Translations under genes and position numbers: made by a program
Shown: piece by piece, positions 1 through 64,000 of the stretch
Position numbering within the stretch: position 1 is the first letter of the stretch
Layout: every line of letters starts with the position of its first letter
NCBI RefSeq assembly: GCF_000264995.1
Contig: NW_006767433.1
Coordinates: forward strand, 4,508,967-4,572,966
Reading direction: 5' to 3'
Source: Punctularia strigosozonata HHB-11173 SS5
Lineage: Eukaryota; Basidiomycota; Agaricomycetes; Corticiales; Punctulariaceae
DNA: 64,000 nucleotides
The notes under the pieces: generated by a model
Seen by the model: only the letters and a program-made list of their open reading frames with translations
The model's database searches: none
Told to the model about the DNA's origin: nothing

Positions 1-415
1 TGTATACTAGGCTTGTTTGTGGGGATAGCGTCGAGTAGGACGGTTTTGAACACGGCCTCTTTGCCTTGGGTGAGGATGTTCCATATCGTTAGGCCTCCAT
101 ACACGAGGAGCTGCAAAGGTATAAGCGCCTGACTTCTGCCGTCGTGAACAAGCCCGATTCACCGACGAGATGCCCAACAAAGTGATAGTGTGCCTCGGAC
201 GGCGCCATGTTCTGGTCACTGGATATCTTTCGGAATGACGTTAGGATGATTGCGTCAAGTCGCGTTGGACACGCGTACGAGCTTATGGGCAGGAGCCCGA
301 CCGCTGTGTGGAGGAAACCCGGCATGGGCGGAAGCAGGCTGCCTGTCGAGGACAGCGCGAAGGGATTAAGAGCAAAGGCACACAGCACACCGAGAATACG
401 GATGGATGATAGCAC
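1..415 (-). CDS. Possible partial gene of unknown product, running off the left edge
   Basis: Not recognised. On the minus strand an open frame from about 415 down to about 165 continues, after a plausible 3' splice site (TTGCAG near 113), into an open frame to position 1 that contains the words GGLTIWNILTQGKEA and VLLDAIPTNKPS. The second piece is protein-like in composition and has no stop. The first piece begins with a hydrophobic stretch (ILGVLCAFALNPFAL). I cannot fix the start or the exon joins, and nothing identifies a family. It could be the 5' part of a gene continuing beyond the window, or chance open frames. Confidence 0.25.
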
Positions 416-1050
416 ACGTAATTTGTCTGTCGTCCTCGTCGTTGACCACGGGTACCGGAACGGCGGAGCTTGCTGATGGGGTGTCTATTCATGGTCGCTG
501 GGCGCTTCAACCAACTCCGATCAGTGAGTAAATGCTCCATTCAGCTCAACTCTTCAACACAGGAATTCAAGGGCGCGTTGATAGGGACGTGATTATGATT
601 GTACGGGCGCTAATAACAGTCTTGGTCCGTGATGGCCGGTGCGAATGTGTCAGTTACGCTCCCTTTAACCTCGATCACTGCAAGATCTAGGCCATTCAAA
701 GCATAAAATCTATCGATGCATCCGGGCCGGTAGTTTACCAGCCGCTGTAGCACACGACCATGACTTTTTACTGATCTGAGGCAGCAAGCATATGATCCAT
801 CGGCGAGAGTGCGCGGCCGACGTGCGAGTGAAGTCTTGCTTACAGGTAGCGGCGCAGCAAATTTGTCGCGAGTTCTCACGACCAGGAAGGGATGACATAC
901 TTTAAAGTACGTATACTAGACTCAGACTGCCGGTATGCCCGACACAAGATATCAGAGAGCGTCACAGCGAAAACGGACGTCCGCAGCTAGTTTGAAACGG
1001 CGATGATCTACGATACACAACTCGTGTGCTCTCCGCATGCAAAGCGAGAA
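416..1050. other. Gene-free stretch
   Basis: No convincing gene was seen. A minus-strand open frame at 610-879 contains a protein-like run (GLDLAVIEVKG), but it lacks a supportable start or splice partners. The stretch lies downstream of the permease stop codon at 1051. Confidence 0.4.
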
Positions 1051-3192
1051 TCATGACTTCTCCGAGCTCAGGCGATGCCCCTCCTGCCCGACAACGGTCG
1101 CGACAGGCCCGACGAAGTGATGCCGACCCCACGTCACCCAGTTCGCGAGGACGATGACGACGATCGCGCCGACTGCGACGATCGCATAGTTCATATTCGT
1201 AGACGTCACAGGATGCGCGGTAGGAAGAATAAACAGGATACAGATGAACACCGTGAACTGAGCGCAGCACGCGTAAGCATGCCGTTGAATGTATTCAAGC
1301 TGCCCGACTCACAAGGAAAGAAGCGAAATTGATGGACCACGACCACCGGCCGAGGGTGAATGGACCCTTTTCAGTGAGGCTGGGATATATAAGCGTCAGC
1401 TCGCCGGATACGGCCCGGGAGACTGCGAATTACTTACGAGCTAGGCCAGAAAACCCTTATGAGTATTGGTTGTAGATAACCGAGCATGACCGAAATAGCC
1501 GCGGACGACAGGATCGCGTTAAACTGTACGTCATCATGAAGGAGCAGCTAGGCAGGCGAGCTGAGCGCTAGACTAACCGCGATAGTCGAGCCAATGTATG
1601 CACACGAGACGATGCAGCCGATCAGGACGGATAGCCATACGCCCCAGTAAGGCGCTTGGTACCGATTCAGTGCCATGAACTGGCTCTTGCCCGGGAAAGC
1701 GTTGTCGCGCGCGAGGGCATAGAACAACCGTGAGCTCGCGGTGAACGCCGTGACAGCCGCCATGAATTGCGCGAGCGCGATCACTGTTAGACACATAAGA
1801 GTTAGCCGCTTCCCGACGGCGTCGTAGTAGAGCTGGGCGATGGGGATGGCATAGGACGTCGCCTGGACGCTCGCGATAGACTGCACAGCGAAAAGCAAAG
1901 CGAGCATGTAGACGAGCCCGATGAACCACGAGCCAACGATGCTTCCGACTACAGCGAGAGGCGCGAGGATCTCCGCACGTTTTGCCTCTTCGGCTACTTG
2001 GGCAGCAGTCTCACACCCCTCCAGCGTATAGACAGCCTTTGGTACGACTGATCAATGTCTAATAGGGGCGGCAACCTAGTTTCATCGTACCTGGAGGAAG
2101 CCAAGTAGAACGACGAATCCTCTGGAGCCCCATCCTGTGAAACTTCGCGGAGGTTAACGTTGTAGGGGAATGGGGTGATATCCGCTCACTTCTCGAAGTC
2201 CGTGAAGACGAATTCTGCGGTATTCTGGAACAACATAGGAGTATGAGCGATGTATCAGATCACATCGAAGACTAGCAAACCTTCGTGGGCGCTTTGACCA
2301 AGAGGGTGATGACGAGAACGAACGTACCCCCAAGCGTCCACCATACGTTGAAGCTACTCATACCACCGATGGCCTTGGTACCGATGGTGTTGATGATCCC
2401 GGAGAGAATGTTGACACCCCAGGCAATGGCTGCGATTTCGACCCGGGTGAGCGTACGGCCTTGGCCAACCTCAGCCAGGGATGCAAGGTACAGGGCAACG
2501 CTGGGGATTGAGTCATGGGAGCACCTGGAACAATCTACCCCAGCAGCATACCTCAAGTTCCCTGATGTTCCCGTGAAGACCATAGCTATCGAGTAGATCC
2601 ATCCCGTGCAAACTGGAAATGATAAGGCGCGAAAGTAGCCGAGCGTGACTGTTTTGATTTTTGTTTGAATAAAAGCACGAGCTCTCACAGCCAAGAATAG
2701 GTGCGTCTGGCTTCATCTTGCAAACCCAGAAGTAAAGGCCACCCATAGTCGGACTGTGCAAATCCGATCAGCATGAGCAAACGCTGATAAGGGGATGCGT
2801 ACCTACTATGCACTACAGATCTCGGCGAGACATAAAGCGATGAGCAACATGAAGAGACTGCATATCTGACGGATTCGCTTAGTCTGATTCGATATATGCA
2901 ATGAATTTCAGAACAAACGCACATTCCATCCCCAGAAGAGACCGAGTGGGCCGCCAGAGAACAAACCCGTCTGGAAGGCGCTGCTCATCCCCGTGAGGAT
3001 ACCAATCGCGCAGAATGATATTCCGAGCACTCCGAAGAGGGACATCTCCCGCCTAAACTCTGCCTTGTATCCGAGTTCTTGAAGGCGGCGATCCGATTCT
3101 GTGGCCGGTGTCTGCTGAACCTCGGGGTCACTGAGCATGGCTTGGCTCGTTACATCGCCATTTCCGGACTTGTACGCATCGTCGACGTCCAT
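1051..3192 (-). CDS. APC-family amino-acid/GABA/choline-type permease
   Basis: A polytopic plasma- or organelle-membrane transporter of the amino acid-polyamine-organocation superfamily, the type often annotated GABA or choline permease in fungi. The N-terminal exon (start 3192) has a hydrophilic tail, then LGYKAEFRREMSLFGVLGIS and FCAIGILTGMSSAF, the typical first helix. Later exons carry YPTMGGLYFWVCKMKPDAP, CTGWIYSIAMVFTGTSGN, GTKAIGGMSSFNVWWTLGG and FYALARDNAFPGKSQF, all family landmarks. The C-terminus has VLANWVTWGRHHFVGPV, the usual end. About seven or more short introns interrupt it (for example donors GTGCGT after GWNV and GTAGGT after the ICSA exon). Reading frames rejoin cleanly, so the gene looks intact, about 500 residues. 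The substrate cannot be told from sequence. Confidence 0.85.
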
Positions 3193-4048
3193 GATGGAGG
3201 ATTTTCGGTCGCGAAGACGTCTCCAAAATGCGGACTATGGGGCGGGAACAGGCGTCGAAGTCCACGGACAGACCGATTGCCTTATAATACCATCACCTCA
3301 AGGTGTTCTTCCTATATCAAACCCTCGTCGCTTCCCTCGCTTCCCTGCCCACGCCGGAAGCATAGCCCGGTAAGGTACTGCCGCCGCAATGTGCGAGATA
3401 ACATTGGGACCAGCGTATCGCAGTCTGCTCTGGACGCCTGCGCTGTATCGGATGCGCGACCTTCTGCGGATCCGTGGATAGCCAAGCACGTCGAGCTGCA
3501 GTTCTCGCGGGCGCCGACTCAGGCTGGTGGTCCCCGTGTATCGAGTGTCGTTGTGCGTCTTCTAAGCCGTACCGATAGCGGAAAAATTGTGCACCAGGAC
3601 GTCGTACACGCCGCCGGCATCGCGGTGAAGCGATACAAAGGCACGTCCTTGCGATGAAGGACCTTGGAGGACGCGGAGAAGCTGTGGCGATGCAAAGGTG
3701 GTTGATAACGTTAATTATAGAACTCAACGATATTCAGTTCACATACCGCCAGCGTTTGTCCTGACCCCAGTACAATGCTTTCCACAAGCTCGTATACGGA
3801 CTGTATCCCGCCACGACCGGTTGCAACAATCATGCCATGCGAAGCATTGACAATCGCGTCCGGATTTAGCTCGGCCGAACCGGTCCGCTCATATCCGCCT
3901 ACGCGCTTCTCTCTCTTCCTCTTCCACCTGGGACGGTCCAAGGCGTCATGAGCTTCGCCCAGTTATCAACACTGATAAATAGCACTCGAATGCCTCGCGA
4001 TCTAACCATCAGACGCGATTCTGTTCGGGTCGCACTCGCTGGTCCAGG
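3193..4048. other. Divergent intergenic region with a possible small minus-strand gene
   Basis: This lies between the permease start and the secreted-protein start. On the minus strand, an open stretch at about 3900-3767 (containing GMIVATGRGGIQSVYELVE) can be joined by a GTATGT...CACAG intron to a second stretch (LLRVLQGPSSQGRAFVSL) that ends with a stop near 3560. The join keeps frame, so a small gene of roughly 90-100 residues is possible, but no start is clear and no family is recognised. A 192-residue plus-strand open frame at 3079-3657 overlaps the permease start and is judged a shadow. Confidence 0.25.
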
Positions 4049-6440
4049 ATGATATCCCTCCGTTTCCTGGTGTTGGCAGCGCTGGGCTCCGTGGCTTGCT
4101 ACAGCGAGCCCGTTCACGCCTCCGTGAGACCTTCAGCTTCACAGCATGATAGCTCGTCGGTCGTATATGGTCTCTCCAAGAATCAAAGAGAACTATTTAC
4201 CTCGACTATGTCCGATTTCGACGAGGGCTTCAACACCACGTCGGAACTGCTGTACGTTCGCAAACATCACATCCAGTTCCCCCGGCTCTGAAGTAATAGA
4301 TCGTGCAGATTCAACTCCGTTCGATACACCGCTTGGTATGCCGTTGGACTACTTGCCCGAAACGAGGATGGAGACGTACCTAAGGCTTCGGCCCTGCTTG
4401 AGAATGCGTGCGTAGAACACCCCATCCTCCTCCGCAATTTCCTCTCACGGCTACCATAGGATTGCTGCACAGTACAAGGACCCGACAAAGATTTGGTTCG
4501 GTACATTCAAGGGTACTCCAGATGATCCCGATCCTTCCACGCTTCCCAATCCTCAGGTTTGTGACGACACTGTATCGACCGCTGTACCTGTGGCCTATTT
4601 CGTTATCCGCAGATTTATACCGACTATGATCCCAACGTCCGCGGCTTTGTGGGAACGTCGTTCATCATCGCCCTTGAAGAGTTCAAACATCTTCTGAAAC
4701 CCGGTCTTGTCTCTCTTATCGAAGAGTCTCTCTACAACGCCACTATCGGGGATGGTTATCGCGTTGGAGGCTGGGACAACGACAATCTGTACCCGGTTTA
4801 TTCGAACCGTAGGCATACACACTGAACCTTCCAATTTGGTTATTCACGTTTTGTCGGTAGCATGGCTTATGCGATGTATATGCAGTTCATGGGTCCGTGA
4901 ACAGGCTACGTAGGTATCGTTCTCCTCACTGTGTGCCATGCCACATTCTAGGTTGGCCATAACCTTGGCGATGACAATCTGACGTACTGGTGAGAGGACC
5001 TCACCACTCATACAGATGTCCATTGTATTGACGATGAACCCCTAGGGGGGACATTTTTGCCCGAGAGGCTGTGGATCTGTACGTAATACCATGACAGCCG
5101 TTTTCTCCATGATCACTCACCAAATACCACCATAGATTTGACCAATATGACACTTTGGCAGGTTTCATCAGCCACCTCAAGCCCGATTACTGATTCAGCA
5201 TTCATTGCAACAGTCGGAGTTCAATAGCGCGACGTACGAGGGCGTTAGTTTGTACGCCCTTACGCTATGGAACCGGTACGGGCCGCCGAACAGTGTCGTC
5301 AAGAAGCATGGTGCTCGTATGATCAAGGGTATATGGAAGACAATTGGTGCGTTGCGCAGTGAACGCATGCTTCGTACGTTCGGTTGACGATTTGATATGC
5401 ATAGGTCAGCTCTATAACCCGTCGATACTGAACCTCGGAGGACCGTGCGTCTCGTTGTCGTCCCGTGTATCAAGACAGCCCCATTGACATTGTTTCCTTA
5501 GATGGGATCGCACGTACGGTGCGTCCCTCCTCCTCCATACGAGATTAGGATGCCTACCATATTGACATATGACACAGGTTATGACATGACGCAGTACTTT
5601 AGCATCCTCGGCGCTCAAATCGCCGGTCTCGTCGGCATAGACGAAGCCCCCATGCCATCTCCTCTAGTCAACAGCAATCACTACAGCGACGCCGCGATCA
5701 TCCCACTTCTTGCGATCATCTCTGCGTCGCATGACACGCTAGTCGCGCCGAGCGTAGTCCAATATCTGAAGAAGCTCGAAGGAAACCATACATGGACCGG
5801 CAATGCCTATAGTCCTCCATTCGACTACGCAACCTCTGGCAGTCAGCGCAACTATACCGTATGGCAAGAGGAGGGGCTGAGTATCGGCGCAATGGAGATC
5901 AACGAGGCCCGCGTTGGCGGCCCTGCTATCAACAACCAGACGTTCAACCCTGCTGTCGTGCAATGGGACACTGGCATCGGTTCCGTCGGTTACTTAGCCG
6001 TAGGTTGCGATCGTGCCAACGCGTTGCTGTTGAACTGATCTCCGCCCCTTATTAGCTGTTCCCGACGGAGAACCATATCAGCGGCGTTGTCGACAAGCGT
6101 AGCTTAACCATCACTTACCCGGCTCCAAACAAGACAGCGTCGGTCACCACTATGTTCACGCTAATTATTGGCCCTCCGCAGAACATTTTTACGTCGGTCT
6201 CGTCTGGAGCTATCCATGTATCGGGGCTCGATGTGGTGCTCGGCGGAGACATCGCTGAGTTCACTTCTGTCGTCACGTATAACTCGAGCCAGAAAATCAA
6301 GTACGTCCACAATGCTTGGGACCGCGCATCGGTAATACTGACGATCGTGCTACAGCGACTTCGAGTATATGAACGTCACTTTCATTGTCCCCGACTCTGT
6401 CGCGCGTCCGACGCTGCGGCTACATTTCTCTCCACAGTGA
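4049..6440 (+). CDS. Secreted conserved protein of unknown function (possibly six-hairpin glycosidase-like)
   Basis: Starts with a clear signal peptide (MISLRFLVLAALGSVACYS). The mature part contains DYDPNVRGFVGTSFIIALEE, GDGYRVGGWDNDNLYPVYSN, NSATYEGVSLYALTLWNRY, QYFSILGAQIAGLVGIDEA and AVVQWDTGIGSVGYLA. I know this pattern only from uncharacterised fungal proteins; the long run of helices with Trp/Tyr-rich turns suggests an (alpha/alpha) barrel, but that is inference. At least ten introns break it. Apparent stops vanish when introns are placed: 4893-4951 (donor GTCCGT), a GTGAGA intron after LTYW, and a GC-AG intron at 5158-5213. The gene ends LRLHFSPQ-stop at 6440. Several Asn-X-Ser/Thr sites fit secretion. 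It looks intact, about 550-600 residues. Confidence 0.75.
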
Positions 6441-7015
6441 AAGCGAGACGGACAAGTCAGGGAGGAAGCTGTGCCAATCGCTTCAATCTATGACTTGTGA
6501 TCCTAGATAGCAGTAGACAGCGGCATAGCATTGATTCCTGGGGCCCGACATTATGTCTTGGTCAACGATGAGAAGTTGGGACGGCGCGCGCTGGGTTCGC
6601 TCCCATGAGCGGCTGTCCTTGACAGATGAGTCAGCCAAACAGTCTATTCTGGCGTTTCATGTGGTCTCGCGCTGCGCGTCCAGCGGAAGCTGGGTTTGGT
6701 TGTAGGATGGAGGAAGCGCTGTTTGTAGGTGGGCAGTCGGGACGATGCAATGGTAACGCCAAGTATATACGCAGCAGTACAAAGTCGCGGTCGGAGACAA
6801 AAGGCGAGATCAGCGCTAACAGCTTAATCAGTCCTGTGTGGCTGTGTAGTCCCGAAGGCGCCTTGATCGGGGTCATTGGCGCTGTCCAACCCCTTCTTCC
6901 CCAGGACCGTTATCAACCCCAGCGCACCCTCCCTCGACCGTTTCGCCCTGTTCGAACATCGCCCACGACCTCCGCAAACCCATCGCCACTGCACCGACAA
7001 ACTGTATATACTTGC
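6441..7015. other. Intergenic region, ATG1 promoter side
   Basis: No gene supported. Overlapping open frames on both strands (6626-6876) have no protein-like features. A TATATA run at about 7004-7010 sits only a few bases before the ATG1 start codon, so it is probably not the functional TATA box. Confidence 0.5.
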
Positions 7016-10000
7016 ATGCCCGCAGTCAATGCTACATCCACTGCTAAGCGTACGACGAGCTCGTCCGACAAGTCATCCACGAACGCGATGGATCGCCCAG
7101 AGGAGAAGGAGGTTCCAACTCCCTACGTGATATCTACCCACATTGGCAAAGGAAGCTTCGCAGACGTTTACAAGGGATATCATGGGGTCCGTCGATCCCG
7201 GTCCTCACCTGGATGCGCAGTTACTGAATGCACGATCTTCAGGAGACACACCAACAGGTAGCGATCAAGACAATAAAGCGCGACGGACTTACAACCAAAC
7301 TCCTGGACAACCTCAAGAGCGAAATAGACATTTTGAAATCACTCTCGCACCGTCATATCACAAAGCTGCTCGACATCGTCGTGAGCACAACCGATTTCCG
7401 TGGATGCTTCGATTCATTGTTCACATCATATATCACTTCAGCGTGGAGAGTACCGTATCTACCTGATCATGGAGTTCTGCTCCGGAGGCGACTTGACCAA
7501 TTACATCAAGAAACGCGGCCGAGTGGAGGGATTGGAATACATCCCTTCACCTGGAGCGGCTCCTCAGTACTATTCACACCCACGGACCGGAGGGCTGAAT
7601 GAGATTGTGGTACGGAGCTTCCTACGGCAGCTCGGTGCGTAGCCCGTCAAGCATGCGTCCCCCCAGCTAACTTACCCTTCAATAGCGCGCGCGCTCAAGT
7701 TTCTTCGTACGCGTAACCTTGTCCATCGTGATATCAAACCTCAGGTGATTTTAGTTTGCTTTATCGCTGAAAGTTTCGTGCTGAGCCACTGGTCAGAACC
7801 TGCTTCTGAATCCCGCCTCTCCCGAAGAGCTCGCCAGAGGACATCCACTGGGAGTTCCGATCCTGAAGGTCGCTGATTTTGGATTCGCTCGCTCGCTTCC
7901 CAACGCGATGCTCGCGGAGACTCTTTGCGGTTCACCGTCAGTCCACCCCTGATATCTCTTGAATGGCTGCTTACTTCGTGCGCGACGCAGGTTGTACATG
8001 GCGCCTGAGATTCTCCGGTACGAGAAATATGACGCAAAAGCCGATCTATGGTCCGTCGGCGCTGTATTGTACGAGATGGCCGTCGGTCGCCCGCCCTTCC
8101 GCGCCCAGAACCACATCGAACTTCAGAAGAAGATTGAGCAGTCGCGCAACGGACCCAAATTTCCTGACGAAGATCCTCGATATCAAGTAAACGCGGACGG
8201 GAAACTCGTAGACGGCAAGGGCGAGGAAGTGCAGAGGGTACCCGACGATGTGAAACAGCTCATCAGGGGCCTGCTGAAGAAGCTGCCCGCGGAGCGACTA
8301 ACGTTTGAGGAGTTCTTCAAGAGCACCGCGCTTGCGAAGAGCAAATTCCCGCGACCATCCAGAGAGCCAAGTCGGCAGGCTGAGCTTGAGGCGCAAGGGA
8401 CGGACCCAAGCATGCCGAACCAGCCTTGGCCGCAAGCGCCTGAACACCACAAGATCATTCCGCCGGAGGTTCTGGATCCGCATGCTGTCTTCCCTCCGTC
8501 CAAGTTCAATTTCCGGAGGACCTCCAGTACGAGCACGCCCCAAGCTATCCCACGGAGGATCAGTCCCGGATCTCATTCGCCTGCTGGAAGCCCGCCTTCT
8601 CGCCCTAGTCCATTGTCGCGGAGTCCATACACGTCGCCGAGACGGAACGTCGTCGAGCTGCCGACAGTGGAAGAACACGATGATTCGGGACCGAATACTA
8701 GACCGTTCAGCACCGAAGCCTCAATTATCGCCGGCGAGACTGATGAAGATGGTCAGCTCAGGAGGGAGTACGTTCTGGTTAGCGATACCAGGGCCGTGGA
8801 GTTCAATCGTGCCGTCGATGGCAAGTCTTACAACTGCCAGAGCGTTCGAGGGAAATAACCGACTTACTATCCACAGAAATAAACTCGGCTCGACGAGTAC
8901 CTTTGCATAGCAGACGGGTATCGATGCCACCGACACCAGACGGTATCGACATCCCGTCTACCAACGCCAACACGACTTTCCCACCTCCTCCATCTGCTCA
9001 ATCTCCTGGACATTATCGCACGCTCTCTTCCTCTCCTACGGCTGCTGCCTCACGAGCAGCGACGAACGCTCTTTCCCGAGCGCTCAACCTCGCGTCGAAA
9101 AAGCTCTTCGGCAATGGACCAAGGTCATCACCTCCCACTAGGGACACGTTTGTTTTCCCGCCTTCGCCGAGGCGGACGCAGCTCAACGTGCCCAAAGAAG
9201 AAGAACGAGACCCCGCAGAAGATTTGTTGCTGCAAGGTCTCGAAGAGCTTGCGCAGAAGACTGATGTCCTCACCAACTGGGCCGACGAGTTATACGAGTA
9301 TGTCAAGGCTATACCTCAGAGTAAGCTTTCTTGTGTTCTTATTAAACTAGAAACTCTATGTTGACCGTTTGTGCCCAGAGCCGTTGCCGGATCCGAACAA
9401 GTTCGCACCTCGATCAGGTGAATCAGAACGCCATGCCAATAGGCGGAAGATTGCGGACCAAGAGGCGGAGTCGAATGCCATCACGGCGGTTGCGGTGTAT
9501 ATGCTCGTCATGTCCTTTGCCCAGAAGGGCATCGACAAGCTGCGCGACTTCCAGGAACATGCGCGCATGCGCGATCCTGATGGATCCTTTGCTGCCAGCG
9601 AAGGCTTCGATGAGGGTAAGTTGCAGTTGAGTGTGCGTTCGCTCGAATTAATGGTCCCGATCGTTCCGCATAGCACTCGCATGGTATAAAGATCGCTTCC
9701 TGAAATGTGCCGATCGAGTGGCGTTAGTCAAGACTTGGCTGCCGACACATCATGAAGGGCCATCCGCCTATCTGTACCCCCTTGTCTATGAAAGGGCTTT
9801 GATGCTGGTACGCAACAACTGACGTGTGCATCGTCGTGGTATACTCAAATCCGCGTACAGAGCCGAACTGCTGCTCGCAAGGAACTGCTCGATCAACAAG
9901 TAGCACCTGACGAGTCCGAGAAGTTATACGAGGAATCTCTATGGTGCCTCTACACCCTGAAGGACGATCTTCTGCAATCTGGCAATCCGTTCATGGACGA

Positions 10001-10215
10001 GGATCGGTCCACCATCGCTACTTGTAAGCCCGAACATCACTCATCGTACCGCGTACTGAAGCAGTGCGTTTCCAGGGATCAAGCGCACCAAGCTCCGCCT
10101 TGTGCGATGCCGGGCGCGGATGGCCATGCCGGATCGCGAGCGTCTACAGGATGCGCGTGCGGATCAGAACCTTGAAGACGTGCAACGCATACCTGCTCCT
10201 GCTTACGCGATATAA
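7016..10215 (+). CDS. ATG1: Serine/threonine kinase ATG1 (ULK1 orthologue)
   Basis: The autophagy-initiating kinase. The kinase domain begins [20 protein letters not shown] (Gly-rich loop), followed by [11 protein letters not shown] (ATP-binding Lys), [15 protein letters not shown] (hinge), [10 protein letters not shown] (catalytic loop), KVADFGFAR (DFG) and [13 protein letters not shown] (activation segment end). A long Ser/Pro-rich linker follows, then the REYVLVSD segment and the C-terminal helical (tandem MIT-type) region with [20 protein letters not shown] and [18 protein letters not shown], as in fungal Atg1. It ends PAPAYAI-stop at 10215. Around eight introns; the first (7197-7242) has a GTCCGT donor. 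Start chosen at 7016 because it opens a frame running into the kinase domain; a second ATG lies about 24 codons on. Length about 900 residues, normal for the family. Confidence 0.93.
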
Positions 10216-10439
10216 GAGACGCCCCTCACGCACGCGCAATATTTATATAGACTTATCATGGACATATTATTTTTATCACAAGGATATAGGTGTTGTAACG
10301 TTTATCAATGGTAAGGATTTGCCGTCTTTCGCTTCTGCTTCTGCTTCTGCTTCCGCATTGTAACATTATCCATGGTTATGTATGTGTAATAATATCATGC
10401 TAAACGGTGATCCGTGGTGTTTACGATGTAAACAGTCCT
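10216..10439. other. Convergent 3' region between ATG1 and lipocalin-like gene A
   Basis: The two genes end tail to tail here. The region holds AT-rich sequence suited to 3' ends on both strands and a short hexamer repeat, listed separately. Confidence 0.5.
10331..10356. repeat. Short (GCTTCT)n hexamer repeat
   Basis: About four copies of GCTTCT, the last one GCTTCC, in the ATG1 3' region. Simple sequence; no function implied. Confidence 0.8.
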
Positions 10440-11829
10440 CTAGTCATCTCCGTAATTGAGGATCTCGAAGTTACCATATCCTGTCGCAGGATCCTCTCCT
10501 ACTTTGCCACCTTGAATACTTGAGGTCCATCGTGCGTACGGCAATATCGGGCCGCCCGCGAGCGATACGGCCATTCTAGGGAGCACTAGTGAGCGTCGAA
10601 ATTTAAGCGGGGGATGAAACAATTACTGACGAGCTCATGTTGAAGACATAGTCCTCGCCGTTGATGGTATAAGTCACGACCACACCCACTTCCGAATCAT
10701 CGGGCGTGCCAACCAGCAAAGGCAGCTCGGTCCATATCTTGCCTCGAGTCTCGAGGGTGATGTGTTGCTGCGTATGTTCGGCGCCGTTTTGCTCGACACT
10801 ACAGAAGTTGACGATCTTCGTGCCGTCCTTGGAGAGGAAGCCCGAGGTGTACCATGTGTTCGGATCCGAAGCAGGGACGGAGGAGCCTTTGGGCAAGTAC
10901 GCGAAATACACGAAGGTGTAAGGCCCGACAGCGCCCCGGCCCCAGTACCATTGGTTGGTGTTCTCGCTGAGCTGCTTCATGCCAAAGTTGGAGTCGTGGT
11001 ATCCTGTTCCAATCACTCGTTAGTTCTATACATTGCGAGGAGTTGGTACATACCGTTGCCGGAGAACGTGTATGTTTGCTTCCCAACTGTCAGATGAGCA
11101 TCCCCAGTGGCACCCTGTGTGACACGCTATGAACGAACGATAATTCGGGTCGAAAAAGACTAACGGGTACTGCATTCGACCACCCGAGCCACGGGCCAAC
11201 TAGGTTGGGTGCAACAGTGGTACTGAAAGATGGGTCATTGGGCCTACCACGTATGTGAGTTAAGTGCATAACAGTGACATTGCGTAAGAGGTACATACTC
11301 GTCGCAGGGGTAATGCGGCGGGGTTGTCATATCCAACGTCAGGTTCCCGCTCACATACCCAAGCCCGTCTTCGAACCGAACAGTGTATTGCGAAGCCGTT
11401 GAGTTCCATCCACCCAGTCCAGGCCATGCTCCGTTGCTGTAATCGCCCACGGACTGACTAACGGACCCATATCCCGAGGCAAGCCCAAGAGTAACCAGAG
11501 AAGTTCCATTTGGTAGGGTCGCGCTGACTTGTATGTAGAACGGAACGGGAGACAGTGGTCCGAAACCGTATCCAGAGAAGTATACGATCTGAAGCGCGGT
11601 CCCTTCGTTGGAGAGGAGATCGAAGTACCTGTGAAAACGAGCCTATCTTTCTATGTTCCAACTCGACTGTGCAAGGCGAGGACACCTACCACCATTGCCA
11701 TGGATCCTGCACGGTGGTCTGCAGTTTCGCCAGAGGCACATGAGGGGCGTCGATGTACCCACTGTGCACCCCGTGAATCAAAGCCGCGATAAAGGCGGCG
11801 TAGTAGGCCCGGAACCCTTGCATGAACAT
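10440..11829 (-). CDS. Secreted CrtC/AttH lipocalin-like protein A (hydroxyneurosporene synthase/Diels-Alderase fold family)
   Basis: Begins at 11829 (or the second ATG at 11823) with a signal-like N-terminus (MQGFRAYYAAFIAALIHGV). After the first intron the hallmark WQWWYFDLLSNEG appears, the family's QWWYFD signature. Then NGAWPGLGGWNST, TVAPNLVGPWLGWSNAVP, GYHDSNFGMKQLSE, QWYWGRGAVGPYTFVYFAYL and the end LPYARWTSSI...NFEILNYGDD. Members of this two-lobed lipocalin family include bacterial CrtC and AttH, and fungal pericyclases such as Fsa2/CghA; most basidiomycete members have no known reaction. All frames rejoin, so it looks intact, about 370 residues. It diverges from P450 gene P1 and is the mirror partner of gene B at 22807-24180, with which it shares long identical words. 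Confidence 0.82.
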
Positions 11830-12683
11830 TTTTGCCGCTTTCATACGGTAGGGAGCGGGGTAAAGGGTGGTATTTTCCCTTAAGACGATGAAACGTCGGG
11901 CTTAAGTGGGTGATTCCATTTCTAGCGGAGAAAAGAAGGAGGACCGCGTGCCGCGGAGATCCGCATTAATAATGCAAGTCCGTTCGGGCAAACGACGACA
12001 GGATGTGGATAGCACATCGTGATGCAGCAGTAGCAGAGTGAAGCTTGAAGCTCGAAGATTCATGCAGACAAAGAGACAAAGTCGAACGCTAGAGCTCGGC
12101 AGCTCGGACCGTTGCCACCGGAGACGCGTCGCGTGGGTGTCAGGTGATCGTATTTTCGACATGCTAGATTGTAGACACTGACACTGACACTGACTGACAG
12201 TTGTGGTTTTACTTATCCTCGCCAGTCGGAAGCTTTGCAAACGAACACTCAGAAACAGCGAGAGCATCTGCACATGGGCGGTGATTGACTCATACGAATC
12301 GGTGCTAAACAAGTTTCATTGGGTATTCTGCTGAGCATTGACATGCACGTTTCGAACCATCGCTATCAGGACGGACCCGCTGCTCAGTGCTGCACCTACT
12401 CCTTACTCACCCATATTTACCAGCATGATATTGCACACATTAAACAGATTGCTAAAGGACAAGTTGGTGCTGTTCACGGATTAGGGGGAAATTTTCCTTG
12501 AAGCTTCATACTCTCCCGTTGTCTATGCGTCTTGTTCACGGCTAAACGGCTATTCGCACGGGCGAGTCTCCCGCCCGGAAATTCATCGCGGATCGCGGCT
12601 AATACGATGAAGGTTGTATATAAGCTCGCGGTACTCACGTCCCAGGCCGTTATACCAGACCAACGAGCTTAAGACTGCCAAGG
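11830..12683. promoter_or_regulatory. Divergent promoter region of lipocalin A and P450 P1
   Basis: About 850 bp between start codons of two outward-facing genes, so it must hold both promoters. A TATA-like TATATAAG is at 12617-12624, about 60 bp before the P1 start. A 136-residue open frame at 11902-12312 (minus) lacks protein-like features and is not called. Confidence 0.55.
12174..12199. repeat. Short (GACACT)n tandem repeat
   Basis: Three GACACT units followed by a degenerate GACTGACA, within the divergent promoter region of A and P1. Confidence 0.75.
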
Positions 12684-14711
12684 ATGACACCAGCAATGAT
12701 CCTCTATAGTGTAGGCGCCACCATCGCTGTATATGCGACATGGCAAGCCCTTTCGATCCTATGGGAACGCGCACGCTCCCCTCTGCGGAAGCTGCAAGGT
12801 CCGGCGAGCCCGAGCTGGCTCCTCGGCAACTTAGCCCAGTTATTCGCAGATGATCCAGGATCTGTGCAAGCCAGCTGGCTACAGCAGTACGGAACGACCT
12901 TCAAGATCAGCGGGTTCTTCAACGTAAGCGGAGTCCAGTTGCATTGACGCGGAGCAATGCTGATTCATTTTGCACAGCGGGACCGACTTTGTACAGCGGA
13001 TCCCCGCGCACTTAACCACGTCCTGACCCACTCCGCGGACTACCAGAAACCAGCATTTGCGCGCTATAACCTCAGCCGAATCCTCGGCGAGGGCCTGCTC
13101 GTGGCTGAAGGCGAGGCTCACCGTCGTCAGCGGCGTGTCATGAATCCCGCGTTCGGACCTGCGCAGATTCGTGACCTCACCGTCATCTTTCTTGAAAAGG
13201 CAACGCAACTGAGGGATGCGTGGCTGACCGAGGTGCAAAGCGCCAGCAGCGAAAAGCCTGTGAGGCTAGATGCCCTCTCATGGCTCAACCGAGCGACGTT
13301 GGACATCATCGGGCTCGCGGGATTCAATTACCAGTTCAACTCCCTTGACGGCGGGAAAACCAACGAGCTCAACCAGGCAATGACCACCATGCTCAAGGCG
13401 ACGGGTGGCACACGACTCTGGACGATCCTTCAAGCTCGCATTCCACCTCTGCGCTGGGTGGTCGGTCATGTCAATTCATCCTCATACTGCCTTAGCTAAG
13501 TTCGTCTGGCAGCGTACAGCACGGGATCGACACGTGGAATTTTCCCAGAATACGATGAAGCGCATTGGCTATGGTCTCATATCCGAAAGGAAAGCAGCAC
13601 TTCGCGCCGAGAAGCAAGGTGCATATATTGAGAAAAGCGACGTGCAAGGTAAATCCGCCTGCTGGTTTCTCTTAAATGGCGGCTTGAAGCTATCTGAATA
13701 GGACGGGATCTGCTTAGCCTCCTCGTCAAGGCCAATATGGCGGTCGACGTACCGGAAGATCAGCGCCTTAGCGACCATGAAATCCTCTCCCGTACGCGCT
13801 TTACCGTTTGCTCTCTCCTGCCGCGCTCCGTCTTATCAATTGTTCATGGGCAGAAATACCAACTTTCATGGTCGCCGGCCACGAAACGACGTCCACCGGC
13901 ACGTCTTGGGTGCTTTTCTCGCTGACCCAGGCCCAGAATGTGCAACAGAAGCTACGTGAGGAGCTTCTCTCTGTTCCTACGGACACACCCTCTATGGACG
14001 AGCTGGACGTTCTACCATATCTGGATGCCGTGATACGAGAGGCCATGCGCATACACGCGCCTGTGGGGGTGACAACGAGGGTAGCGATGAAAGACGATGT
14101 GATTCCGGTAAAGGAGCCTTATGTGGACAAGTATGGAAATATGCATTGCGAAATTCGGTAATACGTCCTGTTTCGTGACAACGTACATCGAGCTTACACT
14201 ATGCGGCATGCAGAGTCAACAGGGGTGATTTCATCCATATTCCTATCGCAGGTATCAATCACGCCAGCCATATATGGGGCAATGATGCCCATGAATTCAA
14301 GTGAGTAACCTCCCTGGTTGACTATACGCCTCGCCCTGACCACTCTGCACAGACCGGAGCGATGGTTGGAGCCAGGAACGATGCCAGAAGCCTTTTCACA
14401 TAATCCTGGTGTGTGGGGACACATGCTCACCTTCCTTGGTGGTCCGCGAGCCTGCATCGGATATCGTTTCTCTCTTGTTGAGTACGTGATCCCTTCCCCA
14501 AGCAGGAGATGGTCACTCAAGTCACATATCTAGGATGAAAGCAATTCTGTTCGTTCTCGTTCGCGCATTCGAGTTCACACTCGCTGTGCCCGCAAAGGAA
14601 ATCTCGAAGAAGTCTGCTGTGGTAACACGACCGACAGTCAAAGGCGAACCTGAGAACGGCAACCAGCTCCCTGTGTTCATCAAGCCTTACGCTCCCGACA
14701 CTAGGGTGTGA
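12684..14711 (+). CDS. Cytochrome P450 monooxygenase P1 (intact)
   Basis: A membrane-anchored microsomal P450. N-terminal anchor [19 protein letters not shown], then the proline-rich hinge [18 protein letters not shown]. Helix C region [20 protein letters not shown]. Helix [16 protein letters not shown] (oxygen-activating AGxxT). ExxR in [14 protein letters not shown] motif. Heme loop [13 protein letters not shown], with Arg and Cys present. It ends [10 protein letters not shown]-stop at 14711. About eight introns with clean joins, about 500 residues, the normal length. It shares NELNQAM and VLQARIP words with P4 rather than P2/P3, so P4 is its mirror partner. Converges on P2 with only 125 bp between stop codons. 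Substrate unknown; by position it may act with lipocalin A. Confidence 0.9.
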
Positions 14712-14836
14712 TCCATGTGTTCCTTCAGTTTAGTCATACGTCGTGGCTGTAGTCAGATTCTCGGCGAACAGTACTTGCGGTTTCGTGGGTAAGGATTTGC
14801 GTGTCACAAAGAACGTTGTAATTACTACAGAATACA

Positions 14837-16981
14837 TCAGCAGTTGATGACGGCTGGCCAACTGACGACAGTAATCTTCGCCTGGATATCGCTGGCAGAG
14901 ACCGCAAGATCGAACGTGAATGCACGGACGAGGATGAACAGTAGGGCCTTCATCCTGTAAGGTAACGTTTAGCGTCTGGGATACTCGTGACCATTCAACT
15001 AAAAGCACTCACTCCACCAGAGAGAATCTGTATCCTATACAAGCTCGAGGGCCACCGAGGAAGGTGAGTTGGTGTCCCCATACACCTGGTATGTTCGATG
15101 CGGTGTCAGGGAGCGGTTTCAACCAACGTTCAGGCCTATAAGACAAAGGATTAGATGATGCTCAGCTATGCGTCCCAAAAACTGACTTGAACTCATGAGC
15201 ATCCTCTCCCCAGATCTTTCCAGCCTGGTTGATGGCCGCGATAGGCACAAAGATGAGATCACCAGCAGTAACACTGACAGTGGGGTTTTGTAAGCCAGCC
15301 TAACAGCAAGCCTTATAATCTTACCGAAGTTCGGATAGCGGTGTACCATGTCTGTCAATAGCCGGCTCGCCCAAGGGTATAACGTCGTCGTGCTGAGCTA
15401 CTCGCATCGTGCCGGGTACAGGTGCGTAGACTCGCAGCGTCTCTTGTACAACAGCGTCAAGATAAGGGAGCGCCTGAAGATCGTCCATGGTAGGTGCCTC
15501 CGAAGGAACGGCCAGAAGTTCCTCACGCAACCTGCTTTGAACATCTTTGCTTTGGGTCAGGGCGAAAAGGGCCCACGTTGTGCCCGTACTGGTCGTCTCG
15601 TGGCCGGCGACCATGAACGTGGGGATCTCTGTGCGTTAAGTTGAGTATGATTGTCAGAAAGAAAGAGCGCGGGGATAAACTAACGTGTAAGAATCTCCTC
15701 GTCATTCAATTTCTGATCATCTGGGATGTCAACAGCCATGCTCGCCTTCACGAGTAAACTCAGGAGGTCGCGATCTGGACGACATCTCAACTCCTGGATA
15801 CATCATGGTGAGTCCATCGGAACCCACCTCGGACGTCACTCTTCTCAACACGAGCCCCATGATTCTCGGCACGTATCGCTGCTTTCTTCTCGGCAATCAA
15901 CCTATAGCCAATCCGTTTCATGGTGGCCTGCGCATACGCGATCTGGCGGTCACGTCTGGTCCGCTAGTATCTGACGTCAGAACAACAACAGCTATCTCGA
16001 CAAAAGAAGACCACGCACAACGAATCGCAGTATCGGAAAGCGACTCTGCATCAGTTCCAACACGCGCATCCGGTCGTTGGCGTGGAACATAGTAGCAAAA
16101 GCCGCGTTGAGTTCGTTGGGTTTGCCTCCGTCAAGCGATTCGAAGTGATAATCGAAGCTTTCGCGGACCTCGATATCAGCAGTGCGCGATTTCATCATAG
16201 TTTCTTTATGACCTACCAGCAAGCCCGATGATGTCCAAGGTTGCCCGACTGAGCCAAGATAACGCGTCTACTCAGACTGGGATCCCGTCGACGACCTTCC
16301 TGGTCTCGGTAATCCAAGCATCGCGCAGCTGGGAGGCCTTATCGAGGAATATCGGGGTCAATTCGCGCACTTGCGCAGGACCAAATCCGGGGTTCATGAC
16401 ACGTCGTTGTTTGCGATGATGCTCGCCCTCGGCGATGAGTACTCCTTCGCCAACAATGCGCGCTAAGTTATTCCGTCCCATCGCAGGCTTCTGATAGTCA
16501 AAGGAATGTGTGAGGATATGATTTAATGCTCGAGAATCTATGGTGAAGACACGGTCGCGCTAAGGTGGGCATGGTCGTCAGTACGCTGTCAATGTCAGAG
16601 CAAATACGCAAATACCGACTCACTCCAAACAAGCCTCTGAATCTGAATGTTGAACCGTAAGTTTGCACCCAGTGTTCTTGTGTACGCGCTCCTGGATCGG
16701 CACTCAACTGGCGAATGTTGCCAAACAACCAGCTCTCTCCCTTGGGGCCCGCCAAGTGGCGCAACGGCGAGGTCCACTTCTTCACCCAGCTCGAATATTT
16801 TCCAGGAGGCGTAGAGCGTAACGACGGCGCAGATAGATAGGACGAGACTGAGTACTATTGTACATCCACCGGGTAAAGCATGAGCTATTTGAAGACGATG
16901 TCCGCTTGTACTGCCGGGGTGAAAGACCAGCGGATGTACGAAGGGCGTTGTAGGCGTGATGTTCAATACGGCCAGAAGCAT
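14837..16981 (-). pseudogene. Cytochrome P450 P2, degraded copy
   Basis: Same family as P1 and P3, with [64 protein letters not shown] (ExxR) and [17 protein letters not shown] all readable. Three defects are visible. A one-base excess in the CCC run at 16785-16787 puts the membrane-anchor part and the SPLRHLAGP part in different frames. A TGA at 16272-16274 stands where P1 has Arg in [10 protein letters not shown]. The C-terminus stops at 14837-14839, lacking the conserved GNQLP...IKPY tail. The start codon is also unclear; 16981 is the first ATG of the anchor frame. It is closest to P3 ([18 protein letters not shown]). Sequencing error could explain one defect but hardly all three. Confidence 0.8.
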
Positions 16982-16989
16982 CGTGTGTA

Positions 16990-18356
16990 CTGGACTTGGC
17001 CCTGCGCCGCGTCAGGCTAGCGCTCGCTTCGCGAGCCGCCAGCCCAACCTCCACTTTCATCCTCGCAAGGGTTCCCGTGTCCCTCTCCGCGTCCGACGAG
17101 GCTGGACGCGGACGGTTGGTGACTGGTCTCCAGTGTCGGGCTCATTCCGCCGCCGCCCCGCGCCGTAAGCGGATGCAATCTTCACGTCCTTTGTCTGCAC
17201 GCCCTGCAATAGCGGCAGCATCCCGAGGTTGCCAGCGGCAGTTTGCCGGAAACTCTCTCTACTTACGGTAAGAGCAAGTACGGCAAGGTATGAAATGAAC
17301 ACTCTTAAGCATGCTCAATCGCTGTTAAAGCGTGGTATATGTCGGATCCTGTTCCTTCCGTCAACCAGGATTACAGTCCCTGGCCGAGGCTCCAGGCACC
17401 GATTGTGATATTTCTTCAGCGGAAGCTCAGACGCAAACGACTACGAACTCAAACGCGCGCTATGTGTTTTGCCGCAGGGTTTTGCTCGCTGCGAGCTCAA
17501 TCCTGGTGGTCAAAAACCCGCGAAAGCACCGCGTGCGATTGATCAGCGCTTCAGCCGTCAAGCCGAAAAGTGCGATCAACACCTGCAATTGTGAATGAAT
17601 GGGTGTGAGTGCTTTGCAGTTGCACAGCAGCGATGGCCCAGCAACGACGATATCGATGTATAGATCCTGCACCCGCTTTGAGTCGGTTCGCGTTTAGTCG
17701 ACGCCCTGCGCCTGTTCCCATACCACATTTCCTTGCCTAGACCCATCGGAGAGCTTAGGTACTTCCGTGGGTCCATGGTACAAGGGTTATCAATATCCTG
17801 GCTTCTTCCCGCATAGGAAGCGACCCCCGACGATGAGGTGGTGTCGCTGACATGCAATAGGTACTACTTAGGTACTGCGCAATGCAGCTTCCTGGGGTTG
17901 AGGAAGGTACTCTTGGACTTCAGCAACCGCGACATCCATTGATTGATTTATGCGGTTTCATCTCCTAGGTTCATAATGGCCATTCTCTCCGCCTCAAGTA
18001 GTACGATATCGGCTTGGTTATGCTACAGACTGGCCGCAGGGGATCGTGGAGCGCGTGGGAGTGCCTTTCATTACCTGACCTTCGCAACACCTTGCGAAAC
18101 CCTGAATACATGGAGTAAGCTCGAAATAGCTTAAATGGAAGCGAGCGCGTGGATTGCTGGAAGCTATAGTATGTATGCGCGCTGTTCTCGCTGTCTCGGC
18201 CGACAACCGCGTCAGCGCGGAGTAATCTGGTTCTATCTGGCTTCAACACCTGGTTGCCTATGTACCTTTTCATGCCGACTCGGCTTGACCCCCGCGGCTC
18301 TCTCTCATAAATATTGGCTCGCGGCATGATGGACGAAACACTCGCTGCCTTGTGTG
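16990..18356. other. Centre of the mirror-image P450 block; no gene seen
   Basis: This 1.4-kb region separates the outward-facing P2 and P3 and contains the symmetry axis of the A-P1-P2 / P3-P4-B block. Open frames on both strands (for example 17971-18513 minus) overlap without protein-like features. A possible TATA-like CATAAATATT lies at 18306-18315, about 45 bp before the P3 start. A zinc-cluster-type CGGCCG is at about 18198. Confidence 0.5.
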
Positions 18357-20443
18357 ATGGCGACGCTACAGCTGTTCTGTGCAACTGTTGCAGTTGCGTT
18401 AACCTACGCTGCATGGACGTTTGCCAAGGAGCTGCTTCGCCGCTTATCTTCGCCGCTGAACGTTCTATCTGGCCCCGCGGGTTATACATGGACGACTGGC
18501 AATTTTGCGCCAATGGTTCAGGGCAACCCTGCGCTGCTCCAAGAAGACTGGGTTGATCAATACGGCAGCACCTTCAAAATCAAAGGCTTTTTCGGGGTGA
18601 GCACGTACCTGGAACTCAATCAATGGCCAGCATTAACACGGATTTCTCGTAGCTTGATCATTTGTTTACCATTGACCATCGGGCGGTGAATCACATCCTT
18701 ACGCATTCCTTTGACTTCCAGAAACCACCGCAGGGCCGAGAAGCCTTCAGTCGCATCGTTGGAGAAGGTCTACTAATCGCCGAGGCGGATGCACATAGAA
18801 AGCAGCGCCGTGTGATGAATCCCGGCTTTGGACCTGCACAAATCCGGTCTCTTGCCGCTGTATTCATCGAGAAATCCATGCAGTTGCGTGATTCCTGGTT
18901 CGTGGAGATTAGGAATGCCGGAGGAGGCCACCGCGCGCGAATCAATGCATTGTCATGGCTCAGTCGCACCACGCTCGATATCATTGGCATCGCAGGTGCG
19001 CTTCAATTTCAGTGTCGTCATCGTCATCGCTTCAATATGTGGCCAAGGTTTCGATTACCATTTCAATACACTGAACGAGAGCGACACGCCAAATGAACTC
19101 AACGAAGCATTTGCGACCATGTTCCGGGGAACGGAGGAATTGTCAGCATGGCAAATGCTTCGGGATCGATTCTCCCTTTTTCGGATCGTCGTACGTGCTC
19201 GCAATCGTCATTCCCTGCGCCAAGACCTTATTTTTTGTAGCCCAATGATCGCGAGAGGCAGATCGCTTTTGCTCAGAGAACTATGAATCGTATCGGTTAC
19301 GAGCTCATTGCCGAGAAAAAGGCGATGGTTCGGGCTGAAAAGCACGGTGCACATGTTGCACGAGATGATGTACAAGGCATGACAAGGGCGTCCTCTTCTC
19401 TAATCATCAGCTGACTCCAGTAAATGGTCAGGGCGAGATCTTCTAAGCCTCCTAGTCAAAGCGAACATGGCTGTGGACTTTCCCGAAGATCAGCGTCTTA
19501 GCGACAAGGATATCCTCGCTCGTCCGTCTTCCATATGCATGGTATCCGGCTCGTTCTGATTGATCCTATTTTCCCAGAGATCCCCACTTTCCTTGTTGCC
19601 GGACACGAAACCATCAGCACTGGGACTACGTGGGCCCTGTTTGCGCTCACGCAGCGGCCTGATGTCCAAAGTAAGCTTCGTACGGAGTTGCTCACCGTAC
19701 CCACCGAGACCCCGACCATGGACGAGCTGCAATCGCTGCCCTACTTGGACGCGGTCGTACGGGAGACGCTGCGTGTGCATGCCCCGGTGCTTGGTACTAC
19801 TCGCATAGCAACGCGTGACGACGTTATACCGGTCAGCGAGGCATACGAAGATAAGAATGGTGATACCCGTACTGAAATCAGGCGAGTCTCGACGCACTGT
19901 GGCTCAACGTCAATAATTCATCGTTACTTGCTAAAGAATCGCAAAGGGGGATATGGTCTTCATTCCCATCATCGCGATGAATCAAAGCAAGCGCATATGG
20001 GGAGAGGACGCTCACGAATTCAAGCATGTTCTGACTTGCTCGTGATCTGGTTCATGGCTGACGTAGCGGTATGCAGACCCGAACGATGGCTCGTATCAAT
20101 GCCAGAAGGGCCATCGAGTATCCCCGGAGTTTGGGGGAACCAGCTTACCTTCTTGGGCGGACCGCACGCATGCATTGGATACCGATTCTCAATCGTTGAG
20201 TGAGTTCTGCCCATTCGCTGTTCGTCATATCATGGAAATTGATATTCTCACGACAGGATGAAGGCATTGTTATTTGTTCTTGTTCGTGCATTTGAGTTCG
20301 AACTCGCGGTGCCGGCGGTAGAGATTGAGAAGAAGTCATCCATCGTCACACGACCCGTCGTAGCCAGCGAACTAGAGAAAGGAAATCAGCTGCCTCTCTG
20401 GATTAAACCATACTCCGGACTGCGACTGGAACAGTTGCGTTAG
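18357..20443 (+). CDS. Cytochrome P450 monooxygenase P3 (intact)
   Basis: Start chosen at the ATG of 18357 ([20 protein letters not shown]), which gives a normal membrane anchor. Landmarks in order: [53 protein letters not shown] (helix I), [11 protein letters not shown] (ExxR), PERW, and heme loop [13 protein letters not shown]. The heme-loop Arg of FxxGxRxCxG is His here, a change tolerated in many P450s. It ends [13 protein letters not shown]...LR-stop at 20443. Around nine introns, one (19522-19577) with a GTCCGT donor; all frames rejoin. Closest relative in the window is the broken P2, its mirror partner. It converges on the truncated P4. Confidence 0.88.
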
Positions 20444-20646
20444 ATGAATAGTCAGAAACCTCATTTTCGCAAATTGTTGCATAAAGCGGCATCTTCATCA
20501 TGCCCGAGTGACGGTCGTTGTTGAGATTGGAAACGGTGGCTGAACATTGCTTTCGAGGTATGGGTCAGGTATGGGAAGGAGATTGTATCGTGTAAAAAAC
20601 CGATTATGTCAATATGCGCTGTAAAATCGGTGGCCATTCGCTCAGA
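20444..20646. other. Gap between convergent P3 and truncated P4
   Basis: About 200 bp where the 3' half of P4 would be expected. I see no trace of helix I, ExxR or heme-loop coding sequence on the minus strand. Confidence 0.6.
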
Positions 20647-21636
20647 TTATGGGTCAGTGACATCCCCCTTCTCAACATGGGCACCGTGCTTCTCGGCGCG
20701 TACGGCAGCTTTCCTCTCAGAGATCAGACGAAGTCCAATGCGCCTCATAGTGTTCTGCGCAAACTCGATTTTCCGGTCCCGGTTTGTGCGCTGCAAAATG
20801 GGTGAGGACGAGACAGACCTCGAGGAGGGATGAAGGGACCCAGAGATGAAGGGACCCACAATCGAGCGTAAAATCGGGATTCGTGCCTGGAGGACCGCGA
20901 AGAAGCGCCAAGTACCGGTGACATCAAACATCGTTGCCATGGCCTGGTTGAGTTCGTTGGGTTTACCACCCTCGAGGGAGTCGAAGCGATAGTCGAAGCC
21001 GGCGAGACCGATGATATCCAGCGTCGTTCGGCTTAACCACGACAGCGCGTCCAGCTTCATCCATTCACCGTCCCCCTGCTTCCTCGCCTCGCTAAGCCAC
21101 GCGTCGCGCAACTGCGCGGCCTTATCAAGGAAGATTCCAGTGAGATCGCGGATCTGCGCCGGTCCAAAGCCGGGATTCATGACGCGGCGCTGGCGGCGGT
21201 GCGTGTCGCCTTCGACAATGAGCAGACCCTCGCCGACTATGCGGACGAGGGTATAGCGCCCCATAGCCGGCTTTTGGAAATCGGAGGAATGGCTCAGAAC
21301 GTGGTTCAAGGCCGGGGGGTCGATGGTTTGCAGTCGATTACTCTGCAACCGGTCAATTTCCACACCGCGACGCGTCCAGCACGCAATGTAACTCACGTTG
21401 AACACTCCATGAACCTTGATTGTGGTACCATATTGCTTGTGCCAGCTGTCTTGCACGGTTCCGGAGTCGCCTGTGAGTATCTGCCCGAAGTTGCCGTAGC
21501 ACCAGCTTGGACTCGGTGGACCCTTGAGATGGCGCAACGGGGACCGGACTCGGTGCCGGATCTCGGCGAGAATAGCCCATGCCGTATAGATGGTGACGGC
21601 AACCCCTCCGGCGCAGACAATCCAAGTAAGAGTCAT
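20647..21636 (-). pseudogene. Cytochrome P450 P4, 3'-truncated copy
   Basis: The 5' half is well preserved: anchor MTLTWIVCAGGVAVTIYTAW, hinge [53 protein letters not shown], and on to [14 protein letters not shown]. It then reaches a stop at 20647. The next expected exon (the [10 protein letters not shown] segment) and everything after it, including the oxygen-binding helix, ExxR and the heme cysteine, are absent, so no active P450 can be made. Introns expected after GVFN and after LRSIV stay open when read through. It is closest to P1. The breakpoint lies only 200 bp from the P3 stop, suggesting a deletion between convergent genes. Confidence 0.82.
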
Positions 21637-21669
21637 CGACCCGATACGACCAGTGGTGCACAACTGTAG

Positions 21670-22806
21670 AATGATGTGTGCGGTTCGTCGTTTTGGCTAC
21701 GGTGTGGTTGCCGAGGTTACTTATCACACCGTGCGCATTGTCGATCACTCGACATCCCGTGGAGAAGATTATCTTTTGTAGCTGCGCCCCCGACTGTGCC
21801 CGCGGTTTTGCACAAAGCGTAGGGGCGAGATGACTAAGCCACTCAGAATCCGGTTGGGCCAATCAAATCAACGAATCCGCCAACGAAAACCGTCTAGTGC
21901 GTAGCATCGTAGCCGCCGAGCGGGAGCGTAAGGCCCAAGGACCAGAGAAAGCAGAGGAAGGCGGTACTTGCTATACACCTCCTTATAAAAATCATTGCCA
22001 GTCCTTATTGCACGTGCCGATTCCCGAAGCCTCGCACTGCACCGTTCGATATACCCGCTTGTGGGTAGATGCGTCCAAGTTGACATTATCTAAGTAGTAT
22101 TAGTAGCCGTGCCGGCGCCGTCGCGAGAGGCTGGCAGGGATCATTGCGCAAAGCTAATAATGAATAACCTTGACTAATGGCCTGCTCAGCTGACGAGGCG
22201 AACCCCAGGATATCCAAAGGATGAGACGATGTGGCTACGATGTTCGTTCTACGGAAGAGAGGAAGAGGTTCAGAAGAGGTTACAAGAAGGATTGAACGCT
22301 GGCCAGAGCGCAACCGGACATCAAGGGTCGCTGTTCCGGTGTCCGGCCCGAAAATATTCTTCGTAATCATCTCCGCCCTCGTCTACCGTCTTGGGTGGGC
22401 CCGTACCTTCCTGCAATGTGCAACAGTCTGCAACCTCCGCACGCGTTCAGGCAACTTGACGATGGAACGGATCAATCAGCAGCCAGTCGCTAAGACGTAT
22501 CGTTTCGTCCGACGCCACGAGGTTCCCGGACGCGCCATAAAGCGCCTATCTCGCTTGCCCCTGCTAAACGTAGTCTCCACAGGCAGCCTTTAGAGTGAGA
22601 AGACAATCGTTCTCACAATAGAGTCTGCAACTCTAACCCCTAACGCGTAAACGAGTTTAAACTGTTTTCGGCCCTCGCCCTCCCGATGTTTGTGCCGTGT
22701 TCCTGGACTAGGCGATGCCCCCTCGCTGTCGAAGCTGGAACCTGACGACTGTATTTAAGGGCGCGCATCCGACGCAGGTTCCGAGCGCTACCCGCACCTT
22801 CGCAAC
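21670..22806. promoter_or_regulatory. Divergent promoter region of P4 and lipocalin B
   Basis: About 1.1 kb, mirror counterpart of the 11830-12683 region. TATTTAAG at 22752-22759, about 50 bp before the start of B, is a likely TATA element. No gene seen; the open frame 21353-21862 (minus) overlaps P4 coding sequence. Confidence 0.5.
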
Positions 22807-24180
22807 ATGCTCAGGGTTGTCGCATCATTTGTTCTGATCCTATGGACAGCATGCGCCTCGGGCACCTATCTAGACGGGCCGCATGTTCCGCTGGCCACCG
22901 CCAACTCCACGGCGGAGGATCCCTTCCAGTGGTGGTGAGTTTGCACTCATTCAATCGAGAACGCTGTCACCGATCGTGTCCTCAGGTACTTTGATCTCGT
23001 CGCAGACTCTGGATCTGCGTTGGAAGTCGTTTATTACTCCGGCTACGGTTTCGGCAACTTCGTCCCCGTTCCGTACTACCTTCAAATCACGTCTACGGTC
23101 CCCAACGGCACACACTTTGGACAGTTCGCCGTCTCGCCTGGTTCTGCCACAGTTGAACATTCCACGGGTGCATTCAGCAACGGCATTTGGCCCTCTCTGG
23201 GTGGATGGAACTCGACTCGGCGAGGCTATGTCGTGACGTTCCAGAATACGGATGGAACAGTATCCGGGAACTTAACGCTCGATGCCGTTGCACCAGCCCA
23301 CTATCCGTGTGACGGGTTTGTTTCCACCAGCGATCCTGCTAGGCTATCTTGCTGATCAAGATGAAGGTCGGCGGACCCCTCATTTAACACAACTGTCGCC
23401 CCGAACCTTGTTGGACCCTGGTTAGGCTGGGCAAACGCTGTTCCTGTGTGTTGCGGTACCTAGACTTGAGTTCATCAGACTCACTTCAAGCAGGGAGCGA
23501 CAGCAACTGGGTTCCTGACCTTAGGCAACGAAACATTCTCCTATTCAGGATCAGGTAAGATGATTCGGACGGTCGCCCTTCACTCTGCTCACCGACGAAC
23601 AGGCTACCATGACTCCAACTTTGGCCTGAAGCAACTCTCTGAGACAGCCAACCACTGGTATTGGGGTCGTGGTCGCGTCGGCCCTTACACGTTGGTCTAC
23701 TTCTCCTACCTGCCCAAAAATTCGTCCGTACCCGCCACGGACCCGAATGCCTGGTACACGTCGGGCTATCTATCCCTCGACGGCGTCCAGATCCTCGACT
23801 TCTGCAGCGCGGAGCAGAGCGTGGCCGCGCACGCGAAGAAGCACCTTGCGATCGAGACGTCGGGCGCGATTTGGAGCGAGGGACCGGACGTGGTCGGCAA
23901 CCCGGATAATTCGACCGTCAGCATCGCCGTGACCTACTCCCTCAACGCAGCCGAGTATAAGTTCAACATGACCTCGTGAGTAACACACACATGGTCTACT
24001 CTGCGAAGTTATTCTCCCTTGTACTGAGATCCGCGGTCGGACAGAATTGCTGTGGGGCTTGCGGGATCGCCCTTGGTTCCGTATGCCCGCTGGACGTCTT
24101 CGATCACCGGTGGCAGAGTCGGCGGAGAGACCTACACAGGAGGTCGCGGGTTCTTCGAGCTCCTCAACTACGGGGAATGA
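22807..24180 (+). CDS. Secreted CrtC/AttH lipocalin-like protein B
   Basis: Signal peptide MLRVVASFVLILWTACASG, then DGPHVPLATANSTAEDPFQW and WYFDLVADSGSALEVVYYSG with the family QWWYFD signature across the first intron. Further landmarks NGIWPSLGGWNST, GNLTLDAVAPAHYPCDG, TVAPNLVGPWLGWANAVP, GYHDSNFGLKQLSE, HWYWGRGRVGPYTLVYFSYL and the end YARWTSSI...FFELLNYGE-stop at 24180. The middle looks broken at first, but four introns restore frame (for example GTTTGT...GATGAAG before the SADPSFNTT exon). It looks intact. It is a close paralogue of A in the opposite orientation; intron positions correspond. Family members rearrange or hydrate polyene-type substrates, but the reaction here is unknown. 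Confidence 0.83.
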
Positions 24181-24464
24181 GGCTCCCGCGGGAATAGTCT
24201 GCGAAGACTGGGCAAGGCTTGCGTTTGGGCAATTTGGCCAGACCCCGAGTCTGGTCGCGTGCGCCCCAAGACGCTGGGGACTCAGGCTGCTCGCGGACCG
24301 CGGGATAACACGGTCAGCGTTTACCCCAATTGATATAGGTGGCCAAAACCTGGTGAATAATTTCGAGTCCGTGTATGTGAACAGCGTCGATGTTAAATAT
24401 TGAAGGTATATGCGTGATGTATCCTCTATCATCGTCAATGCACTCCATTATGGCAAATCCGCGT

Positions 24465-26111
24465 CTAGCCGTTGATCACCTCATCCGCACTACTGACATC
24501 TCGCCCTTCTCGGTCAAGCTGTATCTTCCGTTTCTTGTCCTCTTTCTTCACTTCTTGGTCGCTCAGGATCTCCGCGCCTTCCAGAACACCGTCGCCATCT
24601 CGATCCTGCATATGCAAACCTGCCTTCTCGGCGTTTCCCTTGCCTTCGCCGGTTGAAGCTGAGGCACTTGGGGTGTCGTTTTCTTTCCGCGGTTCAGCCT
24701 CGCGCTTGTGTTCGTCGTAGTCGGCCGCGATCTTCGCAATTTCGCGCTTGACCTGTTTTGCTTCGTTGACAAGCTCGATCCAACGGTCAATGTCAAATCT
24801 GTGATCGTAGGGGCCGATGAGTGTTATGTAAACTCGCGGGAAAGGAGCAGATGAGCAACGCACCCGTGGGCTCGATAGAGGGCCTCGCGATGAGCTGATA
24901 TTGATCGGTCGAGCACAGAGGCGTATGATACTTCGCGACCTTGGTATAAGAACCTGCCGGCACATTTGGTCAGTTATTGAGCGTGGGTGCCGAGGAATGG
25001 ACATGCCAGAGATAGCCTAGGATGACCATGGATAGGCCTGAGAGATACGTGACCGGCTCCATGACGTCCCTGACCAATGCGTTCGTCAGCGTGAGTCCCC
25101 GCCGTCCTGTCAGCGGCGTACTAACCAGCCAAGGTCCCAGAACGTCAATCTCGCCACTACTCCCCAATATACCACGAGCATGGCCAACCCGCCCACAGCC
25201 AGCGATCTCGCGCTACGGTGCGCCTCAGAATCACACTTCTTCTTCAGCGTTTCCATCTCCTTCAGCTCGCGCCCAATAATGTCCAGCCGCCGGCGGAGAT
25301 ACCGTGTGCGGTCCGCGAACGTCGGCACCTCAACTTCGATAACGGTATCCTGCAGTCCATCCACTTGATTTGACTCGCCTTTAGGGTCCTTCAGTTGGGG
25401 GCTTACACCGACGGCGGGGATGGGGGAATTGCTGATATGTATCCAGAACTCACGCGCGCTCGCGGCGTCGCGGGCGAAATCGGCGACGTCAGTCGCGTCG
25501 CTCCATTGGAATTCAGAACCGGTCGTGGGGGACGTGCTTCTAAACGTTATTGAGGGCGTAGCCGGCGCGAGTGAGGCAAGGATTAGGCGAGAGACATGCG
25601 AGAGCGGTTGCGACGGGTGAAGCAGGAAGACAGTGGGCGGGGCGGGGGATGACTCCTCGTTCTTGCTATTGTAACGCGACGAGAGGTGGCCCAAGGGTAG
25701 TATAAGTTTGAAGAGGTGGGTAGAGGTCGGAGACAATTTCCCTGACGCTGCGTGTTATAACGCCATATCGATGACACCGAGCATGTGCGGGTTTCACGTA
25801 CCCTTTCCTGGTTTAAGATCCGCAAAATGCTCCTCCGCCTCCTCAATGCCTTTCAGGGCGCCCTCGTTGTCGATATCATCTTTCCAGCGCGTTCGCGGAC
25901 TCGCTTCGTTGATGAACCGCGAATGGCTGACGTTCGTGTTCTCGACGTCTGCTGACATTGCTTTGTAGGGAGGCTCAGTCGAAGCATATCTCCTGAACTG
26001 CAGTCGAAAGGACTCTCGTCGGGATCTCCAGAGCGTAGGCGCTAGTCGTCGCGGTAGCCAGATATACGTTCGAGCCCGGGCAACTTCAGTTGCCAATGAC
26101 CAGGGGCACAT
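24465..26111 (-). CDS. MCU: Mitochondrial calcium uniporter pore subunit with C-terminal EF-hand-like loop
   Basis: The N-terminus has a basic mitochondrial presequence (RRESFRLQFRRYAS). The matrix domain starts SGKLSPTSTHLFKLILPL. After a coiled-coil-like RTRYLRRRLDIIGRELKEME comes the first membrane helix (SLAVGGLAMLVVYWGVV), LTFWDLG, then the selectivity motif WDVMEPVTY. The Trp codon of that motif is split by an intron. The second helix is LSGLSMVILGYLWFLYQGR. The end (FDIDRWIELVNEAKQVKREI) is typical, but the tail continues with DRDGDGVLEGAE (genomic 24570-24605), matching an EF-hand loop at all calcium-ligand positions, and a charged end. One intron (24954-25006) is GC-AG. Length about 430 residues. 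The gene is back to back with bL28m. Confidence 0.88.
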
Positions 26112-26413
26112 GCTGGCCGAGCCGTGAAAGGCCAGGGTTCAGCTCGCCGAGCAGCACAGCGACGGGATGGTGGTTGTGAGCGAGCAGGCACCTCGGACAT
26201 GCTGTTGGCGTCATTGCGGGGAACAGACAGCGGCAGGGAGTCTGGAGATTTCCCAGAATATTCTCCCACATAAAGGTATTTCAGCAAGTATTTCCATGTA
26301 AAGTATGTACATAATGCAGCTTTGACTCGTATTGTGAGTGTGAGACTAATAGATAACCTAGGTAGAACTAAACCCTGGTAAACGCGTTCTCACCAAAGTT
26401 GGTCTCTCCGGTC
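26112..26413. promoter_or_regulatory. Shared divergent promoter of MCU and bL28m
   Basis: Only about 300 bp separate the two start codons, both genes encoding mitochondrial proteins. No recognisable element can be named. Confidence 0.5.
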
Positions 26414-26917
26414 ATGTTCTCTACACTGCCCACCTGGGCGGCCGCGATCGTCAGCACACCGTTCAAACGCGCCCAGACGGGTCTCTATCATGGTGTTATG
26501 AAGCAATCCGGCAACAACGTTCCCTTCTCCAAGGGCAAGACGCGGCGGACGTGGCTCCCGAACGTACACAACAAGACTTTCTTCTCGGAGACATTCCAGA
26601 AGAACGTGCGAGTGAAGGTTAGCATGAAGGCGCTGAAGACCATCAAGAAGGTACGCGTTCCCTCTTCCTTCGCCTGAGTTAACGGACAGCGCTTACAATG
26701 TATGTAGAACGGGGGGATAGACAACTACCTGCGCAAGACTAAGCCCTCACTGCTGGGTGACGAAGGCATGCGATTGCGGATATCGCTGGAGGAGGCCGCG
26801 AAGAAGCGGAGAACGGAAAAGCGGCAAGGCAACGCGCCCCGAGAGCGGACGACCACTACCTCTGCGCCTCTGTCCGAACCCCCACTTGAGGAGGCGCAGC
26901 CGACTCTGGCGGTATAG
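26414..26917 (+). CDS. Mitochondrial large-subunit ribosomal protein bL28m
   Basis: Contains KRAQTGLYHGVMKQSGNNV, SKGKTRRTWLPNVHNKTFFS and RVKVSMKALKTIKKNGGIDN, the core of bacterial-type L28 (fungal MRPL24 type), followed by LRKTKPSLLGDEGMRLRISL and a charged tail ending QPTLAV-stop. One intron after TIKK (donor GTACGC, acceptor TATGTAG). Start at 26414 is the first ATG and leaves a short presequence-like N-terminus (MFSTLPTWAAAIVSTPFKRA). About 150 residues, normal. Acts in the mitoribosome large subunit. Confidence 0.88.
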
Positions 26918-27243
26918 ATTACCGTTCGTGGTCCCATTCTGTGTTGAGTATGCAGACTGACTCTCAGTAGACAGTACGATGCACTCTGAACATTCCTACA
27001 GTATCCATGTATAATATCCATCGCGGCCATGTCGTGTGCACTCAAGTTGCTTTGCACTCAACCTCGTTCATGGGATCAAGGGCTAGCGGCAATGTCGAAA
27101 AAAAAGCTAAAGCGATCTGCGAGCATTCGACAAACATGACAGCACTGAAATATCTAGAATACATCCAAAATGTTTATTATACAATCCTCCAGGGGCACGA
27201 ACGACCTGGAGAGTGTCCGTAAGATATCACCACGCAACGTGTC

Positions 27244-29223
27244 CTACAAGCCCTTCTTGCCGATCCGCACCGCGCCATGGAACGGCAACCCGTCCAACTC
27301 TATACCCCCGCCGGTGCCGTTCTTCACCGGCAGACCACGCACGTTGACGGACACCGCGACGACGCCCTGCAGGCCCGCCACCGCACCATGAGACCCAAAG
27401 ACGACCTGCAACCGCGGCAACAATTGCAATGAGCGCGGCGTCAGGTCGCAAGTAGAGCGCGTGCATACCTTCCCGATGAAGTCGCTGAACTCGCGCTCAC
27501 GACCGGGGAGAACCTCGAGGGGCACGTCCACGATCTTGGCGCTGACGGCGACGGCGGATCCCTCGCCGTCGTCGCTTTCGAGCGGGACACTGATGGCGTC
27601 GAGCCAGTCGTCAGGCCGCACGCGTCCGAACGCGCGCTCAGGTATCGGCTCTGGCAGCGGGGGCGGTGGTGGCGGTGGATCGTCCTGGACGGGTTCGGTG
27701 GTGGGTGAGGGCGCGGGACTGATAGTCGGCGGTACCGGGCCATCGTAGATCAGCACGTCGGGTAGCACGCGCTCGACGTCGACTTTGACGTTCATGCCGC
27801 GGGGCATCACAATCTTCGCATAGACAGTGCCGCTCGCAAGGAAGGCGCCGCCGGGTCCAGAAGGCTTCACCTTCATGTCGCGGATCGTCACATCCCGGAG
27901 GATTTGAGGCTTCGGGTTCGGCGCGGGAAAGACAGCGTCCAACGTATAGCTGGGGAAGAGGTCCGTAGATATAATGATCGGATTAGGGAGGGCAGATAGG
28001 TAGCGTCCTAGGAAGGCGGAGAAGGTTGCGGACGCATTGGCGGGTATAGGTAAGACGCTGCCAGTCGCATGCAATGTGATGTTCGGCCGAGAGAGCGTAA
28101 ATGGTGCGGAAGTGACGGCCGCTACTGGCACCGGCGTCGAAGTCCTATTGCTGATGGAGGGAAGGGAGATGATGAAGGGCAGCGAGGGCGCCGTAAAGTC
28201 TATAGACTCCGGAACCGGATTTATAGCAGTCGCCTCGGCGGTAACGTTCAAGGTCTGATCGGAGGAGGTAAGATTGAAAGACCGGAGAGTGACCAGGTCA
28301 GAAAACGCAGGAAACGGGTTGTTGTGCCCCGGAGTTGGCAGTCCGGGTAAGGCGGGAACTGTCAAGCTGTGAGGGAGAGATAAATACAGCGACGACGTTC
28401 ACGTACGCTTTTGCCTGACGATTGTTTTGATACCAGAGCGGACAGTCTTCAGATTCCGCCTCCAACCTCTGCCCCCGCGCACTTCCGCCCTATCTACAGT
28501 CGCTTTCACAGAGATGGACCCGTCCCTCCAGCTTTGCATCGCGAAGTGGGTCAAAGCAGATACGTTTTGTGTCGGGAGGATGTACACCGGCATGGAGAAC
28601 GTTGAAAGCCACGACAGGTCCTTCGGAGGATTGGTCGTAAGCGGGACTTCTATCGGCTGGGTGTCTATAGTAGCCAAAAAGATCTCTGGGTGTCTCTCCG
28701 ACGCTAAGCTGATCGTGCTCATGTTGACGGAGACGCTGTCTAGCTTGGCGATGCCCCACCGACCCCACGCCTTCCAGAAGTACTTGAGGATGTTGTCATT
28801 GTCGTCCTCCGGACTGTTCACCCCGATCACCTCCCCCGCATCCAATCCCACTCTTCCTTTCACCCTAAGCCATATTCCGCTTTCTTGGGTGATGTTGATC
28901 ACCGTCAAGCGGTCCGGACCCCGCATGACCAGAGCACGGGCCATGAGGTCCTCCGGCGACATGTGGGAGGCTCGGCCAGCATACGACCAAGCCAAGAGCA
29001 GGAGAAACAGTAGCAACGCGACGCATACAGCGATGGTGATGAGGAAGACGCGGACGAGGCGGGCGGCGAGGGAACGCCTGGAATGCGAGGCCGGTTCGAG
29101 GTCATCAAGGTCGACGCGGGAGGAAGAGGGTAAGAGCGGCGTCCTCTCCGTCGTTTCTGGAGACCTTGCTCGCGCTTTGCCCTTATCTACGTGGCGCACA
29201 TGACTCTCGTCGTCTCCGTCCAT
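27244..29223 (-). CDS. TAG1: Tag1-like type II vacuolar membrane protein
   Basis: A single N-terminal membrane helix (VRVFLITIAVCVALLLFLLL) follows a cytosolic tail with an acidic dileucine-like ERTPLLPSSS. The long luminal part has many N-glycosylation sites and beta-rich Ig-like segments (FPSYTLDAVFPAPNPKPQIL, GAVRIGKKGL at the end). This layout matches the fungal family often mislabelled pre-rRNA processing protein, whose yeast member Tag1 (YLR173W) is a vacuolar protein needed to end autophagy under prolonged starvation. One intron between about 28366 and 28408 (donor GTGAAC after QKRT). A proline run (about 27656-27680) lies in the linker. About 645 residues, near the yeast length. Family assignment from recall of pattern; function by homology. 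Confidence 0.72.
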
Positions 29224-29423
29224 GACGAGGCCTTGAAGGACGAGCTATGGGTCGGAGTACGGTCACCGCTCGAGAAAGAAGAGTAAGATGAACACAGCCG
29301 CAAGTGGCGAGGAAGTAGGTTCCCGCCATTGCTTCCGACGCGAAGCCAAGCATGATGCGCAAATCTCTCCGCTGCTCGAACGTCGCTATGTTCACTGGTA
29401 GCATCTATCATTTATATATATTT

Positions 29424-31078
29424 TCAACCTCTTCCTTCGCAAGATGAGGTGTCCGTGATCCACGGACGTAAGGGGCAACTATCTCGTCTCAACGACAGCG
29501 AACCGAACATCGAAGGCGACCTGGAACGGACAAGATCTGCCGGCGCCTCAACTAATGACGGCGGCGCATACAATTTGGAGTGCACACTGATCCCGGACGA
29601 GCTCGAGGGCTTCGCCGAGGTGACGCTGGCATTAGAGATGGCGTCGTCGACCACGACGGCGGCATGTGGGAGGGTGAAAAGGAGCGTGTCATTGACTGGT
29701 GACCGGTCCGGGCTGCAATCCGAAGTTTTTTGCTGTTGGCTGCGATTGCGTGGGCTAATGCGACGCCAGAGTCGCCATACAGGCTACGTGCGGTGATGAT
29801 CAGTCCGGACTCCGGAGGAGCCCTTCTGGATGCTCACCTCTGCACTAGCGAAGATGAAAAATACTGCGAGACCGCATGTCGAGCAAAAGAGATCCGGTAT
29901 CGGCTGCGAGGGGCTTCAGCTACGGCTGCGTGCACAATAAGTATCACTCACGCTTATCCATTTAAAAAGTGAAATGATGTTCAAACTACAGAGCCAGATA
30001 CAAGGTGAGACGCGTGACCGTCTGAGAGAAATGTTAACGCCGACCAGAATCCCACCATGACGTAGCCACCGAATAATAGCACGCGCATGAGCAATGTCAC
30101 ATTCACGCCTTGTCGGATTATGTTACTGCGATTGCTTCGCACGAGGAGGGCAATCCAGACTGCATGGACAGGTCAGAAAGATGAGGGCTATTTCATTGGA
30201 TAAATCAGGCCCCACCTTCCAACACGCTGGCACCAAACGTTACTATGCTGCCAAATGCAGCTATGGCCCTCTCGCTGATGATAGGAGAGTGAGATATAGG
30301 CACACAGATTATGAACGTTACGAACAGTTGTTCATGTTTGACGACGCAGTAGAACAGAGCACGATGAACGTAAGAAGGATGTGATCGCCCGAGCTATTGT
30401 TAGTCGTCAGTTACTATCTAATATACGTCACTAGCCATTGCGCACCGCAAAGGCCGCCATAGAGAAGGCAACAAAAGTCAAGTATGGAAGCAGGACGAGT
30501 AGCGTGGTGACGGCCGGCGATGTAACTGGGCCGACCGTGGATGTTCGCATGGTGTTCCGTACAATAAACCACACCTGCGATATCAAGGATCAGATATGCA
30601 ACCGCAGTTCGTATTGTGGCCATCTTACATGACAGACGAGGCATAGCACAGACATGGATGTCCTGCATGGACAAGTAAATGGCTGAAGAAGGGGTTATAG
30701 CAGTAGACGAACAAAGGAGCTTGGGCCATGGTAAGGGTCGCACTGGCCAAGCAAAGGGAAGGACTTGGCGAGGGTCCGGTCACTCTTCCTGCGTAGAACC
30801 TGACTCGATGTGAGGAAAGCAGTTCCGCGAGATATTTGTTCACTTACAACAGTCCTAGGCACGGAAAGGCGGAAATCCACCAGGACCAACATAGGGAAAT
30901 CAGCGTCGGATTCCTTTAATTCGGTGAGTAGGTGATATAAGCCTACGCACTAGCCGCCGACGCACCTTCTTGTCTTTGAGCTCAGGAGCGCTGCCAGCAG
31001 CAACGTCAAGCATCCCGCACCGGAAACCAGAAAGCCGAAGTAGAATGACTTTCGCCAGTCTCCGCCGAATCCTGCCAT
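29424..31078 (-). CDS. Seven-transmembrane, GPCR-like protein (basidiomycete family)
   Basis: Start at 31078 (MAGFGGDWRKSFYFGF). Seven hydrophobic segments appear after splicing: FLVSGAGCLTLLLAALL; NPTLISLCWSWWISAFPCLG; LTSMSVLCLVCHVWFIVRN; TTLLVLLPYLTFVAFSMAAF; AAFGSIVTFGASVLEVWIAL; LLMRVLLFGGYVMVGFW; FCSTCGLAVFFIFASAE. Signature words such as LLFYAGRVTGPSP and RSHPSYVHRALFYC match a family of putative membrane receptors common in mushrooms and of unknown ligand. The cytosolic tail is Ser-rich (SAKPSSSSGISVHSKLY) and ends GRG-stop at 29424. Eight or more introns; some exons are under 60 nt. The exon carrying segment 7 and the tail join are the least certain. Confidence 0.7.
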
Positions 31079-31890
31079 GCGGTTACCCAGAGGTAAGGTA
31101 TTAATGCAGGTGCCGGAGGCGGGTCAGGTTCATCGGATGGAAGAGGACGCTGAAGACAGTCGAGGTCGTTCGCCGCGAAGAGGGGCATGTTCGATCGGGT
31201 ACGACCCGCGCTATCGAATGATATATTGAGCTTAGGTTCGGAGCCTTGCTCCGCGCACCGTAGAGCGGAAGGCACTGACAGTGATCATTACTGCATCTGT
31301 CACGTGGGCAATCGAAATCTCGAGGAGACCCGAACCGTTACCAGTTCCTCTCAACTGCGTTCTCGACCGACAACGGCATGCTCGTTCCTACTTATTGGGG
31401 ACGGTCGCTCACAACTCCATCCCTGCACTAGTCCACATTATTGTTGTGAAAGTTCCGCCTGCATCCTTGGACGAGACTTCTGCCGCGAAGATAAGGCGTT
31501 CGAAGTTGTGTAGCAGAAACAACTGGCGGTAGGTCACACATCGGGATTGGAAGGACGTAGAATCTTGCGACTTCGATGCTTTCGGGTCGATCTTCTCAGC
31601 ACTCGCAAACGGAGCTCCTGGCCCGGAGTAACGCAGCGCAAGATTTCTTGAAAGTATCCCGGATACTTCGACATCGCGTGCTGATTGTGGTTTCTGCATA
31701 TGATGTACACGTTCGCGAAGCCATACACCGTGTGTACGCGCCTAGTGGAGTGCTTCCCAGGACGGATTTAACACCTTCTGCCTCACGTGGACGATATGGC
31801 GGACGACTGTACTTCTACTCTTCAGAAACCATCGCACCCCTTGCTATATGCTCTCCTGCTCTGTAATACCCCGGCTTCTACCTGTCCACC
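31079..31890. other. Divergent intergenic region
   Basis: Between the 7TM gene and the carboxypeptidase, which face outward. Several overlapping open frames of 80-110 codons on both strands, none protein-like. TATAT at about 31847 is 40-45 bp before the carboxypeptidase start. Confidence 0.5.
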
Positions 31891-33914
31891 ATGTTCAAAC
31901 CCCTAGGCGGGCTGCTGATAGCCGTCGCTTCTGCATTGTTCCTAACAGCGGCTACGCCCCTCAAACGATCGCACATTACCGAGTTCAAGTCATCCGTTCA
32001 CGATGATACCGGGCTTCGCTTTGTCAAAGACTCTGGCATTTGCGAAACCACGCCCGGCGTTTCTCAAATCTCAGGGTATCTGGATATTGGCGCAAATATG
32101 TCGATGTGGTTTTGGTTCTTCGAAGCTAGGCATACCCCCGAAACAGCGCCGTTCACTCTGTGGATCAATGGTCTGTATCTCTTACTTCCTTCCTGCGATA
32201 TCTATTGACGTTGTTGTAGGCGGTCCAGGGTGCTCGTCGATGATCGGATTGTTCCAGGAACACGGACCTTGTCATGTTAATCCGGATGGTAACTCGACGA
32301 CGCTGAACCCCTTCAGTTGGAACAACGTCAGCAATAGTAGGTTTCTCTTTTTGTCTGCGAGCCATGCTTGTTGAGATAGACATGTCTCAGTGATCTACAT
32401 TGACCAACCCATCGGCACCGGGTTCTCGTACGGCACTAGCCCGGTGAACAGCACAGAGTCGGCTGCTCCCTTTTTCTGGACCGCCTTCCAGTTACTGTTC
32501 GAAAGCGGAGAATTTGAGAAATTCCGATCACGCGAGTACGTTGCTCATATGCTTCCTCACAGGACTCCAATGTGATACCTGTTGTGCAGATTCGTTTTCG
32601 CCACAGAAAGCTACGGTACGTATTAACGAAGAGTTACTGTCGTTCCTCTGCTCAATCGACGTTTTCATTTAGGCGGACATTATGGTCCTAGCTTTGTGAC
32701 CTATTTCGATGAACAAAACGAAAAGATCGACAAGGGCGAGCTGAAAGGAGAGAAAATAACTACAGCGGCTCTCATGATCAACAAGTGCGTTGTCGGCAGT
32801 TCCTGCTAGTGCATGAGCTGAGACCACCATCAGCGGCTGGTACGATCCTCTGCTTCAGAATAAGGCATACGTCGACTTTGCGACCAACGCTCCTGGTTAC
32901 GGGCAGCTGGTCAATGATAGCGTGTTGGAGCAGTTGAACGAGGCGTTCTATGGAGAAAACGGCTGCAAGGTCATGGAGGAGGCATGCTACGCCGCCGGGA
33001 CGAACAGCAGTTCGAACGCTATCTGCATCAGCGCAGATAACTTTTGCGTGAGACCTTGGAATCTCCAGCTTTGACACCAGACGGACTGATCTGTGTCACA
33101 CAATATCTTCATCTGCTCCTCTAGGTCGAGAACGTGTTCATTCCGGCGATCGGGGATCGCGACGTAGATGATCTCAGACAGAACTCATCTGCGCTGTTCC
33201 CGCCCGAATTCTACGTGCACTATTTAGCGAATCCCGATGTGAAGGCAGCAATCGGAGCCAATGCGACGTACCGTGAATGTTCAGGGGCTGTCGGCGGACA
33301 ATTCGGACGTACGGGTGACGTGAGGAACTTTAACATCGTCTTGACGGGGTGATCGCTGATGGTGTTATAGGATGCACGGACATGGCTCCCACAGCTCGGC
33401 GCTTTAGCAAACTCGCGTCTCAAGGTGCTCATTTGGGTAAGTACATCGTTCATTGCAACTGCTAGGTTGATGACGCTGCACGTACCAAGGCCGGAGACGC
33501 AGATATCAAGTGATTCATCCCCAAACGAACTCTGATTCGGTCGATGCTAACATCGTTTTAGCTGTAACTGGCTGGGAGGCTACGCCTCTGTGGAGGCCAT
33601 GGACTGGTACGGCCATGACAGATTGGTCAACACGCCGTTTAAGAACATAACCCTGGACGGTGCCCCAGTCGCGTCGATCAAAAACATTGATAACTTCTCC
33701 TTTGCGTACGTTCTCTGGCCCCGTTGCGCGCTGTTGTGCTGACGGCACTACGTGCAGACGTGTATACCAGGCAGGACACGAAGTGGTAGGCCCTTATTGA
33801 TGTCATCTTGCCTTTGCTATTTGCTGACATCCTCCGAAGCCTGCTTTCCAACCTGAGGCTGCGCTCGCGATTTTCGAACAGGTCATCAAGAAAGAGCAAC
33901 TCCATTCTGTGTAA
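31891..33914 (+). CDS. Secreted serine carboxypeptidase (peptidase family S10)
   Basis: Signal peptide [20 protein letters not shown]. Oxyanion-hole motif [20 protein letters not shown], nucleophile in FATESYGGHYGP, catalytic Asp in IWAGDADINCNWLGG and catalytic His in [24 protein letters not shown] is also typical. Cleaves residues from peptide C-termini, in the vacuole or outside the cell; the signal peptide and many N-glycosylation sites suggest secretion. About ten short introns; the apparent stops at 32200 and 32580 fall in introns. Ends QLHSV-stop at 33914. About 480 residues, somewhat below vacuolar CPY but usual for secreted S10 enzymes. Looks intact. Confidence 0.88.
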
Positions 33915-34092
33915 CTTCGCGCCGTCTCAAAGGAAATTGCCACAGGGAATGGAAGAGCGATCCTGTAGCGGAACTTGGCTTTTGCATGATTATACAACTT
34001 CGTACACGAGCTCTGTCGTCTGTCAGCATCTCAATCTCTCATAGAGATCACTTTGCGTGCCAAGATTGAAATTCATCGCCGTGCTACACCGT

Positions 34093-35146
34093 CTACGACG
34101 GCAGACATGTAAAGATGTTAGACAACTTGTCGAGAACTATCTGCTGCGTTGACTTCCCCACGTCCAACTTCGTGCTCGAGCTGAACACGCTCACACTCGC
34201 GAAGCACCCTCCGCTCGTGCCCACCACCGACGATTCGGACGGCAAGCTGCTGCTCCCGCACGTCTTCACGTCAACGGGAAGACCGAGTACGGTGTGCACG
34301 CGCGACATCACAAACTTGACGTCGTCCGCGGACTCGCAGTCGGTACCGGGCCCGGCGGCGGGGAAGTTGACGTTGAGGGCGGTATTGGCGGGGAGGTACG
34401 GCGCTCCGGAGGCGAGGAGCGCGGCGGTGAGGCGCTGGGCGGCAGAGGCGTAGATGAAGGAGTAGTCTCCTGGGACGAGTTCGGTGTAGGCGCGCTGCGA
34501 GCCGGTGGCGCCGCTGAACGCGATGGCGGGGACACCTGCCTGTGCTGCCGCTGACGCGGCGCCAACGGTGCCGGAAAACAAGGTGGTGAGGCCGGCGTTG
34601 CCTGTACCGAAGCAAGCTCAGAGCGAATCGAGAAATCGGAATGCGTGCGAACGTACCGCCGACGTTAGGGCCAGTGACGACCAATGCGGGTGGTCCTCCG
34701 AAGAACGTGGAAGACAGATTGTTCAAGCCGAAGGTGACGCCGTCCGCCGGGTACGCATTGACGTACCAAATATGATCTATAGGGGGCCAAAGCCTGTGAG
34801 CTATCCAAACCGCGAGAAGTAGATGGGGTTATAACACACCGTCGGTAGCATTGTGGCCTTCAGCGGGTGCGCCAGCCGGAATGCTATCGAATTCTCCGGG
34901 CGAGGTGAGAGACTTCGGCGTCGTGGATAACGAACCGAAGCCCGACCTGTTCTCTGTGGGCGAAGAGATGAGCGGGTTGTAGCCCGCTTGCTTGAGCACC
35001 TGGTAGAAGGCCCGAATGTTGGCTTCCGCCCAGCCATCGTCGTTGCCGAGGAGGATGGGGGTGCTGGCACGGCGCAGAGGCGACGCGTTTCCAAGCTCGA
35101 CGTTGCCCACGGCGGCGAGGAGAGCAGCGAAGAGGGAGAGACGCAT
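34093..35146 (-). CDS. Secreted SurE-type acid phosphatase/5'-nucleotidase
   Basis: Start at 35146 with signal peptide MRLSLFAALLAAVGNVELG. Metal-binding motif TPILLGNDDGWAEANIRAF (SurE NDDG). Then NRSGFGSLS, VNAYPADGVTFGLNN, PALVVTGPNVGGNAGL, SGTVGAASAAAQAGVPAIAF and SGATGSQRAYTEL, all SurE landmarks. Two introns: donor GTGTGT after NATDD and GTACGT within GPNVGG. The end (IVLDKLSNIFTCLPS) is conserved in fungal secreted members. The family hydrolyses nucleoside monophosphates or other phosphomonoesters with a divalent metal. About 300 residues. Tail to tail with the carboxypeptidase. Confidence 0.85.
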
Positions 35147-35544
35147 AGCGATTGTGCCGTGCAAGGTGTCGCCCGAGGCAAGCTGCAGGTAACCAGGCGC
35201 AACAGAATTTGGTATTATATGAGCGGAAATTGATGTGCGTCGGCCGGAGAGGCCATGCGGAACGCATAGCACGTTTCGCTGCGTGGTCCGTTGTTGGGAG
35301 GATGCGAGCGAGTATCACGAAGAACGTGCGACCGCGAGGTGCTGATCATCCGTGCTGGAGACAACTCGGAGCCCGTCGTCGCCGTCGCCATCCAAGAAGG
35401 CGCGTGTATGTTTGCTCGCTTCAGCACGTGGATGTCTATCCATCAGGTTACTCACCGCTTCGTGTAGCAGCATTGGGTATAGTCTACGCTCTATTTATAT
35501 TATCCCTTGTCGACTATCTAGTGGCAAAGTCCTCCGCTTCATCC

Positions 35545-38536
35545 TCACCCAATAGCCCTGAACACGATGAAGGAGATGATCGCAGCAAGCACCGTCCAGA
35601 CCCATACGCCGAAGTCGGTCCAGAAATCGTTTACTATCCAGGGCGCCTTGAGCGGCGGGTCCAGCTCGACCACTAGCTTATGCACGCTTCCCGGCGTGGT
35701 ATCCTCCGTCGTGACGAACAACGTCTGCAGCTCCTCCACGTAACGGTGAGTGTCCCCGTCCCGCAAGCCCTTGACCACGAGCTTGCGCCCATGGATAACC
35801 ATGGACGGCACGTAAATCTGGGTCTCCGCGGTCGACGGTGTAGCTAGGTTCAACGGAGGGCTCGAGACCGAAGCGGCAGCAGCAACCGATGTCTGAGATG
35901 GATCGGGCGTCGCCCATTCGAACGCGAACTTGCCAGTGGTGGCTTCGTAATCGAATTTCAAGGGTATACCTGCGATTTTAGCGGGATACGGCCGAATCAC
36001 CGATTGGAGGATACGTCCGCCTTGGTCCAAACTCGCAGAGGTCTGGTCCTCCAGTAGGAACTCTTTAGGCAACGCCCGCGTCCGACTGAACCACGAGAAG
36101 TTCTCGCCATTCCAGTCATCGCCAATATGATCCGCATTGTCTGGATTGTAGTTCCACAGGCTGAGAGCGGAAGGGGTGACATCAGTAGACGAGCTACTGA
36201 TGGAGTAAATGCACTCACGTGAAACCGATGAGCGCACGCTCGAGCGCGGTCATCATGGCGTCCATCATCCGACCTTGCCATTCCCAGTTGTCGGACTTGA
36301 AGGCTTCACCTTTGCTGTGAAAAAGGGTCAACCGGGGCGCAGTGCGAAATCCTGCGACGGAACTCACTTCATGTCCATCGGTATTCCACACTCGCCAATG
36401 ATGACCGGGGTCTCGCCCAGTGCACGGTAGCCAGCTTCGACGATGTTCTTCATTTGCAGGGCGTAGTTGTCACGGGCCCCGCGCTGGCCCCAGTAGAACG
36501 TATTGAGAGGAAAGGCGCCCTGCGCTGCCGTTAGCGAGGCAGCAGCGAAGATGAACAGCCCACGTACTCGGGAGAGAGCTTGCACGTTCACGGTGAAATC
36601 TCCAAAAGCCTTGGCGAACAGGGCATTGAGATCGTACCTGGTGCGAAAGCATAAGCCAAAAACTCAACAGAATTCACGAGAGTACGTACCAGTGAGGAGC
36701 GTAAACCAAGTTCGCCGGTCGGCGCTCGGGGGTCCAAGACTCCGGGCAGAACTACAGGTGATAAGCTCGAGTTAGACGCGCCTCTTCGCGAAACAAGGGA
36801 CGACCGACTTCGTTCGGTATCGGTTCCACAAAGACTATCTTGTCCGCGCCCGCGACGCCTCTCACCCTCTCCGCCCACTTCTTCACGAATGGGTAATAGT
36901 AGTCCTCATACCACTCCACCTTCTTGCCGGTCATCGGGTGCTTGACGAAGTAGCTCTCCCTCAACACGACTCCTTCATCCTTCCTCTTGTCCCATCCCCA
37001 GACGCCGTGCATCTCCCAGATGCATTGACCGGAGGTAGGCCCGTCGGCACGCCAGCACGTTTTGCCGTGTGGATTAAGCACTTCTGAGCCCGTAAGTCGG
37101 GTAGGCATAGGGAAGGAGCGCGTCCAATGTCCGACGCGAGTTGGGTGACCGGAACCGAGTAAGAAGGACTGCATGGCGGATGCTATTTGGACAATTCAGG
37201 ATCAATTGGACTCGGGAGATTAGCAGAACCTGGTCACTCACGAACGTGGGATAAATGTAAGTCGGTTTCGTACACGAATTCGTGGAGGGACTTCAATTCC
37301 ACATATCCGCGATGGGGCTCGTTCATGATCTGCTCGTCGTTAGCGGCTAGCGCAGCGCAAGGCGGGGACTATCCATACCTCAAAGCCCAGGACAGCGGGA
37401 AGGTCACCGACGGCCTTCACAACTTGGTCCCACATGTTCAGGAAGGCGTTCTGCAAGAACTGCTGCACAGACGTCTCCGTGCCATCCTTCGCCTTGACCT
37501 TCAGCTTTGGTGTGAACGTATCGCCTGCCCAGAAACATGTGCTAGACGTCCACCGAGTTTAGCAAGAAGAACCTGCCTCCTCGACGGCCACTCACTTGAG
37601 GGTGGCCGCGGCCAGTTTCTGGTATCCGCACGGCCATATGCCTCGCTCGGCTTCGACGTGGCCACCGCCTTTGACACCGACCAGCCACGCGGCTCCCGTA
37701 TCTTCCAAAGCATGCAGATCGAAGCCGACCTGCTCCAACGTCCATGCAGGCGCACCTGAGCCGCCGGAGTAACGCGACCAGACGTCCTGGTGAAGCGAGA
37801 CGAAGGCGACCAGCCCGTACTGTGGGAGCAGCGACAGGAGAGAACGGATATAGGTGAGGTACTCGTGGTCATACTGTCCACTGATCGTAGGTCAGCGAAT
37901 CGCAGAGGACTGGATCGAGAGCACGTACGGGCCAGCGTGCTCAACCGCTTCCCAAGTGACGAGGAATCGGACTAAGGCGACAGCTTTCAGCACGAGACGC
38001 GCGCGCGAGGAGACGTGAGGAGCACGTACCAAAAGTCAGCCCCCACCGTCGGAGTCTTGCAAAGTGCTGCGGTGCCTCTTCAAGCGTGAACGGACGGCCG
38101 ACGAATGTGACGCCTTCGTGATCGGCCGGGAAGCGCTCGTGGTCATGATTCACTGGCCTTCATACACGGTACTCAGTAGAGAGATACAGTAATGACAGGA
38201 AAACATACGTCTTGCTCGAGCCAGAAAGGTTCACGCCGCGCAAGCTGCAGATCCTGCCGAGGCCATCCACAAAGTGCCGCCCTTGCACACTAATTCCACC
38301 GTTCGTGCCTTCCTTCGACCAGTCATGAGCGTAGGGTACGTGGGCGGTTTTGGGCGGGATAGGACCCTATATACATAAGCTTGTGTGAGCATCAGAAGGA
38401 CCGCACCACGGCTTGGACTAACGCTTTTGCTAGAGGCCGGCGCATTCGTCGGATTCAGGCGTGGTGCAGCACCCGTAGCGCTCGCATCCCTGTCCACAAC
38501 GACAAAGGACGCATCCAATGGACTCGATTCCGACAT
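35545..38536 (-). CDS. GH5_12 steryl/ceramide beta-glucosidase with C-terminal membrane anchor
   Basis: Similar to the fungal EGCrP1/EGCrP2 (Sgl1) enzymes that remove glucose from glucosylceramide or ergosteryl glucoside. After splicing: LGRICSLRGVNLSGSSKTPV, EGVTFVGRPFTLEEAPQHF, LVAFVSLHQDVWSRYSGGSG, catalytic acid/base in EPHRGYVELKSLHEFVYETD, IWEMHGVWGWDKR, and nucleophile in TPVIIGECGIPMDM. The C-terminal beta-rich part ends with a membrane helix (VWVWTVLAAIISFIVFRAIG). Start at 38536 (MSESSPLDASF); an in-frame upstream ATG at 38578 is less likely. Around ten introns, all joining in frame. About 800 residues. Which lipid it acts on cannot be told from sequence. Confidence 0.85.
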
Positions 38537-38900
38537 GTAGCAGGACGGCAGGGCTGGGCGGTACAAGTACACGCTCAACTACAGTACGCTGTCGCGCAGC
38601 GTGCAGAAAGCTTGACGACACCAGACAAAACCGGAGCACTAAGAATGAGGGATGCTTGCGGCTGGCGTGCCCGGGGAAGTCGTGGTTGATGAGAAGATGT
38701 ATATTCGCTTCCGTTTCCCGACCTCCAGCAAGCGAAGGTGGTGGGATAAAAGACGGCACAGCAACCGCTCCCCCGAGCGCCCAAGGGCGCCCACGGGCAC
38801 TGGCCCGGGCCGTGACAGGATGCATCATCATTCGTTGCACTGTACCCAACGGACTGCATACGTGTGCTATATACGATATCCTCACATACTGTTGGAATCT

Positions 38901-39360
38901 TCAGGAAAGCGGCGCTGCGGAGAGGAAGGGCAAGATGACGAGCTTGTCGTGGTCCCACTGTCTCAGACTCAGCTTTGATTGCCCGATGCGAGCGCGGTTC
39001 ACTCACGACGTTGTTGACGTAGTACACGTCCTCGTATATCGCTTTCTTCACTTCATCGATAGAGGACGCCTCGAAGATCATGACAGAACCAACAAACTTG
39101 CGATCAGCGGCGGAGGCAGTCAACGAGTCTTCCGTGAGCATGGCTCCGCCGATCTCTGCGCAAAAGCGATGGATCAGCTCTGAGGGGTAAATGCTGGTAT
39201 CAACTGCATCCAACGAACTCTGGAAACCGATCTCCTTCTGCTTCTTGGCATTTTCGAGATGACTCGGCCGGACGGACAAGCGACGGGAGAGGGCCTCCGG
39301 ATCAGTAGAATCCGGGGCATACACGATGAAATGGTGTTTCACGGCCGCCTGAGTCGACAT
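38901..39360 (-). CDS. Small YCII-related (EthD-like ferredoxin-fold) protein
   Basis: Start at 39360 (MSTQAAVKHHFIVYAPDSTD). Continues RRLSVRPSHLENAKKQKEIG, GGAMLTEDSLTASAADRKFV, GSVMIFEASSIDEVKKAI and YEDVYYVNNVWDHDKLVILP, then FLSAAPLS-stop. This is the common fungal YCII pattern (a ferredoxin-like dimeric alpha/beta fold with a conserved His near the start); enzymatic role unknown. One intron after YVNNV (donor GTGAGT). About 130-135 residues. An upstream in-frame extension to 39582 is read as 5' untranslated sequence. Confidence 0.83.
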
Positions 39361-39556
39361 GGCAGCTCTGAACAGCGAAGGCGATGGTCCAGATGTGATA
39401 AGAACACGGAGTTGTAGGGTCGGTCTCCGTTGAGACTGAGAGGGGCGGTACGCGGATTTCGCACACGAACTAAAGACCTGTCCATCGAGGTCATCATTCT
39501 GTCCGTAGGTAACATCTTTCTGACAGATATATACCTTGGTCTGACTCCGTAGGAAG

Positions 39557-39571
39557 GTCGATCTTATCGAC
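39557..39571. promoter_or_regulatory. Perfect dyad GTCGAT-CTT-ATCGAC upstream of K1
   Basis: A 6-bp inverted repeat with 3-bp spacer inside the conserved AAGGTCGATCTTATCGACGA block. The same dyad occurs upstream of K2. It may bind a dimeric factor; this is inference. Confidence 0.4.
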
Positions 39572-39773
39572 GACCCTAACATCTTCGTTCTCAGCGGTGT
39601 ACCTGCACAGCCTTGCCACCAGAGTGACGAAGTGCTCTCACGAAGACAGCCTACATGTCACGCCCGCATTTTCTTCAGTACAGATAGGTCAACAGCGCAA
39701 GTTTACATAGCATGGAGATTTTCGAAAGCTGGCACTGATACTCAAACTCTACGCTTAGGCCCCGGCTTGCATA

Positions 39774-39791
39774 ATGAAACGCGGTCACGTG
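39774..39791 (+). promoter_or_regulatory. Conserved ATGAAACGCGGTCACGTG element upstream of K1
   Basis: Identical 18-mer upstream of K2, and a variant (ATGAATCACGGTCACATG) upstream of K3. It contains the bHLH-type palindrome CACGTG and also opens a short reading frame (MKRGHVV), so it may be a regulatory site, an upstream ORF or a 5' exon. Confidence 0.4.
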
Positions 39792-39969
39792 GTGCGCAAC
39801 GAGCACAAAGGGAACCGTATGGCCACGGTTCAACGTTGTGGCATCTCACCACCATCAAGCTTGGTGGCTCTCTAATGGACGCCTCGCTCTGCCTCTGGGT
39901 AGAACAAGCTTCTTCCCATACAGTGAGTTTCCGCACTCCTCACCCAGTTCAACGCTCGCTTACTTGGCC

Positions 39970-42326
39970 ATGGCTTCTCGCCACTCCACCCCACCTAGGG
40001 TTACGCCCGGACCGACCTGCACCGTTTCGTCTACCCCCATCAGAGCTAGCAACTCCTTACGAACACAATCCAGCACGAAATCTGTCACCAAGGATTGGAC
40101 GAGCCGCGCTATTCATACGGAGCTGAAAGGTGCCATGATCGAGGACGTGCCCGGACTTGTCGAGAGTGTATTTCCGTCGGAGTCTGTGCCGTTAAATCTT
40201 CGCGAAGCGATGGCTGCTGTGAGGAAAGACGGCTTGTACAATCGCAGAAGATGGACTGACTGGTCGTCCTTGCCGAAGTCCCGGAAAGGAGACCGGGATT
40301 CTGCGGTATGCGATCTCCTGAACCAAATAGTCGACGTCGCCGCCAGGAAGTGCAGGCGGACCGCCAGCTCGTCTATACCTCGCCGGAAGTGGACCGGCTA
40401 TTCCGCCACGGAACCCTGTCAGAGTATACCCGACGGTGTTTTGCTTCCGCATGATGTTCCCCCCAGTACCGTCCAGCGACGTCATGCCTGCGCCTTTCTC
40501 GAGATGAAATTTCGAAAAGAAAGCAAGGGTGGCAGCAAGTCCTCGGTGAAGCTCAAGGAAAACGCTCGATTGACTTTCGGCGCTCAGTATGACAGGCGTT
40601 TCATTCTTGGGCTTACCTTGGTTGGAATTTCCATGCGTCTTTGGCGATTCGATCGGTCGGGTGTTCTTCAATCTCGACAGTTCAATATCCACACGGATCC
40701 AGAACGACTCCTTCGCGTTCTTTGCGGGTTCGCCTTCGCGGATCCGGTCACTCTCGGCTACGACCCCACCTTCACTGAGCCTGACTCGACCGGCTTCCGT
40801 TCGGTCCACGTTTGTGGGAAGAAGTACAAAATACGAGACGTGCTACACATCGACGATACGCTGAGAGGCAGAGGCACTATCATTCTCAAAGTTCGCTCGG
40901 ATGATGATCAAACAGCGATCATCAAGGACTCGTGGATCGACGTCAGCCGTTCTGAAAAAGAATGTGACATCCTCAAAACCGAGAAGGCCAAGAAGACAGA
41001 GGGGATTGTGCACATGGATGACTACGAGAGGGTTCAAGTCGATGGCGTTATAGACTCTACAGCCATCATACGCTGCAAAGTCGATGCTGCCCCAAAGAAA
41101 GTGCAAAAGAAGAAGAAGAAAGGACGGAAGCCAGAGATACGGGAGCATTATCGACTCATCCTGCGCGAGCACGGGGTATCGTTGACACACTTTGCGACAC
41201 GCCGAGAACTGCTCAGCGTCCTAATAGACGCTATAGAAGGTACGTGACTATCCTCCCGTCATACGCGCCGTTTAATGGTCTCATGATCATGCCGTAGCAC
41301 ACAGGCGGATGCGCAAAGACTGCCATGTCTTGCATCGCGACATCAGTTTCCACAACATCTTGATCTCCGAATTTGAAAACCTCGCCCCGGGACTACGCCG
41401 GGGCAGACTCATCGATTTCGATTACTCCAAAACTCTGACAGAGTCCACTGGCAATGAAGGAGAAGACAAGAATCACCGATCGGTGGGTCGTTTGATTCCA
41501 TCCCATCGCTTGCGTTCTGATCGTGGATTTGCTTTTTCAGGGAACGTTGCCCTTCATGGCCGTGCAACTCCTCATCTACAATAGCGCAATAGAACATAAG
41601 GTGCATCATGACTTACAATCCTTCTTCTACGTCCTCTGCTGGGCTTGTATCGTGCTGGAAGGACCGGGACAAAACCGACGGCGATTTGATCCCATGAAGA
41701 CCAAGCTCAAAGTGTGGATGGTGGGCGATGATGAAGAGACTATAGGACTGAACAAATCTGGCCAAATGCGGAGCGATATCGCTTTCGAGAAATTGCTCGA
41801 GGACTTCCATCCGTACTTCGAGGAGCTGAAGCCCACTGTCAGGGAGCTTCGGCGGGTCTTCAGAGTGGACGAGTGGGAGAAACCCGATTACGATCCCCCC
41901 GATTACGACGATATCCTGACGATACTCAAGGCTCGGCGCGACGCATTACCGCTTGTTGAAGTACCCGTACCAAAGGCAAGGAGTAATCGGCGTAGAAGAG
42001 CGCCCGAAGGCCTAGCTGCCGGAGTTATTCCGAGGGGGCAGAAGCGCAGCCGCCAGGAAGCCGAAGAGGAGAGCGGCGAACAGAACGCCGAGGACAAGGA
42101 CGATGAGGGAGAGGACGAGGACGAGGACGAGGACGAGCAGAGTGATGAGGAGCAAAGTGATGGGGAGCAAATCGATGACGAGGAGGAGGATGAGGAGGAT
42201 GACGACGACGATGACGAAGAAGAAGATGATGGCCTTAGCGAAAGCAGCAGCGGCAGCGGCAGAGATCACGATAGCGATGAAGACTTCAAGCCAGCGGTCA
42301 GGACTAAACGCAGGCGGCACTACTAA
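39970..42326 (+). CDS. FunK1-type fungal protein kinase K1
   Basis: A fungus-specific kinase-like family expanded in mushrooms. The N-terminal part carries AIHTELKGAM, KWTGYSATEPCQSIPDGVLL, FLEMKF, KENARLTFGAQYDRRFILGL and LHIDDTLRGRGTIILKVRSD. The kinase core has IIKDSWIDVSRSEKECDIL (ATP-binding Lys region), VLHRDISFHNILIS (catalytic loop HRDxSxxN), LIDFDYSKT (in place of DFG) and SGTLPFMAVQLL. A conserved ALPLVEVP word precedes the tail. Two introns (near 41240 and 41486). The tail has a nuclear-type RSNRRRRAPEG and a long Asp/Glu run (about 42075-42240) ending TKRRRHY. About 750 residues. Start 39970 gives MASRHSTPPR, matching K3. The DFD variant is usual for the family. Confidence 0.85.
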
Positions 42327-43108
42327 GATTGCACATACAATTTCTCAATGCCTCTCGCTCTTCCTCGAAGACAGGGTAATACGTGCTCGATTATATATCA
42401 TCACAACGCTAGCTATATTCTTGATATACATTCTCCTCATTTTATGTACTGTACACCGCAATATGTAGAGTATCAGTGTTACAAGGACGATCCCTGACAC
42501 ATAAATATTGCTGCTCCCTCTGGGACATGCTGTCGTTGAGCCCCGTAAAATTTCAACTGGTAAAGCAGCCAACCGCTGCATTGGAGATTGTAGACTTCAT
42601 GGAGTTTGGGGACTGCCGTAGTTTCCCTGTCTCGAAAATAACATCTGCGAGCATAGGTGAGTCGGAGGAGTTGTCGGCATTGTACCGAGCCTGAGCCTGG
42701 CTTCGGCCGTTATCGCGATGCCTTCGGGGCCTGACATGCAATGGATATGGGGTGACGAGAACGGGGTGAAGAGTCGCTTACCAGTAGATGAGTATCCGTC
42801 GTAATTCATATCAACCCGGACGACGACTAGCCGAGAACGCGATTTTGCGCATGATCACGAAAACTCACATGAAATGGGTTCGTCATGGTGAACGTTCTTC
42901 AGTTGACATATGCCATCACTACTTCTCCGGTGCCAGCGGCGTGCCTTCAATTTATACGGTATGAATCCTCCTGGCTGAGAGTGGGCCATGCAATCCTGGT
43001 AGTCAGTCAACGTCCTTAGAGCTGGTTGTTATCGCCCTAGCAGCTCGTATTCTGGCCGTAAGTAACATCTTTCTGGCAGAGATTACCTAGGTCTAAATCC
43101 GTAGGAAG

Positions 43109-43123
43109 GTCGATCTTATCGAC
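43109..43123. promoter_or_regulatory. Perfect dyad GTCGAT-CTT-ATCGAC upstream of K2
   Basis: Identical to the K1 site at 39557-39571 and at a similar distance (about 230 bp) from the downstream CACGTG element. Confidence 0.4.
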
Positions 43124-43338
43124 GACCTTAACATCGTCCTCAGTGGCTCAGTCTAAAACGTGTGCCTGCACAGCCTCATAATGACGAAAGCGCCGACATC
43201 CTTGCTCTCACACCCTTCTTACCTTATAAGCGTTTATAATGGTGAAGCACATCAGCGTAAGTTTGTATAGCATGACGGTCTGTCGTCGAGAAACTAGAAA
43301 CTACTGATAAAACGGACGCTTAGGCACACCCTCGCACA

Positions 43339-43356
43339 ATGAAACGCGGTCACGTG
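43339..43356 (+). promoter_or_regulatory. Conserved ATGAAACGCGGTCACGTG element upstream of K2
   Basis: Identical 18-mer to the K1 element. In K2 it lies only about 65-70 bp before the aligned kinase coding start, against about 196 bp in K1, so about 130 bp are missing between them in K2. Confidence 0.4.
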
Positions 43357-43574
43357 GTACACAACGAGCACAACACCAGGGAACACCGTGGTCTGACCAG
43401 TGACCACGCTTGTGCCACCCCACCAGGACGACCCCGACAACGAGCAGTGCTCGTACGAGCTCGAATACTCCTTGGAGAGCTCGCTCAACTTCCGGCTTGA
43501 ACACACGCTCTGGCAGACAATCGGTTACTCGGGTTTTGACGCATCGCGCCATCACCATCGAACTCAAAGGGGCT

Positions 43575-45737
43575 ATGGTCAAGCAGGATACTGGACTCAT
43601 GGATCAAGTGTTCCCGACGAGCTCGCTTCCACTCGACTTAGACGAAGCCGTTGCCTATCTATCTGATCCCAGAAGCTGCGACGACTGTCTTTACATCGAG
43701 CGTTCATGGTTTGATCTTTCGGAGCTACCGAACCCTACGTCTAGTGATGGATGGGACGCGCTGGTTTGTTCCCGTTTGAACAAGATTGTGGAGGCGGCAA
43801 AGCGGTGTAACTCGTTCTGTGACTCTGACACACCTACTCGCAAATGGACCGGCACCTCCGCTTCCAGGACTCCTTTGGGCGTAACCGACCAACCTGGTGC
43901 TGAAGCCTGCCAGAGATTTCCTGATGGAGTATTGATGCCCTTCGGCATCGATCCTTCCAACACAGGTGTGAAGCGGGGCCACGCTGACGCTTTCATAGAG
44001 ATCAAGTCTGGTCAAGACGGCACTTATCTGGCCAACGCCTCGGCCCAACTCAAAGAGAACGTTCGACTGGCTTTCGGCGCTCAATACGATCGGCGCTTTA
44101 TTCTCGGAATCACTCTCATCCGCGCTTCTCTCTCCCTGTGGTACTTCGATCGAGCGGAGTCCCTGCAGTGCAGCGAGATCGATATCCACGAGAATCCGCG
44201 GGAGTTTCTTCGTGTCTTGTGTGGTTTCGCCTTCGGAACAGCGGTTTCCCTTGGGTACGATTGCACTATTACCCCGCCCAACTCACTTGGATCCCGTTCC
44301 GTCGACGTCGGTGGGACGACGTACCAGATACAGGACGTCTTGCACATGGAGAGCACGCTGAGGGGCAGAGGCACAATCATCCTCCGGGTTCATTCTCAAG
44401 ACGGAAAAACGTTCATAATCAAGGACTCCTGGATCGACGTCACCCGTCCCGAGAAGGAATGGGAAATCTTGAAGGCGGCGGGCGACATAGAAGGAATCGT
44501 ACACTACGTCGCGCATGAACGGGTCCGAGTGGACGGGGTCATAGACTCGACGCAGATCATACGCGACAAGGTTGGCATCTCAGCGCAAGTCGGGAAGATC
44601 GAAACGCGCGAACATTACCGGCTAGTTCTGCAGGAGTCTGGAGTCTCGTTGAAACACTTTAAGACTCGTCGAGAGCTGCTCAGCGTTCTGATAGATGCTG
44701 TGGAAGGTGCGTTCCCTCGTTATTGAGGTCGTGAACCACCTGCCTCACGAACTTCATATAGCGCATAAGGATATGTATGAAATCCAGAAAGTGCTACATC
44801 GCGATATCAGCTTCCACAACATCCTGATATCTGAATATGAGGGCAGATGTCCCGGAGAGCGCCTAGGTCGCCTCATCGACTTCGGTTATAGCAAAACCGT
44901 CACCCGTTCCACCGAGGGAGACCCAGAGTTGCACAAAAACCACCGTTCTGTTCGTGATCACGTTGCTCAGCTTAGACGATTCTGATTATACATCTCCTTG
45001 CTTAGGGGACGCTAGAGTTCATGTCCGTTCAACTACTCATCAGCGAAGAGGACATCGAACACGAAGCACATCACGATTTGGAATCCTTCTTCTACGTGCT
45101 TTGCTGGGCCTGCATCGTGCTGGAGGGACCTGGACGTTATAATCGGGCTTTGCATCCCTTGCAGACCCAGTTACACCGTTGGATGGACGGACAGGACGAG
45201 AGAAGTATAGGAAAAGAGAAGTTGATGAATATGTCCAGCATGTTCGGTCTGAGGTGCTTAATGGACGACTTCCAACCGTACTTTGATCCATTGAAAGATA
45301 CGGTCCTGAAGCTCTGGCGCATTCTTGACTTCCCGAACTTTGGAGAACCCGACTACAATCCTCCGACTCACGAGGCTTTCCTTGGCGTCCTCAAGTCTGC
45401 CCGTGATGCTTTGCCGCTTGTCGAGGACCCGCCGGCGGACGTCGGCAATCAGGCCGGGCGCGCTCAGGCTGTTCAACCGACACGACCCAGACGATCGGAA
45501 CTTGCATGGATCACCACCAGCTCCGCCGGACGGAAACGTGGCCGTCAGGCAGAACGCGACGACGACATCCAAGATCTCGACGCCAGTGACCCGGACCCAG
45601 GAACCTCCTCACGCAGTAAACGAAGCCGCATCGACGGTCTATGCAATAGCGATAAACATGCTGGCGATCAGGCATGCGCCAGCGGCGCGAGCCTTACTTC
45701 GAGCCGCCGTTTACAACGGAAGGGAGGAAGGGCGTAG
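43575..45737 (+). CDS. FunK1-type fungal protein kinase K2
   Basis: Paralogue of K1 with KENVRLAFGAQYDRRFILGI, LHMESTLRGRGTIILRV, FIIKDSWIDVTRPEKEWEIL, VLHRDISFHNILIS, LIDFGYSKT (Gly restored relative to K1's DFD) and SGTLEFMSVQLLISEEDIEH. Introns follow AVE (donor GTGCGT) and NHRS (donor GTTCGT), as in K1. The tail is shorter and not strongly acidic (ends LQRKGGRA-stop). Coding similarity to K1/K3 extends upstream to about 43404, but that frame has a stop at 43401 and no ATG before 43575. The start given is the first in-frame ATG (KGA-MVKQDTG). Either a 5' exon supplies the start, or the original start codon has been lost. Confidence 0.75.
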
Positions 45738-47150
45738 AACCGCCATTCGACGTGTTCAAGACAATGGCAGGATGGCCCTATAGGGATCGGCACTTTTGTA
45801 TTTTGATTTCCCACTGTACTGCACATTGACTGAGTAATATGCGTACGTTTGCTGCCAATTGTGGTACTGAATGGTGAGCTGAAGCGTTGAAGACTCGATC
45901 TTGCGTGCACAGTCAGTCTACGCCTTCAGTCATCGACGTGGGATGATCACAATGACCTTATCAAGTGAGACACCGTCGAAGATCGTCATATCGAGGCATT
46001 CCCGGTATTAGTTTGTGGTAATGGTTATCGTTCTCATGGTTGTCATGCACCTCTATGATCCTATCGGTATCAAGTCGTGGGCGTACCTCGAGAGTAAATA
46101 AGGTCATTGTTGACTCGAACTGGAGGACGAAACATTGCCCATTGCTCCCATGATCCGTAGATGCGAGAAAGGGATCCGTGCCAGGTGAGTCGAAAGCGTT
46201 GCAGTGAACCTGATCTCGGGGTCATCGCGGTACATCCGAGAGTTGAGGTGGCTTGAAACAGGGCGACGAGAGAATGTGAAAGCCTGGCACGATCTCGGAA
46301 GCTGAACGCAGTGTTATCAGCTGGAGAATATATTTTCTCGCATGATTATATAGGTGGGTTAGTCATGGCGGATGTTCTTCACTTGACATATGCCATCACT
46401 TCTCAACGGCCAGGCGTACCCGCTGAGTATCCGGCGTCAAGATCACTAGTAGAGAGCAAGTCATGCCATCCAGTCAGCTTGTCGACATCGTACGAGACCT
46501 GGTAACCATCGCCCGAGCAGCTCGCTAGCCGCCAGATGAGCATCACACGCACGCAGTTGCGTAGGTCGACGTACTACTGCAGGTAGCAGTCTTCCTGCGT
46601 CTAGATAGCGTCCCGGCAGGGCTCTTGTTCGGAGAAATGGCAATTGGCTGTCATCTGACCGTAGTCGCTGTGCCGGCTGCGACATGGGAGGATGCGATAT
46701 TAAGATAGAACAGCAAGCATCTTGTAGCAGAGAAAGATATATTTTGAGAGACCCTGCGATAGCATTTCCGGACAGCAGTGCCTGCCTGTGAATATCGTTC
46801 CAGAGAGGTGAAAGAGATGAACGAGAGGAAGAAATAAGCTCGGACGCGCCTCCATTGAGCTTGCTTCCGGAATTCCGGCACAGCTTCGGACCGGAAGCCT
46901 GGCCGGAGATGGCCGGCACGCGTCGGTTTGGGCGAGGATTGCTATTGAACGTTATCATGCTGGTCCCCCAGGCATGCAGCCGGGTGCCCGATCTCCCTTG
47001 TGCCATCCCCAAGCACCAGCCCAGGCAAAGGTACTTATACTCGCTTGGGTGGCATTCCACCACCGAACTCTCATTCCTGAGACAGGACCCACCCCGAATA
47101 ACAACGCGTCTACACCGAACGCCCCGGTTAACGTAAACAGCGCACTCCAC
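45738..47150. other. Gap between FunK1 K2 and the dioxygenase gene
   Basis: Includes the duplicated FunK1 3' flank (46331-46535). A 229-codon open frame on the minus strand (46461-47150) is not protein-like and overlaps the dioxygenase 5' region. The dioxygenase frame itself stays open upstream to an ATG at 46974, so its true start could lie there. Confidence 0.45.
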
Positions 47151-48400
47151 ATGCGGCCCTCTTTACGTTTGTTCGCGCCCTTCGCCATCGGAGATTCCTC
47201 CCTGACCGTCAAGTCCCTTGGCGCCGCGTTCCCCTACCGATGGCTGCGCGACTCCTGCCAGTGTGCATCCTGCGTCCATCCCAGCACGCGACAGAAACTC
47301 CATCGCACGACCGACGTCTCGCCCGACGTCGCCCCGGTGCCGGGAGGGGTGACGCCCCTGCCTGGCGGAGACGGAGTCAGCATCGAGTGGCGACAGGGAC
47401 ATCGGTCCTCGTTCGGATTCGACTTCCTGGAACGATACTCTGCCGTAAACCGGCGGCAGGCCTTCCATCGCGATCTCGACCGCATCCCATGGGATCGGGC
47501 GCGCTTACAACACACGGATGCGAAACTCTATCAGACGTACGCGGATCTGAAGACGGAGTCCGGATTGCTGGCCGCGATCTCTCAGCTCTGGCAATACGGC
47601 CTGCTCTTCGTCACCGGCGTCCCGACGGCGGAGACCAGCGACGAGCGTTGCGAAGTGCGCGCCCTCGCGAGCAGGTTTAGCGAGGTCAGGGCGACGTTCT
47701 ATGGCGAGACATGGGACGTGAAAAACGTACAGCAAAGCAAAAACATCGCGTACACCGACTTAGATCTGGGTCTGCACATGGATCTCCTGTGAGCTTCTTT
47801 CCACCTCATCTTCTATTTCCATTTCATGAACGCAAAGCGCAATGCAGATACTTTGAGCACCCACCTCGCTTCCAGATCCTCCACTGCCTCCGAAACCGCG
47901 TCCGCGGCGGCGCCTCGTACTTTGTCGACGCCCTACACGCTGCCAGTACGCTGAGCCGCGCCGATCCGGAGGGCTTCCGCACGCTCACCGAGACGCCGGT
48001 GTCGTTCCATTACATCAACGACGGCCACCACTTGCACTTTGAGCACCCGACGATCGAGCTCTTCCCGGCCTCCGACCGTATAGCGCACATCAACTACTCC
48101 CCGCCGTTCCAGGCGCCGCTTCCGCTCTCTACGCCCGATGCGTTCTACCCCGCCTTCAGGCGCTTCGCTGACCTACTCGACCGACCCGAGGCACGCTTCG
48201 AATACCTCCTTCGAGAAGGCGACGCAGTCTTGTTCGATAATCGCCGGGTGCTGCATGCAAGGACGGCATTCCACGACCCCGAGGAAGACGCGGGCGAGGT
48301 GCAGGAGGATATGACCAACAGGTGGTTGAAAGGGTGTTACATCGAGGCGGACGCCGTGTTCGATCGCGGTCGAATTCTGAGAACCAAGTTGGAAGGCTAG
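47151..48400 (+). CDS. Gamma-butyrobetaine/trimethyllysine dioxygenase-like enzyme (Fe(II)/2-oxoglutarate)
   Basis: Member of the BBOX1/TMLHE branch of the TauD family that hydroxylates carnitine precursors. The N-terminal zinc-binding domain shows WLRDSCQCASCVHPSTRQK. The catalytic part has GLLFVTGVP, AYTDLDLGLHMDLLYFEHPP (iron ligands His and Asp), LHCLRNRVRGGASYFVDALH, RIAHINYSPPFQ, DAVLFDNRRVLHARTAF (distal His and Arg for 2-oxoglutarate) and NRWLKGCYIEADAV at the end. One intron splits MDLL-YFEHP (donor GTGAGC). About 390 residues, normal length. Start at 47151 matches family length; an in-frame ATG at 46974 would add 59 residues. BBOX and TML dioxygenase cannot be separated from sequence alone. 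Confidence 0.85.
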
Positions 48401-49212
48401 TCGTCGCAGCAGCTGCGTAATCCAATGTACATTAGCGAGCATGATCCGTCATCCTATGCAAGCATGTCAGACTGGGGCCGCAAACCGGAGCAGCATTGCT
48501 CACACCCATGCAAGTGGATGGGGTACGGGGTCCGAACCCACATCCGCCCTCCAGGTGGCATACAGCTACTTTGCCTGTGGGTTGACACAGTCTGCGATTG
48601 GTATCCCCTCGATGAAGCAAGTGGATGAGCACCCTGAGATCCTCCTTGTAATCCATTCGTCAACCCACGTCAACCCACTCGATCCACCGAGCGAGCCCGT
48701 ATCCACAAAGGCCAGAAATGTCGAGCGCCGCATCCGAGTCCGCTCGTGGGCGTCGGAAGAAGATATAGACCCAAGCTAGGTGACCATTCTCGAGGGTTAA
48801 TCGTCCATCCGACCCACGGCCGACCCACATGCACAAGGATATCCACGGTCGAGGCAGTAAATGTCCACGCTCGTCTGCAAGTTCCCCCCGATATACAGCG
48901 GTGAAGTGGTGGGTGTAGCAGCCGCTGACCCACCTACCGATCCACATTGTGAGAATGACTGGGTCAGTTGGAATGACTCGACGGATTTCAGCAAGTGTGG
49001 AGCACCACCCAAAGCACCCGTATGGTAGATGCGAATCCACCCAGTACCGCAGGTCGTGTCCACTTACGCTTGAGGGTTCGAGTGGGTTCCGTATGTGGAA
49101 GGGCAAGCACGCTTTCGCCGAAACCTGCGCTCGGCGGCAGGCCAACCCTGTCAAAACATGGCAACGATGGATTGTGCGATGAGAAAAGGGCCGTGATTAA
49201 GCAACATGTGTA
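48401..49212. other. Gene-free region rich in ACCCAC/ATCCAC words
   Basis: No gene supported, although a 164-codon minus-strand frame (48660-49154) exists. The sequence repeats short words: AACCCACGTCAACCCAC, GACCCACGGCCGACCCAC, GACCCACCTACCGATCCAC, AATCCACCC. This may be a degraded repeat family; I cannot define ends. Confidence 0.4.
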
Positions 49213-49719
49213 TCATATAGCCTGACAAATGCCATGAGCCGAGAGCGTCATGCTACAGACCAACGACGTACCTTGGGCGCTAGAGAGACGATCTTGCCCC
49301 ACCCCTTCGTCCTGAGGTCCGCGCTGACCACACCACCTATACGCGTGCCCAACATCTCCTTCTTGTTGTTCAACAACACCGCCGCGTTGTCGTCGAAGCG
49401 GATCATCCGGCCGTCCGGCCTCCGAACCGCCTTCCGCGTGCGGACGATGACGGCGCGCCGCACGTCGCCCCGGCGGACCTTCGCGGCCGTGGCAGACGAC
49501 GCGGCGGCGGCGCTCACGGGTCGTGCGCGCTTGACGACGCAGACGATCTCGTCGCCGACGGTGCCGCACCCGTTGTTCACCTTGTGCTTGAGGACGTTGA
49601 CGCACTCGACGAGGAGCGCGCCCGAGTTGTCCAGGACCTGCAAGAAACACCTTTCAGAGATCGCGTGGTGTATCTCGGTCGTTCGGACTGACATTGAGGG
49701 TGCTCTTGAGGCCAATCAT
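49213..49719 (-). CDS. Mitochondrial large-subunit ribosomal protein uL14m
   Basis: Start at 49719 (MIGLKSTLN), then an intron (donor GTCAGT, acceptor TTGCAG) into [73 protein letters not shown] and [20 protein letters not shown]. This is the complete L14 fold with its usual RNA-binding loops (fungal MRPL38 type). A second intron (donor GTACGT) leads to a tiny last exon giving APKAI-stop at 49213-49215. About 135 residues. A component of the mitoribosome large subunit. Confidence 0.88.
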
Positions 49720-49941
49720 GGCCTTGTAACAAGAGCCGGAGGTTGGTGAGAAGGAGGTAGCGTCACACGCGTGTAGAGAAGTAACCGAAGTAACAAACTT
49801 TTGTAGACCAAGTTCTCACGGTCAGAATCGCAGGCTGGTATTGCTCGGAATTCCTGCCGCCAAGTTTGACGTTGTCAACGCTCAGGTAGCTCGAGCATTC
49901 GCAGTTCATTTAGACTTGGTGCATGGTAGTGTATGCGACGC

Positions 49942-51520
49942 TCATGCAGCGGCGGTGTTGCCCACTTTCCACACCTCCATCCCGCCCTCACCACCGATAC
50001 CGATGATCCCTCTCGCGGTGTCCCAGTCCACGCCGAGCACCTTCTGCCCGGATCCATCCCACGTCTTCAGTGATGCGAGCGCGCTTTTAGTACTGCGGAA
50101 GTCCCAAATGCGGGCGACACCGTCGTACGCGCCAGTCACGACCTAACAGCGGTCAACATGAGCATCCCCGGAAAGTGGAACAGGACAGAAAATATTGCGT
50201 ACCTGCTGGCTGCCGGATGGGCCGACGCAAACACACGATGGCGTCGACGGATGGGGTAAGCTACCCGAGGACGCTGAGAGCGCGGTAGCATCTCCTTGCG
50301 AACGTAAGTCGTAAATGGTGACGAATCGATCCGTCGAAGCCGTAAGAGCCGTATGGCCATCCGCCGTCAAGGCGAGGTCAAGGAACGGCTTTTCAGACGC
50401 GTTCTACCGGAGAGAAAACGTGAGCCGGCATCGAGGACACCAGACGTATGGAACGTACGATAGTGTTCGTGCAAACTCCCATCTCCACGTCCCAGGAGCG
50501 TACCGTCGAGTCGAATCCGCAGCTGTACGCCACAGGTCCCGACGGAGCCCAAACGGCCTTGGACACCCTCGCCGTATGACTCTTCATAACCGCCGTAGGT
50601 GCCTTGCGCCGCGGCTTGGCCTCCTCGCCCGCCGAGTCCGCGACCTTTCTCCTCTTCCTGTTGCGCTCGCCGGTCGTATTGTGTATCGCGTCCAACGGCA
50701 CCTCGTCCTTCTGCGGGATAGTGGTATCCCATACGCCGATGAGGCCGTCCCAAGAGGTAGTCAAGATGTGCGTTCCGGCGCTGTTCGAGCTCACAGAGGA
50801 GAGCGGTGCGGTGTGGAGGTGCAGCGAAGCGAGCGTCCGTGAGGACGGTGCGTCTGCGTTTTCAGAGTCGGGGCCGAGAGAAGGCAGCGACGTGAGGTGT
50901 GCGGTGAGGTCGTGAGAGGCGGTGGCTACTACGGGGGAGCCAGCAATACGTTGGGGTACGATGCACGCAGAGGTTATGGGGGCTGCGTGGAGTGCTACAT
51001 CGTTTAATTTGTTTTGAGAGTAGTCGAAGGTCCGCAGGTGGCCGTCGTACGAGGCCGTAACGAAGTAGCTGAAGCGAGCATTAGCAAAAACGTCCCCTGC
51101 AGCATAAAGAGTCCAAACAAACCCTGGCACCTTGCAGGAAATGGAGGAGACCCAGTCCTCGTGGGGTAGCGATGACATCTTCTGCGGCGGCATCACGGAT
51201 TCTATGTACTCGATTTGAAGCGTTTCTTCCTAGGTGCCTCCTTCGGAATCAGCACATGCAAAGAACGCAACGGTCGACCTGAATTCGCTCACCGTATTCG
51301 CGCCGAGTTCGCCGAGCGAGCCTCGCAATATTTCACCATCGATGAGGAAGTCGAAGGGGATCGGCCTAGCGAGAGCCAACGCTTTGTTGACGAGCTGCGA
51401 AAGCTGGTATCGCTTCCATGATGCCGGAATGAAGAATTTTTGTGAGGGCAAGGGGTAAGGTGTATGGGTGTGGAAGATAACGGGCACGGAGAGCTCAGAA
51501 GATGTCGAGGAGGATGCCAT
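49942..51520 (-). CDS. YTM1: Ribosome biogenesis protein YTM1 (WDR12 orthologue)
   Basis: Start at 51520. N-terminal NLE domain VIFHTHTPYPLPSQKFFIPA and SWKRYQLSQLVNKAL, then LQIEYIESVMPPQKMSSLPH and EDWVSSISC. WD40 repeats follow: YFVTASYDGHLRTFDY, ILTTSWDGLIGVWDT, VAYSCGFDSTVRSWDVE, TALTASTDRFVTIYDLRS, VTGAYDGVARIWDFRS, GIIGIGGEGGMEVWKVG. A basic linker (NRKRRKVAD) looks like a nuclear signal. About five introns; ends NTAAA-stop at 49942. About 450 residues, normal. It works with Nop7 and Erb1 in 60S subunit maturation, where the NLE domain contacts the AAA ATPase Rea1. Confidence 0.92.
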
Positions 51521-51983
51521 GGTTAGGCGAAGAGGCGGTACGTTGGGTGTTGGCCGGGTGCTGGATGCTGGCCCTGATATGCGCGGGTACAAGCAAAATG
51601 AGCCCCTCCTCAAATGCCTGGGAATATATTTCCTCTTCCGCGAGAGCGGTTATCCCCCGAGTTCAGGTCAACCTTGTAGTCCCTTCACGGCAACGACGTG
51701 CTCGCTCATCGAGGCTGTTGTACTCCAAATCGTCGATGCCACGACCAAGAATGACCACAGCAGGACAGCTTCTGATTATGGTTCCCGCCCTGCACAACGA
51801 GAACAAGGAGAGAAGTCCCGAATACGGATAAGGTGCGTCCTTCAGGATAGCACGTATAAAGACATGTCTCATCCTGAACGTATCACACCTTCAGGTGCTC
51901 ATAGCGTCTGATAAGTGACACGACCTCTTCACCCTTCGCACACTTCCCTTTGTCCAAAGTACTTCGAGGCCGACGGGACAGCC
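51521..51983. promoter_or_regulatory. Divergent promoter region of YTM1 and F-box gene 1
   Basis: About 460 bp between outward-facing starts. Overlapping open frames on both strands without protein-like content. No specific element recognised. Confidence 0.4.
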
Positions 51984-53886
51984 ATGCCTGAAACCACCCA
52001 ATCTTTCGAAGGGCTCACGGAAGCACGTCAGCGATTGGAAAATCGTACCGTGTTCCGACACGACCATCGACACTGTTTATGCAATATGCCTGCCGAGATC
52101 ATCAGGCGGATTCTCGATGATCTAGCAGCCATGGACATCCAAGGCCTGTTTCGCTGCTTCCAGGTTGGCCAACTTCTACTATCATGATGCCTTAGCTCAA
52201 GCGCCTCCAATTCGCATTTATGGTTAGACAGCCAAGGTGTTCTACAACGTCTATCGAGATTCGCTGGCACTGCGGTATAAGGTTGCTCTAGCTCTCGCGG
52301 GCAAGGCCGAAGGACAGCAAGCCTCTGACGTCCCGGTTGCCCAACGTCTGCAACGGTTAATGGAGTATGAGCGGCGCTGGGCACAACTCGACTGGACTTC
52401 GACCAAACGCTTGACAAATCGTGAATTGCTCGACTTTGACTTGCGCAGCGGATTCTTCGCGTCGACCATGCCAGACTGCGGCGTGTTGGCCATTTTTCAA
52501 CTTCCCTCCGCGACGCGTGGCATCGTGCTGCGCGGTTCCGAGATGTCATTCGACTCTGATTGCATTCAACACGTCGCCGCGGACGCCTCTCAAGATCTGA
52601 TCTGTGTCTTCGAGCAGCCGGAATATGCGTGGGTTTTTTGCTATGTGGTTCATTGTCCCTTATCTGAACGGGCTCTTAGACATGGCATTACGGACCACCT
52701 TATAGTATACGCGTTCAGCATCTCTACGGGCAAGCGGCATCCATTGGGGAAATACACCACAATGCTTCGACATCCATTTCCGAATTTCAGCGCACGGGAC
52801 CCGTCAGTGTACGGAGATTATGCAGCTGTGTTACTGCATCCCCGGCGAGGCGCGCGTGTTCCGTCGAAATCTCGTGTACGAGATCGCAATCTTATCGTAT
52901 GGAATTGGAAGACCGGCCAGACTCTAATGGTGAGTGTTCCATGACGTGGATTTACTCCCAAGCCGACCATATCATAGGATATAGTCGGAGAAATCCAATC
53001 GTACACTTTCCTGACCAACGACCTCATATTGCTCGTCATCATCGAGCCTCACGAGCCCACGCCTTTCTTCGAGCTCAGGGATTTGAGTGACGGCACCGGT
53101 ACGCCTTGTCACTATAGTCACCAGCCGTGGCGGCTTCGCCTCGACTTCCCACCCACTCACCAGCCCGGAACCATCACAAACTTGCGTCTAGCTGCCAACG
53201 CTGGTCCCAAGTATCCCAGAGTTTCCGTTCCATTCTATACACCACATGGCAAGGGCATTGTCGCAGCCACATTCGATGCCTCTTGCAACGTCCAAGGCGA
53301 CAAACGAGCGCATCAGACGTCGTGGGCGCTCGTCATGTACCTGGAAGACTTGATTAACTTCGCCACTCAAGCGCGTGATGTGCCTTTCGGGCGTATAACC
53401 TGGAGCGAATGGGGGCCTGAGTTCACGCGCCTGACAGAAACTCCCGCGCAAGGCGGGGACGCCCGGTGGTTGACCTTCGGCTACAGGATGGCGCTTGCGA
53501 ACTCTGACCCTTCTGGGATAACTGTGTACGACTTTAATCCCTTCCTGGCGGCTTTGCGCAACGAGATGAAGGATGTTCTCAAACATGATGCTGAAGTGAA
53601 CATCGTCACGGAAGTAGAAACTGTCGAAATGCCTCGCGTATGGACCGAGCCCGTTACCACGTCGTTACCTTACTCGAAGCGCATGCACCCTGTGGACGGC
53701 GAGATCTCTCGTTGTTCCATTGGCGAAGACAACATCATCCTATCTGTGGTACGTTGTCAGCCCTCTGCTTTCTTCGCGTCCGTTTTAAGCGTCCTGGTCG
53801 CTAACATGAGTCCATTAGACATGGGAGGATAATCAAAAGGATCCTATGGACAAATACGAGGAGTTGTGGATCTTCAGTATATAGCC
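51984..53886 (+). CDS. F-box protein 1 of a tandem pair
   Basis: The N-terminus has an F-box-like helix set: HCLCNMPAEIIRRILDDLAA and MDIQGLFRCFQ, with the usual Leu-Pro-x-Glu-x-x pattern. Then YKVALALAGKAEG, RLQRLMEYERRWAQLDWTST, AIFQLPSATRGIVL, RNLIVWNWKTGQTLM and SEWGPEFTRL. The C-terminal TVYDFNPFLAALRNEM and TTSLPYSKRMHP are shared with the next gene. Five or so introns, including one from 52629 that otherwise reads open. Ends EELWIFSI-stop at 53886. F-box proteins link substrates to SCF ubiquitin ligases; the WNWKTG word recalls a beta-propeller blade, which is inference. About 540 residues, apparently intact. Confidence 0.75.
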
Positions 53887-54388
53887 CCAGACGTCTATGT
53901 AGCGTATTCATTTATATTTATGAAAGATCAGCCTGGCTGGCTCCCGACAAAAAACCTGAGGCGACTTGACTTCGTGCAAACTGAGCACAACAACAACGTT
54001 GCCATCGGCCTAGTGCTAGATGCGCGTAACATGGGACGCCGCGTTGCTTTCAACCCTAACCGCAAATGCTGTCACCTGTTGACACGGCCAATGCTGTCCG
54101 GGTTCCTGAATCGAACGTGTAGGCTAGGGAAACACGGCCGGATGGACCATGCAGCGGCAAGGAACGTCCTCAACCGAAAGAAGGATATCTCTGAACGATC
54201 GCCCATTGTCCTACGTATACGATGCTAGAGCAAACACAGCGCGCATGGAGGTGAATACACACCCATATAGATAAGGGCAACCTCATCGCTGATCACCGTT
54301 CAATCGCAAGTCGCTCGAGTGCGAACAAGGGCCTCCCTAGTAAACAGCTGCTTTCACTGTTCTGGTCGCGCTGCTGAAGGCATCAAGC
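53887..54388. other. Intergenic region between the two F-box genes
   Basis: A 120-codon plus-strand open frame (53866-54228) overlaps the end of F-box gene 1 in another frame and has no recognisable features. It is treated as non-coding. Confidence 0.4.
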
Positions 54389-56313
54389 ATGCATATATCC
54401 CGAGGCACTGAACCTTCAGATATCGTCCCAGTCAGTGCGGAAACTGAAGATGTCCTCATCGCCGAACACGAACGTGGCCGCTGCTTGTGCCATCTCCCGG
54501 CGGAAATCATCGATCATATCTTGGGCGACCTGGCGACGCTCGACATAAAGTGCTTTTTCCGCTGCCTGCGAGTGAGTGGACTCGGGGCGTGCTCTCAAAG
54601 CTCACCAGGATCTTCTGTCTGATCATACGATACTTAGGTGGCGAAGATTTTCCTTGATGTGTACCAGAATTCGGCGCCGCTGCAATACGGGGTGGCACTG
54701 ATCCTTGCGGGCAAGAGTGATGGGTTCGAGAGCTGTGATATGCCGGTCCCTTCTCGCATGCAACGGCTGATGGAACACGAGAGACGATGGGCGCAACTCG
54801 ACTGGAGCGCGCTCGAGCTCCTCTCCAAGATGGACGCGGAGAAGTTTGATATGCGCAACGGGGTTTTCGCTCACAACCACTTGAGCCCCCATATGGTACC
54901 CATCTTCCGACTTCCCTCAGCAACGCGCGGCATCGCGATGGTCAACTGGTGCCTATGGTTGGATGAATTTAGGGTTCGAGACATTGCTACGGACGCTACT
55001 CAGGACCTGATCTGCATTTTCGAGCACACAAGGCAGTGAGCATGTCGTGCGCGCCGTTTCCACGTCAGTAGTCTGACTTGTTGTTCTTCAGGCCTCATTC
55101 ACCGAACCTTGTCAAAGTGCACACGTTGACCCTTTCCCACTCCCGGCCGCATCCTCTAGGACTTGCCACTGCGACGTTTCAGCATGCATCAAAGGGTTTC
55201 CAAATTTCGCAACCTTGTATATACGGAGATTATCTAGCTGCGCTCATGTTTTGGGATGAAAGCTTCGAACCATTCGCGCCAAGTACGCCCGGCGACCGGC
55301 TGACTGTGTGGAACTGGAAAACGGGTCACCTTCACTTGGTGAGCGATCCATGTTCTGCGGACCTACCCGACGTGCCACCAACAGCATCACAGGATTTCAT
55401 TGGGAACATCGACTCGTACATCTTTCTGGGTGATAACCTCATCATGCTCAGTACCTTGAACCGACTATCCAAGGATGCGCCCTTCCTCGAGATCAGGAGC
55501 CTGGTTGATGGGCCCAGTGCGCCCAATAGCCCGCACACCCAACTCTTGCACGGCCTCCGCCTCGACTTTCCTACCCCGGAGTCGACCGGATCATATCGCT
55601 TTGATTCGGTTGTGATCACCAGCAACGCTGGTCCCATACGACCGGGCGCTCATCCTCCGACGCCGTTTTACACACCGTGCGGGAAAGGCATCGTCGCGAT
55701 CGTGATCACAGCTACTGACCGGGAAGATGATCACTGGCAAAGTGTATTTGTTGCGCACCAAGAGGATCTCGTTCGCCTCGCCGCGAAGGCTCACGACGGC
55801 CAGTTTACGCGCCGGAGGTGGAATGAATGGGGGCCACAGCTGACTCGAATGGTAGCAGAGCCGGGCCTGGATTACGATGATCACCGCTGGATGGTCTTCG
55901 GATACAGGCTGGTGGCGCATGACCACGACCATTCATACACAGTTTATGATTTCAACCCGCTCGGTAAGGCTTTGCGCCAGGAGATGAACCGCCATGGCGT
56001 GCACGTTGTCGGAGAACAGTTCGTCTCGCGACCAGAGACCGACGATACGTTGGGACCTTTCGCGGGCCCCATCACCACGTCTTTGCCGTACTCGAAGCGT
56101 GACCTCTTGTTGGACAGCAAGAACCTCCCATTCGACCCCGATTTGGTACAGTGTCTCATGATAAGCGAAGATAACATCATTGTGCATGTGGTATGTATGT
56201 CGTACATTCTGGACAGCCGCCGGGATCGCTCATCGTACTGTACGCAGAGGTGGCCGGATGGTCAGGAGAACCTGGACGACACAGAGGACGAATTCTGGTG
56301 TTACACCACATAG
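54389..56313 (+). CDS. F-box protein 2 of a tandem pair
   Basis: Same layout as its neighbour: RCLCHLPAEIIDHILGDLAT, LDIKCFFRCLR, YGVALILAGKSDG, RMQRLMEHERRWAQLDWSAL, PIFRLPSATRGIAM, DRLTVWNWKTGHLHLVSDP, RRRWNEWGPQLTRM, YTVYDFNPLGKALRQEM and TTSLPYSKRDLLL. Introns follow CLR (donor GTGAGT), IFEHTR, and VHV (donor GTATGT) near the end; the last exon gives the acidic tail ENLDDTEDEFWCYTT-stop. About 570 residues. The pair clearly arose by duplication, with the shared words separated by divergent spacers, so the event is old. Substrate unknown. Confidence 0.77.
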
Positions 56314-56347
56314 GAAAACTCCTATCCCAAGGTTTCCGGATACGCGG

Positions 56348-59269
56348 TTACAACGTGTAACGGAAGCTTGGAGCTCGGTCCCCGAGCGCCCGAAGTTGTT
56401 CCGGGGAGTAGTTGGCGACGTTCGTAATGGAGCGTGCCCTGCGCTGATTGATCTTCATGTACGCCAGCATGATGACTGGTACGACGACCAGACCGATGCC
56501 AACAAACATGAGCTCGATGGCATCTATACCACATCAGTATATCAGCATGGCTTATGTGGATCGGAATGCAACTTACGACCCAACACGTATTTGGGAGCAT
56601 CCTGAGTGCGATAGATATTTGACGCGACCACTCCTGCGAGTTGGTCTGAGGAAGAATCGGATTATCTATTCCAGCTGGTGCTTACCCCCAAAATTGCCTA
56701 GCGCGTGGTTGAGCATATGGTACACTAATCACGATATTGTGGCAACTCACCGATCCCTACGTGTAAGGCGATACCAGCTCCTCGTTTATAATGCCCTGCA
56801 ATATTGTTTCCTAACCTGCGCTTCTGATTAACGATCGATGTGTCGGATGGCAGGGAGGCTACAAACCATGCTACAACTCCGGCAACTGTCCCATATCCCC
56901 CTGCGACGCTGCGGCCGACGTGAGCGAGGTAGTCTGTGTGAAAGAGCGCCGATAGCCTTACATGAAAAAGGTCCCGAAGTACTTGACGCCTACATGGACA
57001 GGCGCGATGTTAATAGAAAAACCGATGAGGCACATGACCAAGCCGGCGAGGATGAACGGGGAGCGTTGCTTCAGCTTGTCAGAGTAGTAGGAGCAAGAGA
57101 TGATTGTCAGAGCTGCGTCGTAACGTTAACGTAAGATATGGTTGGCCTAAGAGTTGTCCATACTTCCTAGGGCGTACGGCGGAACCGTCAACAACTGACT
57201 GACAGTCGTGCTGAATCCAAACCTATGACAGGATTAGCAACAATCAGTCACTCGAGAGCTGGGCTTCCACGAACCCATTTATGATAGAGCTTATAACGAT
57301 ATGATTAGTAAAGTCATTAACGAGCTGCCCATGGATACATACGGTAGGAACAATGTGATGCCGAACACTGGGCCCAAGTTCAGTGGACGCGAATGAGGGA
57401 AACGTCTATTACGAACCTGGTACAATAACACACATGTACACGATTATATGCGCCCACACTTGCCAATCACACAGAGCGGCAACGACGTGGCGTGGCTCAA
57501 AGTGTTCTTCCTCCCCGATTGCGGAGTTGTCATATCCTGTAGATAATGAAATATTAAAAGATGTCATGCAAGTATTCATATGGAACCGACTTTTCTTCCA
57601 TAGAACGTAAGCCCTCTCCTTTTCCGTCAGGAACGTAGCCGACTCGGGAAAGTCGACCATTACTGACCATGGCTGTTAGCATGAACGTTGCAGGATGGGA
57701 ACAGAGGGAGTGATTACCCAAGAAGGCCAAGATCCCGATGCCTACAGTGGCGGAACCTTCAAGAATCTGTGTGGCATTGCATCAATGCCCACTCTCATGG
57801 CCATAGCTATTGAGTCGTACGAATATCCATGACCTGGGAAAAAAAAAGTTGGCTCGCTTGCGACAATCACATTTCAGAGAGGATTATTACCACCCCAGAA
57901 GTCCGTGTGTTCCGCTCATGAAGCTGATCGCGAAGGCGAGCAAGCCAGAGAAGCCGCCTGCGCCGCATTCAGGTGACAAAGAGGCGTGAAAAACAGTTCA
58001 GCTGACCGGCCACAGTTGCCGCACTATAGAAGAGTCCGAGGCGATATCTACTCGGATGCGAGAGTCAAATAGATATCCCATTGAAGCGGAGATGGCGCAG
58101 CGTATGACGTACTGTAACATGTGTCGCGGGTACCATATGGACATGCTGTTGATGCACAAAAGTCAGCTTCGTTCAATTGCCGTGCGGGGCTTCTACGCTT
58201 GTAACTCACTAGTATGCGACCCCAGGAAAGAACCCTGCACAGCGAAGCAATCAGCTACGACGCATGATGATGATCATACGGGTGGTGTAGAGTATACATA
58301 CCTGCCTCGGCAACTCCAAGACATGTACGGATGCCCACTAACTGGGGATATCTGTGTGCATGTATGAGAGCGAGGACCCAAGAGCGCTGACGCGCATCGT
58401 ACGTCTTGGCTAATCCCATCAATGCGCTGTCGTGGACGCTTAGCCGACGGCTACACACATGTAAGTCATGATGAAGCTTACGTTATGGTTCCCCAAGCGA
58501 CCTATCATCGACAAAGGGGGAGATTATTACCAGCCCTTTGAGAGTAGGTCAAATGCTCACGGTTATTCCTGGTAACCACCTGAGAACGGTGAGTAAGGTA
58601 TCCAATGACATGACAAGACGTACGCACCTTGAGGGCCTGAACTTCTTCAAGACTAGGCTGGGGTTGCGTTAGCCCGGGAGCCTGAGAGAAGCGTCCCGTT
58701 GTACCTACTTTGATGGAAACTCAAAGAGACAGTATGGCTAGGAGATATATGAGATCGCGCTCCTCGTGATCCAAAGGAAGCAACATACGATGAAGAACAT
58801 CATCTATAGCATAACATGTTCCAGGTAAGAACTAGCATCGAAGCAGAGCACTCACAAGTGTGATGTTGTACCGATGGCCAGTTAGGTGCAACTGGGTCAA
58901 TAGCCCTTGCAGCTTCGCATTCCCTGCACACGAAGATGAGCGCTAAATGCGATGAGAACGAACGCTGTGCTTACCGATGTTGCCTAGTACGGGGTCAGAT
59001 ACAAAGATCACAGCGCAGAATCGTCACGCACTTCGATCGACCTGGGATCCCAAATACATCAACCACATTATTGGAATGAGTCGAAGATCGATCTTGCGGT
59101 ACAGCTTCCGTTCTTCTTCGGGGGTGAGCTTCATCGGCGGTGGTTGGAGGGCCTCCTCGGGTCGTTCGGTGTGCGAGCTGCCGTCGACGGTCTCGACCAT
59201 CGCATCTACCGCAGGCTTCTCATCCTCTATGGCGAAGCGCTCCATGCTGGTGTCATCGACGATGGCCAT
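56348..59269 (-). CDS. MFS transporter, anion:cation symporter (Dal5/TNA1-like) family
   Basis: The N-terminus has an acidic tail then LTPEEERKLYRKIDLRLIPI and MWLMYLGSQVDRS, the family's opening. A 9-nt exon at 58975-58983 and the following exon complete SNIGNAKLQGLLTQLHLTGH and RYNITL. The C-terminus reads YVLG-HAIELMFVGIGLVVVP, VIMLAYMKINQRRARSITNV and GDRAPSFRYTL-stop at 56348-56350, the typical ACS-family end. Between them lie more than ten short exons; I resolved the ends better than the middle (57000-58800), where frames are hard to follow by eye. Family members import allantoate, nicotinate, biotin, pantothenate or similar acids; the substrate is not predictable. Tail to tail with F-box gene 2. 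Confidence 0.75.
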
Positions 59270-59911
59270 GCTTGCTGTCGAGTAAGGGACGAAAAGCGCG
59301 CTCAGGCACGCCTCTCGAGGCGCAATCTCAGGTTCAGCACATAAAGACGGTCCAAGATTGCGCGACTGTGGGGCTGGGATAGCCCGAGCCTGTTTTGGTG
59401 CGTGGCGAACGCCTGCACGAGAAGGCGAAGAAGCAGAAGAACGCGGCAGATCGATTTAGACCATTGTGAGGGCACTCGTGACCGGCTTGAGAGGATATTT
59501 ACTATCGTGGAGTGTATATCAACGTCCCTGAGGAGATGTGACTGCGCTTGAGTTCGCCGTAGCGTGCGACAAGGAAGGGGTGCGGGCGGGGGGTCGCGAC
59601 GAACATACCCGCTTCGGCGTCAGCAAAGACCGCGAGCCGCGTTCGTCGGGGAGCCGGTTCTCATGCCAGCAAGCGTCAGGGAGAGCAAACAGGGAGACAG
59701 GTGATGTGTGAGATATGCGACCATGATATCGTGTTTATTGCGGCCAGTCATCGTTGGTGGTCGTCGCGTCCAGGAGAGCGATGAATGATCACGTGGACCT
59801 TCAGTCAGACCGTGGCCGGCGGGATGGATAGCAGCTCACAGCCCAGGGGGTGAGCGCATCCCATGTTCGCCATCACAGCGGCCAGCGAGCAGGCCAGTCA
59901 CTGCCAGGACC
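59270..59911. other. Divergent intergenic region
   Basis: Between the transporter and PH-protein starts. Mostly GC-rich without protein-like open frames; nothing recognisable. Confidence 0.45.
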
Positions 59912-62444
59912 ATGGCCCCCGCCACGTCCAAGGGCCTGTTGCCTGTCGCATGCCGATACGGTGCGTTCGTCCCACTGCTCACCGCCGCGCAGTAAGTAAT
60001 CGAGCCTGTGCCGCCCTACAGTCCCGCTCGACCTCTGGTTCACGACCCATCTCGACACGAGGTGGAACTGTAAACAGATAAAGCACTGGATCCTCTCCAA
60101 ATGCCTCCCCGAGAGCAACGCCGACCCGCCGCGCGCGGTGTCGCCCATCACCTTCGCCTTGCCGTCGGAGGAATCCCTGCCCTTCGGTTCCGAGGGCGCA
60201 TGGCTTGATCTCGTCGAGGACGACGAGGTTCTCTCATTTGGGACGACGAGGCACAGCAAATCCACTCGGTCTCCGTCCACCCACAGCTTCGACGATGCCG
60301 CTTCTCCGACGTCTTCCACGTCCGAAACGCCCCTTCATCTCAAATATACCGTCCTCGCCTATTCTACCGGCCAGATCCTCGAAGATCAGGCGCACTTGGA
60401 ATGGTATCATCTGCGCCCGCACGAGCTTCTCGAGGTCCATGAAGCCGGCGCCATCGCCTCGCTTCCCCGTCGGAACATCCTCAACTACTCCGAACCGTAC
60501 TTCGAAGCCCGCGTGAAAACCGTCAGCGTCTTCTGGTCCGGGCCTTCGGAGGAAACGAAGAGGGCGTACCAGCGCAACGCCCTTCCGGACGGCGTTCCGG
60601 TGCCGAGGCGGCACAAGTCCAGGTCGGAATGGGCAGACCGATGGGTCGTCGTGCGGGGAGGAAATCTGATACTCTGTCGCGATCGCATGGTGAGAAGTGT
60701 ATTACCGTCGCCCGATGCGTTCGCCACGCTCATATCAACCGTGGGCAGGAGCTTTCCCAAGCCTACCACTTCCCCGTCGCTTCTTTGAACTCGTTGCAGC
60801 AACGCGCAGATGACCCTCTCGTCATCCGCGCCTCGTTCGGCCCTTCCCCGAAGGCCCACGATCCCGAAGCGGACTCCTCCGTTCCGTCTTCCCCCGGCCC
60901 CGGCACGACTCCGCCTCTTCTTCCCTTGACGGAGCTTCAGGGTCGGAGAGGAAACACCACCCCGAGACAGATACCTACCCCTCACAATAGCCTAGGAAGA
61001 TCGAAGAACAAGCTGAGGCCGGTTCCTGGCTCTTCCGCATCGACGACTACGCGTACGGATGACGAAGATGTCGAACCCAGTACCAGAAGTGCTGCGACGG
61101 ACTCGGATCGTCCCGGTGGCATTGGCGTCAGTGAGGGAGCACGGGTCGAGTTGACCATGCTAGACAAAACTGGTATTACGTTCTATTATCATCGCGAAAA
61201 TCTGGATGCTGAACAGCTCTGTAGCCCACGAATGCCTGTTGCGTACCCTACACCGGCTATGCCGCGACCCGGACCCTCTGGTCTGCCACTCCGACTTTCT
61301 CCCGTCTCAGAACCCATTTCATCACTCCGAGGGACTCTGGAGCCCGTCGTCCAGCCCGCCCGAACCATCTCACTCCCAGCGGCCCTTTAAATTACGCGTG
61401 CACATCGACGAACCCTATATGCGCCACACGGTTCGCTTCCCGGAGTGGCGGCAGGAGATCGCGACGAGGGCCCGTTGGGCAGGTATGGGCGTCCCGGCGG
61501 CACGGGAGCGTGTCCCACCCTCTTCTTCTTCGAAACGAATATCGTGGCCGGAGGTACTGAGCGCTCAAAGCCCGGGATCGGACGACCCCTATTCGGCCAC
61601 CGTCCGCGGCGGGAGCTCCGCGACACGCGCGAATTGGTCAGAAGACGAGGCGGAGGCTGAGGGGGAGTCGGAGGAGCCCCCGGCGAGCCCGTTGTCTGCG
61701 TTGACTTGGGGAGGAGAAAGTGCGAGCGGGTCGGAGGACGGCTCGACGCGCAGCGAGGTCGAATGGGAGGGGTGGATGGACGACCTCGAACGGCAGAGCG
61801 CGATCAAGAAGGGCAAGATGCGCGCGCTCTCGTCGTCCCCGCCCAGCGCGCCTCCGTCGCCGCTGCGGACCCGGACCGTAGGCTCGCTTTCGTCCTCGCC
61901 TACTTCGGGCCAAGAAGACCTCGCCTACTCGGGCCCGTTCGCGCGCCAGATGGAGATTGACCACGACCACGACCCGGAGCGGACGACGACAGCGACGTCA
62001 GCTGCTGCTGCTGTGGCGGGCAATCATCTACTGCGCCATCCCGGTCCGAGCATCATCAGGAGCACGGTCACCGCCGGGAACGCGAACAGGAAACGAGGCG
62101 GCGCGAGCAAGGCGGACAAGAAGCCTAGCTCGTCAAAGGGCAAAGATCCTGCCTATGGCGTCTCAAAATCGAAGAAAACGGCGACGAGGGACGAGCCTCC
62201 CGCGTCCGCTGCGGCCGCGCCTCGTTTGCGGAAACCCACGTTGTTGCGGCGCAACAAGTCGAGCCATTCGATCTCGGCCAAGTCGAACGTCAGCAGCGCG
62301 TCGGAGGTGCCGGTACTCAGCGAACAACGTGACGGTCAATCCGGTGATGGTGCTGGTGCTGAGGGGTCAGGAAAGCTTGGGATCGGACGGCGGTTGTCCG
62401 TGCGGTCTCGCACGCAGAAACCCCGCCAGGCGGCGGGGGGGTAG
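59912..62444 (+). CDS. PH-domain protein of unknown function
   Basis: Start at 59912 (MAPATSKGLLPVACRY), first intron with donor GTGCGT into VPLDLWFTTHLDTRWNCKQI. Then YTVLAYSTGQILEDQAHLEW, WYHLRPHELLEVHEAG, YFEARVKTVSVFWSG, and a pleckstrin-homology-like segment EWADRWVVVRGGNLILCRDR. An intron (donor GTGAGA) splices this to MELSQAYHFPVASLNSLQQR. Such domains bind phosphoinositides or proteins at membranes. Another intron somewhere in 61200-61340 shifts frame to KLRVHIDEPYMRHTVRFPEW and a long Ser-rich, low-complexity tail. Ends PRQAAGG-stop at 62442-62444. About 760 residues. The exact join near 61.3 kb is unresolved. No family name beyond PH is justified. Confidence 0.68.
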
Positions 62445-62446
62445 AG

Positions 62447-62744
62447 TCACTGCCAGGGTTCCGCATTACGAACGAAGTCTGGATTACTTTTTCTACGGAA
62501 ATCCATATTTCATATAAAATGGCTGGTTCAGATGCGGTTGAGACATAAAGTACAAACATACTTTCAACGGAATAATATATCCTTATAAGGGAGGTCACCT
62601 GCCATATAAGTATATATTACTTGTGCAAGCTATCTTTGTATTGAATGTAACAATCACATTTGAACCAGCCATTTGATATGAAATACGGATTTCCGTAGAA
62701 AAAGTAATCCAGACTTAGTTCGTAATGCGAGACCCTGGCAGTGA
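62447..62744. mobile_element. Foldback (MITE-like) element with about 85-bp terminal inverted repeats
   Basis: Left arm 62447-62532 starts TCACTGCCAGGGT. Right arm 62660-62744 ends ACCCTGGCAGTGA. The two arms are inverted copies with over 90% identity by eye, sharing GGATTACTTTTTCTACGGAA and AAATGGCTGGTTCA. The roughly 125-bp loop is AT-rich and non-coding. No transposase is present, so it would be non-autonomous. Clear target-site duplications were not found (flanks GTAGAG and GTGGGT). It begins 2 bp after the stop codon of the PH-domain gene. Superfamily uncertain. Confidence 0.75.
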
Positions 62745-63239
62745 GTGGGTTATACCGTGCATATGTGGAGCTTCGCGTGCGCATCGCGACCGCACTAGAT
62801 CCGAGACAAGTAAAACAGACCGGTAGCTGTCCAGAAACCCACTGATGTAGCCAACTGTGTGATTTCGTGCAAAACTGAGTGCTGAGTGCTGAGCGCTGAG
62901 CGCTGAGCATGGGCTCCGCTATTTATTCAGTCGACATAGAGCTTCTTTACCAGATATTCTTCAGGCAGAGTTGTATTCGCCATGTCCAGCCACCACCCGT
63001 ACGCGAGCGCGTGCGAATGAATCACGGTCACATGACCCGCCAGAACAAAGGGCGCGGCGACGGTCCAGTGGCTTCGTGTTGTCGGTTTGACCCACAACCA
63101 CACTCGCAGCCTTCTGAAGGAGTGGCCCTTACTTGCCCCCAGCGGTGTCACCGAACACAGGGCCACCAGTTGCTCCTACTATAATAATCTCAGTGAGCAT
63201 CATGTTTTTCGCCGCCAGAGTCCAGCCGCTGACTTCGCC
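62745..63239. promoter_or_regulatory. Upstream region of FunK1 kinase K3
   Basis: Contains a heptamer repeat (62874-62908) and a variant of the FunK1 upstream element, ATGAATCACGGTCACATG at 63017-63034, 223 bp before the K3 start. The GTCGAT dyad of K1 and K2 was not found here. Confidence 0.5.
62874..62908. repeat. Heptamer tandem repeat (CTGAGYG)n
   Basis: Five copies: CTGAGTG twice, CTGAGCG twice, then CTGAGCA. A simple minisatellite upstream of K3. Confidence 0.85.
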
Positions 63240-64000
63240 ATGTCTTCTCGCAATGTCACTCCCCCCCCGCAACCCAGAGGACCATCAAGCGCCCCCGTCA
63301 CCTGTAACTCAACCCCTTGCAGCGCGAGCCGCTTCACCGGCGAATACACGCACTCTTCAACTAAAGCCATCACTAAAGCCGTCACAGTTCCTGCCATCTC
63401 TCACTCTCTCAAGGGAGCCATGCTGGACAACGTCACTGGGCTTCTAGACGTCGTTTTTCCGAACTCTGAACTTCCTATGCGCCTTGACCACGCACTTGCT
63501 TACGTCTCCGATCCTGAGAACGGGTCTGACTGCCTCTATCGCGAAGGCCAATGGACTGGTTTTGCATCGCTGCCGGCCCATAATCCCCAGTCGCCAGGAG
63601 AACGTGAAGAAGCCGTTTCCCAGCAGTTCAACGCTATTGCGGACGCTGTATCACGGTGTAAGGCCTTCCGCCCCTCTAAAGCCACCGTTCGCTGTTGGAC
63701 GGGTCACTTCGCCACCAGGCCTTTAGGCGATACCAACCAACCGACGTTGGAGGCCTGCCAGAGGTACCCGGACGGCGTGTTACTACCTCAGGTCTACCGC
63801 GATCGTCCCGGTGACGCTCTCAGACAGGATGCTGTGGCGTTTTTGGAAGTCAAATCCGGTAAGGATGGCGCCACCCCGGGGACCAGCTCCGCGGGGGAGC
63901 TGAAGGAGAACGTTCGATTAGCCTTTGGCGCTCAGTACGACAGACGCTTTATCCTCGGGATCACCCTGGTTTCAGATTCAATGCGGCTCTGGCGTTTCGA
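63240..64000 (+). CDS. FunK1-type fungal protein kinase K3, N-terminal part
   Basis: Partial; runs off the right edge. Starts MSSRNVTPPPQPRGPSS, matching the MASRHSTPPR start of K1. Continues AISHSLKGAMLDNVTGLLDV, VFPNSELPMRLDHALAYVSD, TLEACQRYPDGVLLPQ, AVAFLEVKSGKDGA, LKENVRLAFGAQYDRRFILG and SDSMRLWRF at the edge. The frame is open throughout with no intron, as in the corresponding exon of K1 and K2. It is closer in the N-terminal domain to K2 (TNQPTLEACQRYPDGVLLP against TDQPGAEACQRFPDGVLMP). The kinase core is outside the window. Confidence 0.82.
   Translation, partial: MSSRNVTPPPQPRGPSSAPVTCNSTPCSASRFTGEYTHSSTKAITKAVTVPAISHSLKGAMLDNVTGLLDVVFPNSELPMRLDHALAYVSDPENGSDCLYREGQWTGFASLPAHNPQSPGEREEAVSQQFNAIADAVSRCKAFRPSKATVRCWTGHFATRPLGDTNQPTLEACQRYPDGVLLPQVYRDRPGDALRQDAVAFLEVKSGKDGATPGTSSAGELKENVRLAFGAQYDRRFILGITLVSDSMRLWRF

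Follow-up and report, generated by a model that had tools for sequence, protein, structure and literature searches.

The block described here is a run of cytochrome P450 genes enclosed by two AsqO-like genes, within a window of 64,000 nucleotides (the whole stretch that was analysed) from the fungus Punctularia strigosozonata. Spliced models confirmed the gene order and strands given in the initial annotation, A(-) P1(+) P2(-) | P3(+) P4(-) B(+), and this mirror arrangement is the one that an inverted three-gene module would have. A clean inverted duplication is nevertheless unsupported by either the P450 tree or the intergenic comparison, and we lean towards a P450 cluster shaped by gene birth and death, in which a hydrophobic substrate is probably oxidised by the P450s and then rearranged by A and B. 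Such a cluster would have expanded both through duplication in place and through the transfer of gene copies from one chromosome to another, and would now be partly decayed. Its mirror order would consist of a duplicated A/B pair on the outside and, between them, four alternating-strand members of one P450 subfamily. We prefer this reading because P4 groups with a gene on another contig, a P1+P4 sisterhood and a single clade of the four P450s are rejected, dispersed copies and fragments exist, P2 and P4 are broken, mirrored intergenic sequence is lacking while fourfold-site differences within the block are high, and mixed strands recur among the P450 groups of this genome.

Gene anatomy of the block

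The gene models are spliced alignments against the P1 or A model, which were read by eye, with simple gap penalties and no transcript support; since P1 and A themselves served as seeds, the exon borders of these two are not independent. The features are as follows.

7956..9361, plus strand: left neighbour (tested stretch only), ATG1-like protein kinase, kinase domain above cut-off
10440..11829, minus strand: A, AsqO-like / Diels-Alderase-fold protein, about 372 aa, 6 exons, spliced model
12684..14711, plus strand: P1, cytochrome P450 that looks intact, about 547 aa, 7 introns, spliced model
14837..16981 (outer limits approximate), minus strand: P2, P450 pseudogene
16985..18335, no strand: axis region, matched only by itself in a genome search
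18357..20444, plus strand: P3, P450, probably intact, spliced model
20647..21636, minus strand: P4, truncated P450, N-terminal half, 285 aa aligned
22807..24180, plus strand: B, AsqO-like / Diels-Alderase-fold protein, 368 aa, 6 exons
25113..25736, minus strand: right neighbour (one exon), mitochondrial calcium uniporter (MCU)

The block is flanked by two housekeeping-type genes, the ATG1-like kinase (whose ATG1-type MIT domain scored slightly below the cut-off, 20.2 vs 22.5 bits) and the MCU gene.

The two outer proteins are 60% identical in amino acids over 361 codons and their genes match each other in inverted orientation over 387 nt of DNA at 70%, which bears out the similarity noticed at first. 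In a Pfam profile search both carry the DA_N and AsqO_C domains above the curated cut-off (E 1.6e-16 and 8.2e-16 in A). They are the only AsqO-like genes found in the 33.6 Mb genome, where no third one appeared, and are each other's only kin in the genome searched. Hydropathy and sequon scans gave A a hydrophobic N-terminal segment, four N-glycosylation sequons and two cysteines; B has a signal-like N-terminus, nine sequons, the two cysteines common to A and one more inside the signal-like segment. Both look intact, with open frames kept. Searches for solved structures related by sequence gave chance-level matches only (E 0.28 and E 1.3), and among viral and prokaryote contigs, a set without fungal genomes, none of the 49 and 55 pattern matches was confirmed.

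The hallmarks of a P450 are the I-helix AGHET, the ExxR and the heme FxxGxxxCxG motifs. All three lie in an open frame in P1 (AGHETT, EAMR and [10 protein letters not shown]; Pfam p450 E 7e-65) and also in P3 (AGHETI, ETLR and [10 protein letters not shown]), the model of which requires two GC-AG introns (GCATGA, GCATGT). P1 looks intact, and P3 probably is too. Intron 2 of P1 lies two columns from the position common to all paralogues, and for this reason its border, with a margin of about two residues, is probably misplaced. The motifs are also present in P2, where the frame is broken: there is a frame break near 16.79 kb, an in-frame TGA at 16272-16274 and a shortened C-terminus. P4 stops ahead of the I-helix, and the ExxR and heme motifs are absent as well. 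These defects had escaped the initial annotation; as read here, two of the four P450s are dead, and the undescribed metabolic system suggested in that annotation remains conjectural. Since P2 is dead and P4 is a broken copy, the working set would be A, P1, B and probably P3. The nearest solved structures to the block P450s are plant carotenoid hydroxylases (LUT5, E 1.5e-37), which are hence only distant.

Origin of the mirror order

The idea that the two arms are reversed copies of one another drew on words shared by mirror partners, and only some of these proved specific to a pair. HRKQRRVM and AFATMF are restricted to P2 and P3 among 16 P450 models. Several others occur more widely among the P450 loci elsewhere in the genome (designated C1b, C9, C10, C17 and so on): HRRQRRVM in C9, C17 and C10, WALFALTQ in C9, C17 and C1b, DYHF in C9 and NELNQAM in C10. 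VLQARIP, given as common to P1 and P4, reads ILQARIP in P1. Comparison of the block with itself was similarly mixed. The predicted inverted matches are there (P1-P4 E 3e-69, A-B 1e-48, P2-P3 1e-29), but so are matches across partners (P1-P3 direct 6e-27, P2-P4 direct 3e-25, P1-P2 inverted 9e-25), and the intergenic sequence shows no mirror: once the spans of the six genes were masked, the region 10.0-25.5 kb had no self-similarity at E <= 0.01 in either orientation. Age alone may have wiped out any mirrored intergenic sequence. The idea that a repeat element at the axis drove an inversion was discarded, as no second copy of the axis was found in the genome; for the spacer between P4 and B, the only matches were one of 70 nt on C19 and one of 44 nt on C6.

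The phylogeny included the block P450s and loci modelled outside the block (n=12), of which three (C2 and C8, both fragments, and C10b, which is distant) entered neither tree, while the long branches C2b and C3 were kept in the first and omitted from the second. The closest relative of P4 is C10, on another contig, with 78% identity vs only 62% to P1; that of P1 is C17 (74%). P4 and C10 are sisters with support of 100/100 in the first tree and 100/99 in the second, and a P1+P4 sisterhood is rejected in both (AU p 0.00056 and 0.000465). P2+P3 received low support (60/40 and 48/11), and its alternatives were not rejected (p 0.34 and 0.485). The mirror partner is, then, the closest genomic relative for A and B, is not for P1 and P4, and may or may not be for P2 and P3, so that the claim of two reversed arms is not borne out. 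P4 would rather be a broken copy from the C10 gene lineage. The tree named beforehand as contradicting an inverted duplication, with P1 beside P2 and P3 beside P4, was not found either, as both tandem sister pairs are rejected (AU p 0.003 and 0.00007, respectively). Also rejected were a single local expansion of all four block P450s (p 3e-6) and a P2+P3+C1b clade (p 0.003).

A different history, which we regard as possible but doubtful, is that a three-gene module, A-alpha-beta, was duplicated once and inverted, after which alpha copies were exported to C9, C17 and C10 while P2 and P4 decayed. The outer/inner pairing agrees with such an old inverted duplication followed by dispersal, because P1, P4, C9, C17 and C10 (the alpha clade) come together to the exclusion of P2 and P3 with 100/100 support in both trees, and all of them lack an intron kept in P3 and in the outgroup genes C1b, C6b and C3b. 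C6a, which is outside the alpha clade, also lacks the intron kept by P3. The mirror order and strands, the failure to find a third AsqO-like gene in the genome and the similar identities of the pairs (A-B 60%, P1-P4 62%, P2-P3 62%) point in the same direction. Against it stand the greater proximity of P4 to C10 and of P1 to C17 than to each other, the P2+P3 support values, the absence of any intergenic trace and the three exports required. In a comparison restricted to 238 shared columns, both C17 (0.49) and P1 (0.58) are closer to P2 than P3 is (0.65). Moreover, the P2-P3 distance exceeds that of P1-P4 (bootstrap P 0.012; 0.015 when outgroup-scaled), which does not fit well with one event, though P2 is a pseudogene.

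The birth-and-death reading accommodates the wider genomic picture. Fourfold-site differences are 0.62-0.75 in all seven within-block pairs computed, and lower (0.51) for P4-C10. Dispersed copies and fragments were found: C2 matches part of C17 with 95% identity, C8 matches part of the C9 locus with 90%, and the C9 gene lacks the ExxR stretch. Mixed strands occur in 5 of the 11 P450 groups scored, the present block included. For this grouping, matches were merged within 1.2 kb on one strand and grouped within 10 kb (our own cut-offs); the P450 counts are lower bounds (79 of 125 candidates scored, and 92 of 266 in a second search), and the block is counted there as three genes, since P4 was missing from the matches used.

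Possible function of the block

In the chemistry that we propose, the membrane P450s would act first, on a hydrophobic alkene (a terpenoid or polyene, for instance), which they would oxidise, probably by epoxidation or hydroxylation; A and/or B, routed to the secretory pathway, would then open, cyclise or hydrate the activated product. Their catalysis would be of the acid type, inside a beta-barrel pocket, as that of AsqO with epoxides. The active site of a P450 faces the cytosol, and signal-peptide proteins enter the ER lumen; the coupling of the P450s to A and B is for this reason not given. Three precedents speak for the proposal, each from the portions of the source available to us: the enzymes AsqO and PenF act on epoxides as Bronsted acids, according to PMC9814574, a P450 epoxidase with a separate ring-forming enzyme is known in ascofuranone (AscE/AscI; PMC8827043), and in sordaricin P450s build the substrate of the Diels-Alderase SdnG, an enzyme unrelated to other pericyclases (PMC9095873). 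The analogy to AsqO is loose, since the aspoquinolone/penigequinolone epoxide comes from a flavin monooxygenase, AsqG/PenE, and not from a P450 (PMC8827043, available portion).

A scaffold synthase on the same contig (C1) was sought in two families and found in neither: none of the 14 terpene-synthase (PF19086) and none of the 15 ketosynthase (PF00109) matches is located there. In the boldest version of the proposal, which we consider improbable, the system would be free of a scaffold: a P450 would epoxidise an imported or host hydrophobic compound and the secretory A/B pair would convert the reactive epoxide in two ways, yielding for example a pair of stereoisomers or of ring forms. The duplication would have set up parallel branches, two in number, whose P2 and P4 parts would since have died. 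The missing PF19086 and PF00109 matches would also suit a block that detoxifies or degrades foreign hydrophobics (e.g. plant extractives), with A and B binding or hydrolysing the oxidised products either extracellularly or within the secretory pathway. So would the absence of any Pfam family in the six ORFs tested (of 18 listed) in the 9,967 bases to the left of the window, and the expansion of fungal P450s linked to degradation in Phanerochaete chrysosporium (PMC1184071, as far as available). However, the examples of AsqO and lipocalin-type Diels-Alderases in the accessible parts of PMC9055775 and PMC9814574 act in biosynthesis, and we give detoxification only a minor chance.

About as tentative is the view that there is no joint function, A and B being chance neighbours of the P450s in a decaying gene nest. 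Of the four P450s, P2 and P4 are dead as read, and the alpha P450s C9, C17 and C10 have no adjoining AsqO-like gene, since none was found outside the block. Yet the two AsqO-like genes, the only ones found in the genome, each border P450s belonging to a single subfamily, and the reading frames of A, B and P1 are still open. The detoxification and chance-neighbour readings concern function only, and either is compatible with both histories.

Should A and B act on P450 products, as the birth-and-death reading has it, AsqO-type epoxide chemistry would be extended to a fungal locus with no terpene or polyketide synthase (the two classes searched) on its contig, as well as to proteins that carry secretory signals. 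For the present, the main value of the locus is that it clearly illustrates P450 birth and death and warns against taking common words and strand symmetry among paralogues as proof of inverted duplication.

Comparison with known systems

Literature searches found no matching paper on AttH/CrtC/lipocalin-like proteins with P450s in Agaricomycetes, an AsqO-like pair flanking P450s was not recognised among the top-ranked matches listed, and the accessible text of PMC11375781 holds nothing on AsqO.

The carotenoid 1,2-hydratase CrtC is matched by both A and B, in A over 43 residues (local, E 2.7e-6), and an assignment of A as CrtC was rejected (26.9 bits vs an NCBIfam equivalog cut-off of 400). 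The lipocalin-type Diels-Alderases (CghA, Fsa2, Phm7, MycB, PvhB) have the Diels-Alderase N-terminal domain likewise found in A and B, but DA_C is below the cut-off in these (25.7 and 22.3 vs 27 bits), the contig has no ketosynthase match and structure matches are at chance level. AsqO belongs to an NRPS-derived quinolone pathway. It and PenF, from the quinolone alkaloid pathways of Aspergillus and Penicillium, share the AsqO-like C-terminal domain with A and B; the likeness is at domain level only, and no P450 partner is implied by their flavin-monooxygenase epoxide (PMC8827043, same portion). A parallel in gene organisation is given by the P450 clusters of white-rot fungi such as Phanerochaete chrysosporium, described in the available part of PMC1184071, which likewise contain locally duplicated genes, partly in opposite orientation, along with copies that were translocated; here, unlike there, an AsqO-like gene stands at both ends.

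Gene content and state of the block

The window covers bases 4,508,967-4,572,966 of contig C1 (4,672,437 bases), in an assembly of 33.57 Mb and 32 contigs, and contains many short introns. These, together with its Pkinase_fungal match, ATG1-like kinase, MCU and GH5 C-terminal domain, identify the source as a fungus, probably a mushroom-forming basidiomycete. Housekeeping-type genes, an ATG1-like kinase and MCU, flank the block. The spliced models of its six genes, four cytochrome P450s (P1-P4) between two AsqO-like genes (A and B), agree with the order and strands of the initial annotation, A(-) P1(+) P2(-) P3(+) P4(-) B(+).

11829-10440, - strand: A, AsqO-like, spliced model
12684-14711, + strand: P1, P450, spliced model; intact, ~547 aa, 7 introns
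~16981-14837, - strand: P2, P450, spliced model
18357-20444, + strand: P3, P450, spliced model; open only with two GC-donor introns
21636-20647, - strand: P4, P450, spliced model
22807-24180, + strand: B, AsqO-like, spliced model

P4 stops at ~285 residues and does not reach the I helix or the motifs for ExxR and heme. In P2 the reading frame breaks near 16.79 kb and contains a TGA at 16272-16274, and the C-terminus ends early; therefore neither can be a working P450 as read here, and two of the six block genes are dead as read. The GC-AG borders in P3 (donors GCATGA and GCATGT) stand where its paralogues have GT donors. Two such introns within one gene look unusual and could be early decay.

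The window also encodes a GH5 C-terminal domain and, at 39778-45737 (+ strand), two adjacent, similarly laid out genes for fungal-type protein kinases, the first matching Pkinase_fungal (E 5e-59) and the second assigned by eye. A short dispersed repeat lies at 22564-22633 (70 nt, 94% identical to C19:58477-58545, a portion being 89% identical on C6).

One inverted duplication or piecemeal growth

We modelled 12 P450 loci outside the block, named here by contig, and the four inside it, and built trees of 13 and 11 rows. Nine modelled relatives of P1 (P2, P3, P4, C9, C17, C10, C6a, C1b and C3b) have 53-74% identity to it, beside the fragments C2 and C8. P1, P4, C9, C17 and C10 form a single clade (alpha; 100/100 in both trees), within which P4 and C10 are sisters (100/100 and 100/99), and sisterhood of P1 and P4 is rejected (AU p 0.00056 and 0.000465). 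The inner pair, P2 and P3 (beta), is recovered weakly (60/40 and 48/11), and trees that place either nearer the other clade are not rejected (p 0.34 and 0.485). P3, C1b, C6b and C3b retain an intron that follows the LAG motif. P2 has intron-like DNA at its position, and P1, P4, C9, C17, C10 and C6a lack it; common retention of so old an intron is no evidence for a sister relationship of P2 and P3. The initial annotation had read the block as an inverted duplication of a three-gene module. Its order and strands stand. Of its partner pairs, only A and B are shown to be closest to one another, and that within this genome. The tree it had set against such a duplication, P1 with P2 and P3 with P4, is likewise rejected (AU p 0.0033 and 0.00007).

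Over 238 columns common to eight rows, d(P2,P3)=0.65, d(P1,P4)=0.48 and d(P4,C10)=0.25, d(P2,P3) exceeding d(P1,P4) in 98.8% of 5000 bootstraps (98.5% when scaled by the C1b distance). Since P2 is a pseudogene, this is only mild evidence against a single event. With gene spans masked, no intergenic similarity was found within the block in either orientation, as expected at such an age under either history.

P450 pieces also move within this genome. The C2 fragment (L055, C2:334000-343000), dispersed recently, matches the middle of the C17 gene (L051, C17:546500-555500) at 95% identity over 858 nt. At C8 (L059, C8:716500-725500), a 645-nt piece corresponds at 90% identity to the C9 P450 (L050, C9:1641000-1650000), from the end of the gene into its downstream flank, and is directly joined to 131 nt found upstream of the P450 in C9; it is a copy that lacks a large internal part. 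The C9 gene has no ExxR stretch of its own. The C2 and C6 P450 flanks have 368 nt in common at 91% (L055 8181-8542, L053 5317-5682), perhaps a mobile element.

Groups of neighbouring P450 genes with mixed strands are five of the 11 among the matches listed, this block included. With the positions of the two A-type and four P450 genes fixed, a rough, after-the-fact estimate gives 1/8 for opposite strands in all three pairs and 1/3 for the alpha-beta-beta-alpha order, jointly ~1 in 24, which is noticeable and not compelling. A single inverted duplication would explain this layout, and would then require three exports of copies. We therefore judge local duplication with inter-chromosome movement about twice as likely. 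The block is of an ordinary kind.

The A and B proteins and their possible chemistry

Both proteins exceed the Pfam cut-offs for DA_N (E 1.6e-16 and 2.3e-14 in A and B) and AsqO_C (8.2e-16 and 6.5e-19), DA_C falling below its own; a CrtC-type assignment had been proposed, and the CrtC equivalog match is far under its cut-off. A and B are 60% identical across 361 codons, have two cysteines in common and carry 4 and 9 N-glycosylation sequons, respectively. Hydropathy of their hydrophobic N-termini points to signal peptides. An exon-by-exon search of the whole genome, which very diverged copies could escape, gave no AsqO_C, DA_N or A-protein matches beyond these two, and their origin as local duplicates is plausible.

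By analogy with known enzymes, the block may work in two steps: activation of a hydrophobic alkene by P1 or P3, then opening, cyclisation or hydration of the product under the direction of A or B. A weak point for such coupling is that P450 active sites and signal-bearing proteins lie on opposite faces of the ER membrane. AsqO and PenF are described as enzymes that transform epoxides by Bronsted acid catalysis (PMC9814574), and the pocket of lipocalin-type Diels-Alderases shapes polyene substrates (PMC9055775). Known cases of a P450 with a partner enzyme are AscE/AscI, where a P450-made epoxide is closed by the partner (PMC8827043), and the sordaricin pathway, where P450s feed a Diels-Alderase (PMC9095873). 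In the AsqO/PenF pathways it is a flavin monooxygenase that supplies the epoxide (PMC8827043), a further weak point for a proposal with a P450.

None of 14 matches to terpene-synthase PF19086 and none of 15 to ketosynthase PF00109 is on C1, the search for synthases covering these two families. In the 9,967 bases that adjoin the window on its left, no Pfam family was found in the 6 ORFs tested of 18 listed. Both results are also weak points of the proposed chemistry. Elsewhere, a flavin-binding monooxygenase-like gene (L051 6467-8044, - strand; FMO-like E 4e-11) adjoins the intact C17 P450, possibly another oxidative pair.

Comparison with known P450 clusters

Among the best-ranked open-licence literature matches we recognised no paper on an AsqO-like pair flanking P450s. 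In Phanerochaete chrysosporium, duplicated P450s are reported to form clusters in which some members lie on opposite strands, some copies have been translocated and introns vary (PMC1184071). The present block differs from these clusters in having an AsqO-like gene at both ends, to our knowledge its less usual feature.
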